From Prochlorococcus sp. AG-363-G03 (GTDB lineage Bacteria; Cyanobacteriota; Cyanobacteriia; PCC-6307; Cyanobiaceae), in assembly GCA_003280265.1 (NCBI GenBank), contig QCFJ01000008.1, positions 1 to 42,998 of the forward strand: a DNA stretch of 42,998 bases, in the 5' to 3' direction. Shown here in pieces: positions 1 to 42,998 of the stretch. Both the position numbers and the translations under genes were made by a program. Within the stretch, counting starts at the first letter, position 1. Every line of letters begins with the position of its first letter. The notes beneath the pieces were generated by a model. It saw nothing but the letters and a program-made list of their open reading frames with translations, searched no databases and was not told the DNA's origin.

Positions 1-62
1 TGAGACAGTTTTTGGGCGAACATTCCAACCCTGACATAGCCAGGAAGCTGTCTCGTGGGTAA
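1..62 (+). CDS. C-terminal end of an unidentified protein upstream of csoS1 (possibly csoS1D)
   Basis: An open frame enters from the window edge and reads 19 residues ending in NPDIARKLSRG before TAA at 60-62. Too little is visible to name the family. In Prochlorococcus the gene just upstream of csoS1 is often csoS1D, the tandem-BMC shell protein, so that is a guess from position only. The same bases can form a stem between GAGACAG (2-8) and CTGTCTC (48-54), which may be coincidence within coding sequence. Confidence 0.5.
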   Translation, partial: RQFLGEHSNPDIARKLSRG

Positions 63-278
63 AAATAACCACATGGACAAGTTTACGCAATGCAATATGA
101 GTATGTCCTAACCATTGATCGAACAGTGATACTCAACTGTCGTAGCAAGGGTGATAAGCTTAGCTTATGTTTGGAACTAGGAACTGTAATCACCGCTATT
201 AGAAAATCCCCTTGACTAATTGCTGTTTGACGGGGCATTGTCCCTCCTGAACATTCCATCCCTTTACTGAAATAGGAC
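63..278 (+). promoter_or_regulatory. Leader/promoter region of the carboxysome operon
   Basis: This 216-base spacer precedes csoS1 and most likely holds the operon promoter, since the genes downstream are closely spaced and co-directional. I cannot point to convincing -35 and -10 boxes. A Shine-Dalgarno-like AGGA lies just before the csoS1 ATG at 279. A 41-codon frame (90-215) runs through it but has no recognisable family or ribosome binding site, so I treat it as probably non-coding. Confidence 0.4.
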
Positions 279-590
279 ATGGCTAGCGAAACAATGGGTA
301 TTGCTCTCGGCATGATCGAGACACGCGGATTAGTACCAGCTATTGAAGCTGCTGACGCAATGACCAAGGCAGCAGAAGTGCGCTTGATTGGTCGTGAGTT
401 TGTTGGTGGTGGTTACGTAACAGTTTTAGTTCGTGGTGAAACTGGTGCTGTAAACGCTGCAGTTCGTGCAGGCGCAGACGCTTGTGAGCGTGTAGGTGAC
501 GGACTCGTTGCAGCTCACATCATTGCTCGTCCTCATCGTGAAGTTGAGCCAGCTTTGGGTAACGGTAACTTCTTGGGTCAGAAGGACTGA
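279..590 (+). CDS. csoS1: Carboxysome shell hexamer protein CsoS1
   Basis: This 103-residue protein is a single bacterial microcompartment (BMC, Pfam00936-type) domain. Such proteins form the hexameric tiles of the alpha-carboxysome facet, with a central pore for bicarbonate and RuBP. The domain starts almost at the N-terminus (GIALGMIETRGLVPAIEAAD) and continues through GGGYVTVLVRGETGAV and GLVAAHIIARPH. ATG at 279 is preceded by AGGA. It is the first gene of the rbcL-rbcS-csoS2-csoSCA-csoS4AB cluster, 73 bases upstream of rbcL. Its domain is about 90% identical by eye to that of the gene at 7145-7693, which carries a long extension. Length and context fit CsoS1 (CcmK-like) of Prochlorococcus very well. 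Confidence 0.96.
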   Translation: MASETMGIALGMIETRGLVPAIEAADAMTKAAEVRLIGREFVGGGYVTVLVRGETGAVNAAVRAGADACERVGDGLVAAHIIARPHREVEPALGNGNFLGQKD

Positions 591-599
591 TTTTTGACT

Positions 600-621
600 A
601 AGTCCGAAGAGGAGAGGACTT
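600..621 (+). promoter_or_regulatory. Stem-loop between csoS1 and rbcL
   Basis: AAGTCC (600-605) pairs perfectly with GGACTT (616-621) around a 10-base purine-rich loop, followed by TTTCGAATTTT. It resembles a weak terminator or an mRNA processing/stability element. It could help set different csoS1 and rbcL levels. No function is shown by sequence alone. Confidence 0.4.
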
Positions 622-663
622 TTCGAATTTTCAACCTTCTAAACTAATTAACAGGAGCTATCA

Positions 664-2076
664 ATGGCTAAAAAGTATGATGCTGGAGTTAAGGAGTATA
701 GAGATACTTACTTCACTCCTGACTACGTCCCCCTAGATACTGACCTACTTGCATGTTTTAAATGCACAGGTCAGGAAGGTGTACCAAAAGAAGAGGTTGC
801 AGCAGCTGTTGCGGCTGAATCATCTACAGGTACATGGTCAACAGTTTGGTCTGAATTATTAGTAGATCTTGAGTTCTACAAAGGCCGCTGTTACCGTATC
901 GAAGATGTCCCTGGAGACAAGGATGCCTTCTATGCATTTATTGCTTATCCGTTAGATCTTTTTGAAGAAGGATCTATAACTAACGTTTTAACATCACTTG
1001 TTGGAAACGTCTTTGGTTTTAAAGCCTTGCGTCATCTTCGTCTTGAAGATATCCGCTTCCCAATGGCATTTATCAAAACCTGTGGCGGACCTCCTAGTGG
1101 AATCGTAGTTGAACGTGATCGTCTTAATAAGTACGGTCGTCCATTACTTGGTTGTACTATTAAGCCTAAGCTTGGTCTTTCGGGTAAAAACTACGGTCGT
1201 GTTGTATACGAATGTCTTAGAGGCGGTCTTGATCTAACTAAAGATGATGAGAATATTAATTCTCAACCATTCCAGCGTTGGAGAGAGCGTTTTGAATTTG
1301 TGGCTGAAGCAGTAAAGCTAGCCCAGCAGGAAACTGGTGAAGTTAAAGGTCATTACCTTAACTGTACTGCGACTACTCCTGAGGAGATGTATGAGCGTGC
1401 TGAGTTTGCTAAAGAACTCGATATGCCCATCATCATGCATGACTACATTACTGGTGGTTTTACCGCTAATACAGGTCTGGCTAACTGGTGTCGTAAGAAC
1501 GGCATGCTTCTTCATATCCACCGTGCTATGCATGCGGTTATTGACCGTCATCCTCAGCATGGTATTCACTTCAGAGTTCTTGCGAAGTGTTTACGCTTAT
1601 CAGGTGGAGACCAACTTCATACAGGAACAGTTGTTGGAAAACTAGAAGGAGATCGTCAAACAACTCTTGGTTATATCGATAACCTTCGTGAATCCTTTGT
1701 CCCAGAAGACCGTTCTCGCGGTAATTTCTTCGATCAAGATTGGGGTTCTATGCCTGGTGTATTTGCTGTGGCATCTGGAGGTATCCATGTTTGGCATATG
1801 CCAGCATTGCTAGCAATCTTTGGAGATGATTCATGTCTCCAGTTTGGTGGTGGTACTCATGGTCACCCATGGGGATCAGCTGCTGGTGCGGCTGCGAACC
1901 GTGTGGCTCTAGAAGCATGTGTTAAAGCACGTAATGCAGGTAGAGAAATCGAAAAAGAAAGTCGCGATATCCTTCTTGAAGCTGCAAAGCATAGCCCTGA
2001 GCTAGCAATTGCTCTTGAGACATGGAAGGAGATTAAGTTCGAATTCGATACAGTCGATAAACTCGACGTTCAGTAA
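664..2076 (+). CDS. rbcL: RuBisCO large subunit, form IA
   Basis: This 470-residue protein is the catalytic subunit of ribulose-1,5-bisphosphate carboxylase/oxygenase, which fixes CO2 in the Calvin cycle inside the carboxysome. Visible signatures are the active-site KPK (about residues 167-169), the carbamylated-lysine motif [11 protein letters not shown] (Lys about 193), HIHRAMHAV, and loop-6 GKLEGDR. Position between csoS1 and rbcS, and linkage to csoS2, are diagnostic of the proteobacterial-type form IA enzyme acquired by the alpha-cyanobacteria. ATG at 664 has AGGAG eight bases upstream. The protein is full length with all catalytic residues I could check. Expression is probably from the csoS1 upstream promoter, possibly modulated by flanking stem-loops. 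Confidence 0.99.
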
Positions 2077-2085
2077 AAAGATATT

Positions 2086-2109
2086 GAGGTGATTGTTAAA
2101 ATTCACCTC
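2086..2109 (+). promoter_or_regulatory. Stem-loop between rbcL and rbcS
   Basis: GAGGTGA (2086-2092) pairs perfectly with TCACCTC (2103-2109) around a 10-base AT loop, followed by TAATTTTCTT. A second weaker hairpin, AGTCGA (2129-2134) with TCGACT (2143-2148), precedes rbcS. These may be partial terminators or processing sites tuning the large/small subunit messages. Confidence 0.45.
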
Positions 2110-2176
2110 TAATTTTCTTAAATTCACTAGTCGATGACTAAGTCGACTTTCATTCATTCACTAACCTAAGTTCACC

Positions 2177-2518
2177 ATGCCTTTCCAGAGCACAGTAGGT
2201 GACTATCAGACAGTCGCCACCCTGGAAACATTCGGCTTCTTACCGCCGATGACCCAGGACGAAATTTACGATCAAATCGCTTATATCATTGCTCAGGGTT
2301 GGAGCCCAGTTATTGAGCATGTTCATCCAAGTGGTTCAATGCAGACCTATTGGTCTTATTGGAAATTACCTTTCTTCGGTGAAAAGGATTTGAATCTTGT
2401 AGTAAGTGAGTTAGAAGCTTGTCATAGAGCATATCCTGACCACCATGTTCGTATCGTTGGATATGACGCATACACACAAAGTCAAGGTACTTGCTTTGTA
2501 GTTTTCCAAGGCCGCTAG
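2177..2518 (+). CDS. rbcS: RuBisCO small subunit, form IA
   Basis: This 113-residue protein is the small subunit that caps the L8S8 RuBisCO holoenzyme and helps target it to the alpha-carboxysome. It shows the family hallmarks: an N-terminal ETFGFLPPMT stretch, EHVHPSGSMQTYWSYWKLPFFGE, and the C-terminal VRIVGYD with a final CFVVFQGR. It lies 100 bases after rbcL and is followed after 99 bases by csoS2, as in all alpha-carboxysome operons. Size agrees with the form IA family. RuBisCO in alpha-carboxysomes is bound by the N-terminal repeats of CsoS2, encoded next door. Confidence 0.98.
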   Translation: MPFQSTVGDYQTVATLETFGFLPPMTQDEIYDQIAYIIAQGWSPVIEHVHPSGSMQTYWSYWKLPFFGEKDLNLVVSELEACHRAYPDHHVRIVGYDAYTQSQGTCFVVFQGR

Positions 2519-2538
2519 ATTTAAGCCTTTGATAAATT

Positions 2539-2563
2539 TAGCCCTGAAAAGCTTTCGGGGCTA
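2539..2563 (+). terminator. Strong hairpin between rbcS and csoS2
   Basis: TAGCCCTGAAA (2539-2549) pairs with TTTCGGGGCTA (2553-2563), with one T-G wobble and a three-base loop. The stem is long and stable, but the following sequence (ATAATTCCTTAG) lacks a clean U-run. It could act as an attenuator or a 3' stabiliser of rbcLS mRNA and so lower csoS2 relative to RuBisCO. Function is inferred. Confidence 0.5.
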
Positions 2564-2617
2564 ATAATTCCTTAGAGAATTAAAAATTATTTTTTACGAT
2601 CTCTCCATTGGATTGAT

Positions 2618-5005
2618 ATGGCCAAACAAACAAGTAGACAATTAGTTCTTGATCGCCGACAGGCATTAAGTCAAGGTGGTAAAAATGCCTCTATTAAAGG
2701 CTCAACACCTAATAGAGTTCGTTCCTCAAGCGATGCGAGGGCCACGAGAACTGATGCGGCTTTTGTTAAGCCTAAAAAAACTTTGACTAAATCAAATAAT
2801 TCTTCTTCTCAGTTAAGTACTAGTAGTTATCAATTAAGTGCTTCTGGAAGTTCAACAGGTGCAAGGTCATATAAAAGTTCAGTGGCTCAGTCTAGCCGGA
2901 AACTTGTCATTGCTAGACGTGAGGCATTATCTCGTAGAGGAAAATCTGCTGATCATACAAAAGATATAACCCGAGTTGATGTTGAGAAAAAAAAGGTTCA
3001 AAACGCTCCTTCCCATGAAGCAAAAAAGGCTGAACATTGTTGTCCAGAATGTGAGCAAAAAGCTTTAGAGGAGAATCTTAATACAATTTCAAAGCCTGAA
3101 ATCAGTTTGACTTTAAACAAAAGAAAGACTGATCATCGATCAACTGTTAAAAGAAAAGCAATTACGAATTCAAGTAGAGCTTATGTGCTGGCTCGAAGAG
3201 AAGCATTATCAAAACATGGTAAATCTGCTGGAAAGCAGCCAACTACAGCTGCTTCAGTAGCTCGTCAAGGTAATCCAGATTTGACCACTAAAGAAATAGC
3301 TCAACGTGTTAGAGAGCTAAAAAGTAAAACAGGAGCTACTGGAAAAACTCGTACATCAGTAACACGTCCTTGTGGTCCAAATAAAAATGGTGCCAAGCAA
3401 AATGCTAGTGCACCTGATGCTCATTGGAAAGTGGGAATGAGTGAAACTTCTACTGGCCAACTTGTTACCGGAACTCAAGCAAATAGATCTCTAAAAACCA
3501 CAGGAAATGAAGCAAGTACATGTCGTTCAATAACAGGTACTCAATACTTGGGTTCAGAAGTTATTGATTCTTTTTGTAATGGTTCAAATACTCCTATAAG
3601 TCAGCCAGCAAAAGTAGGCGTTACAAGTACTACTCATGGAAATTTAGTTACTGGTAATGAGGTCGGCAGATCAGACAAAGTTACTGGAGATGAACCTGGT
3701 ACTTGTAAGAACCTAACTGGCACTGAATATATTTCAGCTGATCAATCAAATGCCTACTGCGGAGGTGTTAATCCTTCTCCTTCAAAGATTGGTTATAGCC
3801 AAACTTTAGAGGGTAAGAAAGTAAGTGGAACCATGACTGGTAGATCCGCTTTGGTTACAGGGAATGAGGCAGGATCAAATAAAGATCTAACTGGTGACCA
3901 GTATTTAGGTGCTGATCCACTCCCTTCAGGTAGACCAGCAGAAAAGGTTGGCTCCTTAACAACAATTCGTGGGAATGGTGTAACTGGTACTGACGTATCT
4001 AGAAGAGAGAATGTTACTGGTAATGAGGCTGGAAGTTGCAAGAACGTGACAGGAGATGAGTATGTGGGTACTGGACAATTTAATGCTTTTTGTGGAAGCA
4101 AGCCCGCTCCTGATCCAGCAAAAGTTGGATTGAGTATTACTAATAAAACTCAATCCGTTAGTGGAACTATGACTGGTAGATCACCACTCGTAACAGGAGA
4201 TGAACCTGGCACTTGTAAAGCCGTAACAGGTACCCCTTATGCAGGATTAGATCAAGCAAATCAATGGTGTAATACCCCCTCGATATCTGAGATAGAGGCT
4301 AGAACCCCTAGGAAACTTGGCACTCCTGCTGCAAGATTGACTGGCCAGCAACCTGGCATAGGTGGCAAGATGACAGGAGCTCATAAGGGTGCTTGTGAAC
4401 CTTTAACTGGAACTCCTTATGTAGGCGGAGATCAATTAAGAGATAATTGTGGCGCTTCAAATATTCCTGAAGGTTATGCGCATGAAGAAAAACCTGAGAA
4501 AGCAGCTGCATGGACAAGTTTCAGCGTGAAATCTCCAGCTAGACAGGCTCATATTCAAAATGAAATTAATTCAGGTGTGACAGGTACGAGCTACGAAGAT
4601 AGCTCAAGAATCACTGGTCCATTTGATATGGCTGCAAATAAAGTGACAGGAACTGAACAATTTCGCTTTGATAGAAAACCATCAAATTCTCAGAGAAATA
4701 AAGTTGACGAAATAGTTAATGAAGAAGCTAAGCAACGCCCAACCTCTCAAATAACAGGAGAAGGACAATCTGCAGGATTGAACATAACTGGCGATGATTG
4801 GGCCAGAGGAGAACATGTCACTGGAACGGAAGGTGCCTCTGCTAAGCGTAGAAATCCTTCACGTCCAGGACCAATGAGTGCAATGAAAGCATCTGAATTA
4901 AAGAGAAACCAAGAGGTTCCTGAACCAGATTTCCTAATCACTGGCTCTAGTGGTAATACAAGGGATGGCCAGCTGGTTACTTTCTCTGGTGGAGCAAGAG
5001 GTTAA
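2618..5005 (+). CDS. csoS2: Carboxysome assembly scaffold CsoS2
   Basis: This 795-residue, largely disordered protein links RuBisCO to the shell during alpha-carboxysome assembly. Three N-terminal RuBisCO-binding repeats of the type SRxLVxxRRxALSxxGKxA lie at about 6-24, 93-111 and 186-204. Six middle repeats start near residue 271, with recurring VTG/ITG steps and paired cysteines. The third (about 390-440) lacks both cysteines. The C-terminal region (about 631-795) has further ITG/VTG motifs and ends with a conserved shell-anchoring tail (DFLITGSSGN, QLVTFSGGARG). A CCPEC cluster sits at 141-145. I see no obvious slippery heptamer like the one that makes CsoS2A in Halothiobacillus. ATG at 2618; only 7 bases separate it from csoSCA. 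Confidence 0.96.
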   Translation: MAKQTSRQLVLDRRQALSQGGKNASIKGSTPNRVRSSSDARATRTDAAFVKPKKTLTKSNNSSSQLSTSSYQLSASGSSTGARSYKSSVAQSSRKLVIARREALSRRGKSADHTKDITRVDVEKKKVQNAPSHEAKKAEHCCPECEQKALEENLNTISKPEISLTLNKRKTDHRSTVKRKAITNSSRAYVLARREALSKHGKSAGKQPTTAASVARQGNPDLTTKEIAQRVRELKSKTGATGKTRTSVTRPCGPNKNGAKQNASAPDAHWKVGMSETSTGQLVTGTQANRSLKTTGNEASTCRSITGTQYLGSEVIDSFCNGSNTPISQPAKVGVTSTTHGNLVTGNEVGRSDKVTGDEPGTCKNLTGTEYISADQSNAYCGGVNPSPSKIGYSQTLEGKKVSGTMTGRSALVTGNEAGSNKDLTGDQYLGADPLPSGRPAEKVGSLTTIRGNGVTGTDVSRRENVTGNEAGSCKNVTGDEYVGTGQFNAFCGSKPAPDPAKVGLSITNKTQSVSGTMTGRSPLVTGDEPGTCKAVTGTPYAGLDQANQWCNTPSISEIEARTPRKLGTPAARLTGQQPGIGGKMTGAHKGACEPLTGTPYVGGDQLRDNCGASNIPEGYAHEEKPEKAAAWTSFSVKSPARQAHIQNEINSGVTGTSYEDSSRITGPFDMAANKVTGTEQFRFDRKPSNSQRNKVDEIVNEEAKQRPTSQITGEGQSAGLNITGDDWARGEHVTGTEGASAKRRNPSRPGPMSAMKASELKRNQEVPEPDFLITGSSGNTRDGQLVTFSGGARG

Positions 5006-5012
5006 ATAGTCG

Positions 5013-6572
5013 ATGGCCTATCGTAATTTGGCCAAGAAATCTCTTCGTGGGCCTACAGCTCCTATGAAGAGATTTGTCGACCTAGAGAATCAGAGCTTGA
5101 ATTCTGAAGTAATTAAGACTACTAATTCTTTCTCTGATGAAATAAAAACCATTAGCTCCTTTTCCACTGATCATCCATTAACCAATTCTCAAGAAAATCA
5201 GAGGTTAAATCAATACGAAAAAAAGGTTAAAGGTCGATTTGACAATATTGTTCCTCTTTTAAAAAGAGTCTCTAGTCTTCAAAATGATTTAAATTTTGTA
5301 GAAAGCGCTCAAAATTTATGTCGCTCAGAATTAGGTTATGAATTACCATTGCACATACTTGAAAAGGCGTGGGTTGGAAGTGTTGATATAAGTGCCTTGT
5401 TTGCATGGTGTGTTTTTCAATCACACCAATTGACTAGTAATGAATTTTTCAATTCAGATCCAATAGAGGGATCTGAAGATAGTCAATATGCCAAATCTTT
5501 TCAATCTTTTCTTTATCAATGTGGCTTTCATCTTTTAGATATAACTCCTTGTGCCGATGGCCGATTAGCTCATGCTATTTCTTACGCTTTACGTATACCT
5601 TTTAGCTCTGTTAGGAGGCGTTCTCATGCCGGTGCACTATTTGATATTGAAAAAACAGTTAATCGTTGGATTAAAACTGAACATAGTAGATATAGAGAGT
5701 CAACTCCTAACTCTGCAACTGAGCCAACAAGATATTTAAAATCAGTAATCTATCATTTTAGTTCTGTTGATCCTATGCACCAAGGATGTGCTGCTCATGG
5801 TAGTAATGATGAGTTGGCAGCATCAGAAGGCTTACAGCGATTATTAGATTTCAGGGAAGCAGTCGAAAATAGTTTTTGCTGTGGTGCATCTGTTGATTTG
5901 CTTTTAATTGGTATTGACACAGATACAGATGCGATAAGAGTTCATACTCCTTCAAAAACTAATGAAGTTGATTTGAAATCATGGGTTTGTGCAAATGAAA
6001 TCTACAAAGAGACTCAATTTCTAAATGCTGAGGATGCTCTTCAAAAAATTCAAAAAAATATCAAAAGTGTCTGTCCTGGAGAAACTGATCCAAATATGGT
6101 TATGTTTATCACTAAACTCATTTCAAATAATATTTCTCAAATTGATTATGTAAAAAACTTTCACGATGGAAGTTATAAAGATGCTGGTCATGCTGAGAGA
6201 TTTATTGGTGTAGGTATTGGCTTTAAAGAAGTTCATTTGAGAAACCTTACTTATTTTGCTCATTTGGAGACTGTTGAGCAAGGAGCTCCTGACTTAGATG
6301 TCGGAGTGAAAATTTTTACAGGTCTAAATATCTCGAGGAGTTTACCAATCCCTATTGTCATTCGCTTTGATTACTCAGGTAGTGTCCCTCATGCAAGAAA
6401 CAGGGCGTTATCTGATTGTCATAGAATTAATGAGGCTATTAAGTCTCGTTATCGAGATTTAATAGATGATGGATCACTTCACACATTTCTTACTATTCGA
6501 GATCGAGACAAAAAGGCTCCTGCAGAAGTTGTAGGTTCTTCCCTCGATCCAGTCACTCAGGAGGCTCACTAA
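5013..6572 (+). CDS. csoSCA: Carboxysomal beta-type carbonic anhydrase CsoSCA
   Basis: This 519-residue protein (CsoS3, epsilon-class, a divergent beta-CA) converts bicarbonate to CO2 inside the carboxysome. By alignment to the Halothiobacillus enzyme as I recall it, the zinc ligands are Cys180, His248 and Cys259, and the Asp182-Arg184 dyad lies in CADGRLAHA. The zinc motif MHQGCAAHGSND is clear. The first roughly 60 residues are a low-complexity N-terminal segment of the kind that tethers the enzyme to RuBisCO. The start ATG at 5013 is 7 bases after csoS2, and the stop TAA directly abuts csoS4A. Length and position match the family (also called csoS3). Confidence 0.96.
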   Translation: MAYRNLAKKSLRGPTAPMKRFVDLENQSLNSEVIKTTNSFSDEIKTISSFSTDHPLTNSQENQRLNQYEKKVKGRFDNIVPLLKRVSSLQNDLNFVESAQNLCRSELGYELPLHILEKAWVGSVDISALFAWCVFQSHQLTSNEFFNSDPIEGSEDSQYAKSFQSFLYQCGFHLLDITPCADGRLAHAISYALRIPFSSVRRRSHAGALFDIEKTVNRWIKTEHSRYRESTPNSATEPTRYLKSVIYHFSSVDPMHQGCAAHGSNDELAASEGLQRLLDFREAVENSFCCGASVDLLLIGIDTDTDAIRVHTPSKTNEVDLKSWVCANEIYKETQFLNAEDALQKIQKNIKSVCPGETDPNMVMFITKLISNNISQIDYVKNFHDGSYKDAGHAERFIGVGIGFKEVHLRNLTYFAHLETVEQGAPDLDVGVKIFTGLNISRSLPIPIVIRFDYSGSVPHARNRALSDCHRINEAIKSRYRDLIDDGSLHTFLTIRDRDKKAPAEVVGSSLDPVTQEAH

Positions 6573-6848
6573 ATGCTCATTTGTAAAGTTCTCAAACCAC
6601 TTGTCTCAACCAATCGCATTCCAGGCTTTGAACATAAGCATTTACAGGTTGTATTGGACGGCAGCTCAAAAAAAGTTGCTGTTGATGCTGTTGGATGTAA
6701 ACCAGATGATTGGGTTATATGTGTAGGAAGTTCTGCCGCTCGCGAAGCTGCTGGAAGTAAGTCTTATCCAAGTGATTTAACTATTGTTGGGATCATTGAT
6801 CATTGGGATCCAGAGACACAACAACAGATTCCAGGAGGAGCAAAATAA
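6573..6848 (+). CDS. csoS4A: Carboxysome vertex protein CsoS4A
   Basis: This 91-residue BMC-P (EutN/CcmL, Pfam03319) protein forms pentamers that cap the 12 vertices of the carboxysome shell. It begins MLICKVLKPLVSTNRIPG, contains GSSAAREAAG and ends with the typical VGIIDHW segment. ATG at 6573 follows the csoSCA stop without a gap, and its stop overlaps the ATG of csoS4B (TAATG at 6846-6850), indicating translational coupling of the two vertex proteins. It may also be called peptide A in older annotations. Confidence 0.95.
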   Translation: MLICKVLKPLVSTNRIPGFEHKHLQVVLDGSSKKVAVDAVGCKPDDWVICVGSSAAREAAGSKSYPSDLTIVGIIDHWDPETQQQIPGGAK

Positions 6849-7099
6849 TGGAGATCATGCAAGTTATGGGACGGTTGGTATGTACACAGAGAGTGGAAGG
6901 TTTAGGACATATGCATTTAAGAATATTGTGTAATAACAAAGGTAAAAGACTTGTGGCTGTTGACCCTGTCGGTGCGCGAGAAGGTAATTGGGTCTTTACC
7001 GCAACAGGAACCGCAGCAAGGTGGGGATGCCAAGATCCAAATGTTCAAACTGATTTAACTATTGGTGGGATTATTGATAATTGGTCACCTGATGATTAG
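6848..7099 (+). CDS. csoS4B: Carboxysome vertex protein CsoS4B
   Basis: This 83-residue paralogue of CsoS4A has the same BMC-P fold: MGRLVCTQRVEGLGHMHLR, then TATGTAARWG and the C-terminal GGIIDNW. I chose ATG 6848, which overlaps the csoS4A stop. A longer frame upstream (from 6803) would duplicate 45 bases of csoS4A and lacks family similarity. Pentamers of CsoS4A/B seal the shell against CO2 leak. A 45-base spacer separates it from the next BMC gene. Confidence 0.94.
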   Translation: MEIMQVMGRLVCTQRVEGLGHMHLRILCNNKGKRLVAVDPVGAREGNWVFTATGTAARWGCQDPNVQTDLTIGGIIDNWSPDD

Positions 7100-7144
7100 T
7101 TTCAGCACTATTCAATAAAGCTTAATTTTATAAATTCCTAAATT

Positions 7145-7693
7145 ATGACTAACTCTTCAAATCGACGACCAAAAAGTGGTAATAAAAACAAAAAACCTAA
7201 AGATCAGGTTGTTGATATTAATCCCTTGAATTCAAACACTAAATTAAAAACTACTTCCAATATAAAGTCCTCTTCGACTCAAAAATTATCTAATACTAAA
7301 AGTATTCCTAGAGCTGAAAATAGATTTAATGGCTCTGGAAGTTCTGGTTCAACTAAAACTCCAATTGGAAAAAATAAAGGTTTTAAAAGTTATTCAAAAT
7401 CAGGGATTGCATTAGGAATGATAGAGACTCGTGGACTTGTTCCCGCAATCGAAGCAGCAGATGCAATGACTAAGGCTGCTGAAGTTAATTTGATCGTTAA
7501 GGAACTCGTAGGTGGAGGATATGTAACAGTAATGGTTCGTGGTGAAACTGGTGCTGTGAATGCTTCTGTGAGAGCAGGTGCTGATGCATGTGAGCGTGTT
7601 GGGGATGGCTTGGTTGCGGCACATATTATTGCCCGTCCACATATCGAAGTTGAGCCGGCTTTGAAAGGGAGCGGTGCTAAAAGAAGAAGTTAA
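7145..7693 (+). CDS. csoS1E: BMC-domain shell protein with long N-terminal extension (CsoS1E-like)
   Basis: This 182-residue protein has a C-terminal BMC domain (about 88-182) differing from CsoS1 at only a handful of positions, including R to N, GRE to VKE and PHR to PHI. The domain is preceded by about 85 residues rich in Ser, Asn, Lys and Thr and predicted by composition to be disordered. The tail ends KRRS. Such an extended CsoS1 is known from some low-light Prochlorococcus and marine Synechococcus operons and is called csoS1E there. The symbol is assigned from memory and position. The role of the extension is unknown; its basic character suggests it could bind RNA, RuBisCO or CsoS2. The gene is co-directional with the cso cluster and 45 bases downstream of csoS4B. 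Confidence 0.8.
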   Translation: MTNSSNRRPKSGNKNKKPKDQVVDINPLNSNTKLKTTSNIKSSSTQKLSNTKSIPRAENRFNGSGSSGSTKTPIGKNKGFKSYSKSGIALGMIETRGLVPAIEAADAMTKAAEVNLIVKELVGGGYVTVMVRGETGAVNASVRAGADACERVGDGLVAAHIIARPHIEVEPALKGSGAKRRS

Positions 7694-7768
7694 GTAGTTT
7701 TTTGTTTATAAATTATTTCTTCAATTAATTCACGATGTAGTAGTTTTTATAAAAGAAATGTTTTTTTT

Positions 7769-8032
7769 ATGGAAGGGTGGAGGCAAAAGAAAAGACCAGA
7801 GTGTCTAGAAAAAAGGTTTGAATTCCAATCTTATGAAAAAAACAGAGATTTTCTCGATGAGCTAGGTGATTTTTGCGAGAAGGTAAATCGCTTCCCTGAC
7901 ATAAGTTTCGGGAAGACTTATGCAAACATCACCATCAGGCCTTTAGAAAATAATGAGAAAGAAGAAATATCAAAAGAAGATTATGATTTCGCAAGTAAAA
8001 TAGATTTTTTAAATAAACAGCAAAAAAATTAA
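7769..8032 (+). CDS. Alpha-carboxysome RuBisCO assembly factor (pterin dehydratase-like, acRAF)
   Basis: This 87-residue protein resembles the pterin-4a-carbinolamine dehydratase (PCD) fold: MEGWRQKKRPECLEKRFEF at the start, a central helix RDFLDELGDFCEKVNRFPDI and then YANITIRPL. In alpha-carboxysome loci a PCD-like protein of this size acts as a RuBisCO assembly factor (acRAF) rather than a true dehydratase. The catalytic HHP-type motif of real PCDs is absent here (RFPDISFGKTY in its place), which fits that role. It closes the + strand cso cluster and converges with the next gene, their ends overlapping by 4 bases. Confidence 0.8.
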   Translation: MEGWRQKKRPECLEKRFEFQSYEKNRDFLDELGDFCEKVNRFPDISFGKTYANITIRPLENNEKEEISKEDYDFASKIDFLNKQQKN

Positions 8033-8259
8033 TCTTCATCTTTGGGTTGTTCTAGGTCTCTTTTGATTAATGCCATTAGATAAGAGGGAGTTTTATATCT
8101 CCCTGGCAAACATCGATTGAGCGTCTCTAGATGGCTCCAGCAAACTGTTTTTTTTATTTGATCAGCGGTACGTCCTTGTTGCAAGAGCCTCCTAAGTGCT
8201 TTGCAGTACAGAGGGTATCCTGCTTCTAGTTCGCCAATAGTCAACTTGGCAGTGGACAT
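8029..8259 (-). CDS. Small conserved cyanobacterial protein, DUF3136-like
   Basis: This 76-residue protein, MSTAKLTIGELEAGYPLYCKALRRLL and onward, resembles a small family restricted to marine cyanobacteria, which I recall as DUF3136. It is helical and contains two cysteines. No function is known to me. It is encoded convergently to the carboxysome cluster, with tail overlap at 8029-8032, and has its own upstream region (8260-8345). Confidence 0.65.
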   Translation of the reverse strand: MSTAKLTIGELEAGYPLYCKALRRLLQQGRTADQIKKTVCWSHLETLNRCLPGRYKTPSYLMALIKRDLEQPKDED

Positions 8260-8345
8260 TGTCTATTGCGAATCAATTATTAATTTAGACAATCATGGGG
8301 CCACTTAGCAAAGTGGCAATGTTCTGTTTAGTCACAAAGTTGTTT

Positions 8346-8756
8346 TTATTTCTTGTTTCCTAGCCAAGCAACGCAATCTATTTCAATTTTTCCTCCCTTT
8401 GGAAGATTTGATACTTCCACGCATGCTCTCGCTGGGCTTGTCGCTGCTCCCCCAAAGGTTTCTGCATAAATCGCATTTACTTTTGCGAAGTCGTTTAAAT
8501 CAGTTAAGTAAATAGTTGTTCTTATTACATTTGAATTTTTCCCACCAGCAGCTTCAACTACTGCCATTAAATTTTTTAAAACTTGTCTGGTTTCCTCCTC
8601 TATATTGCCATTCCCTATCATTATCCCAGTTGAAGGGTCTAAAGCAATTTGTCCTGAGCAATACAACCAGTTTTCTACTAATACAGCTTGGTTATAGGGG
8701 CCAACTGGTTTAGGTGCGAATTCTGTTTCGATTGGCTCTATATCTGAACTTTTCAT
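8346..8756 (-). CDS. ridA: RidA family reactive enamine/imine deaminase
   Basis: This 136-residue protein belongs to the RidA/YjgF/YER057c family, which hydrolyses reactive 2-aminoacrylate-type enamines made by PLP enzymes and so protects metabolism. Typical stretches are the N-terminal APKPVGPYNQAV, YCSGQIALDPSTG, the central VRTTIYLTDLNDFAKVN-type region, and SPARACVEVSNLPKGGKIEID. The Arg of PARACVEV is the substrate-carboxylate ligand in the family. The gene lies 45 bases downstream of gloB on the same strand and may be co-transcribed with it. Confidence 0.92.
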   Translation of the reverse strand: MKSSDIEPIETEFAPKPVGPYNQAVLVENWLYCSGQIALDPSTGIMIGNGNIEEETRQVLKNLMAVVEAAGGKNSNVIRTTIYLTDLNDFAKVNAIYAETFGGAATSPARACVEVSNLPKGGKIEIDCVAWLGNKK

Positions 8757-8801
8757 AAATGTATAGGCTTGTGTTAAGAGATTTGATAGTTAAATTAGAA
8801 T

Positions 8802-9557
8802 TTAACATTTCCAACTATCTTTGTGCATTCTTAGTTTTGTAAATTCTTCGACATTTTGCGCTCTTAAAAATAAATTTGTTTTTCTTTCTTCTGAGATTGT
8901 TGATGGGAGACTAGGTATTCCATTTCGAAGCTTATTCTGAACAAGCTCTAATCTTTCTTTAATAAAAATATTTTTTGAATCTAAAGTTAATGCCCATTTT
9001 AAGTTGTTTTCTGTATATTCATGAGCTGAGTATATTTTTGTGTTTTCTGGTAAGGAATTAAGTTTATATAAACTTTCAAACATTTGAGACGGCGTTCCTT
9101 CTAGAAGGCGACCACAACCACCTCCGAAAATTGTGTCTCCAGGGAATAATATATTATATTTAGCATTTTCTTTTGATACATAAAAGGCAATATGGTTGTT
9201 CGTATGACCATGCACCTCAATGACTTGAATCTCACCATCCATTAAATGAAAAATATCATTATCATCTACTGAAAAGGTTTGAAAAGGTATTCTTGTAAGT
9301 TCTTTTTTTGATGCAATTACCTTTGCATTCGGCCATCTTTTGATTAGCTTTTGTGTCCCACCTATATGGTCATCGTGATGATGCGTTTGAAGGATAGCTT
9401 TCAAGGATAGGTTTTTCTCTAAAAGCCATTTTTCTACAGGACTTGAGATGGATGGATCTATTACTACCGCATTGCAATTGTGGACCCATACCCATACGAT
9501 ATTGTCCTGTAAAACAGTAATTGGGTGAATAGTGAATTCGCTTTCTTTCTCTAACAT
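8802..9557 (-). CDS. gloB: Hydroxyacylglutathione hydrolase (glyoxalase II)
   Basis: This 251-residue metallo-beta-lactamase-fold enzyme hydrolyses S-lactoylglutathione, the second step of methylglyoxal detoxification. It has the binuclear metal motif THHHDDHIGG, the HGHTNNHIAFY motif, FPGDTIFGGGCGRLLEGT, and SAHEYTENNLKWA near the C-terminal substrate domain. All the metal ligands expected for glyoxalase II are visible. It is divergent from hisG across about 50 bases. The window also carries other glutathione-linked genes (gor and a GST-like gene). Confidence 0.93.
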   Translation of the reverse strand: MLEKESEFTIHPITVLQDNIVWVWVHNCNAVVIDPSISSPVEKWLLEKNLSLKAILQTHHHDDHIGGTQKLIKRWPNAKVIASKKELTRIPFQTFSVDDNDIFHLMDGEIQVIEVHGHTNNHIAFYVSKENAKYNILFPGDTIFGGGCGRLLEGTPSQMFESLYKLNSLPENTKIYSAHEYTENNLKWALTLDSKNIFIKERLELVQNKLRNGIPSLPSTISEERKTNLFLRAQNVEEFTKLRMHKDSWKC

Positions 9558-9607
9558 TTTTTATTTAAGTAATGAAATAGTTGGAATCCATTTCAATGGT
9601 TTTTGAC

Positions 9608-10270
9608 ATGTTTACTGTTGCATTAGCAAAAGGCGCCTTATTGAAAGAATCAGTCTCAATGTTTTTGAACGTTGGACTTGACTTCTCGGCTGTTTTAGAC
9701 GATAGCAATCGTCAATTGATGGTCCCGTCAGTTTGTGGACGAGCTAAAGCCCTTTTAGTAAGGAACAGTGATGTCCCTGTTTACGTATCTTATGGACAGG
9801 CACAACTGGGAATAGTTGGTTTTGATGTGTTAGAAGAGCAGAAATTGCAGGTGTCTAATTTAGTTGATCTTGGTTTTGGAGCATGCCATATGTCTGTTGC
9901 AGTTAAATCGAGTAGTGGTTATATGAGTGCTTCTGACTTGCCACCTAACTGTCGTGTTGCAAGTAAATTTACAAATTGTGCAAAGAAATTTTTTGATCAA
10001 ATTGATTTGCCTGTTGAATTGGTTCATTTGAGTGGATCGGTTGAACTTGGTCCTATAACAGGTATGGCTGAAGCAATCGTTGATTTAGTCGCAACTGGTC
10101 GTACTCTTAGAGATAATGGTCTGATAGAAATTGAAGAACTTTTCAAATCAAGCGCTCGGCTTGTTGGTCATCCACTATCACTAAGGTTAGATAGAGGTCC
10201 ACTTCAAGAAATTATTGATTCAATTCAAATCCAATCTCAGATTAATCTTTCTCCTGATGGCAAAAAATGA
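9608..10270 (+). CDS. hisG: ATP phosphoribosyltransferase, short (HisZ-dependent) form
   Basis: HisG catalyses the first step of histidine synthesis, joining ATP and PRPP. The protein starts [16 protein letters not shown] and includes [32 protein letters not shown] and the PRPP-binding segment [21 protein letters not shown]. About 220 residues is the short form, which needs HisZ as regulatory partner. I chose ATG 9608 rather than the in-frame ATG at 9581 because family similarity begins there. The gene ends within the start of the ABC transporter gene (14-base overlap). Confidence 0.94.
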
Positions 10271-12053
10271 TTTTCGAAGAGTTAAGAAACTTGGTAAGTA
10301 TTTAAAAAAGGAAAAAAAACGTTTAATCCTAATACTTTTAATACTAATACCTGTTGCTTTAGCCGGTGCAATTCAACCTCTCCTTGTAGGGCAAGCTATT
10401 TCTGTTTTAAGAGGAGAAGATACGATATCTTTTTTTGATAATTTATCTGCTCAATCATCAATTAGTTTGATAATATTAACCCTATTCATAACAGTATTAC
10501 TAAGACTTGGATTACAGGGTTTTCAGTCATACAATATACAGGCTGTAGGGCAAAGGCTGACTGCAAGAATTAGAAATGATTTGTTTTCCCATTCCATGTC
10601 ATTGTCATTACGTTTTCATGACAAAATGCCTGTTGGTAAATTGCTAACAAGATTAACTAGTGATGTTGATGCATTGTCAGAAGTTTTTGGAAGTGGAGCT
10701 GTTGGTGTTTTAGCTGATTTTGTAAGCCTTATAGTTATATCAATAACTATGATTTTAATTGAATGGAGATTGGGTTTGCTTCTTTTAATTATTCAAATAC
10801 CTGTTACAGCTTTTATTCTTTGGCTACAAAAACGTTATCGAATACAAAACTATAAAGTTAGAGAAGAACTTTCCCAGTTGAATGCAAACTTTCAGGAAAA
10901 TTTACAAGGCCTAGAAGTTGTTCAGATGTTCAGAAGGCAATCATTAAATGGTCAAAAATTTTCCAAAACTGGTACTGATTATAAAAATGCGGTAAACGGG
11001 ACTATTTTTTATGACAGCAGTATTTCTGCTTTTATTGAATGGGTCTCATTGGCAGCAGTCGCATTGGTTATTTCTTTGGGCGGTTATATGGTTACGGCAG
11101 GAGCTATGGGACTTGGTACTCTAACCACATTTATTCTTTATTCACAAAGATTATTTGAACCTCTGAGGCAATTGGCAGAAAGATTTACACAAATCCAGGG
11201 TGGGCTAACAGCAGTTGAAAGAATAAGTGAGCTGCTTGAAAAGAAAATAGAGATTTATGATCAAATTGATAAGAAACTAGAAAATAAAAAAATAATCAAT
11301 TCAAATGAAACTCGAATTGGAGAAGTTTTATTTGAAAATGTTAGTTTTTTTTATAGAGAAGATGAACCTATAATAAACGATTTAAGTTTCAAAATTAACC
11401 CCGGTGAACATGTCGCTCTTGTTGGCCCAACTGGGTCAGGCAAGACAACTTTGATTAGATTATTATGTAGGCTTTATGAACCTCAAAAAGGAAATATATA
11501 CATTGATGGTCAAAATATTAGAAACATTTCTATTCAAGCTCTTAGGAAAAAACTTGGAGTAGTTCTTCAAGATACTTTCCTTTTTAGTGGAAACGTTGCA
11601 GATAATCTTCGTTTGGATTCTTCAATAGATAATCAGGGCTTGAAAGATATATGCAGTGAATTAGGACTCGATAATTTATTGAGAAAGCTGCCAAATGGAT
11701 TAGATACATATATCAGGGAAAGAGGAGGGAATCTTTCTTCAGGAGAGAGACAGCTTTTATCTATTGCAAGAGTTGCAATAAGAGATCCAAAAGTATTAAT
11801 CATGGATGAAGCAACTGCTTTTATGGATCCGTCAACTGAGGCAACTTTGCAAAGAGATCTTGATAGATTGTTAGAGAAAAGAACAGCGCTTGTTATTGCA
11901 CATAGATTAGCAACAATTGAATCATCTGATCGAATCCTTGTGATGAGAAAAGGAAGGCTAGTTGAGCAAGGTAATCATGAAGAGTTGAGGGCTTTGGGTG
12001 GACTTTATGCCCAACTATCTGATTTGCAAGAAAAAGGTCTCGCATCTATCTGA
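10257..12053 (+). CDS. ABC exporter, fused membrane and ATPase domains (MdlB/MsbA-like)
   Basis: This protein of about 598 residues has six predicted membrane helices in the first 310 residues (for example [18 protein letters not shown]). A nucleotide-binding domain follows with Walker [16 protein letters not shown]-loop [12 protein letters not shown], signature [14 protein letters not shown], Walker [14 protein letters not shown] and the H-loop IAHRLATI. It is a half-transporter that would act as a homodimer exporting lipid, drug or peptide; the substrate cannot be read from sequence. The chosen start, ATG 10257, overlaps the last 14 bases of hisG. A longer frame from 10215 is possible but less likely. 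Confidence 0.9.
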
Positions 12054-12066
12054 ATAGTACTAATTT

Positions 12067-12609
12067 ATGATTAATCTAGGGTCAAAAAAACTAGGAATGC
12101 CAGGCTGGAGGAATCAAAATGTTCTTTCAGATGAAACCTTAAAAAATATATATGGAAAACAAGCTATTCAATACTTTAATCAAGATAATTCATCCCTCTT
12201 TGTTTTTAGTGATTCCAAATCTTTTGATTTAATTGAACTTGAGCAACTTTTACAAGCAGTTGGTTGGGGAAGAAGACCACTTCGAAGAGTGAAACGAGCT
12301 CTAGATAATAGCTTGCTGAAGATTGGTCTATGGCAACATGATCCTAAGTTTCCAAGATTAATTGGATTTGCAAGATGCACCGGAGACGGAGTTATTGATG
12401 CAACAATATGGGATGTAGCTATTAACCCTGTTTATCAAGGTTATGGATTAGGGAAACAACTTATGTCATATTTAATGAGGAGTTTAAAAAGGGAAGGTGT
12501 TACTAGAGTAACTCTATTCGCTGATTCTGATGTGATAACTTTTTATAAAAGACAAGGATGGACTCTAGAACCAAAAGGGAATAAATGTGCCTTTTGGTAT
12601 TCTAATTAA
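12067..12609 (+). CDS. GNAT acetyltransferase, Ycf52/SNAT-like
   Basis: This 180-residue protein has a GNAT domain in its C-terminal half: WDVAINPVYQGYGLGKQLMS is the acetyl-CoA-binding motif A (Q-G-x-G-x-G/K), followed by VTLFADSDVITFYKRQGW. The N-terminal part (FDLIELEQLLQAVGWGRRP) is typical of the cyanobacterial/plastid Ycf52 group, which includes serotonin N-acetyltransferase and chloroplast NAT enzymes. The actual acceptor (protein lysine or N-terminus, or a small amine) is unknown. It follows the ABC exporter by 13 bases on the same strand. Confidence 0.85.
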   Translation: MINLGSKKLGMPGWRNQNVLSDETLKNIYGKQAIQYFNQDNSSLFVFSDSKSFDLIELEQLLQAVGWGRRPLRRVKRALDNSLLKIGLWQHDPKFPRLIGFARCTGDGVIDATIWDVAINPVYQGYGLGKQLMSYLMRSLKREGVTRVTLFADSDVITFYKRQGWTLEPKGNKCAFWYSN

Positions 12610-12632
12610 TTGATTATATTACAGTTTTAAAA

Positions 12633-13337
12633 TTATGAATAGTATTCTTTTGATAAATTATCTGTTTGATGGCCTTGGCGCCATTTCTTTCTTAAGCTTG
12701 CATTCTTAATTGCACGTTTAATTATATTTGAATTAGACCATCTTATATCGTCAGTGTATAAATTTAAACCGATACGCTTTACTTTTGCAATTGTTGTAAT
12801 TCTAATTATCAAGTCGAGATCCTCCATTATTTTTAAGGATGAGAACCCTCCTGATCGGTGGTAAAGGTCTTTGTGAATTAGTAAACCTTGGTCGCCATAA
12901 GGACGTTGTAAAAAATGACTTCTAAGTGCTACAGCGAGTTCTAAAATTCTGTATTCTAATTTATACTTTTTCACTTTAAAATCAAAATACCATGCAAAAT
13001 TCTTTGATGTTTTATTTTGCGTTATTTTAAACAAACTTTCTCCGCATTTTTTATCTAACCTACTATCTGCATGAAGAAATAGAAGCCAATCTCCTTTTGC
13101 TTTGGAGGCACCAGTTTTTAATTGATATCCTCTATTTTTCTTAGGACTATTGATAACACTAACTCCTTGTATTTTTGCAATTGAAATAGTTAAATCTGTA
13201 CTCCCTCCATCCACTAATATTAAATCAAAATCATTAGGCCATTCATTTAAATCAGCAAAGAGAAGAGGAAGATGATCTGCTTCGTTTAGAGTTGGTATGA
13301 CGATGCTGAGAGTTGGAAACTGTTGTGATCTAGCCAT
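12633..13337 (-). CDS. Family 2 glycosyltransferase (TIGR04283-like)
   Basis: This 234-residue GT-A fold protein begins with LSIVIPTLNEADHLPLLFAD, followed by DLILVDGGSTDLTI and FLHADSRL, which holds the acidic metal/nucleotide-sugar motif. Then come RPYGDQGLLIHKDLYHRSGG and IMEDLDLIIR, the acceptor-side acidic motif. There is no membrane segment. The family I recognise (TIGR04283) often sits beside a CofC/DUF2064-type GT-A protein and is linked in some bacteria to arsenosugar synthesis. That partner is the next gene upstream, overlapping by 52 bases. The substrate is unknown. Confidence 0.8.
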   Translation of the reverse strand: MARSQQFPTLSIVIPTLNEADHLPLLFADLNEWPNDFDLILVDGGSTDLTISIAKIQGVSVINSPKKNRGYQLKTGASKAKGDWLLFLHADSRLDKKCGESLFKITQNKTSKNFAWYFDFKVKKYKLEYRILELAVALRSHFLQRPYGDQGLLIHKDLYHRSGGFSSLKIMEDLDLIIRITTIAKVKRIGLNLYTDDIRWSNSNIIKRAIKNASLRKKWRQGHQTDNLSKEYYS

Positions 13338-14008
13338 GGTGATAAATCCAAAATATTGTCAAGATCATTTTTAGTTTGAAGTAATTGATAATTTATTTGA
13401 TTTAAGGAAGCCAATCGAATTGTTTCTTCAAGCACTTTATCGCTTCCCCATTTTATACCAGAAAATGGCCAGGTGCATAGTGGATTTAAGAGTTTGTTTG
13501 ATAATCCTATAAGCCAGTATCCACCGTCTTTTGAAGGACCTAATACCATTTCTTTTTGATTAAGTATTTGAATAGCTTGAACTAAGTCAAAGTGTGAGAT
13601 TGATGGTAAATCAGTTCCAATTAATAGGACAGGTTTATGAATAGTTTTGTGAGAAATTTTTTTTTCAAATTTAGTCTTTAAAAACTGTCTTTTCATTTTT
13701 GTTCCTAGATTGCCAGGCCCTTGAATCGCAATTTTTTGAATCTTATTTTTTAGCGCCCATTTTTTTGCTGCCTGAATTCCAATTCCATCGATGGCAACTG
13801 TTATATCAGCGAGACCATCTTTTTGAATCTCTTTAGCTACTTTAATAGTGTGATTCGTTAGTTTTTCTTGGATCTTTGCTGCATGAAGTGCCCCTATATC
13901 CTTGGATAAACGACTTTTACATCTAAAGATAGCGTGCCATCTTGTCATTAAAACTATGGTTGGTTTATTACTTTTATTGAATCTTGCTGTTTTAACTACC
14001 TTATACAT
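13286..14008 (-). CDS. GT-A-fold glycosyltransferase/nucleotidyltransferase-like protein (TIGR04282/DUF2064)
   Basis: This 240-residue protein has VLMTRWHAIFRCKSRLSKDIG at the N-terminus, corresponding to the family PxxGxxKTRL-type nucleotide loop in a modified form. It also has KPVLLIGTDLPSISHFDLVQA (GxDxPxL metal motif) and VLGPSKDGGYWLIGL, the hallmark GPxxDGGYxLIG motif. This is DUF2064 (TIGR04282), usually paired with a TIGR04283 glycosyltransferase as here. The two genes overlap by 52 bases, suggesting coupled translation. The reaction is not known with certainty. Confidence 0.8.
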   Translation of the reverse strand: MYKVVKTARFNKSNKPTIVLMTRWHAIFRCKSRLSKDIGALHAAKIQEKLTNHTIKVAKEIQKDGLADITVAIDGIGIQAAKKWALKNKIQKIAIQGPGNLGTKMKRQFLKTKFEKKISHKTIHKPVLLIGTDLPSISHFDLVQAIQILNQKEMVLGPSKDGGYWLIGLSNKLLNPLCTWPFSGIKWGSDKVLEETIRLASLNQINYQLLQTKNDLDNILDLSPWLDHNSFQLSASSYQL

Positions 14009-14231
14009 AGTTATTGACTTCAGGCTTTTCGGTGTTCTTGAAGTTTAAGTTACTATTTATTTCATATGATTAATTTTTGTTCTGAAAAAAAAATAAACCT
14101 ATTTGTGTGTCCTTTTTCTGATCCATGACAAATTTACTTTTTTGAATGTGACGATTCAATTTTTACAACTTGATTCCCAGATTTAACAATTTCTGATTAA
14201 AGTTCTCGCTAAAATCAAAATCCATTAGGTA
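14009..14231 (+). promoter_or_regulatory. Divergent promoter region upstream of dnaA
   Basis: This AT-rich spacer between the - strand DUF2064 gene and dnaA contains a possible dnaA -10 box, TAAAAT at 14210-14215, about 16 bases before the ATG at 14232. I searched by eye for DnaA boxes (TTATCCACA-like) and found none convincing, so there is no sign of oriC here. An AGG precedes the dnaA start as a weak ribosome binding site. Confidence 0.35.
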
Positions 14232-15632
14232 ATGTCTGTGCCCACTCGCAATGAGCTATGGACGAAGGTGCAGCAATTACTGCAAAAGAATTTAAGTAAA
14301 CCTTCATACGAAACATGGATACGCCCAGCTGAATTCCTTGACTTCAAAGATGGGCGTTTGACCTTGCTTGCTCCAAATAGCTTCTCAAGTGATTGGTTAA
14401 GAAAAAATTATTCTCAAAAAATCGAAGAGATTGCAACAGAGATACATGGACATGAAGTAAAGATTTACATCAAGGTTAAAGAAGAATTTTCGTCAAATAA
14501 AAGCGATAAGAAAAAGACTTTTTCTGATTTAGAAAATAATGCAATTCACGCTAGAGATAATTCAGAAGTTAAATCGAAGCAAGCCCCAACAAAAAAATTT
14601 TTACCTGGTTTGAATCTTCGGTATGTGTTCAATAGATTCGTTGTAGGTCCTAATAGTCGGATGGCTCATGCCGCTGCAATGGCAGTAGCGGAAGCCCCAG
14701 GTAGAGAGTTCAACCCATTATTTATTTGTGGCGGTGTTGGTCTAGGTAAAACTCATCTAATGCAATCTATTGGCCATTACAGATTGGAAATCGACCCACA
14801 AGCAAAGGTTGCATATGTTTCCACTGAGACTTTTACCAATGATTTAATTGTTGCTATCAGAAAAGATGGAATGCAAGCTTTTAGAAATAGGTATAGAGAA
14901 GCTGATTTGATATTGGTTGACGATATACAATTTATTGAGGGAAAAGAATATACACAGGAAGAGTTCTTTCATACTTTTAATGCTTTGCATGAGGCAGGGA
15001 GGCAAATTGTTCTTACAAGTGATAGGCCACCAAGTCAAATACCTCGTTTACAAGAAAGATTGATTTCAAGATTTTCAATGGGACTAATCGCTGATATTCA
15101 AGCACCTGATTTAGAAACGAGAATGGCAATATTACAAAAAAAAGCTGAACATGAAAGAATGCGTTTACCAAGAGATTTGATTCAGTTCATAGCTGGAAGA
15201 TTCACTTCGAATATTAGAGAATTGGAAGGGGCGTTTACTCGAGCTGTGGCCTTTGCCTCTATAACTGGGCTGCCAATGACGGTCGAATCGGTAGCACCTA
15301 TGCTTGATCCTACTGGACAAGGAGTTGAAGTTAAACCTAAGCAAGTCTTGGAAAAAGTAGCTGAGGTATTTGGAGTTACTGAAGAGGAAATGCGTAGCCC
15401 CAGTAGACGTAGACCTGTTAGTCAGGCAAGACAGGTTGGCATGTATTTAATGCGCCATGGTACAGATTTAAGTCTTCCTCGTATTGGAGAATCTTTTGGG
15501 GGAAAAGATCATACAACAGTTATGTATGCCATTGAACAAGTGGAAAAGAAACTTTCAAGTGAGCCACAATTGGCTAGCCAGGTTCAAAAAGTTAAGGATC
15601 TACTTCAAATCGACTCACGAAAACGTCGTTGA
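14232..15632 (+). CDS. dnaA: Chromosomal replication initiator DnaA
   Basis: This 466-residue protein is the AAA+ initiator that melts the replication origin. Domain I (1-80) is followed by a charged linker. The ATPase domain has Walker [12 protein letters not shown], Walker [15 protein letters not shown] and the sensor I region [14 protein letters not shown]. The C-terminal DNA-binding domain carries the signature [16 protein letters not shown] and [19 protein letters not shown]. It is complete and normal in length. In Prochlorococcus dnaA is not next to dnaN, consistent with the neighbours here. It converges on the GST-like gene. Confidence 0.98.
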
Positions 15633-15661
15633 TTAAATAGTATGGGTAGAAAAATTTAATT

Positions 15662-16903
15662 TTAATCGAATAGTCTAGGATTTTGATCAAGCCTATTCTT
15701 AGTAGGTATTTTAGGGCCTAGGTCGCCACCATCAATATTTGCTGTGCGTTCAAGAGCTTGTCTAAGCAATCTTCCTGATAATAAAGGCATATCTCTTGGA
15801 ACTGAGATTCTATCTCGGAGGTAGCGTAACGCAGAGGCACTATTTTCTCCTGGAGTACAATCTTTTTTTGTAATCATAGAAGTTAAGGCTGCTCTCAATG
15901 GCTGATCAAACAATTTATTTTTCATTGGGCTAACAGCAATGATTCTCTCTTTATGTTTGATCACTCTTCCTAAAGCCAATGCCTCATAATGATTTTTTGA
16001 TTTTTGATCAACTTTTAAATCTACTAGTTCCAATTTTCCTAATCCAGAACCTTTATCAATTTCTTGGGCAAATAATTTCTGGGCTTCATTTGAATAAGTA
16101 AAGCAACCTCCCATTTGAGGAGGTAAATCATGGACATGAGTATGAAAATCTCCTTGAGTTCCTCTATATTCGTCAAGGTTTTCAAGATTGCTAAGCCATG
16201 TATTTATGAGAGGGTGCTCTTCTCTTAATGAATATCCCTTGTAGTAAGCCAATGAGGCATTCATTCTCTCAACATATGGAATAAAAATAACGTCTGCTGA
16301 TCCAGGCTTGTTCCCATCATCTTTTGAGATTGGTGTAAGCCATCCGAAAGGATCTTTCTGTAGTTCTTCTTCAAATTTTTTCGCAACAAGTTTGAAACTC
16401 TCTTTCTTTTGTTCTTCTTGGCCTTGGAAAAGAGATTTACGACATAACCAATTACACCATGATGAGAATAATTCTCTTTCAAGTCTCCTATGACCTAAGA
16501 CTTCCTTCTCATTTAGTGATTGACCTAGAGGACCATATATTTGCTCTAACACAAATAGAATCTCATCGCTTTCTGTAATTACATGATTTTTAATTTCTAT
16601 TGCAGGGAGCATACCTGACGGTACTTTTCTTAGATACCATTTTTCTTTGTCTCCATAGCAACGCATTGTGATTTTTTTTACTCGGTAAGGAATTTTCTTG
16701 AGCTCTAACCAAATCCAAACTTTTTGGCAATAAGGACACCATGCATGATTGTCTCTATAAAGAGTAACAATTGCCTCGGACTCAATTTTATTAAAAAGAC
16801 GAAGTGAGGAATATGGGTTATTTAACCCGTTGATTTGATCAATTGGATCAGCCACATATGTTGCTAATTCTTCCCAACTCATTGCATTTCTGGTTGGATT
16901 CAT
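15662..16903 (-). CDS. Glutathione S-transferase-like protein
   Basis: This 413-residue protein has an N-terminal thioredoxin/glutaredoxin-like GST domain with a CPYC motif (Cys56-Pro-Tyr-Cys59, in AWCPYCQKVWIWLELKKIPY). A cis-proline/glutathione-binding segment follows (VPSGMLPAIEI then ITESDEIL). A helical GST C-terminal domain covers roughly 130-260, and an extra 150-residue tail is typical of the cyanobacterial and plant-plastid homologues. A CxxC motif suggests an Omega/glutaredoxin-like thiol-transferase rather than conjugation chemistry. It is divergent from gor across 41 bases, so the two glutathione genes may share a regulatory region. Confidence 0.85.
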   Translation of the reverse strand: MNPTRNAMSWEELATYVADPIDQINGLNNPYSSLRLFNKIESEAIVTLYRDNHAWCPYCQKVWIWLELKKIPYRVKKITMRCYGDKEKWYLRKVPSGMLPAIEIKNHVITESDEILFVLEQIYGPLGQSLNEKEVLGHRRLERELFSSWCNWLCRKSLFQGQEEQKKESFKLVAKKFEEELQKDPFGWLTPISKDDGNKPGSADVIFIPYVERMNASLAYYKGYSLREEHPLINTWLSNLENLDEYRGTQGDFHTHVHDLPPQMGGCFTYSNEAQKLFAQEIDKGSGLGKLELVDLKVDQKSKNHYEALALGRVIKHKERIIAVSPMKNKLFDQPLRAALTSMITKKDCTPGENSASALRYLRDRISVPRDMPLLSGRLLRQALERTANIDGGDLGPKIPTKNRLDQNPRLFD

Positions 16904-16944
16904 TTATTTCAACGAGAATAGGGAAATAATACTAGGTTGCAAAA

Positions 16945-18306
16945 TTGAAAAGGTCTTTTGATTTAATTGTCATAGGTGCAGGATCCGGTGGACTTGCTGC
17001 TGCAAAGAAAGCTGCTAGCTATGGAGCCTCTGTGGCGATCATCGAGGGTGATCTTGTTGGAGGAACATGTGTAATAAGAGGTTGTGTCCCAAAAAAATTA
17101 TTAGTATGTGGCTCCTCTCTCTCAGAGAGTTTGTTGTCTGCACCATCTTATGGTTTTGATTTCGATAATTTACAGATAAAGTCTGAGCGTTTATTAGCTA
17201 ATGTTCGACAGGAAGTAAAAAGGCTAAATGAATTGCATGAGGCTTTTCTAAGTAAGGCAAATGTTCAGCTTTTTAAAGGTTGGGGTGAGTTTAGAAATTC
17301 AAATTGTATTGCCATAAAAAATCGAAAAAATGGAGAGACATTAAATGAACTCTATGGTGAAAGAATTCTTCTTGCAGTGGGAGGCAGACCTAAAAGACCA
17401 AGTATCGAAGGGGCATCTTTAGGTTGGACAAGTGATGATATGTTTATTCTCAAAAGTTTGCCAAATAAAATTATAATTGTTGGTGCAGGTTATATTGCTT
17501 GCGAATTTGCATGCATATTACAGGGATTAGGTGTTGAAGTTACTCAAATAGTAAGAGGTGAACGAATCTTGAGAGGGTTTGACCTCGAGCTTTCTTCCTC
17601 ATTAACCGAGGCTATGCTGAATAAAGGAATTAACATAATTTTCGGAGAGAATCTTTCTTCAATAAAAGGAACCCCTGGATCTTTAATTATAAAAACAAAT
17701 ACAGGCAAAGAGCTTGAATCGAATGGATTACTTTTCGCTACTGGTAGAGAGCCATTTTTAGAGGGGTTGCAGTTAGAAAAAGTGGGCATTGAAATTTTTG
17801 AAAATAAAATTAAAGTTGATAGTGAAAACAAAACAAATATTTCTAATATCTTTGCTATTGGAGATGTAACTGACAGGATCAACTTGACGCCTGTTGCAAT
17901 TGATGAGGGTAGAAAGTTTGCAGATAGAAATTATGGAAAATCGGATCGTAAGGTTAACTATGATTTTGTTCCATATGCTGTATTTAGTCAGCCTGAAATA
18001 GCTTCTGTGGGTATAACTGAAGAGAAGGCTATCCAATCGGTTGGGAAAGATAACATTAAAGTATATAGATCAATATTTAGGCCCTTATCTAAATCATTAC
18101 CAAAGACTGGCTCTAAATGTATCTTAAAGCTAATAGTTAACAAAAATAATAATAAAGTTTTGGGATGTCATATGATTGGAGATAATGCATCTGAGATTAT
18201 TCAGATGGCATCAATATCACTAATGCTAGGAGCTAAAAAGTCTGATTTTGATAATACAATGGCATTGCATCCTACGATAGCAGAGGAATTTGTTACAATG
18301 AGATGA
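16945..18306 (+). CDS. gor: Glutathione reductase
   Basis: This 453-residue flavoprotein disulfide reductase regenerates GSH from GSSG. The FAD-binding motif VIGAGSGGLAAAKKAA is at the N-terminus, and the redox pair Cys42/Cys47 lies in GGTCVIRGCVPKKLL, the signature of glutathione reductase. A second nucleotide-binding motif (IIVGAGYIACEFACILQGLG) and the C-terminal HPTIAEEF with the catalytic His-Glu pair are also visible. The start appears to be TTG at 16945, since homology starts at once (KRSFDLIVIGAG) and no in-frame ATG precedes it. It is divergent from the GST-like gene. Confidence 0.95.
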   Translation: MKRSFDLIVIGAGSGGLAAAKKAASYGASVAIIEGDLVGGTCVIRGCVPKKLLVCGSSLSESLLSAPSYGFDFDNLQIKSERLLANVRQEVKRLNELHEAFLSKANVQLFKGWGEFRNSNCIAIKNRKNGETLNELYGERILLAVGGRPKRPSIEGASLGWTSDDMFILKSLPNKIIIVGAGYIACEFACILQGLGVEVTQIVRGERILRGFDLELSSSLTEAMLNKGINIIFGENLSSIKGTPGSLIIKTNTGKELESNGLLFATGREPFLEGLQLEKVGIEIFENKIKVDSENKTNISNIFAIGDVTDRINLTPVAIDEGRKFADRNYGKSDRKVNYDFVPYAVFSQPEIASVGITEEKAIQSVGKDNIKVYRSIFRPLSKSLPKTGSKCILKLIVNKNNNKVLGCHMIGDNASEIIQMASISLMLGAKKSDFDNTMALHPTIAEEFVTMR

Positions 18307-18320
18307 TTCATGAAAAGGTG

Positions 18321-19415
18321 TCAGTTTTTAGTATTTTTTCTTATTTTTAACCAGTAAGTAATTGTCTTATATATAATTGTTACTATTGAAAATGATATAG
18401 CTATAAAAACTAACTCTTTGAATGCTGAATGTAAAGTTGGTAGAGTTAGTGGTATTATTTTATCTGCAATGTAAAGCATATATAATCCTAGTAAAACCCC
18501 GCCTTCACCTCTACTTATAATTCCTTTTGTCCAAAAAATTGGCATGCAAGCAAGTGTCGTGATTACCATAATAGGAATGTCTTTAGTTATTAGTATTTTC
18601 TCAACAACTAAACCACTCTCACCAGATAATACAGAACAGCTACCTAAAACTAGTAGTTGATTTAATAAACAACTTCCAATTACGTTGCCTATTGCTAGAT
18701 CAGTTTGACCACGAATAGCGGCAACTAATGACGTGATTAACTCTGGTAAAGAGGTACCCAGCGATACAATCGTTAACCCAATTATGGCTTCACTAACACC
18801 TATGAGTTCTGCAATTGTTGATGCGCCTTCTATTAGCAGTCGTGATCCAAGAGTAAGCAAGAAAATGCCACCTATTAATTTCACGCATGCATTTAATAAA
18901 CTTGTTGAGTCTTTTTCTATATTGATTTCTGGTTCTGCTTCTTGGGTTCTTTGCGGTTCCTCTCTTGCTGTGCGAATTTCCCAAGTGGTATTTATTACTA
19001 GCGCGACTATTAAAGCTACGCCAAATTGCCAAGTTATCAGCTCTGAAGCGGCCATTCCCCAGACTGCAGTTGATATTCCTAAAAGAAGAGGAATGTCTCT
19101 CCTTACAAGACGACTTCCAACTCTTAAAGGTCGTAATAGCGCACTTCCTCCGAGAACCACCATCACATTGAAAATATTGCTGCCAACAATGTTGCTCAAA
19201 GCAAGACTATCTGATCCAGCAAGGGAGGAGTTGACACTAACAAATAGTTCAGGTGCACTTGTCCCGAGCGATACTATTGTTAAACCAATAACTAGTTGAG
19301 GTATCCCAAGGATTAAAGCTAAAGCTACAGACCCTTGAATAAAGAACTCCCCGCCGCTAAAAAGTAAAAGTATTCCAACAATAAGCTCAAAAAATGATAA
19401 TAACATTGACGGCAT
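18321..19415 (-). CDS. CaCA-family calcium/sodium antiporter (YrbG-like)
   Basis: This 364-residue membrane protein has about ten hydrophobic helices and the two inverted alpha-repeats that form the ion site: SLGTSAPELFVSV with GSNIFNVMVVLG, and SLGTSLPELITSLV with GSCLLNQLLVLG. The Glu in each PEL motif coordinates the cation in this superfamily. It most likely exchanges Ca2+ (or K+) against Na+/H+. A charged loop (about residues 150-172, RTAREEPQRTQEAEPEINIE) separates the halves. It is convergent with gor and divergent from pyrC. Confidence 0.9.
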   Translation of the reverse strand: MPSMLLSFFELIVGILLLFSGGEFFIQGSVALALILGIPQLVIGLTIVSLGTSAPELFVSVNSSLAGSDSLALSNIVGSNIFNVMVVLGGSALLRPLRVGSRLVRRDIPLLLGISTAVWGMAASELITWQFGVALIVALVINTTWEIRTAREEPQRTQEAEPEINIEKDSTSLLNACVKLIGGIFLLTLGSRLLIEGASTIAELIGVSEAIIGLTIVSLGTSLPELITSLVAAIRGQTDLAIGNVIGSCLLNQLLVLGSCSVLSGESGLVVEKILITKDIPIMVITTLACMPIFWTKGIISRGEGGVLLGLYMLYIADKIIPLTLPTLHSAFKELVFIAISFSIVTIIYKTITYWLKIRKNTKN

Positions 19416-19562
19416 AATTGAGTGATTTATTGAGAAACTAAATTAGTGAATTAATTTATATTTTTTATATTTGGTATTATCATAATATCTTAGCTCTTTA
19501 TGGATACTTGAAGACTTATAGATCAAGGTTGCATAAGATATACATTAAAAAGCTTTAATCCT

Positions 19563-20627
19563 GTGATTGCTTCTGTAAATCAAATTTCATTATTAAAGCC
19601 GGATGATTGGCATCTGCATTTGAGAGATGGAAAGATTTTGAAAGGTGTTTTAAGGCACACAGCAAATGTATTTTGCCGTGCTATAGTCATGCCTAATCTT
19701 GATCCGCCAATAACTACTTTAGACCAAGCAATAGGATATAAAAAAAGAATTATACAGTCTATCCCTGAAGGTGTCTCTTTTACTCCATTGATGACAGCAT
19801 ACCTTACGGATGATATGCCTCCAGAGGTTTTAGAAAGAGGCTTTGGAGAAGGTGTCTTCCATGGGGCAAAGCTCTATCCAGCGAATGTGACAACTAATTC
19901 CTCGTATGGGGTTACAGATATAAGAAAAATCGACAATCTATTTGAGACGATGGAAAGAATTGGTATGCCATTATTGATTCATGGAGAAGTGACCGATCTC
20001 AATATTGATGTGTTTGATAGAGAAGCTGTTTTTATTGAGCGTCATCTTGAACCATTATTAAGAAGATTTTCATCACTTAAAGTTGTTTTAGAGCACATCA
20101 CGACAATCGATGCGATTGACTTTGTAGAAAGCAGTCAATTTGATATAGCAGCTACAATCACACCTCATCATTTACATATCAATCGAAATGCAATGTTCAA
20201 TGGTGGGTTAAGGAGTGATTTTTATTGCTTGCCTACAGCTAAGCGTGAAATACATCGTATTGCCCTTAGAAAAGCGGCTACTAGTGGTAAATCCTGCTTT
20301 TTCCTTGGAACTGATTCAGCACCTCATACCCGTAAGTTTAAGGAAAGTTCATGTGGATGTGCAGGAATCTTTAATGCTCCTTTCGCTTTGGAAAGCTATA
20401 TGAAAGTATTTGAAGAAGAAAATGCCCTGGACAAGTTTGAAGCTTTTTCAAGTATTAATGGAGCTACTTTTTATGGATTACCTCTAAATACAGAGCGGAT
20501 AACTTTGGTTAAAGAAAATATTTCCGTACCACAATTTGTTGATGTTGGATTAGATGGTGATCCTAATGATTTTGTAAAACCATTTCATTCAGGAGAAACT
20601 CTTGGCTGGGTTGTACGAGATGTTTAG
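19563..20627 (+). CDS. pyrC: Dihydroorotase, class II
   Basis: This 354-residue enzyme closes carbamoyl-aspartate to dihydroorotate in pyrimidine synthesis. The metal motif DWHLHLRDG (HxH) is near the N-terminus. VVMPNLDPP-like IVMPNLDPPI, GAKLYPANVTTNSSYG with the bridging Lys, HGEV, LEHITT and GTDSAPH complete the amidohydrolase signature. The start is GTG at 19563, as no in-frame ATG is close and homology begins immediately after it. In Prochlorococcus pyrC is followed by tRNA-Leu and then, as I recall, ndhL and trpA. Here the tRNA is interrupted by phage DNA. Confidence 0.95.
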   Translation: MIASVNQISLLKPDDWHLHLRDGKILKGVLRHTANVFCRAIVMPNLDPPITTLDQAIGYKKRIIQSIPEGVSFTPLMTAYLTDDMPPEVLERGFGEGVFHGAKLYPANVTTNSSYGVTDIRKIDNLFETMERIGMPLLIHGEVTDLNIDVFDREAVFIERHLEPLLRRFSSLKVVLEHITTIDAIDFVESSQFDIAATITPHHLHINRNAMFNGGLRSDFYCLPTAKREIHRIALRKAATSGKSCFFLGTDSAPHTRKFKESSCGCAGIFNAPFALESYMKVFEEENALDKFEAFSSINGATFYGLPLNTERITLVKENISVPQFVDVGLDGDPNDFVKPFHSGETLGWVVRDV

Positions 20628-20767
20628 CTAGATTGGTGAATGATTCTTTCCATGGTTATTTAAATCTAGATATACTTAAGAGTACTGATTTAAGCACATA
20701 CGTTTACGCTAATATGTAAATGCCTTAGAGTTGAATCCTGGCATTGTAACAATCGTTGCTATCACTG
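20628..20767 (+). promoter_or_regulatory. Spacer between pyrC and tRNA-Leu
   Basis: This host intergenic segment of 140 bases should hold the end of the pyrC transcript and the tRNA promoter. CTAGATT and AATCTAG-type repeats are present but far apart, and I see no classical terminator. I could not define a promoter with proper -35/-10 spacing. Confidence 0.3.
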
Positions 20768-20810
20768 GGGAGTGTGGCGGAATTGGTAGACGCACCAGAC
20801 TTAAAATCTG
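20768..20810 (+). tRNA. tRNA-Leu(UAA), 5' part only, cut at the phage junction
   Basis: The sequence folds as the 5' part of a tRNA: acceptor strand GGGAGTG, U8, a GCG/CGC D-stem with GGTAGA loop, then anticodon strand CCAGA and loop CTTAAAA with anticodon TAA. The 3' anticodon strand is TCTG, and the next base (C, 20811) breaks pairing where G is expected. No variable arm, T-arm or 3' acceptor strand follows. The 3' half is missing on this side, and the gene as seen cannot give a tRNA. Confidence 0.85.
20768..20810. other. Putative left attachment site (attL core) of the phage
   Basis: The 43 bases from the tRNA 5' end through the anticodon stem are the likely core shared by attB and attP, since tRNA sequence stops exactly here and phage sequence continues. 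Cyanophage P-SSP7 was reported to carry a 42-bp identity to host tRNA-Leu immediately next to its integrase. The length and location match that. The left limit of the core cannot be set without the phage attP or attR. Confidence 0.7.
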
Positions 20811-20838
20811 CACACTCATCATTCATACATACATGTAC

Positions 20839-20867
20839 AGCATCAGCTTAATCGGCTGGTGCTTTTT
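20839..20867 (+). terminator. Rho-independent terminator at the phage left edge
   Basis: AGCATCAGC (20839-20847) pairs with GCTGGTGCT (20855-20863), one T-G wobble, 7-base loop, followed directly by T(4). It lies 28 bases inside the phage. In the phage circle it would end transcription arriving from the integrase side, and in the lysogen it would stop host tRNA-promoter transcription from entering the RNA polymerase gene. Confidence 0.8.
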
Positions 20868-20947
20868 AATTCTTAGGTAAACGTTAGTTATACCAAGGTG
20901 GATAGAGATATACAAATTACCCATACTCAATCTGATGACTTTAATTT
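20868..20947 (+). promoter_or_regulatory. Leader of the phage RNA polymerase gene
   Basis: Eighty AT-rich bases lie between the terminator and the RNAP ATG at 20948. A promoter used by host sigma factors would be expected here, and TTATACC and GATATAC are weak -10 candidates. No Shine-Dalgarno is seen; the start is preceded by GACTTTAATTT. Confidence 0.3.
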
Positions 20948-23293
20948 ATGCCTACACCAGCTCAAATTGATGAGCAAATTAACCATGAACGTGATGCAAT
21001 TGCTCAAGGATTAAAACGTCTTAGAGATCAAACTAAAACATTAGAAGGTAAAGAATATGCTTCAGCTTCTGTCTATGGAGTAACAACAATAGATGCCTTA
21101 TTACCTTTAGTTGTTGATAGAATTAAGGAAACAAATCTAACAATTCATAAAGGTCATAATGGACAATCATTTAAGGAAATTAAACAATATCTAGCTGATA
21201 TTGAACCATTAGCAGCTGCAGCTATAACCTGTAAAATTACTATTGATAAGGTATTTGGATATAAAGAAGGCAGCAATCAAATACAAAATGTATGTGATGC
21301 GATAGGTAAAGGTGTAGAGAATGAGTGTCAAATGAGGCACTATGAAAGACATGCTCCAGGTTTACTAGCAACTCTTAAAAAGAATTACTGGCATAAATCC
21401 ATAGGTACAGGTCAGAAAGTTGTGGTGATTCAAACACTTATGAATCGCTATGAAGTACAAAAATGGGAAACATGGGGTCGAGGAAATAGGGTCAAGCTTG
21501 GTGGCTGGTTACTCAGCTGTGTAATAAACACAAGTCAGTGGTTTACTCAAGAAGTAAGACAAGTTGGTCGTAAGACAAATAGTTATGTAGTACCTACACC
21601 TGAGTTCTTAGCCATCAAAGATGAGGTCATGCACAATGCTGAACTCTTCAGTCCTCTCGCTTGGCCAATGCTTATTGAGCCAAATGACTGGACACCTGAA
21701 AAGCCCGGTGGCTACTTGCTTAACGAGATAATGAAGGGTCACGATATGGTTCGCAGATCTGAGGTGTCCCGTATACAGGGAGAAAGACCTTACGAGTTTT
21801 TAAACAAGATTCAAAAAGTTGCTTACACCCTGAACCCGTTCACTGTTGGAGTAGCTGAAAAGCTTGAAAAGGATGGTACAACTGTTGGTAAATTTCAACC
21901 AATCTTTAACCATGACTTACCTAATAAACCTATTGATATAGCTGAGAATAAAGAAGCTAGAAAACAATACTGTAGAGATGCAGCGAAGGTACAAAACCTT
22001 CAAGCTCAAGAGTTTAGGAAGTCTTGTCGTACAAGGATGACGATGGAGACAGTAGAACGCTTTAAGAATAAAGAGAAGTTCTATATTCCATGGTCTTTTG
22101 ATTACCGAGGGAGGGTTTATCCCATCCCTGCATTTCTAACTCCACAGGATACAGACTTTGGAAAAAGTCTTATAAGATTTGCTGATGAATCCTTTATGGA
22201 TGAGGAGGCAGAGAAATGGCTAAGGTTTCAGCTTGCTACTACATTCGGTCTTGATAAAGAGACTATCAATGAGAGACTTGTTTGGACTTATGAGAATGAA
22301 TGGTTAGTAGAAGAAATTGCTACTGATCCAATAGGTCAACGTCATGAATGGGAGAATGTTGAGGAACCTTGGCAATTCTTAGCTGCATGTGATGAGTTCT
22401 ATCACTGTGTAATCAAGAGAGATCGAATAAGTACTGGTTTACCAATAGCCATAGACGCTACATGTAGTGGTCTACAGATACTGGCAGGTCTCGCTAAAGA
22501 TAAATCAACAGCTGAACTTGTTAATGTATTACCATCAGATAAGCCACAAGATGCTTATAAAGTAATAGCTGAAACATCTAAACCAAATATACCTTTAAAG
22601 CTACGTCCTGACTGGGATCGTAAATGTACAAAGCGTACAGTAATGACGATACCCTACAATGCAAAACCGTTCAGCAATAGATCGTACATTAGAGAAGCTT
22701 TAAAGGATAAGGATATAGAGATTGAGAAGGAAGAGTTAACTCAAACAGTTAACGCTGTTAGAGATGCAATGAATGTCATAGTCCCTGGACCAATGAGGGT
22801 TATGAAATGGATAGAATCAGAGGTTAGTAATGCTATTAAGCGTGGAGCTACCGAACTTAAATGGGTAACTCCATCAGGTTTTATTGTCTCTCAACAAATC
22901 TTTAAGAAAGAATTTGAACGCATAACTTTACGAGTCTTAGGAGAAGCAAGGCTAAAGATGAAAGTTGCTACTGGAGATAGTGCTGAGGTTGATAAGGCTA
23001 GACACAAAGCTGCTACAGCTCCCAACCTCATTCACTCTCTAGATGCCAGTCTCTTATGTCTATCAGCTCTAGACTTTAACCACCCTATAGCTCTCATACA
23101 CGATAGTGTCTTATGTAGAGCTACAGATATGAGCGAGCTATCCAGAATTGTCAGAGAAAAATACATGCACCTGTTTGCAGAGCATGATTACCTAACAGAT
23201 TTCGCTAACCAGATAGGTGCGGAAACTGAACCACCGATTATTGGCGACCTTAAACCTGAGTCAGTAATTGAATCCACTTACTTTTTTTGTTAA
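20948..23293 (+). CDS. Phage single-subunit (T7-type) RNA polymerase
   Basis: This 781-residue polymerase transcribes middle and late phage genes, equivalent to T7 gp1 (883 residues) but shorter in the N-terminal promoter-binding domain, as in other cyanopodoviruses. Catalytic motifs are intact: PIAIDATCSGLQILAGL (first catalytic Asp), KRTVMTIPYNAKPFSNRSYI (the Lys and Tyr of the O helix), NLIHSLDASLL and IALIHDSVLC (second catalytic Asp in HDS). WSFDYRGRVYPIPAFL is also typical. It is the first phage gene after the junction. Its stop overlaps the ATG of the SSB gene (TAATG). Confidence 0.96.
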   Translation: MPTPAQIDEQINHERDAIAQGLKRLRDQTKTLEGKEYASASVYGVTTIDALLPLVVDRIKETNLTIHKGHNGQSFKEIKQYLADIEPLAAAAITCKITIDKVFGYKEGSNQIQNVCDAIGKGVENECQMRHYERHAPGLLATLKKNYWHKSIGTGQKVVVIQTLMNRYEVQKWETWGRGNRVKLGGWLLSCVINTSQWFTQEVRQVGRKTNSYVVPTPEFLAIKDEVMHNAELFSPLAWPMLIEPNDWTPEKPGGYLLNEIMKGHDMVRRSEVSRIQGERPYEFLNKIQKVAYTLNPFTVGVAEKLEKDGTTVGKFQPIFNHDLPNKPIDIAENKEARKQYCRDAAKVQNLQAQEFRKSCRTRMTMETVERFKNKEKFYIPWSFDYRGRVYPIPAFLTPQDTDFGKSLIRFADESFMDEEAEKWLRFQLATTFGLDKETINERLVWTYENEWLVEEIATDPIGQRHEWENVEEPWQFLAACDEFYHCVIKRDRISTGLPIAIDATCSGLQILAGLAKDKSTAELVNVLPSDKPQDAYKVIAETSKPNIPLKLRPDWDRKCTKRTVMTIPYNAKPFSNRSYIREALKDKDIEIEKEELTQTVNAVRDAMNVIVPGPMRVMKWIESEVSNAIKRGATELKWVTPSGFIVSQQIFKKEFERITLRVLGEARLKMKVATGDSAEVDKARHKAATAPNLIHSLDASLLCLSALDFNHPIALIHDSVLCRATDMSELSRIVREKYMHLFAEHDYLTDFANQIGAETEPPIIGDLKPESVIESTYFFC

Positions 23294-23862
23294 TGAGAAA
23301 CATCCACGTCACACCTGATCCCGTAGTACTAGAGGGTTATCAGGCTGTAATGAAGCCAAGTCAGTATGGCTATAGCTTGAGAGCTGTAGTAGGACAAGAC
23401 TTAATTGATAAGTTAGAAGAAGAGAGAACTGATTGTCTTAAGTGGGCTGAGTCTAAGCTCAAGAACCCTAAGAGATCATCACTAAAACCAGAACCTTGGG
23501 AGGAAGTATCCGATGGAAAATACATCATTAAGTTCTCATGGTCAGAAGATAAAAGACCCCCAGTGGTCGATACAGAAGGTACTCCTATTACTGACGCTAA
23601 TACTCCTGTCTACGCTGGAAGTACTGTAAAGCTAGGCTTTATACAGAAGCCTTACCTACTACGAGATGGTATCTCTTATGGTACGTCTCTGAAGCTCTCT
23701 GGAGTGCAGGTAGTGACCTGTCAGGGAGGTGCAGGTGTTGATACAGGAGACTTAGATCAAGCTAGTGTTGCTGAGTTATTCGGCAAGACATCTGGCTTCA
23801 AGGCTGGAGAACCTAACGTAGAGGCAGCTGGTACACCTAGCTCAGTAGAAGATGACTTCTAA
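23293..23862 (+). CDS. Single-stranded DNA-binding protein, T7 gp2.5-like
   Basis: This 189-residue protein corresponds by position (between RNA polymerase and endonuclease I) to T7 gp2.5, which coats single strands and recruits polymerase and helicase. The C-terminal tail is short and acidic and ends SVEDDF. T7 gp2.5 likewise ends in an acidic tail with a terminal Phe, which is needed for protein contacts. The start at ATG 23293 overlaps the RNAP stop. The upstream TTG at 23287 would add two residues and is less likely. The core is divergent, so the identity rests on order, size and tail. Confidence 0.85.
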   Translation: MRNIHVTPDPVVLEGYQAVMKPSQYGYSLRAVVGQDLIDKLEEERTDCLKWAESKLKNPKRSSLKPEPWEEVSDGKYIIKFSWSEDKRPPVVDTEGTPITDANTPVYAGSTVKLGFIQKPYLLRDGISYGTSLKLSGVQVVTCQGGAGVDTGDLDQASVAELFGKTSGFKAGEPNVEAAGTPSSVEDDF

Positions 23863-24212
23863 TGTTCAGGTCTGAACTAGAAGAGAAGGTCTCAGATTTA
23901 CTGTGTGAATTAAAGATTGATTATGAATATGAGCCAACAAGGATTCCATATGAAATACAACATAATTATTCACCAGATTTCCTATTACCCAATGGAATTT
24001 ATTTAGAATGTAAAGGATATTGGGATAGTGCAGACAGAAGAAAGGTCAAGAATGTAGTGGAGCAACATCCAGAGATAGATCTAAGGATGGTCTTTCAAGC
24101 TCCCTATAACAAGATCTCAAAGAAATCAAAGACAACGTACGCGCAATGGTGTGATCGTCACAAGATCCCGTGGTGTGCGTACCACAATATACCAATCGAA
24201 TGGCTCACATAG
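23862..24212 (+). CDS. Endonuclease I (Holliday junction resolvase), T7 gp3-like
   Basis: This 116-residue nuclease resolves branched DNA and helps degrade host DNA. The PD-(D/E)xK motif is visible as YSPDFLLPNG followed by IYLECKGYW (Asp, Glu, Lys), with an upstream helix Glu in SELEEKVSDLL. Length is close to the 149-residue T7 enzyme core. Its ATG shares the last base of the SSB stop, and its end overlaps the primase start (24200) by 13 bases. Confidence 0.93.
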   Translation: MFRSELEEKVSDLLCELKIDYEYEPTRIPYEIQHNYSPDFLLPNGIYLECKGYWDSADRRKVKNVVEQHPEIDLRMVFQAPYNKISKKSKTTYAQWCDRHKIPWCAYHNIPIEWLT

Positions 24213-25798
24213 AGAGCGAATTTGTACGACATACAGCATGTGAAAACTGTGGCAGTAGTGATGCAAAGTCTGAGTATTCAGATGGACATACCTACTGCTT
24301 TGTATGTCACACCCGCACTGCTGGGAATGCAGAAAATACACACACTCATCAAATGTCTAACAATGTACAACTCAAAGGATCTGCCGTACGGCTGCAACGA
24401 AGAGGTATTAGTGAACAGACGAACCAAAAATACAAGATCTTCCGAGACGGAGAACTTCTACGCTTCCATTATTTCACGAGCGACGGAATACTTCAGGGAG
24501 CAAAAGTAAAGACCAAACAGAAAGACTTCTACTATGAAGGGATTACTACCGATACTCTTTTTGGTCAGCATTTATTTCCTAGTAGCGGTAAACGGATTAT
24601 CGTTTATGAAGGTGAATTAGACGCTGCCTCTGGCTATGAGGCAATGACAGGTTGGCCACACGTTAGCCTCCCTCATGGAGCTGCCTCAGCCAAGAAAGAT
24701 ATACAGAAACAGATACCATTATTCCAAGGCTATGAGGAAATTGTACTCTTCTTTGATGGAGATAATGCTGGAAGAAAAGCAGCGGAAGATGCTGCAAGCG
24801 TACTACCACCAGGGAAGGTCAAAATTGCAAGGCTCGACTCCTATAAAGATGCTTCGGAAGCTTTGCAAGCGAATGACTCAGAGGCAATAAGAAGAGCGAT
24901 ATGGGATGCAAAGCCATATCAACCTGACGGAATTGTAGATGCAAAGACACTACTAAATGAAGTCACCACCCCACAGAAAGAATCAGACCATGACTACCCA
25001 TACGAAGGACTTAATAAGAAATTACGAGGGATCAGGTACGGATCACTTATTACATTTACTAGCGGCACTGGCCAAGGAAAATCAACCATCACCCGTGAAA
25101 TTGCAACTCACTTGCTCAACAAAGGTGAGAGAGTTGGATTCTTGGACCTTGAGGCAAGTAATAGACAAACAGCATTAGGTCTTATGTCTACTGCTGTAGG
25201 CAAACCATTACACATAGGTGAACATAGTGAGCAAGAACTCAAAGAGTATTTTTCTAATACCATTGCTAATTGGAATCTCTACATGTTTGATGGCTTTGGT
25301 AGTTATGATCCAGACGTGGTTTACAATCGGATCGAATACCTTGCCAGTGGACTGGAGTGTCGTCTTATATTCCTAGACCATTTGTCCATATTATTAAGTG
25401 GACTTGATGGGGATGAGAGACGAATGATAGATCAGACGATGACTCGTCTAAGAAGTTTAGTTGAACGTACAGGTATAACTCTATTTCTAGTTAGTCACTT
25501 AAGAAGAGCAAGTAATGACAGAAAGTCTTCGGAAGAAGGAGGACGCGTATCCCTCTCTATGTTACGAGGGTCTCATAGTATTTCTCAAATCAGCGATGCA
25601 GTCATCGCTTTGGAACGAGACCAACAGAGCGAAGAAGGAAGAAGTGATACGACTCTTAGAGTCCTTAAAAATCGTTATTCAGGCGAAACAGGAATAGCTA
25701 CAAAATTGACTTATGACTTATCCAACTGCAGATTTAGTGAGAATGAGACTACGGAACCATCCTTTCTACGTGGGACCAGCGAAACCACGGATTTTTGA
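24200..25798 (+). CDS. Primase-helicase, T7 gp4-like
   Basis: This protein of 532 residues primes lagging-strand synthesis and unwinds the fork. An N-terminal zinc ribbon (Cys14, Cys17, Cys33, Cys36) is followed by a TOPRIM domain (VYEGELDAASGYEAM, FFDGDNAGRKAAEDA). The DnaB-like helicase domain has Walker A TSGTGQGKSTITRE and Walker B RLIFLDHLSILLSG, with SHLRRASNDRKS and a C-terminal arginine-finger region. ATG 24200 (MAHIESEF) was chosen because the zinc motif follows directly. A longer frame from 24170 lies inside gp3. Confidence 0.96.
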   Translation: MAHIESEFVRHTACENCGSSDAKSEYSDGHTYCFVCHTRTAGNAENTHTHQMSNNVQLKGSAVRLQRRGISEQTNQKYKIFRDGELLRFHYFTSDGILQGAKVKTKQKDFYYEGITTDTLFGQHLFPSSGKRIIVYEGELDAASGYEAMTGWPHVSLPHGAASAKKDIQKQIPLFQGYEEIVLFFDGDNAGRKAAEDAASVLPPGKVKIARLDSYKDASEALQANDSEAIRRAIWDAKPYQPDGIVDAKTLLNEVTTPQKESDHDYPYEGLNKKLRGIRYGSLITFTSGTGQGKSTITREIATHLLNKGERVGFLDLEASNRQTALGLMSTAVGKPLHIGEHSEQELKEYFSNTIANWNLYMFDGFGSYDPDVVYNRIEYLASGLECRLIFLDHLSILLSGLDGDERRMIDQTMTRLRSLVERTGITLFLVSHLRRASNDRKSSEEGGRVSLSMLRGSHSISQISDAVIALERDQQSEEGRSDTTLRVLKNRYSGETGIATKLTYDLSNCRFSENETTEPSFLRGTSETTDF

Positions 25799-25934
25799 AA
25801 ACAGCGAGTATGAACATCCATGGTATGAACATGCTGAGGAACCACCAAAATTAAATAAACCAGAGCCACCCACCGAGGCGGCAAAGAAGAAAGCAAAGTT
25901 TAAAGACAAGACTTATAAGTGGATGAAGAAATGA
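25713..25934 (+). CDS. Small hypothetical phage protein between primase and DNA polymerase
   Basis: This 73-residue frame overlaps the end of the primase gene (86 bases if it starts at ATG 25713, 56 if at 25743). It stops in an ATGA overlap with the DNA polymerase start at 25931. The protein is Pro/Glu/Lys-rich (EEPPKLNKPEPP) and ends in a basic helix AAKKKAKFKDKTYKWMKK. I do not recognise it. It fills the spacer exactly, which supports it being real. Confidence 0.6.
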   Translation: MTYPTADLVRMRLRNHPFYVGPAKPRIFENSEYEHPWYEHAEEPPKLNKPEPPTEAAKKKAKFKDKTYKWMKK

Positions 25935-26452
25935 CACTCGTGTTTGACCTAGAAACAAATGGTCTACTGCACGATGTAACACGTATTCATTGCATAGCGA
26001 TATACGACTCCACTACAGATGAGATAGAAACGTACAACGATGAAAAGAATAACAAATACTCCATTACTGAGGGACTTAATAAGTTACTTGTTGCTGACAC
26101 GATTGTTGGTCATAACATTATTGGTTTTGACATCCCGTGTATTAGCAAACTATATAACTTTTTCACTCCCCGTTCTCGTGTTGTTGACACTCTTCTTCTA
26201 TCACGTCTATACCACCCAAATATCTATGACATAGACCATAAGCACAAGTGGAGACACATGCCACTACAGCTCTATGGAAGACATAGCTTAGAGAGTTATG
26301 GCTACCGTCTAGGTGAATATAAAGGGGAGTTTGGTAAGACAAGTGATTGGTCAGAGTGGAGTCAAGAAATGGAAGATTACTGCGCTCAAGACGTAGAAGT
26401 TACAAAGAAATTATGCGACCACTTTCACCCCTACCTGACTGGTGCTCGCTAG
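25931..26452 (+). CDS. DNA polymerase gp5, 3'-5' exonuclease part
   Basis: This frame of about 173 residues carries only the proofreading exonuclease domain of a T7-type family A polymerase: Exo I MTLVFDLETNGLL, Exo II VGHNIIGFDIP and Exo III MEDYCAQDVEVTKKL (Tyr-x3-Asp). The reading frame ends with TGAR at TAG 26450-26452. The polymerase domain continues in the -1 frame, so exonuclease and polymerase are separate ORFs here. Inserting one C in the CCCC run (26429-26432) would fuse them as HFHPLPDWCSLEHS. It could be a real split, a frameshift mutation, programmed slippage or a sequencing error. Confidence 0.9.
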   Translation: MTLVFDLETNGLLHDVTRIHCIAIYDSTTDEIETYNDEKNNKYSITEGLNKLLVADTIVGHNIIGFDIPCISKLYNFFTPRSRVVDTLLLSRLYHPNIYDIDHKHKWRHMPLQLYGRHSLESYGYRLGEYKGEFGKTSDWSEWSQEMEDYCAQDVEVTKKLCDHFHPYLTGAR

Positions 26453-27675
26453 AGCATTCAGTTGCACAAATACTCACCCAACAAGAAATACATGGATGGC
26501 ATTTTGATGAACGCTCTGCATGGGAACTTGAGTCGTCTCTCCGACAAGAATTGGAAGACTTTACTCAACTACTTCGAAACAGGCACCCTTTCGTTGCAGG
26601 ATCAGTATTTAATCCTAAACGAAATAATCGGACCCAAGGCTATGTCGCTGGTGCTGAGAGCATCCGACTCAAAGAACTTAACCCAACATCAAGAGACCAT
26701 ATCGCATGGGTACTGACAACACACTATGGCTGGAAGCCGTCATCAATAAGCTCGAACGGCAAGCCCGTAGTAGACGAGATCGTCTTAAAGGAAATTGGGA
26801 CGGATATAGCTCTTCAATTTCTCCGATGCTTGGAACTGAAGAAAGCATTAGGAATGATATCCGAAGGCGTGAACGCATGGCTGAAGCTATGTACGACATC
26901 TAGCCGAATACACCATCATTGTTCAGTCGCTACAAATACTTTTAGAGCAAGCCACCGAAAACCAAATTTAGCACAGGTACCAAGTGATGAAGAATTTAGA
27001 AAACTATTTACCGCCACGCCGGGAATGGTTATGTGCGGGGCTGATCTTAGTGGCATTGAACTCAGGATGCTCGCGCACTACCTCGGTAGATATGATTCAG
27101 GACGTTATGCAGAAATCCTACTCAACGGAGACATTCACCAAGTCAATGCCGACAAAATTGGGATTACCAGACGTGCCGTTAAAACAGTAACGTATGCCTT
27201 TTTATATGGAGCAGGAGATGCAAAGATCGGACTCTCAGTCGATAAACAACTATCACCAAATAAGGCAAGAGCTACAGGAAAAGAAGTACGTGCCGCGTTC
27301 ATCGAAGCCATTGATGGACTTTCAGAGCTACTACAGGCTGTTAAGAAGCGGTCTGCTTCAGGCTCGATCATGGCTATCGATGGAAGAAAAATCTATGTAG
27401 ATAGCACTCACAAAGCTCTTAACTATTTACTCCAATGCTCAGCCGGAGTTATCGCTAAGCGTTGGCTATATATCACACATGAAAATTTACCACCAACTGC
27501 TCACCAGCTGGCATTCGTACATGATGAACTTCAATATGAATGTAAAGAAGAGGATCATATAGATCTACTTTTTTTACTGGAGTTAGCTGCTGCTGAAGCA
27601 GGTGAGTACTACAACCTCAGAATACCTATAGCAGCTGAAGCAAAAGCAGGAGCTACGTGGGCTGAGGTCCACTAA
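26413..27675 (+). CDS. DNA polymerase gp5, polymerase part
   Basis: This family A polymerase domain of about 420 residues would replicate phage DNA. Motif A is CGADLSGIELRMLAHYLG, motif B RRAVKTVTYAFLYGAGDAK and motif C LAFVHDELQYE, all with catalytic residues intact. The N-terminal residues LEHSVAQILTQQEIHGWHFDE match the start of the T7 polymerase linker region. ATG 26413 is the nearest plausible start, 40 bases inside the exonuclease ORF, with only a weak purine-rich upstream sequence. The open frame also extends back to ATG 26347. See the exonuclease entry for the frame problem. Confidence 0.9.
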   Translation: MRPLSPLPDWCSLEHSVAQILTQQEIHGWHFDERSAWELESSLRQELEDFTQLLRNRHPFVAGSVFNPKRNNRTQGYVAGAESIRLKELNPTSRDHIAWVLTTHYGWKPSSISSNGKPVVDEIVLKEIGTDIALQFLRCLELKKALGMISEGVNAWLKLCTTSSRIHHHCSVATNTFRASHRKPNLAQVPSDEEFRKLFTATPGMVMCGADLSGIELRMLAHYLGRYDSGRYAEILLNGDIHQVNADKIGITRRAVKTVTYAFLYGAGDAKIGLSVDKQLSPNKARATGKEVRAAFIEAIDGLSELLQAVKKRSASGSIMAIDGRKIYVDSTHKALNYLLQCSAGVIAKRWLYITHENLPPTAHQLAFVHDELQYECKEEDHIDLLFLLELAAAEAGEYYNLRIPIAAEAKAGATWAEVH

Positions 27676-27677
27676 CT

Positions 27678-28415
27678 ATGAAATTATTAATTGATTGCGA
27701 TTTCGTTGTATATAAATGTTGTGCAGCTGCAGAGACAGAGATTGATTTTGGAGATGACGTTATTGTTGTTACCTCTACATTCAAAGATGCTTACAGCTGT
27801 GTCAAACGTGAACTCAACAGAATTGCTAACAAGTTTGGTTCCTTTGATGAAATGATACTGTTCTTTAGTGACAGTAAAAACTTTCGTAAGGATATACAAA
27901 AGGATTACAAAGGACACAGAAATCGCAAGAAGCCTTGCGCCTATCGACGTGTCATCAACAAATTATCTGAAGAATATTCAGTAATAAGAATGCCTACCTT
28001 AGAGGCAGACGATGCAATGGGAATTTATGCCACAAAAAATACAGGCAATATCATTGTTAGTCCAGATAAGGATATGAAACAAATACCGGGGATGTTATGG
28101 AACTTTGAAGAGTCCACACTCATCAAACCAGAAGAAGGTGCTAAGTGGCATCTAATTCAAAGTTTGGCTGGAGATAATACCGACGGCTATGCAGGTGTGC
28201 CGGGAATTGGAGTTAAAAGAGCTGTTGCTCTGTTTGAAGAGAAGGGATATAGCTGGAAAACAGTTGTAGAAGCATTCAAAGAAAAGGGACTATCGGAAGA
28301 TGTTGCCTTAACGAATGCACGTCTAGCAAGAATACTAACTACGGAGGATTATGACCACGAAAAAAGGGAACCCATACTATGGAATCCCTCAGCCGATTAC
28401 AAAGTTAACAGTTGA
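27678..28415 (+). CDS. 5'-3' exonuclease, T7 gp6-like
   Basis: This 245-residue FEN/5'-nuclease-family enzyme would remove RNA primers and degrade host DNA. Acidic metal ligands are visible in MKLLIDCDFVVY, LEADDAMGIYA and VSPDKDMKQIPG. The helix-hairpin-helix DNA-binding motif is GYAGVPGIGVKRAVALFEE, preceded by SLAGDNTDG. It follows DNA polymerase with a two-base gap, exactly the T7 order of gp5 then gp6. Confidence 0.93.
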   Translation: MKLLIDCDFVVYKCCAAAETEIDFGDDVIVVTSTFKDAYSCVKRELNRIANKFGSFDEMILFFSDSKNFRKDIQKDYKGHRNRKKPCAYRRVINKLSEEYSVIRMPTLEADDAMGIYATKNTGNIIVSPDKDMKQIPGMLWNFEESTLIKPEEGAKWHLIQSLAGDNTDGYAGVPGIGVKRAVALFEEKGYSWKTVVEAFKEKGLSEDVALTNARLARILTTEDYDHEKREPILWNPSADYKVNS

Positions 28416-28653
28416 GCAAGATTTAAAACTACGACTCATAAAGGATTCAATAGAGAATCCAGATACACCTAGAGAAGACGTTAACACCGTCTTCCTAGCA
28501 CTCCAAAAGCAGAATTTTGTTCTAGCTAATAGTCTTACAAATCTACTAGAGAAATGGCCGAAACCACCAATAATGAAGGACCACAATATTACAGGCGTGG
28601 AAGAATCCAACCATGGGATTATGTTCGTGATCAAGAACTCAACTTCCACTTAG
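28351..28653 (+). CDS. Small hypothetical phage protein
   Basis: This 100-residue frame has a strong Shine-Dalgarno, GGAGG, just before ATG 28351, and overlaps the exonuclease end by 65 bases. It also runs 100 bases into the DUF3310 gene. The middle part is helical and amphipathic (TVEQDLKLRLIKDSIENP, VNTVFLALQKQNFVLAN). I do not recognise a family. The good ribosome binding site is the main support. Confidence 0.6.
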   Translation: MTTKKGNPYYGIPQPITKLTVEQDLKLRLIKDSIENPDTPREDVNTVFLALQKQNFVLANSLTNLLEKWPKPPIMKDHNITGVEESNHGIMFVIKNSTST

Positions 28654-28841
28654 GAAATGTAATTAAATATGTCACCAGAGCTGGTCACAAGTTTGATGAC
28701 ATTGACGATCTAGAAAAAGCAATCCACTACTTACAGAATGAAGTCGAATTTAGAACAAGCCAAAGAGTTCAGGAACTCGTTCAATGTGAAGGACTCAAAG
28801 AGTCTCAGATCGAGGAATATGCAAAAGAATTTGATCGTTGA
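28554..28841 (+). CDS. DUF3310 protein
   Basis: This 95-residue protein carries the DUF3310 signature: PQYYRRGRIQPWDYVRDQ, NFHLGNVIKYVTRAGHK and DLEKAIHYLQNEVEF. DUF3310 proteins are common in phage nucleotide-metabolism clusters, and related domains occur in T7 gp1.7-type nucleotide kinases. The exact activity here is not known. It lies next to MazG-like and ribonucleotide reductase genes, supporting a role in the dNTP supply. Its 3' part overlaps the MazG-like gene by 104 bases. Confidence 0.85.
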   Translation: MAETTNNEGPQYYRRGRIQPWDYVRDQELNFHLGNVIKYVTRAGHKFDDIDDLEKAIHYLQNEVEFRTSQRVQELVQCEGLKESQIEEYAKEFDR

Positions 28842-29112
28842 GGAATTCAAAGAATTTTTAGAGGCAGAGGGAATGCTGTTTAGGAACAGTGCAGCTCTGC
28901 ATGAGGATGCTATTAAAGAACTCAGTGATCTCGTATATGTCTGCTATCAGTATGCAGCAAATATGGGGTGGGATTTAGACGAAGCTCTACGTCGAGTCCA
29001 TAGAAGTAATATGTCAAAACTAGATGAGGATGGAAAGCCTACATATAGAGCTGACGGAAAAGTATTAAAGAGCGCAAATTATCAACCACCTACATTAAGC
29101 GATCTTGTCTAA
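28738..29112 (+). CDS. MazG-like nucleotide pyrophosphohydrolase
   Basis: This 124-residue all-alpha NTP-PPase has the Mg-binding motifs LIVEEFKEFLEA (ExxE-type) and IKELSDLVYVCYQYAA (ELxDxxY), plus a C-terminal phage-typical segment (DGKVLKSANYQPPTL). Such enzymes convert dNTPs to dNMPs or degrade alarmone-like nucleotides. The start at 28738 keeps the conserved N-terminal helix (EQAKEFRNSFNV). A shorter start at 28819 (with GAGG upstream) would lose it. The start lies within DUF3310; the stop overlaps the nrd start (TAATG). Confidence 0.85.
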   Translation: MKSNLEQAKEFRNSFNVKDSKSLRSRNMQKNLIVEEFKEFLEAEGMLFRNSAALHEDAIKELSDLVYVCYQYAANMGWDLDEALRRVHRSNMSKLDEDGKPTYRADGKVLKSANYQPPTLSDLV

Positions 29113-30494
29113 TGACAAATTTAATATCTAGAACTGGAAGAGTTCAGAGCTGGATAGATAATCCAGAATCACGTCTACCCGTATCATGCACTGTCTTCGT
29201 TGTAGAAGACTCTATGGAGGGACCAAATGGCATCGAAGCATCCTGGAGATTTGTATCACATGCTCTCAGAAATGGAGCAGGTGTCGCAGTCCACTTGTCG
29301 AAACTTAGACCCAAAGGAACTGAAAGCATTAAAGGAAATGACAGACTTGTTGCGTCAGGACCAGTCTCCTTTGGAAGAATCTACTCAACCCTAAATGAAA
29401 TACTCAGACGGGGTGGCACCTACCGTAATGGTGCTTGCGTGTTGCATCTTGACTTGGATCACCCTGACATTATTGAATTCATCACGACCCCACGTTCCGA
29501 ACTTCCATGGGTTAAACGATGCGTCAACATTAACGAAGTGAAGTGGGAAGGTGCTAGTCAGGATGTAAAAGACGCAGTGATATATGGCATCAAATCAGGT
29601 GACATATGGTTAAACAAAACTAAGTACGATAAAAATGGAAAAAGAATCAGAGGCAACGTATGCCTTGAAGTTTACCTGCCATCACGAGGAACTTGCCTCC
29701 TCCAGCACGTTAATCTCGGTGCCTGTACAATCGCCGACGTGTCAAAAGGTTTTGTTGAGGGTATGCGAAGTTTGTGCAACCTCCATAGCAAAACAGGCAT
29801 TGGAAGTTCTGGAGAATATCTCCCCTCGGAGACCGACAGGCAGGTTGGACTTGGATGCCTTGGGTTAGCAAACCTACTAAGGCAAAACAACATCACCTAC
29901 GAACAGTTTGGTGATGCACTACAAGCAGTAAATGATGGCATACCTGGACTAGGTACAGCTGGATTATTAGCAGCAGAATTTTATAAAGGCATTCAGGGTG
30001 CGGCTGAAGTTGCTAGAGAATTTAATATGGAGAGAGCATTTGCTATAGCTCCAACCGCAAGCTGTTCATATCGCAGTAAAGACAGAGAAGGCTTTACTTG
30101 CACACCTGAAATCGCACCTCCTATAGCTAGGAGTGTCGATAGAGATTCAGGTACATTTGGTGTACAGACATATGAATATGGTGATGTAGAGATCGCCTCA
30201 GAAGTTGGTTGGGATGCCTATAAGAAGGTAGCTGACCAGTTGATGTATATGTTTAATCACACAGGGCTTCTTCACGGATATAGCTTTAACTCTTGGAGTG
30301 ATGTTATAACCTACGACGAACAGTTCGTTGAAGAGTGGCTAGATAGTCCCCAAACTTCACTTTATTATGCTTTGCAAGTACACGGTGATGTTCAGGATAA
30401 GTCCAGTGTTTATGCTGCCTTAGATGAAGATGACGTACAAGACTACTTGCAAGGGATTCTAAACAACGAACCCCAATGCGATTGTCAAGAATGA
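29112..30494 (+). CDS. Ribonucleotide reductase large (alpha) subunit, class I cyanophage type
   Basis: This 460-residue catalytic subunit reduces ribonucleotides for phage DNA. It is much shorter than cellular NrdA (about 750) and has no ATP-cone. Active-site elements are LPVSCTVF (first redox Cys), NVCLEV (Asn-x-Cys-x-Glu, thiyl radical Cys), HVNLGACT (second redox Cys), the tandem tyrosines in SLYYAL used for radical transfer in class I enzymes, and a C-terminal CDC pair. P-SSP7-type enzymes were first called class II; the tandem Tyr and the adjacent small subunit support class I. The stop overlaps the next ATG (ATGA). Confidence 0.9.
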   Translation: MTNLISRTGRVQSWIDNPESRLPVSCTVFVVEDSMEGPNGIEASWRFVSHALRNGAGVAVHLSKLRPKGTESIKGNDRLVASGPVSFGRIYSTLNEILRRGGTYRNGACVLHLDLDHPDIIEFITTPRSELPWVKRCVNINEVKWEGASQDVKDAVIYGIKSGDIWLNKTKYDKNGKRIRGNVCLEVYLPSRGTCLLQHVNLGACTIADVSKGFVEGMRSLCNLHSKTGIGSSGEYLPSETDRQVGLGCLGLANLLRQNNITYEQFGDALQAVNDGIPGLGTAGLLAAEFYKGIQGAAEVAREFNMERAFAIAPTASCSYRSKDREGFTCTPEIAPPIARSVDRDSGTFGVQTYEYGDVEIASEVGWDAYKKVADQLMYMFNHTGLLHGYSFNSWSDVITYDEQFVEEWLDSPQTSLYYALQVHGDVQDKSSVYAALDEDDVQDYLQGILNNEPQCDCQE

Positions 30495-31210
30495 ACCCAT
30501 ATGAAAAGTTACTCAATAGAAAGAGAACATGGACTCCTGTCCAAACTACAGGAGGAAAACTTAAAGAGGGAGCTGAAGAGACCATCTACCGTGCTTTGGC
30601 AGTACGGCACATGGAGCTTCCAGTCGGGAATTATATCCAAGAATCTCTTGAGAAAAATGTACCTGATTCTGCAAGGAAACTTCTAGAGTCAAACGTCAAG
30701 GATGAGATCAGACATGATCTCGCTCTTGGCTACATAACCAACGCTATAGGCGTTGATGAGAAGTCTGAGAAAGAAGCCTTCTTACTTAGGGATGCGTGGA
30801 ATGCACATCCTGATCACATGATTACAAAAGCCTTAGTTATTGAACGTGCTATATTCTTTGTTCTACTGCCTATGTTTAGGTTTAATGGTGATGCTGGTCT
30901 CAGAACGGTATCAGCTGATATTTCCAGAGACGAACAGATACACGTGGCCACTAATAGCCTTGTATGTCACGATATGGGCTTATCTTGGAGTCAATCTCTG
31001 GATAAACTTAGGAAAGCCACCATTAACTGGATCATGGAGCCACTAGGTAAGAATACCTATGGCGATAAATATTTAAGCAAAAAATTTTGGCTGGATTCTA
31101 GCGATAATCTTATGTATAACGGCAAGGCTCCAGAGCTTTCGGAAACTAAGTCAGCAAGAATGCCAGCGTTCTTTGAACATAGTAATGTCAATCTCCCCCA
31201 ATACTCTTGA
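30491..31210 (+). CDS. Ribonucleotide reductase small (beta) subunit, lacking the radical tyrosine
   Basis: This 239-residue ferritin-like protein has two ExxH metal motifs, Glu72-x2-His75 in VKDEIRHDLALGY and Glu148-x2-His151 in SRDEQIHVATN, plus Glu118 (VIERAIFF) and a Glu in GAEETIYRAL as further ligands. The position four residues after the first His, Tyr122 in E. coli NrdB, is Leu79. The radical must then sit on the metal cluster or another residue, as in non-tyrosyl class I subclasses. It is shorter than NrdB (375). It is coupled to the alpha subunit by an ATGA overlap. Confidence 0.85.
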   Translation: MNPYEKLLNRKRTWTPVQTTGGKLKEGAEETIYRALAVRHMELPVGNYIQESLEKNVPDSARKLLESNVKDEIRHDLALGYITNAIGVDEKSEKEAFLLRDAWNAHPDHMITKALVIERAIFFVLLPMFRFNGDAGLRTVSADISRDEQIHVATNSLVCHDMGLSWSQSLDKLRKATINWIMEPLGKNTYGDKYLSKKFWLDSSDNLMYNGKAPELSETKSARMPAFFEHSNVNLPQYS

Positions 31211-31373
31211 GTCAATACTAGGACCAAACTTAGAGTCAATCCTCGCTGAACTTGAGGAAATATATCCACCAACCAACCCTAACCCTAATGAAAAGATGGA
31301 AACAATTATGTATAAAGCTGGTCAACGATCAGTAGTCGAGTGGATAAAAACTCGTATCAGTGAGGAAGTATAG
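31185..31373 (+). CDS. Small hypothetical phage protein upstream of the structural genes
   Basis: This protein of 62 residues from ATG 31185 (MSISPNTLESILG) overlaps the small-subunit gene by 26 bases. Its C-terminus, MYKAGQRSVVEWIKTRISEEV, is a well-formed amphipathic helix that I associate with short proteins preceding the portal in marine T7-like phages. Function unknown. The stop TAG is followed directly by the ATG of the next gene. Confidence 0.7.
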   Translation: MSISPNTLESILGPNLESILAELEEIYPPTNPNPNEKMETIMYKAGQRSVVEWIKTRISEEV

Positions 31374-32630
31374 ATGACTAATTTATTTTCAGGTAACCCT
31401 ACTGGTTCTCAACGCAGAGGAAGGGTACAAGATTGGCTTAACTGGAATATGCCACTCCTTACAGGTAGAGAAGCTGATTATGGTGGATCGCCTACAGGAA
31501 CACCGGGTCAAGGTGGTAGTAACTACTGGATAGAGGCTTTAACTGGTAACACAGCTGCAAACCAAGCAGATCAAGCTTCTGCAGCAGCACACAGTGGAGG
31601 TTGGCAAGGTTGGTTAGCAGATAGTCTAAAAAATGCAAACGCAGCCGAGAGAGCAGCTGGTACATCAGATTGGAATCCGTTTGGTTGGACGAACACCGAA
31701 ACAGGAACTCGTACTAACTTCGATCCAAATACTCCTTTCTTAAAATTAAGTGACCTAAGATCAACAAGTGGTTTCACCGACCCTAGTGGTAGTAACTATA
31801 CAGCTGCTGGTGACTTCCAAAGTAGGAAATATGATCCAGCAGCTGCTTTAGCAGCAGCTACCGCAGCTAATTACATGCCTGCAGGATCAGGTAATTGGAA
31901 TAACTACGCAAACGAGGCATCAGAAGCTGCTACCGCTGCCACTTCCTCTGCTGCTACTTCAGGAGCAGTTACTACCCATGCTGATGGTTCTATTCAAACC
32001 AATAATGGAACAACAGGTGGAAATAACAACATTACAACAGGTGCTCCTTCAGTAGATGATATAAAAAATTATCTAGGTAGTGCCTATCAGTTGTATCTAG
32101 ATAGAGATCCTGTTTATAATGATGACTTTACCGACACCGCTGACTATTGGATAAAACAAGTACAAGATAGATTTGCTAACAATGAATTTGGTGGTGAAAA
32201 TGATACATGGCAAGATTGGTTAAGCAAAAGTATTAGACTTGGTTCAGAGTATACGGATAAGTTTAATACTGGTACTGGTACTGGTGGGAATAATACTATA
32301 GATACTTCACAGTTTCTAACCCAACAAGGACTTAGTGATTGGTGGAATGCACTGGATAAATCAGCATTCACTGGAAACCAGTCTAGTGGAACCCAGACTG
32401 GTGGTATGGATGACTTCATGCAGTTCATGATGTTTATGAGCATGATGAGACCCCAAGGTATGGGAGGCGGTAGTCAATATGGATACGGTGGTATGAATCC
32501 GGGTGGTGTTCAATCTGCCTATAACCCAATGGATGACTTACAAGGAATGATGGATGCCTTTAACACATTTAAAGGTGGTACAACAGTTAACACAGGTACA
32601 ACTACAGGTACAACTACAGGTACAACATAA
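31374..32630 (+). CDS. Low-complexity Gly/Asn/Thr/Ala-rich phage protein before the portal
   Basis: This 418-residue protein is not a family I recognise. It has an Ala-rich region (about 155-205), many GT/GN/TG steps, a Met-rich stretch (DDFMQFMMFMSMMRPQGMGG) and a C-terminal TGTT repeat. By position it corresponds to the region of T7 gp7.3/gp7.7 just upstream of the portal. A role as a virion-associated or tail-adhesion protein is a guess. The 3' end contains a 12-bp tandem DNA repeat (32592-32627). Confidence 0.75.
   Translation: MTNLFSGNPTGSQRRGRVQDWLNWNMPLLTGREADYGGSPTGTPGQGGSNYWIEALTGNTAANQADQASAAAHSGGWQGWLADSLKNANAAERAAGTSDWNPFGWTNTETGTRTNFDPNTPFLKLSDLRSTSGFTDPSGSNYTAAGDFQSRKYDPAAALAAATAANYMPAGSGNWNNYANEASEAATAATSSAATSGAVTTHADGSIQTNNGTTGGNNNITTGAPSVDDIKNYLGSAYQLYLDRDPVYNDDFTDTADYWIKQVQDRFANNEFGGENDTWQDWLSKSIRLGSEYTDKFNTGTGTGGNNTIDTSQFLTQQGLSDWWNALDKSAFTGNQSSGTQTGGMDDFMQFMMFMSMMRPQGMGGGSQYGYGGMNPGGVQSAYNPMDDLQGMMDAFNTFKGGTTVNTGTTTGTTTGTT
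32592..32627 (+). repeat. Tandem repeat of a 12-bp unit, three copies
   Basis: ACAGGTACAACT occurs at 32592-32603 and 32604-32615, and with a last-base change at 32616-32627, just before the stop codon. It encodes TGTT repeats. Copy number could vary by slippage without disturbing the frame. Confidence 0.9.
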
Positions 32631-32635
32631 ATACA

Positions 32636-34204
32636 ATGACAGCAAAAACTAGGTATGATTATTTATCAGGCGAACGTACCCAGTTTCTAGACGAGGCAGA
32701 ACAAGCGTCAGAATTAACTCTTCCATATTTAATCTTAAAGGATCAATACACCAAGGGGATGAGGCATCTTCCTACACCTTGGCAGAGTGTTGGTGCAAAA
32801 TGTTCAGTGACATTAGCTGCAAAATTAATGCAAGCTATGATCCCTGTACAAACCAGCTTCTTCAAGTTACAGGTAGATGAAAGTCAACTTGGTCAGGAAT
32901 TTGGTCCACAGATTAAATCAGAACTAGATTTATCTTTTGCAAAGATTGAACGCACTATCTTGGAGGCTATTGCAGCTTCCAATGATCGTGTTGTTGTGCA
33001 TGAAGCTCTTCTACATCTTGTAGTAGCAGGTAATGCACTTATCTTTATGGGTAAGGATGGTCTGAAGTTATTTCCGCTTAACCGCTACGTTGTAGAACGA
33101 GATGGTAACGGCAATGTGATTGAAATAATCACAAAGGAAACAATTGCTAAAAAATTAATAGAAGATCAACTACCAGAAGATGTACTTAATCAGTACGACA
33201 CAGTAGTTGATGGATCTGATGATTCAGTTGAGGAGTGCGACATCTACACCCACGTCACACGAGACAACAACAGATACGTCTGGCATCAGGAAGTACATGG
33301 AAAAATACTAGAGAAATCCTACGGGAAAGCCCCTGTTGATGTAACACCTTGGTTAGCACTGAGATTTAATTCAGTGGATGGAGAGGATTATGGACGGGGA
33401 AGAGTCGGCCAGTTTATGGGTGACTTAAAATCATTAGAGTCACTATCTCAAGCCCTAGTGGAAGGTAGTGCAGCCGCTGCAAAGGTCGTCTTTACAGTAT
33501 CTCCTAGCTCTACGACTAAACCTCAAACCCTAGCCAACGCTGGGAACGGTGCAATCGTGCAAGGGAGACCTGATGACATAGGAGTCGTACAGGTAGGAAA
33601 GACTGCTGACTTCAAAACAGCATTTGAAATGATGCAACAACTAGAACGTCGTATTAATGATGCGTTCTTAGTTATGCAAGTCAGACAAAGTGAACGTACA
33701 ACAGCGGAAGAGGTACGCCTCACACAGATGGAGTTAGAGCAACAGTTAGGTGGGTTATTCTCACTACTTACTACTGAGTTCTTACTTCCATATTTAAGTA
33801 GAATACTTAATCAATTTCAAAAGTCTGGAAAGATACCACGTCTACCAAAGGATATTGTTAAACCTACTATAGTAGCTGGTGTGAATGCACTAGGTCGTGG
33901 TCAGGATAGAGAAAGCTTAGGTCAGTTCTTACAGGTCGTAGCTAATACAATGGGTCCAGAGGCTGTACAGAAGTTCATCAATCCAGAGGAAGTAATTAAA
34001 CGATTAGCAGCTGCATCAGGTATTGATGTATTGAATCTAGTAACTTCAATGCAAGAGATACAAGCAAGAGAACAGCAGCAACAACAAATGGCTATGCAGC
34101 AACAACAGGCAGAGAATCAAACTGCAATGATGAAGACTCCAATGATGGACCCTTCTAAGAACCCTGCATTAGCACCACAAGATACACCACCTGAACAAGT
34201 ATGA
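32636..34204 (+). CDS. Head-tail connector (portal) protein, T7 gp8-like
   Basis: This 522-residue protein matches T7 gp8 (536) in size and place. It begins MTAKTRYDYLSGERTQFLDEAEQASELTLPYLI, containing the family hallmark R-T-x-FL-x-RA/EQ-x-SxLTLPYL-type stretch, and includes WQSVGAKCSVTLAAKLMQAM and ERTTAEEVRLTQMELEQQLGG. It forms the dodecameric ring through which DNA enters. A Gln/Met-rich C-terminus is typical. It overlaps the scaffold start by four bases (ATGA). Confidence 0.95.
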   Translation: MTAKTRYDYLSGERTQFLDEAEQASELTLPYLILKDQYTKGMRHLPTPWQSVGAKCSVTLAAKLMQAMIPVQTSFFKLQVDESQLGQEFGPQIKSELDLSFAKIERTILEAIAASNDRVVVHEALLHLVVAGNALIFMGKDGLKLFPLNRYVVERDGNGNVIEIITKETIAKKLIEDQLPEDVLNQYDTVVDGSDDSVEECDIYTHVTRDNNRYVWHQEVHGKILEKSYGKAPVDVTPWLALRFNSVDGEDYGRGRVGQFMGDLKSLESLSQALVEGSAAAAKVVFTVSPSSTTKPQTLANAGNGAIVQGRPDDIGVVQVGKTADFKTAFEMMQQLERRINDAFLVMQVRQSERTTAEEVRLTQMELEQQLGGLFSLLTTEFLLPYLSRILNQFQKSGKIPRLPKDIVKPTIVAGVNALGRGQDRESLGQFLQVVANTMGPEAVQKFINPEEVIKRLAAASGIDVLNLVTSMQEIQAREQQQQQMAMQQQQAENQTAMMKTPMMDPSKNPALAPQDTPPEQV

Positions 34205-34995
34205 GCGAAGAACAAACACTATCAATGGAGCCAGTAACTAATACTGAGAACGCTGAATCCGTTGATGACTTATCTAATGAAGAAAAAGACTCTCTATTGA
34301 TTGGAGAGGATATGCAACGCAATCAAGATAATTTACTTGCTGGTAAATATAAGGATGCTGCTGAATTAGAGACAGCCTACAAGGAACTCGAAAAGAAATT
34401 GGGCGAAAAATCTGAGCCAGTTTCAGAGAAACCTAAATCAAAAACTGAACCTGAAAAGGAAGATCCAAAAGATAAGGAGCAAAACATTCTTGATCAGTTA
34501 TGGGATGAAGGTAGTAGCAACAAGTTAAGTAAGGAAACCTTTGAGAAGCTTAAAGGTATGGACCCTGTTGAGGTTGCTAAAATGGCAATGCAGCAAAGGC
34601 AAGATTCTCAGAATGCTCCTCAGTCAAGGGAGTTTACAGATAATGATGTACAGCAGATACATGGGTTAGTTGGAGGTCAAGAGAACTACAACAATATGAT
34701 GTCTTGGGCTAATCAGAATGTACCTGAGCAAGAGATTAATATGTATGACGCAGTAATGGAGTTAGGTAATCCCCTAGCTGCTTACTTTGCTGTACAAGCA
34801 TTAGCACTTAAGTATCAAGATCAGTCTGGTAGAGATGGACGGATGGTTACGGGTAAACCACCTAAGCAAACAACCGATCAATTTAAAAGTCAAGCTGAGA
34901 TGGTTAAGGCTATGGAAGACCCACGCTATAACGACGACCCGGCATACCGAGAATCAATTCTTGAAAAACTAGAACGATCCAATATTAATTTTTAG
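34201..34995 (+). CDS. Capsid assembly scaffolding protein, T7 gp9-like
   Basis: This 264-residue, strongly acidic and helical protein lies between the portal and capsid genes, like T7 gp9 (307 residues). It would template procapsid assembly and leave before maturation. Its N-terminal half is rich in Glu, Asp and Lys (SKTEPEKEDPKDKEQN), and the C-terminal half is helical (MVKAMEDPRYNDDPAYRESI). Sequence conservation is low, so the call leans on order and composition. In the usual T7 layout the capsid gene would come next; here a photosynthesis cassette is inserted first. Confidence 0.85.
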   Translation: MSEEQTLSMEPVTNTENAESVDDLSNEEKDSLLIGEDMQRNQDNLLAGKYKDAAELETAYKELEKKLGEKSEPVSEKPKSKTEPEKEDPKDKEQNILDQLWDEGSSNKLSKETFEKLKGMDPVEVAKMAMQQRQDSQNAPQSREFTDNDVQQIHGLVGGQENYNNMMSWANQNVPEQEINMYDAVMELGNPLAAYFAVQALALKYQDQSGRDGRMVTGKPPKQTTDQFKSQAEMVKAMEDPRYNDDPAYRESILEKLERSNINF

Positions 34996-35001
34996 ATAGT
35001 C

Positions 35002-35030
35002 ATGGCGACCTGACAGTTCATCATCGCCAT
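35002..35030 (+). promoter_or_regulatory. Hairpin in the scaffold-hli spacer
   Basis: ATGGCGA (35002-35008) pairs perfectly with TCGCCAT (35024-35030), with an inner TGA/TCA pairing in the loop. No T-run follows, so it is more likely an RNA processing or stability element that separates the photosynthesis genes from the upstream message than a terminator. Confidence 0.5.
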
Positions 35031-35049
35031 TCACCTATCTTTCAATTCA

Positions 35050-35244
35050 ATGACAGTTATAACCGAATACGGTAAACAAAACATTTTCGCTAAAGAACCA
35101 CCACTTGAAATTATGAACGAAAACGAAGAGAACTTTCTTATGGAGCAAGCCGAGAGAACTAATGGCCAACTAGCCATGCTTGGTTTCGTCGCTGCCATAG
35201 GCGCATACGTAACAACTGGACAAATCATTCCAGGTATTTTTTAA
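35050..35244 (+). CDS. hli: Phage high-light-inducible protein (Hli)
   Basis: This 64-residue single-helix chlorophyll-binding protein protects photosystems during infection. The CAB motif is AERTNGQLAMLGFVAAIGAY (Glu35, Asn38, Met43), with Gln40 at the place where most family members have Arg. The C-terminal TGQIIPGIF is the signature shared by phage Hlis and multi-copy Prochlorococcus hli genes. The N-terminal 30 residues are soluble and acidic. It lies 10 bases before psbA and is surely co-transcribed with it, as in P-SSP7. Confidence 0.95.
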   Translation: MTVITEYGKQNIFAKEPPLEIMNENEENFLMEQAERTNGQLAMLGFVAAIGAYVTTGQIIPGIF

Positions 35245-35254
35245 CCTTCTATAA

Positions 35255-36310
35255 ATGACTACAGCCACACTAACAAAACCATTTGACAACTGGCAGCGTT
35301 TCTGTGACTGGGTTACTAGCACCAACAACCGTCTCTACTTGGGATGGTTTGGTGTGCTTATGATCCCTGCACTATTAACCGCTGCAACAGCATTTATCAT
35401 AGCTTTCATAGCTGCACCACCAGTTGACATAGATGGTATTCGTGAGCCTGTCTCAGGATCTTTACTCTATGGAAACAACATCATCTCGGGAGCGATTGTC
35501 CCGTCCTCAAACGCAATCGGACTCCACTTCTATCCCATCTGGGAAGCGGCAACGCTCGACGAGTGGTTATACAACGGGGGAACATATCAGCTCATTGTTT
35601 TCCACTTCCTTATCGGTATCTCAGCTTACTTGGGACGACAATGGGAACTTAGTTATCGACTAGGAATGAGACCATGGATATGTGTAGCTTATTCCGCACC
35701 AGTTGCAGCATCCTTTGCTGTCTTCCTCGTGTATCCATTCGGACAAGGGAGCTTTAGCGATGGTATGCCTCTTGGTATTTCAGGGACTTTCAATTTTATG
35801 TTTGTCTTTCAGGCAGAACATAATATCCTCATGCATCCTTTCCACATGCTCGGCGTTGCAGGGGTATTCGGTGGAGCTTTATTCGCTGCTATGCATGGAA
35901 GTCTGGTTACTTCCTCACTTGTTAGGGAGACGACTGGACTCGTATCGCAGAACTATGGATATAAGTTTGGACAGGAGGATGAAACCTATAACATCGTAGC
36001 CGCACATGGCTACTTCGGAAGATTGATATTTCAATATGCTTCTTTCAATAATAGTCGTAGTCTTCATTTCTTCCTTGCTACTTGGCCAGTCGTTTGCATA
36101 TGGCTTACCTCCATGGGAATTTCTACAATGGCATTTAACCTCAATGGATTCAATTTCAATCAGTCCGTAGTTGATGCTAGTGGTAAAACAATTCCTACAT
36201 GGGCTGACGTATTAAACAGAGCTGACCTTGGTATGGAAGTGATGCATGAAAGAAACGCACACAATTTCCCACTCGACTTAGCGGCTAAAGAAGTCGCACC
36301 TATTGCCTAA
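35255..36310 (+). CDS. psbA: Phage photosystem II reaction-centre protein D1
   Basis: This 351-residue D1 protein would replace photodamaged host D1. All functional residues are present with numbering one lower than standard: TyrZ 160, Asp169, His189, His197, His214, His271, His331, Glu332, His336, Asp341 and the processing-site Ala343. The start is shortened, and the C-terminal extension is only eight residues (AKEVAPIA, normally about 16). The D-E loop reads [20 protein letters not shown], where host proteins have acidic residues (TTETES or TTEVES). It is intact, without intron. Gene position between scaffold and capsid is as in P-SSP7. Confidence 0.98.
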
Positions 36311-36384
36311 CGATACGTCCGTTCATCCTACGGGACGCATGAAACCTAAGCATGGAACGGGGCTTAGGTACTTGGGTATTACCA
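36311..36384 (+). promoter_or_regulatory. Structured noncoding segment after psbA
   Basis: This GC-richer spacer contains two hairpins: CGTCC (36316-36320) with GGACG (36333-36337), and a perfect 8-bp stem ACCTAAGC (36344-36351) with GCTTAGGT (36362-36369). No T-run follows, so simple intrinsic termination is not obvious. It may stabilise or process the psbA message, or mark the edge of a transferred cassette. Confidence 0.5.
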
Positions 36385-36447
36385 ATGACAATCAAAGTCA
36401 CATACAAGTATCGCGGCATCGCTTACACAAAATCAAAAACTATTTAA
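36385..36447 (+). CDS. Twenty-residue DUF4278-like microprotein or remnant
   Basis: ATG 36385 to TAA 36447 reads a basic peptide, MTIKVTYKYRGIAYTKSKTI. The TYKYRGIAY segment resembles the start of the DUF4278 family (TYRGxxY) of cyanobacteria and their phages. It may be a tiny real gene or the remnant of a longer one. It lies 4 bases before the next start, which speaks for translation. Confidence 0.45.
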   Translation: MTIKVTYKYRGIAYTKSKTI

Positions 36448-36451
36448 TTTA

Positions 36452-36814
36452 ATGAAAAAAATTGCACTTGCTCTCGCAGCCACCTCATTCGCGTCTGCAC
36501 CTGCATTCGCTGGTACTTATATCAATGCTGAAGTGAATGATGGTTATACAGGTTCTAACTATCTTGGTAGAGCTGTAGACTTACACATCGGTTATGAAGG
36601 TTCAAAAGATAAGTTCAGCTATTATATTCAAGGTGGTCCATCTCTTACAGCTGTAGCTGATGTTGATGGAACCGAGACAGAATTATCTGGAAAGTTTGGA
36701 GGTAGTTATAACTTAACTGCTAAGACATCTATCTATGGAGAGATCTCTACATCTACTAATGGTGATGAAGATCGTAACTATGGAACAAAGTTAGGAGCCA
36801 AGTATAGTTTCTAA
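36452..36814 (+). CDS. Phage-encoded exported protein, small outer-membrane beta-barrel-like
   Basis: This 120-residue protein starts with a clear Sec signal peptide (MKKIALALAATSFASAPAFA, cleavage after AFA). The mature part is Gly/Ser/Tyr-rich with alternating beta-strand pattern (YINAEVND, DLHIGYEG, FSYYIQGGP, LSGKFGGSYN, KTSIYGEIST) and ends GAKYSF, the terminal-Phe signal of outer-membrane barrel proteins. Its function in infection is unknown. Envelope modification, superinfection exclusion or porin replacement are possible. It follows the psbA cassette and overlaps the next small gene (TAATG). Confidence 0.75.
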   Translation: MKKIALALAATSFASAPAFAGTYINAEVNDGYTGSNYLGRAVDLHIGYEGSKDKFSYYIQGGPSLTAVADVDGTETELSGKFGGSYNLTAKTSIYGEISTSTNGDEDRNYGTKLGAKYSF

Positions 36815-36942
36815 TGTCACAACAAAGCGATCAAGCACGGGCTTCAGTTACTTCACTGACTCCCGAACCAGAAGTTAAAGAAGAAAAGAAAGATAAATTC
36901 GATGAGGACATCTCTATCGAAGAAGCTCTTTCTACCTTATGA
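36814..36942 (+). CDS. Small acidic phage protein, 42 residues
   Basis: This short frame starts in a TAATG overlap with the preceding gene and ends in an ATGA overlap with the following one. That chain of overlaps is strong support for translation. The product is charged and hydrophilic (EPEVKEEKKDKFDEDISIEEA). No family is recognised. Confidence 0.65.
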   Translation: MSQQSDQARASVTSLTPEPEVKEEKKDKFDEDISIEEALSTL

Positions 36943-37061
36943 AGAAGTTCAATGAATTATGGCTAGTAGTATTTTTTGCTCTAGCCTTCTTCATTCATGT
37001 GGAAGTACTTCATGTGAACTTCCATAGCAGAGAGGCACCTCAGTGTCGGACCTCTCTGTAA
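36939..37061 (+). CDS. Small single-helix membrane protein, 40 residues
   Basis: The frame starts in an ATGA overlap with the 42-residue gene and ends TAA 37059-37061. The product has one hydrophobic segment (LWLVVFFALAFFIHVEVL) after a short basic N-terminus. Size and topology would fit a small membrane-active phage protein such as a holin-like or inner-membrane accessory protein, but nothing proves this. Confidence 0.6.
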   Translation: MKKFNELWLVVFFALAFFIHVEVLHVNFHSREAPQCRTSL

Positions 37062-37188
37062 TTTGGCTTTTAGCCCCGTACGCGGGATACCTATTAGCCG
37101 TCTAGACGGTGGGATAGACCACAAAACCTTTAATTTAATTTGTGCACAGAGACGATTTATACCTTCAAACATTTTTAAATATAGATAA
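37062..37188 (+). promoter_or_regulatory. Leader of the capsid gene with two short hairpins
   Basis: CCCG (37075-37078) pairs with CGGG (37083-37086), and a perfect 12-bp palindrome CCGTCTAGACGG lies at 37098-37109. AT-rich sequence then runs to the capsid ATG at 37189. A late phage promoter and an RNA processing site would be expected here, as upstream of T7 gene 10. A TTTAATTTAATT motif at 37129-37140 recurs near 36442 and might be a promoter element. I cannot confirm it. Confidence 0.4.
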
Positions 37189-38313
37189 ATGGCACAACAG
37201 TCAACCGCACATCAGGCTAGTGTAACTAAGCCGGGTGCAGATAATGGAGGCTCAGATAGACGAGCCCTTTACCTGAAATTGTTCTCAGGTGAGATGTTCA
37301 AAGGCTTCCAGCACAATGCGATTGCTCGTGATTTGATTATGAAGAGAACCCTAAAGAATGGGAAATCTTTACAGTTCATCTACACAGGTCGCACCTCAGC
37401 GGAGTACCACACACCAGGAAATTCAATACTTGGTAACAGTGATGGCGCACCACCAGTAGCTGAGAAAACTGTAACCGTAGACGAGTTATTAATTAGTTCA
37501 GCATTCCTTTACGAATTGGACGAAGTTCTGGCTCATTATGATTTGAGGTCAGAGATCTCTCGTAAGATCGGTTACGCATTAGCTGAGAAGTATGACAGAC
37601 TTGCATTCCGTGCTATCACACGTGGAGCAAGAGCAGCATCACCTATCACTAAGTCTAACTTTGTAGAGCCCGGTGGTACTCAGATTCGTGTAGGTTCATC
37701 TACTAATGATTCTGATGCTTACGGTGCAACAAACCTAGTTAACGCTTTCTATGATGCAGCTGCAGCCCTAGATGAAAAGGGAGTAAGCTCTGATGGAAGA
37801 GTAGGTGTATTGAACGCACGTCAATATTATGAACTCATCCAACAAGTAGGTGAGAATGGTCTAGTTAACAGAGACGCACAAGGTACATCCCGTCAGAAGG
37901 GTAATGGAATTGTGGAGATCGCTGGTATTAAGATCTACAAGTCAATGAACATTCCGTTCCTTGGCAAATATGGTACTGCTTATGGCGGTACAACTGGTGT
38001 AACTGATCCTGGTAGAACAGGTTCATTCGTCAGCGTGACTCCAGAGGATGCCTCTGGTGCACAAACAGGTATCAAGAACGACTACGGTACTAACACAGAA
38101 CTAGGAGCTAAGTCTTGTGGACTTATCTTCCAGAAAGAAGCTGCTGGTGTTGTAGAAGCTATCGGTCCTCAAGTACAAGTTACGAAGGGAGATGTTAGTG
38201 TTATCTACCAGGGCGATGTGATATTAGGTCGTTTAGCGTGTGGCGCAGATTATGTCAATCCCGCTGCTGCTGTTGAATTGTATGTAGGTGCTTCAGCTCC
38301 TTCAGCATTCTAA
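37189..38313 (+). CDS. Major capsid protein, T7 gp10-like
   Basis: This 374-residue HK97-fold protein matches T7 gp10A (345) in order and features: ALYLKLFSGEMFKGFQHNAI, IYTGRTSAEYHTPGNSILG, RKIGYALAEKYDRLAFRAI and NRDAQGTSRQKGNGIVEIAG are typical of the family. It would form the icosahedral head. A strong terminator follows directly, as after T7 gene 10. No evidence for a gp10B-like frameshift was found. Confidence 0.96.
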   Translation: MAQQSTAHQASVTKPGADNGGSDRRALYLKLFSGEMFKGFQHNAIARDLIMKRTLKNGKSLQFIYTGRTSAEYHTPGNSILGNSDGAPPVAEKTVTVDELLISSAFLYELDEVLAHYDLRSEISRKIGYALAEKYDRLAFRAITRGARAASPITKSNFVEPGGTQIRVGSSTNDSDAYGATNLVNAFYDAAAALDEKGVSSDGRVGVLNARQYYELIQQVGENGLVNRDAQGTSRQKGNGIVEIAGIKIYKSMNIPFLGKYGTAYGGTTGVTDPGRTGSFVSVTPEDASGAQTGIKNDYGTNTELGAKSCGLIFQKEAAGVVEAIGPQVQVTKGDVSVIYQGDVILGRLACGADYVNPAAAVELYVGASAPSAF

Positions 38314-38319
38314 CTATTA

Positions 38320-38347
38320 GGGGAGTCTTTATGGCTCCCTTTTTTTT
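38320..38347 (+). terminator. Strong terminator after the capsid gene (T-phi position)
   Basis: GGGAG (38321-38325) pairs with CTCCC (38335-38339) and is followed by eight T residues. It sits 7 bases beyond the capsid stop, the same place as the T-phi terminator of T7, which makes capsid mRNA more abundant than that of the tail genes. Confidence 0.9.
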
Positions 38348-38367
38348 ATTCAATAATATTTATACCT

Positions 38368-38985
38368 ATGGCTTTCCCTACCACTAATGCTGCTCAAGAA
38401 TTACCCGCTATAAATCAAATACTGATGGCTTGTGGTCAGGCACCAGTCACCACTTTAGATGAAACCAACCCAGACGTTGCGATTGCATATCAAACTCTAC
38501 TAGAGGTATCTAGAGAGGTACAAAGTGAAGGCTGGACTTTCAACAAAGAGCCACATTATGAGATGACACCTGACTCAGATACAAATCATATTGTCATCCC
38601 AAACAACGTATTACAAATAGATCTCAGTGCCTCTGATGCTTCAGATAAGCAAGCGATTAGAAAAGGAGGCAAGTTATATGACAAGGAACATCACACATGG
38701 GAATGGACAGATGGAGCTGTAGATTGCGACATCGTATGGTTACTTGACTGGGTAGATCTACCACGTCCTATACAGGACTACATAACAGCTAGAGCATCCA
38801 CCATTACTTCTAGTCGGATCATTGGAGATAACGGACAATATCAAATGCTCCAACAAAAAGAGGCATATATGAGAGCTATGGCACTTGAGTATGAATGTAA
38901 TCAAGGTGATTACTCATTCTTTGGTAAGCCAGATGGAGCTGAACCTTATGTCAGTTATGAACCTTACAAAGCACTTATGAGATAA
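38368..38985 (+). CDS. Tail tubular protein A, T7 gp11-like
   Basis: This 205-residue protein (T7 gp11: 196) forms the upper tail ring below the portal. Family features are AINQILMACGQAPVTTLDE, VSREVQSEGWTFNKE, the central YDKEHHTWEW and LPRPIQDYITARAS. Its stop overlaps the ATG of tail tube B (TAATG). Confidence 0.94.
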   Translation: MAFPTTNAAQELPAINQILMACGQAPVTTLDETNPDVAIAYQTLLEVSREVQSEGWTFNKEPHYEMTPDSDTNHIVIPNNVLQIDLSASDASDKQAIRKGGKLYDKEHHTWEWTDGAVDCDIVWLLDWVDLPRPIQDYITARASTITSSRIIGDNGQYQMLQQKEAYMRAMALEYECNQGDYSFFGKPDGAEPYVSYEPYKALMR

Positions 38986-41663
38986 TGGCTGCAGTAACAC
39001 AAAGAATACCCAACTATTTAAGTGGAGTATCAAAACAAACAGATAGTAAAAAACTTCCAGGTCAGGTAAGAGAATGTATTAATGGTTTACCTGATGTGAC
39101 ATTAGGTATGACGAAGAGACCTGGATTTAAGTTTATATCTAAATTAAAGAATACAAGTGGTACTGACTTTAGTGGAACTCAGCTAGATAACGCTAAATGG
39201 TTCTACATTAATAGAGATACAAGTACCAGATATATAGGATGTATTACACCTAAAGTTGGTAGTACTAATGGAAGTCTATATGTATGGAATGCAGACACTG
39301 GAGCTGCATGTACGATTACTAACGGTTCAGCTCATGCCTATTTAACAGGAGCTAAGACTAACTACGACATAACAACAGTTCAGGATACAACCATCATTTG
39401 TAATGATGCAGTTACTGTAACTACACAAGCTGCAGCTACTGACTTTGTAGCTCAGAGTAGAGGTACAGTATTGATTAGTCTATTAGGAACTTTAGAGGCT
39501 TCTATTCAAAGTACAGACTTTGAGATCAAGCTAGGTGGTACAGCTATCCTTGCAGAGAAGAGTTCTGTACAAACATGTACCTATACATCAGGTGCAAGTG
39601 ATGACTACGATGCTGTATTAACTGGTCTTAAAAATGCAATTGTAGCTAAGAATATAACAGGTTTAAATGTTGATATATACGGTACATCTCTACAAATAGA
39701 TTATGTAGTTAGTGGTACTAGAACACCATTTACCCTCGAAGCTAAAGGAGGTCTTGATAACGAAAGGCTTACTGTCTTCCAAGACTGGGCTTCTAACGAA
39801 TCTTGGCTACCTCCTAACTCATTCCATAACCACGTAGTAACCATAGTCAACTCACCTCTATATGATGAGGATAACTACTACGCTAAGTTTGTAGCTGATA
39901 ACCCATCAACAGGTGGTTCAGGGTATTGGAAAGAAAGTTTAGGTAATAACCAATCTGCAGGTTTAACAGCCGCTACCATGCCTCATAGGTTAAGAAATAC
40001 AGGTACTAATACTTTTGTATTTGAGGTTATCCCATGGGGAGACAGGCTTGTAGGAGATGATCTTACAAACATGCATCCTAGCTTTGTAGGTAAAACAATT
40101 AAAAAAGCATTCTGGCATGATAATAGACTTGGGTTTTTATCTGAAGATAATGTCATCCTTGGTAGAGCTAAAGAACCATTTGAGTTTTATGCAGTATCAG
40201 CCAGAACACATACAGCTGGTGATCCTATAGATGTTAACTGTGCATCAGTTAGACCTACTAAACTACATTCTGTCAAACCAGCTAGACAAGGTTTAATTCT
40301 ATTTAGTAAGAATCAACAGTTTATTATCTATGCAGATGATGGACCACTAACACCTCAATCTACAAAGATTAGACCTATCTCCAATATGGAGATGAGCGAT
40401 ACAGTTGATCCAATAGATATTGGTACTCACTTTAACTTCATCAGTAAGACTCCTAACTTTGTAAGAGTCTTTGCTATGCAACCTAAAGGTTTAGGCGAAA
40501 GTCCAGACATACTAGATATAGGTCGTGTAGTTAATGAGTGGATAACAATAGATGTAGATACATTAGTTGCAAGTATTCAGAATGAGTTCATTGCTATGTC
40601 TGCACAGAATAGTAATGAGATCTATTTCTATAGAACTTATAAACAAGGTGAAGATTTATTGATGGAATCTTGGTTTAAGTGGACTCTCCCTGGAACTGTT
40701 CAGAATATGGCTCTAGATCAAGATGATATGTACTGTGTTACAAAGCAAGGTAATCAATACACAATATCTAAAGCGAACCTAACTCAGAGTCCAGATGTAG
40801 CGATTATAACTAACGCACAAGGTCAGAAGATTAACCCTTGTATGGACTTATATGCACCAGCTAGTTCTGTTGCTTATGACTCAACTAATCTTTTTTCCAA
40901 ATGTTATCTACCTTATGCCAATTTAACTGATCAAAAGAATGTAGTTATTGTTGCTGGTACAACAGCAGCTGGTACTTATAACAACTCTGGTTTTACTATC
41001 ACTCCAGAGGTAGGTACAGATGGTACTGGTACTTACTTTAAAGTCCCCGGACAAGACCTTACAAGCAATGCAAGTAACGTCTATGTAGGTTATGCCTATA
41101 ACTTTGATATGACCCTGCCACAGGTCCATTACCAGCTCGATCAGGAAGGTAGAACACGTGACTTCACAGCTAGTTTAACAATATCTAGATTAAAGTTTGA
41201 TGTAGGTTTATCAGGTGTCTTAGGTTTTAAACTTAATGCTGTTGGTAGATTTGCAGGTAAAAAGGAACATATAGGTGATAACAGTACTACTGATTTTAAA
41301 TGGACAGTAAATGATCTTGATTATGTTGATAGAAATCAAGTCAAAGTCAAGGTGAACAATGTAACTAATACAGCATTTACTTTCTTAAGTGATACAGAGA
41401 TAAGGTTTAGTTCAGCACCAGCTACAGGAGCTGCAATTATTATCTATCTAGATGAGTGGTATGAATTACAACCAGTCACTGCAGCTAACACTTACTTAGC
41501 TGATGATGTACCACTAAATGAATCAACAGTATTTACATTACCTATACACCAAAGAAGTAAGAACTTCACCTTACGAGTCTTTAATGACTCACCATTCCCA
41601 GTGTCCTTGAACTCGATGATGTGGGAAGGAAACTACTCACCGAGATTTTATAGGAGGACTTAA
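38985..41663 (+). CDS. Tail tubular protein B, T7 gp12-like
   Basis: This 892-residue protein (T7 gp12: 794) builds the tail nozzle. The N-terminus AAVTQRIPNYLSGVSKQTDSKK and LPGQVRECINGLPDVTLGMTKRPGFKF are characteristic, and KAFWHDNRLGFLSEDNVILG with FSKNQQFIIYADDGPLTP form the conserved core. The extra length over T7 lies mainly in the C-terminal half, which may hold additional beta-domains for receptor contact. A strong AGGAGG inside its 3' end (41652-41657) serves the next gene. Confidence 0.95.
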   Translation: MAAVTQRIPNYLSGVSKQTDSKKLPGQVRECINGLPDVTLGMTKRPGFKFISKLKNTSGTDFSGTQLDNAKWFYINRDTSTRYIGCITPKVGSTNGSLYVWNADTGAACTITNGSAHAYLTGAKTNYDITTVQDTTIICNDAVTVTTQAAATDFVAQSRGTVLISLLGTLEASIQSTDFEIKLGGTAILAEKSSVQTCTYTSGASDDYDAVLTGLKNAIVAKNITGLNVDIYGTSLQIDYVVSGTRTPFTLEAKGGLDNERLTVFQDWASNESWLPPNSFHNHVVTIVNSPLYDEDNYYAKFVADNPSTGGSGYWKESLGNNQSAGLTAATMPHRLRNTGTNTFVFEVIPWGDRLVGDDLTNMHPSFVGKTIKKAFWHDNRLGFLSEDNVILGRAKEPFEFYAVSARTHTAGDPIDVNCASVRPTKLHSVKPARQGLILFSKNQQFIIYADDGPLTPQSTKIRPISNMEMSDTVDPIDIGTHFNFISKTPNFVRVFAMQPKGLGESPDILDIGRVVNEWITIDVDTLVASIQNEFIAMSAQNSNEIYFYRTYKQGEDLLMESWFKWTLPGTVQNMALDQDDMYCVTKQGNQYTISKANLTQSPDVAIITNAQGQKINPCMDLYAPASSVAYDSTNLFSKCYLPYANLTDQKNVVIVAGTTAAGTYNNSGFTITPEVGTDGTGTYFKVPGQDLTSNASNVYVGYAYNFDMTLPQVHYQLDQEGRTRDFTASLTISRLKFDVGLSGVLGFKLNAVGRFAGKKEHIGDNSTTDFKWTVNDLDYVDRNQVKVKVNNVTNTAFTFLSDTEIRFSSAPATGAAIIIYLDEWYELQPVTAANTYLADDVPLNESTVFTLPIHQRSKNFTLRVFNDSPFPVSLNSMMWEGNYSPRFYRRT

Positions 41664-41666
41664 GAT

Positions 41667-42644
41667 ATGGAACCAGCAACCACCGCCGCATTAGTATCAG
41701 GTGGTATAAGTTTATTAGGCGGCTTATTTGGTAGATCATCAGCTAAGAAACAAAAGAACGCAGAGGAAGCATTCTTACAAAAGAAGTACGACGAGTACGA
41801 TCTTCCTCTCTGGTATATGCAAAAGGATAAACTTATAGCTCAGAGAGATGAGATTATAAGAGGTATCCAATTACAACAAAAAAACGAAAAGGCACTAGCT
41901 GACTTTAAAGATAAAAATAATTTAAGAAATTATCAACATGCGTTAAAGATAAGAGAAGCTAAATATCAGAATGATTTAACCTTAAAACGTAGGTCTGACT
42001 TCTTTATTAATAAAGCTATTGATTCAGCAGTACAACAAGAACAACAAGAGGCATTCCAAACACGTCAACAATACGCTTTTGAAAATGAAGAGAATATTGT
42101 TGCAAGCATACAAGCAAAAGGAGAGCTGGCTGCTACATCACAGTCTGGTAGAAGTGCTGTAAAAGCTGCTCAATCTCAGCTATATGATGAAGGTAGGCAG
42201 ATGGCAATTATGGTTGAGAATATTGTTACTGCTAGAAAAGACAGTCGTGCTCGTTTAAACGACTTCTTAATCTCACAAGAGGCAAGTCGGATGCTACAAC
42301 CCTCACGAGGAATAGCACCACTTAAACCACTAGCTACACCATTAGCTGAATATGAACTACCTAGAGAACTAGAGGACTTTGACTTTGGACCACAACCAAT
42401 TCAAGGGGTTTCTACAACACAAGTTCCTGGCTTTGGAAGTGTCTTAGTTAATGCAGCTGGAGCTGGATTTAGTGCTTACTCAACAGCCAAGTTTGGAAAC
42501 AACTCGTTTCAACCAACAACACCAATCGATACTAGTTTAGCTGGAGGTGCACAAGGTACTTGGACTCAAACAGCTGCTGGTAATACATTTACCAGTCAAA
42601 GTGGTAGTAGTACATTTTTTCCAGCAAGCGGTGGAGATTGGTAA
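41667..42644 (+). CDS. Internal core protein, T7 gp14 position
   Basis: This 325-residue protein has a hydrophobic, Gly-rich N-terminus (TAALVSGGISLLGGLFGRSSA) followed by long charged helices rich in Gln, Lys and Glu. It resembles the T7 gp14-type internal virion protein that is ejected into the cell envelope, though it is longer (gp14: 196). ATG 41667 has a perfect AGGAGG 9 bases upstream. It is followed after 17 bases by another probable core protein. Confidence 0.8.
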   Translation: MEPATTAALVSGGISLLGGLFGRSSAKKQKNAEEAFLQKKYDEYDLPLWYMQKDKLIAQRDEIIRGIQLQQKNEKALADFKDKNNLRNYQHALKIREAKYQNDLTLKRRSDFFINKAIDSAVQQEQQEAFQTRQQYAFENEENIVASIQAKGELAATSQSGRSAVKAAQSQLYDEGRQMAIMVENIVTARKDSRARLNDFLISQEASRMLQPSRGIAPLKPLATPLAEYELPRELEDFDFGPQPIQGVSTTQVPGFGSVLVNAAGAGFSAYSTAKFGNNSFQPTTPIDTSLAGGAQGTWTQTAAGNTFTSQSGSSTFFPASGGDW

Positions 42645-42661
42645 TTACTAATTAACTAACA

Positions 42662-42998
42662 ATGGGAAAGGTAAAATTCACTCCCCCAAGGGGGAAGGGT
42701 TATAGCAATATCCCTGATGCTCGTTTAATGGTAGCTCAACTTAAAGAGAGCTTCGATAAAAAAGAGGCAGAGGATAAAGAACAGTTAAGAGAAAGGAAAG
42801 CGCAAGACCGTCAAGCTGCGGCTGACATCGAAGCTGAAAAGGCTAAAGAAGAGCGTAATCTCAAAGATATAAATATGGATGATAGTATCTTTTCTACTCA
42901 GGAAAGAGCTATCAACAATAATTTAAAAACTGAGATTGCCAATGATAAAGCTAATAGAGCTGCTATAGCTAATGAGAATGATACTCTAGAAGCCATAC
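42662..42998 (+). CDS. Internal core protein, T7 gp15 position, 5' part only
   Basis: The frame opens at ATG 42662 and is still open at the window end (112 codons). It reads MGKVKFTPPRGKGYSNIPDA followed by a long coiled-coil-like charged helix (KESFDKKEAEDKEQLRERKA). Position after the gp14-like gene suggests the gp15 internal virion protein. It may continue for several hundred residues beyond the window. Confidence 0.75.
   Translation, partial: MGKVKFTPPRGKGYSNIPDARLMVAQLKESFDKKEAEDKEQLRERKAQDRQAAADIEAEKAKEERNLKDINMDDSIFSTQERAINNNLKTEIANDKANRAAIANENDTLEAI

Follow-up and report, generated by a model that had tools for sequence, protein, structure and literature searches.

T7-like cyanophages are usually treated as essentially lytic. 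Their integration at tRNA-Leu is already known from laboratory infections and metagenomic reads. The closest described system is P-SSP7 (Tiamatvirus), which infects Prochlorococcus MED4: its genes follow the T7-like order, it has int, an attP formed by the 5′ half of tRNA-Leu, a terminator hairpin and a phage RNA polymerase (RNAP) gene, and it carries psbA, hli, nrd and talC. P-SSP7 is known as a free phage whose integration in the course of infection has been shown by PCR (Shitrit et al. 2021, PMC8776855). The same study locates the cyanophage att site in the 5′ half of the tRNA and describes S-TIP37 and P-SSP7 junctions from PCR and short metagenomic reads; it gives metagenomic integration values of 1.6% and 0.003% for two Prochlorococcus attP groups. 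No stable lysogens were obtained there. According to its authors, no intact prophage occurs in cyanobacterial genomes, including hundreds of genomes from single cells, and they use this as an argument against lysogeny; for remnants of integration they cite Malmstrom et al. 2013. Cyanophage contigs assembled from metagenomes by Mizuno et al. 2013 (PMC3861242) likewise carry an integrase and an exact host tRNA-Leu match of 42 bp or 39 bp, but in the portion of that paper available to us these are free phage contigs (attP) with no integrated copy. Among the matches listed for the literature on prophages and integration of Prochlorococcus and T7-like cyanophages, titles and the opening lines of abstracts named no natural genome with a complete integrated T7-like cyanophage. 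Malmstrom et al. reportedly found a partial prophage in a Prochlorococcus single cell.

Here we describe a contig from a Prochlorococcus-like cell that appears to add a near-complete natural copy with both junctions to this picture. The DNA analysed, hereafter the window, spans contig C8 (42,998 bp) from end to end. The assembly it comes from has 61 contigs totalling 1,206,512 bases, with a completeness of 56.93% and a contamination of 0.54%. Gene content, low G+C and the genome sizes of genus-mates (1.6-2.0 Mb in those at least 90% complete) point to Prochlorococcus as the host, and the incompleteness hints at a single-cell origin. We consider it about 90% probable that the window holds one half, the left, of a T7-like cyanophage that was integrated into the host's tRNA-Leu(UAA) gene, most likely by the phage's own tyrosine integrase. 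The locus shares with S-TIP37 and P-SSP7 the target gene, the tRNA half and the type of junction, but it lies in a natural genome, in which both junctions and most of the phage are present. It differs from P-SSP7 in its integrase (27% identity over 247 aa), in an exact shared core of only 26 bp, and in a promoter-like pattern that P-SSP7 lacks at the common spacing. As in the partial prophage attributed to Malmstrom et al., phage DNA is apparently integrated in a wild Prochlorococcus; that prophage was reportedly partial.

The host-phage junction in the window

The left part of the window consists of host genes, among them those for the RuBisCO large subunit, CsoS2, carboxysomal carbonic anhydrase and DnaA. 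The last of them, pyrC, lies upstream of the tRNA at an approximately equal distance in 24 empty-site loci of genus-mates (Table 1). Identity to the tRNA begins at 20768 and ends after 20810, and ARAGORN found no complete tRNA in the window. From the terminator on, the RNAP gene and then T7-like phage sequence occupy the contig up to its end, 22.2 kb in all. The initial annotation had described this succession of pyrC and the 5′ part of tRNA-Leu(UAA) up to 20810, then a phage terminator, a T7-type RNA polymerase and about 22 kb of phage genes, and we confirmed it in place. It had also likened the phage to P-SSP7-like phages, for which it gave a 42-bp tRNA-Leu identity. The shared core is indeed present, but it measures 43 bp; and the phage is a T7-like cyanophage with an integrase, although not P-SSP7 proper, its RNAP being 58.6% identical to that of P-SSP7 and 69% identical to that of S-RIP1.

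Table 1. Features on either side of the host-phage junction, in window coordinates.
Feature	Position	Strand	Support or remark
Host pyrC (dihydroorotase)	19563..20627	+	TIGR00856, 439.6 bits vs cutoff 292.95; last host gene 5′ of attL
Host left arm	20628..20767	+	promoter-like TTTAC-N17-TAGAGT ~67 nt 5′ of tRNA start
attL core, tRNA-Leu(UAA) 5′ half, 43 bp	20768..20810	+	exact 43-bp block common to C8 and C25
Intrinsic terminator (predicted), phage right arm	20839..20867	+	hairpin and U-run; z = -3.5 for 20811-20880
T7-like RNA polymerase gp1, 781 aa	20948..23293	+	phrog_414, E = 2.1e-216; intact, no internal stops
ssDNA-binding protein gp2.5	23287..23862	+	72% to P-SSP7
Endonuclease gp3	23862..24212	+	69% to P-SSP7
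Primase/helicase gp4	24170..25798	+	phrog_239; 67% to P-SSP7
DNA polymerase, exonuclease part	25919..26452	+	split polymerase, as in P-SSP7; 66% to P-SSP7, 177/177 aa
DNA polymerase gp5 part	26347..27675	+	phrog_15971; 66% to P-SSP7
Exonuclease gp6	27678..28415	+	phrog_107
Nucleotide-kinase-like protein	28554..28841	+	phrog_236
MazG-like pyrophosphohydrolase	28738..29112	+	phrog_671
Ribonucleotide reductase	29112..30494	+	phrog_367; 71% to P-SSP7
PHROGs family "ribonucleotide reductase class Ia beta subunit"	30476..31210	+	phrog_6799
418-aa low-complexity protein	31374..32630	+	family search: no match
Portal (head-tail adaptor, gp8)	32636..34204	+	phrog_449
Scaffold gp9	34201..34995	+	phrog_1052
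High-light-inducible protein hli, matched stretch	35077..35241	+	56% to P-SSP7
psbA (photosystem II D1)	35255..36310	+	PF00124; 87% to P-SSP7
Major capsid protein gp10	37189..38313	+	phrog_27239
Tail protein gp11	38368..38985	+	phrog_446
Tail protein gp12	38985..41663	+	phrog_457
Phage protein, function unassigned, near contig end	41667..42644	+	phrog_20153

A second junction in the same assembly

When 141 bp spanning the junction were searched against the assembly, three places were found: C8 itself, contig C25, and a tRNA-Leu(CAA) gene on C24. C25 (19,196 bp) joins the other end of the phage to the trpA side of the host. Read in phage direction, it carries genes for an 887-aa protein with tail-fibre/virion matches and for terS and HNH homologues, then terL, talC, a gp0.7-like regulator, int, tRNA-Leu(UAA), ndhL, DUF3007 and trpA. 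What is apparently the phage's own integrase, a 338-aa tyrosine recombinase (PF00589), adjoins attR, where tRNA-Leu(UAA/taa) is complete and the target gene thus restored. The initial annotation had predicted an attR made up of int, core, tRNA 3′ half and ndhL/trpA, and C25 presents exactly this arrangement.

Neither C8 nor C25 contains an N. Exact matches of at least 18 bp between them, in either orientation, were limited to the 43-bp core and one 22-bp repeat elsewhere. A search of the 1.2-Mb assembly with 37 bp from the 43-bp core, allowing up to 3 mismatches, returned two places only, attL and attR, both of them exact (reversed-pattern control, 0 places). The uninterrupted tRNA-Leu(UAA) locus that had been named as half of the case against integration was accordingly not among the assembled sequences; the empty site (attB, pyrC-tRNA-ndhL) and attP were both unassembled, which is weak evidence by itself because the assembly is 57% complete.

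The 22-bp repeat lies at 21759-21780 of the window, inside the RNAP gene, and at 10455-10476 of C25 (L004), between terL and talC. Eighteen of its bases also occur in two IMG/VR relatives, inside RNAP in L010 and upstream of int in L013.

Comparison with empty sites and free phages

To place the two junctions we compared them with host loci and with phage loci. Among 30 host loci (L019-L048), 24 loci of genus-mates (L021-L044) represent the empty site, with pyrC, a core-bearing tRNA-Leu and ndhL side by side; L019 is C25 and L020 is the genus-mate G026, discussed below. L048 also has pyrC, tRNA and ndhL and was omitted from the arm comparison as more divergent. In the three loci that were set apart (L045, L046 and L047, from G010, G031 and G002), the tRNA-Leu(UAA) between pyrC and ndhL is inverted and its 5′ half has no match to the core pattern. 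The phage set comprised 163 loci (162 from IMG/VR and one genome contig, some contigs being repeated). The core was found in 13 of them, in 11 of which (10 distinct contigs) int and RNAP flank it, making it an attP; pyrC, ndhL or trpA occurred in 0/163.

Arms of 120 bp on each side of the core were then compared with the 24 host sites and 11 phage arms, and median identities were taken. The left arm of C8 was 86.9% identical to host and 61.6% to phage, and its right arm 47.9% to host and 74.0% to phage. For C25 the relation was the reverse, with a left arm at 56.8% to host and 78.9% to phage (best match 95.0, to L016) and a right arm at 85.8% to host and 46.6% to phage. A random control, one arm shuffled 50 times, gave 53.4%; the value of 61.6% lies above this, indicating some similarity between the left arms of host and phage as such. 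Joining the host flank of C8 to the host flank of C25 yields a complete tRNA-Leu(taa). Crossed-over identities of this kind are what integrase-mediated recombination leaves behind, the cross-over itself lying at some point within the 43 bp. We regard it as near certain that, in the assembly, positions 20768-20810 of C8 and their counterpart on C25 are the attL and attR of one integrated phage. Exact DNA-pattern scans of IMG/VR found an intact tRNA-Leu(UAA) in 0 contigs and a host-like left arm in three; the latter were rejected as attL sites, since RNAP and at least part of int surround the core, as in attP.

An assembler could in principle have produced both joins by swapping partners through the core, if the sample held unintegrated phage DNA (attP) alongside a chromosome with an unoccupied site (attB). 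The exact shared block of 43 bp is enough to mislead an assembler with a small k, and infected cells ("virocells") do occur in single-cell datasets of these bacteria, as reported by Berube et al. 2018 (PMC6122165), who assembled with SPAdes in single-cell mode (--sc) and warn that some of their assemblies represent infected cells. However, this account needs both joins to be wrong, and wrong in the recombinant pairing, while attB and attP are both unassembled and a lytic infection is expected to yield far more attP than attL. The largest k of SPAdes is 55 by default, longer than the 43-bp block, and this would apply if our assembly belongs to that single-cell set. Furthermore, a provirus in another genus (G299, below) has its attL and attR on a single contig of the assembly. 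We therefore consider a swap by the assembler improbable. A chimera in which whole-genome amplification linked phage and host DNA at random is less probable by far: MDA is known to yield chimeras, but here two separate joins would have to fall at the att core, both in the orientation predicted for an integrase. Site-specific integration with attL in the window, as the initial annotation had proposed, is well supported by attR on C25 and by the crossed flanks.

Gene content and relatives of the phage

About 37 kb of phage was recovered, ~22.2 kb on C8 and ~15.2 kb on C25. Of 35 P-SSP7 proteins queried, chosen from the 58 annotated, 23 were matched on the two contigs in the same order. Most of the matches were nearly full-length, including RNAP, gp2.5, gp3, gp4, both polymerase parts, gp6, nrd, portal, capsid, gp11, terS and terL; the best pieces of tail12 (566/976) and int (247/290) were partial, although both reading frames are open. 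The T7-type order RNAP-replication-portal-capsid-tail-terL is kept, together with the cyanophage genes psbA, hli, nrd and talC. Queries with P-SSP7 gp15 and gp16 gave no match in the whole assembly, in a search that had no positive control; their expected place is the gap that separates C8 from C25, and the two halves of the phage are thus unlinked in the middle. At the other end, terL-talC is followed on C25 by early genes and int; the linear record of P-SSP7 stops just after talC. The phage genome is therefore closed at this point, as it would be in a provirus or a concatemer.

For the integrase, identity was 93-94% to its counterparts on two uncultured IMG/VR contigs and about 24-27% to integrases from isolates, namely those in the 15 listed of 24 matching records and, in a separate comparison, that of P-SSP7. 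This is therefore a T7-like lineage with a type of integrase absent from the isolates compared, directed at the same half of the same tRNA. Among 400 genomes of the family, a full-length match to the integrase was found only in the present assembly (G000), with a remnant in G026; in the other 58 matching genomes the best matches were short, with E of 1e-5 or weaker. One IMG/VR entry of 22,050 bp, IMGVR_UViG_2667527367_000001, was identical to the window from 20948 over the 12,343 bases compared. It is the window half, already listed there, and it begins at the RNAP start codon and so lacks the junction. An IMG/VR entry with the terL of C25 itself (100%) was not found among the best 80 of the terL scan, a list cut at that length which could miss records from the present assembly.

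Cargo elements of the tycheposon type also target tRNA genes and are not known to carry virion genes. We rejected such an element here, as portal, capsid, tail and terL are all present. Among the early open reading frames scanned (at least 70 aa, a subset), no lysogeny repressor family was recognised. The only regulator found was gp0.7-like (phrog_9665; 47% to P-SSP7 gp0.7); its match to BilQ was weak (27.9 bits vs a cutoff of 125) and was judged not meaningful. The 418-aa open reading frame lies between the ribonucleotide reductase and portal genes, where P-SSP7 has only two short open reading frames.

Architecture of the attachment sites

Both sides of the core carry recurrent elements. On the left, the pattern TTTAC-N17-TAnnnT was found in 24/24 host sites and in 13/13 arms of this integrase lineage (C25, 11 IMG/VR contigs and the G026 scar), starting 65-69 bp before a reference position one base inside the tRNA gene; since the pattern was defined after several arms had been viewed, both counts are descriptive. 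The scan left out the core-bearing arms of L058, L063 and L068 and counted L033 once, and the relatives were scanned by pattern whereas the element in C8 was read by eye, its arm lying outside the scan. Shuffling of the phage arms only, with single-base composition alone preserved, gave the pattern in 0.6-1.6% of trials. At the common spacing it was present in neither P-SSP7 nor P-SSP2 (0/2).

On the right, a fully paired hairpin of 24-29 nt with a T-rich tail lies past the core in 15/16 right arms (C8, P-SSP7, P-SSP2 and 12 IMG/VR contigs), a count that allows G-U pairs and includes arms near-identical to one another. Shuffles were made for C8 only. The right arm of G299 has no hairpin of this kind, and a shorter hairpin with a T-run can be seen there by eye. 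Because the right-arm hairpins occur in several clearly different sequences, it is the structure, and not the sequence, that seems to be conserved.

From these elements we infer that attP may be a cassette composed of a promoter copy, the 5′ half of the tRNA and a terminator. The integrase, most likely the phage's own, would recombine attP with the 5′ half of the host tRNA gene. As the phage carries the 5′ half, a promoter must accompany it: at attR the phage copy of this half and its promoter-like element would be joined to the host 3′ half, so that the apparently single tRNA-Leu(UAA) gene would stay whole and expressed. The host promoter would stay at attL and fire into the phage terminator just 3′ of the core, which would stop host tRNA transcription ahead of the phage RNAP gene. 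This architecture offers a concrete hypothesis for how a phage might be kept silent without a repressor.

Apparent integrated relatives in other genomes

A T7-like phage of ~45 kb was found on a single contig (C12; L270, L272, L273) of G299, which belongs to the same family but to another genus. In this assembly it is flanked by murA (TIGR01072) on one side and by a fasciclin-domain gene on the other. Its attL is the 43-bp 5′ half of tRNA-Leu(CAG), and at its attR a 347-aa integrase (PF00589) is followed by an intact tRNA-Leu(CAG). The 5′ half of the tRNA at attR has one extra base, missing from attL and from two empty sites, as if that half had been supplied by the phage. The phage matched 22/35 P-SSP7 proteins, and its RNAP lies between terL and int. 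In two genus-mates of G299, murA adjoins an uninterrupted tRNA; the 5 kb covered in each showed no fasciclin gene, and only one flank is thus conserved.

The genus-mate G026 carries what appears to be a scar. At a contig end (C8 end, L049), pyrC is followed by a decayed core in which 6/43 bases are changed; the last base of this core and the 16 bases past it are identical to the right arm of attP in L063, an arm that runs into a T7-like RNAP gene. L063 was the sole locus of 14 searched with this arm match. At the end of another G026 contig (C5; L018, L050), the C-terminal 45 residues of an integrase (84% identity to the corresponding residues in the phages L078 and L083) lie 5′ of an intact tRNA-Leu(UAA). 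We read this as the trace of an integration that is old and was inherited, by a related T7-like phage now largely lost, although the evidence is suggestive only. A nearly identical phage-type arm is also seen on both sides of the scar.

Integration as such would also be compatible with a transient event during lytic infection of the cell. In Shitrit et al. 2021 (PMC8776855), integration at tRNA-Leu by cultured relatives did not give rise to lysogens, so a transiently integrated infected cell is possible; the integration value of 1.6% in that study belongs to the commonest Prochlorococcus attP group, and no repressor was recognised among the early open reading frames scanned. However, attL and attR alone were assembled, indicating that the integrated form dominated the sequenced DNA, and the decayed and hence inherited scar of a related integrase type in G026, together with the T7-like provirus of G299, counts against this reading. 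We rate a transient integration as a serious prospect, a little short of even odds; the integrated phage is at most a candidate for stable lysogeny.

The near-complete integrated copy, the single-contig provirus of G299 and the scar of G026 indicate that integration reaches sampled chromosomes and has been inherited at least once. As a tentative proposal, which we find somewhat doubtful in its full extent, T7-like cyanophages might form heritable integrated states in wild picocyanobacteria, with the attP cassette supplying a tRNA promoter at the same spacing and insulating the phage RNAP gene, a form of quieting that would need no repressor. With the exact junction sequences in hand, the question of lysogeny in these bacteria becomes directly testable.

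Other T7-like RNA polymerase genes

Matches to RNAP were found in 37/400 genomes of the family. The RNAPs of G299 (35% identity) and G065 (42%) both belong to genomes that carry T7-like phages. In G065, T7-like phage genes extend across much of a 42-kb contig (C3; L269, L274) that includes a 188-aa open reading frame with a phage-integrase domain and on which no host flank was identified. In 13 of the other 34 RNAP-positive genomes (G003, G127, G152, G294, G191, G166, G302, G118, G061, G332, G114, G245 and G182), the 8-40 kb around an RNAP of 26-31% identity gave no match to portal, capsid, tail or terL. These orphan genes were rejected as proviruses of the present kind; their surroundings gave single matches only: ssb (50%) in G182 (20 kb searched), gp0.7 in G302, a weak polymerase match in G118, weak scaffold matches in G127 and G332, psbA in G003 and hli in G061. 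The orphan RNAPs of G114 and G245 have in-frame stops, and that of G003 (C1, ~763440) lies ~0.6 kb from a gene for a 517-aa tyrosine recombinase. Lastly, a cyanophage-type RNAP with 68% identity was found in a contig (L055, NZHS01000063.1) that is binned as a Flavobacteriales MAG but is probably mis-binned phage.
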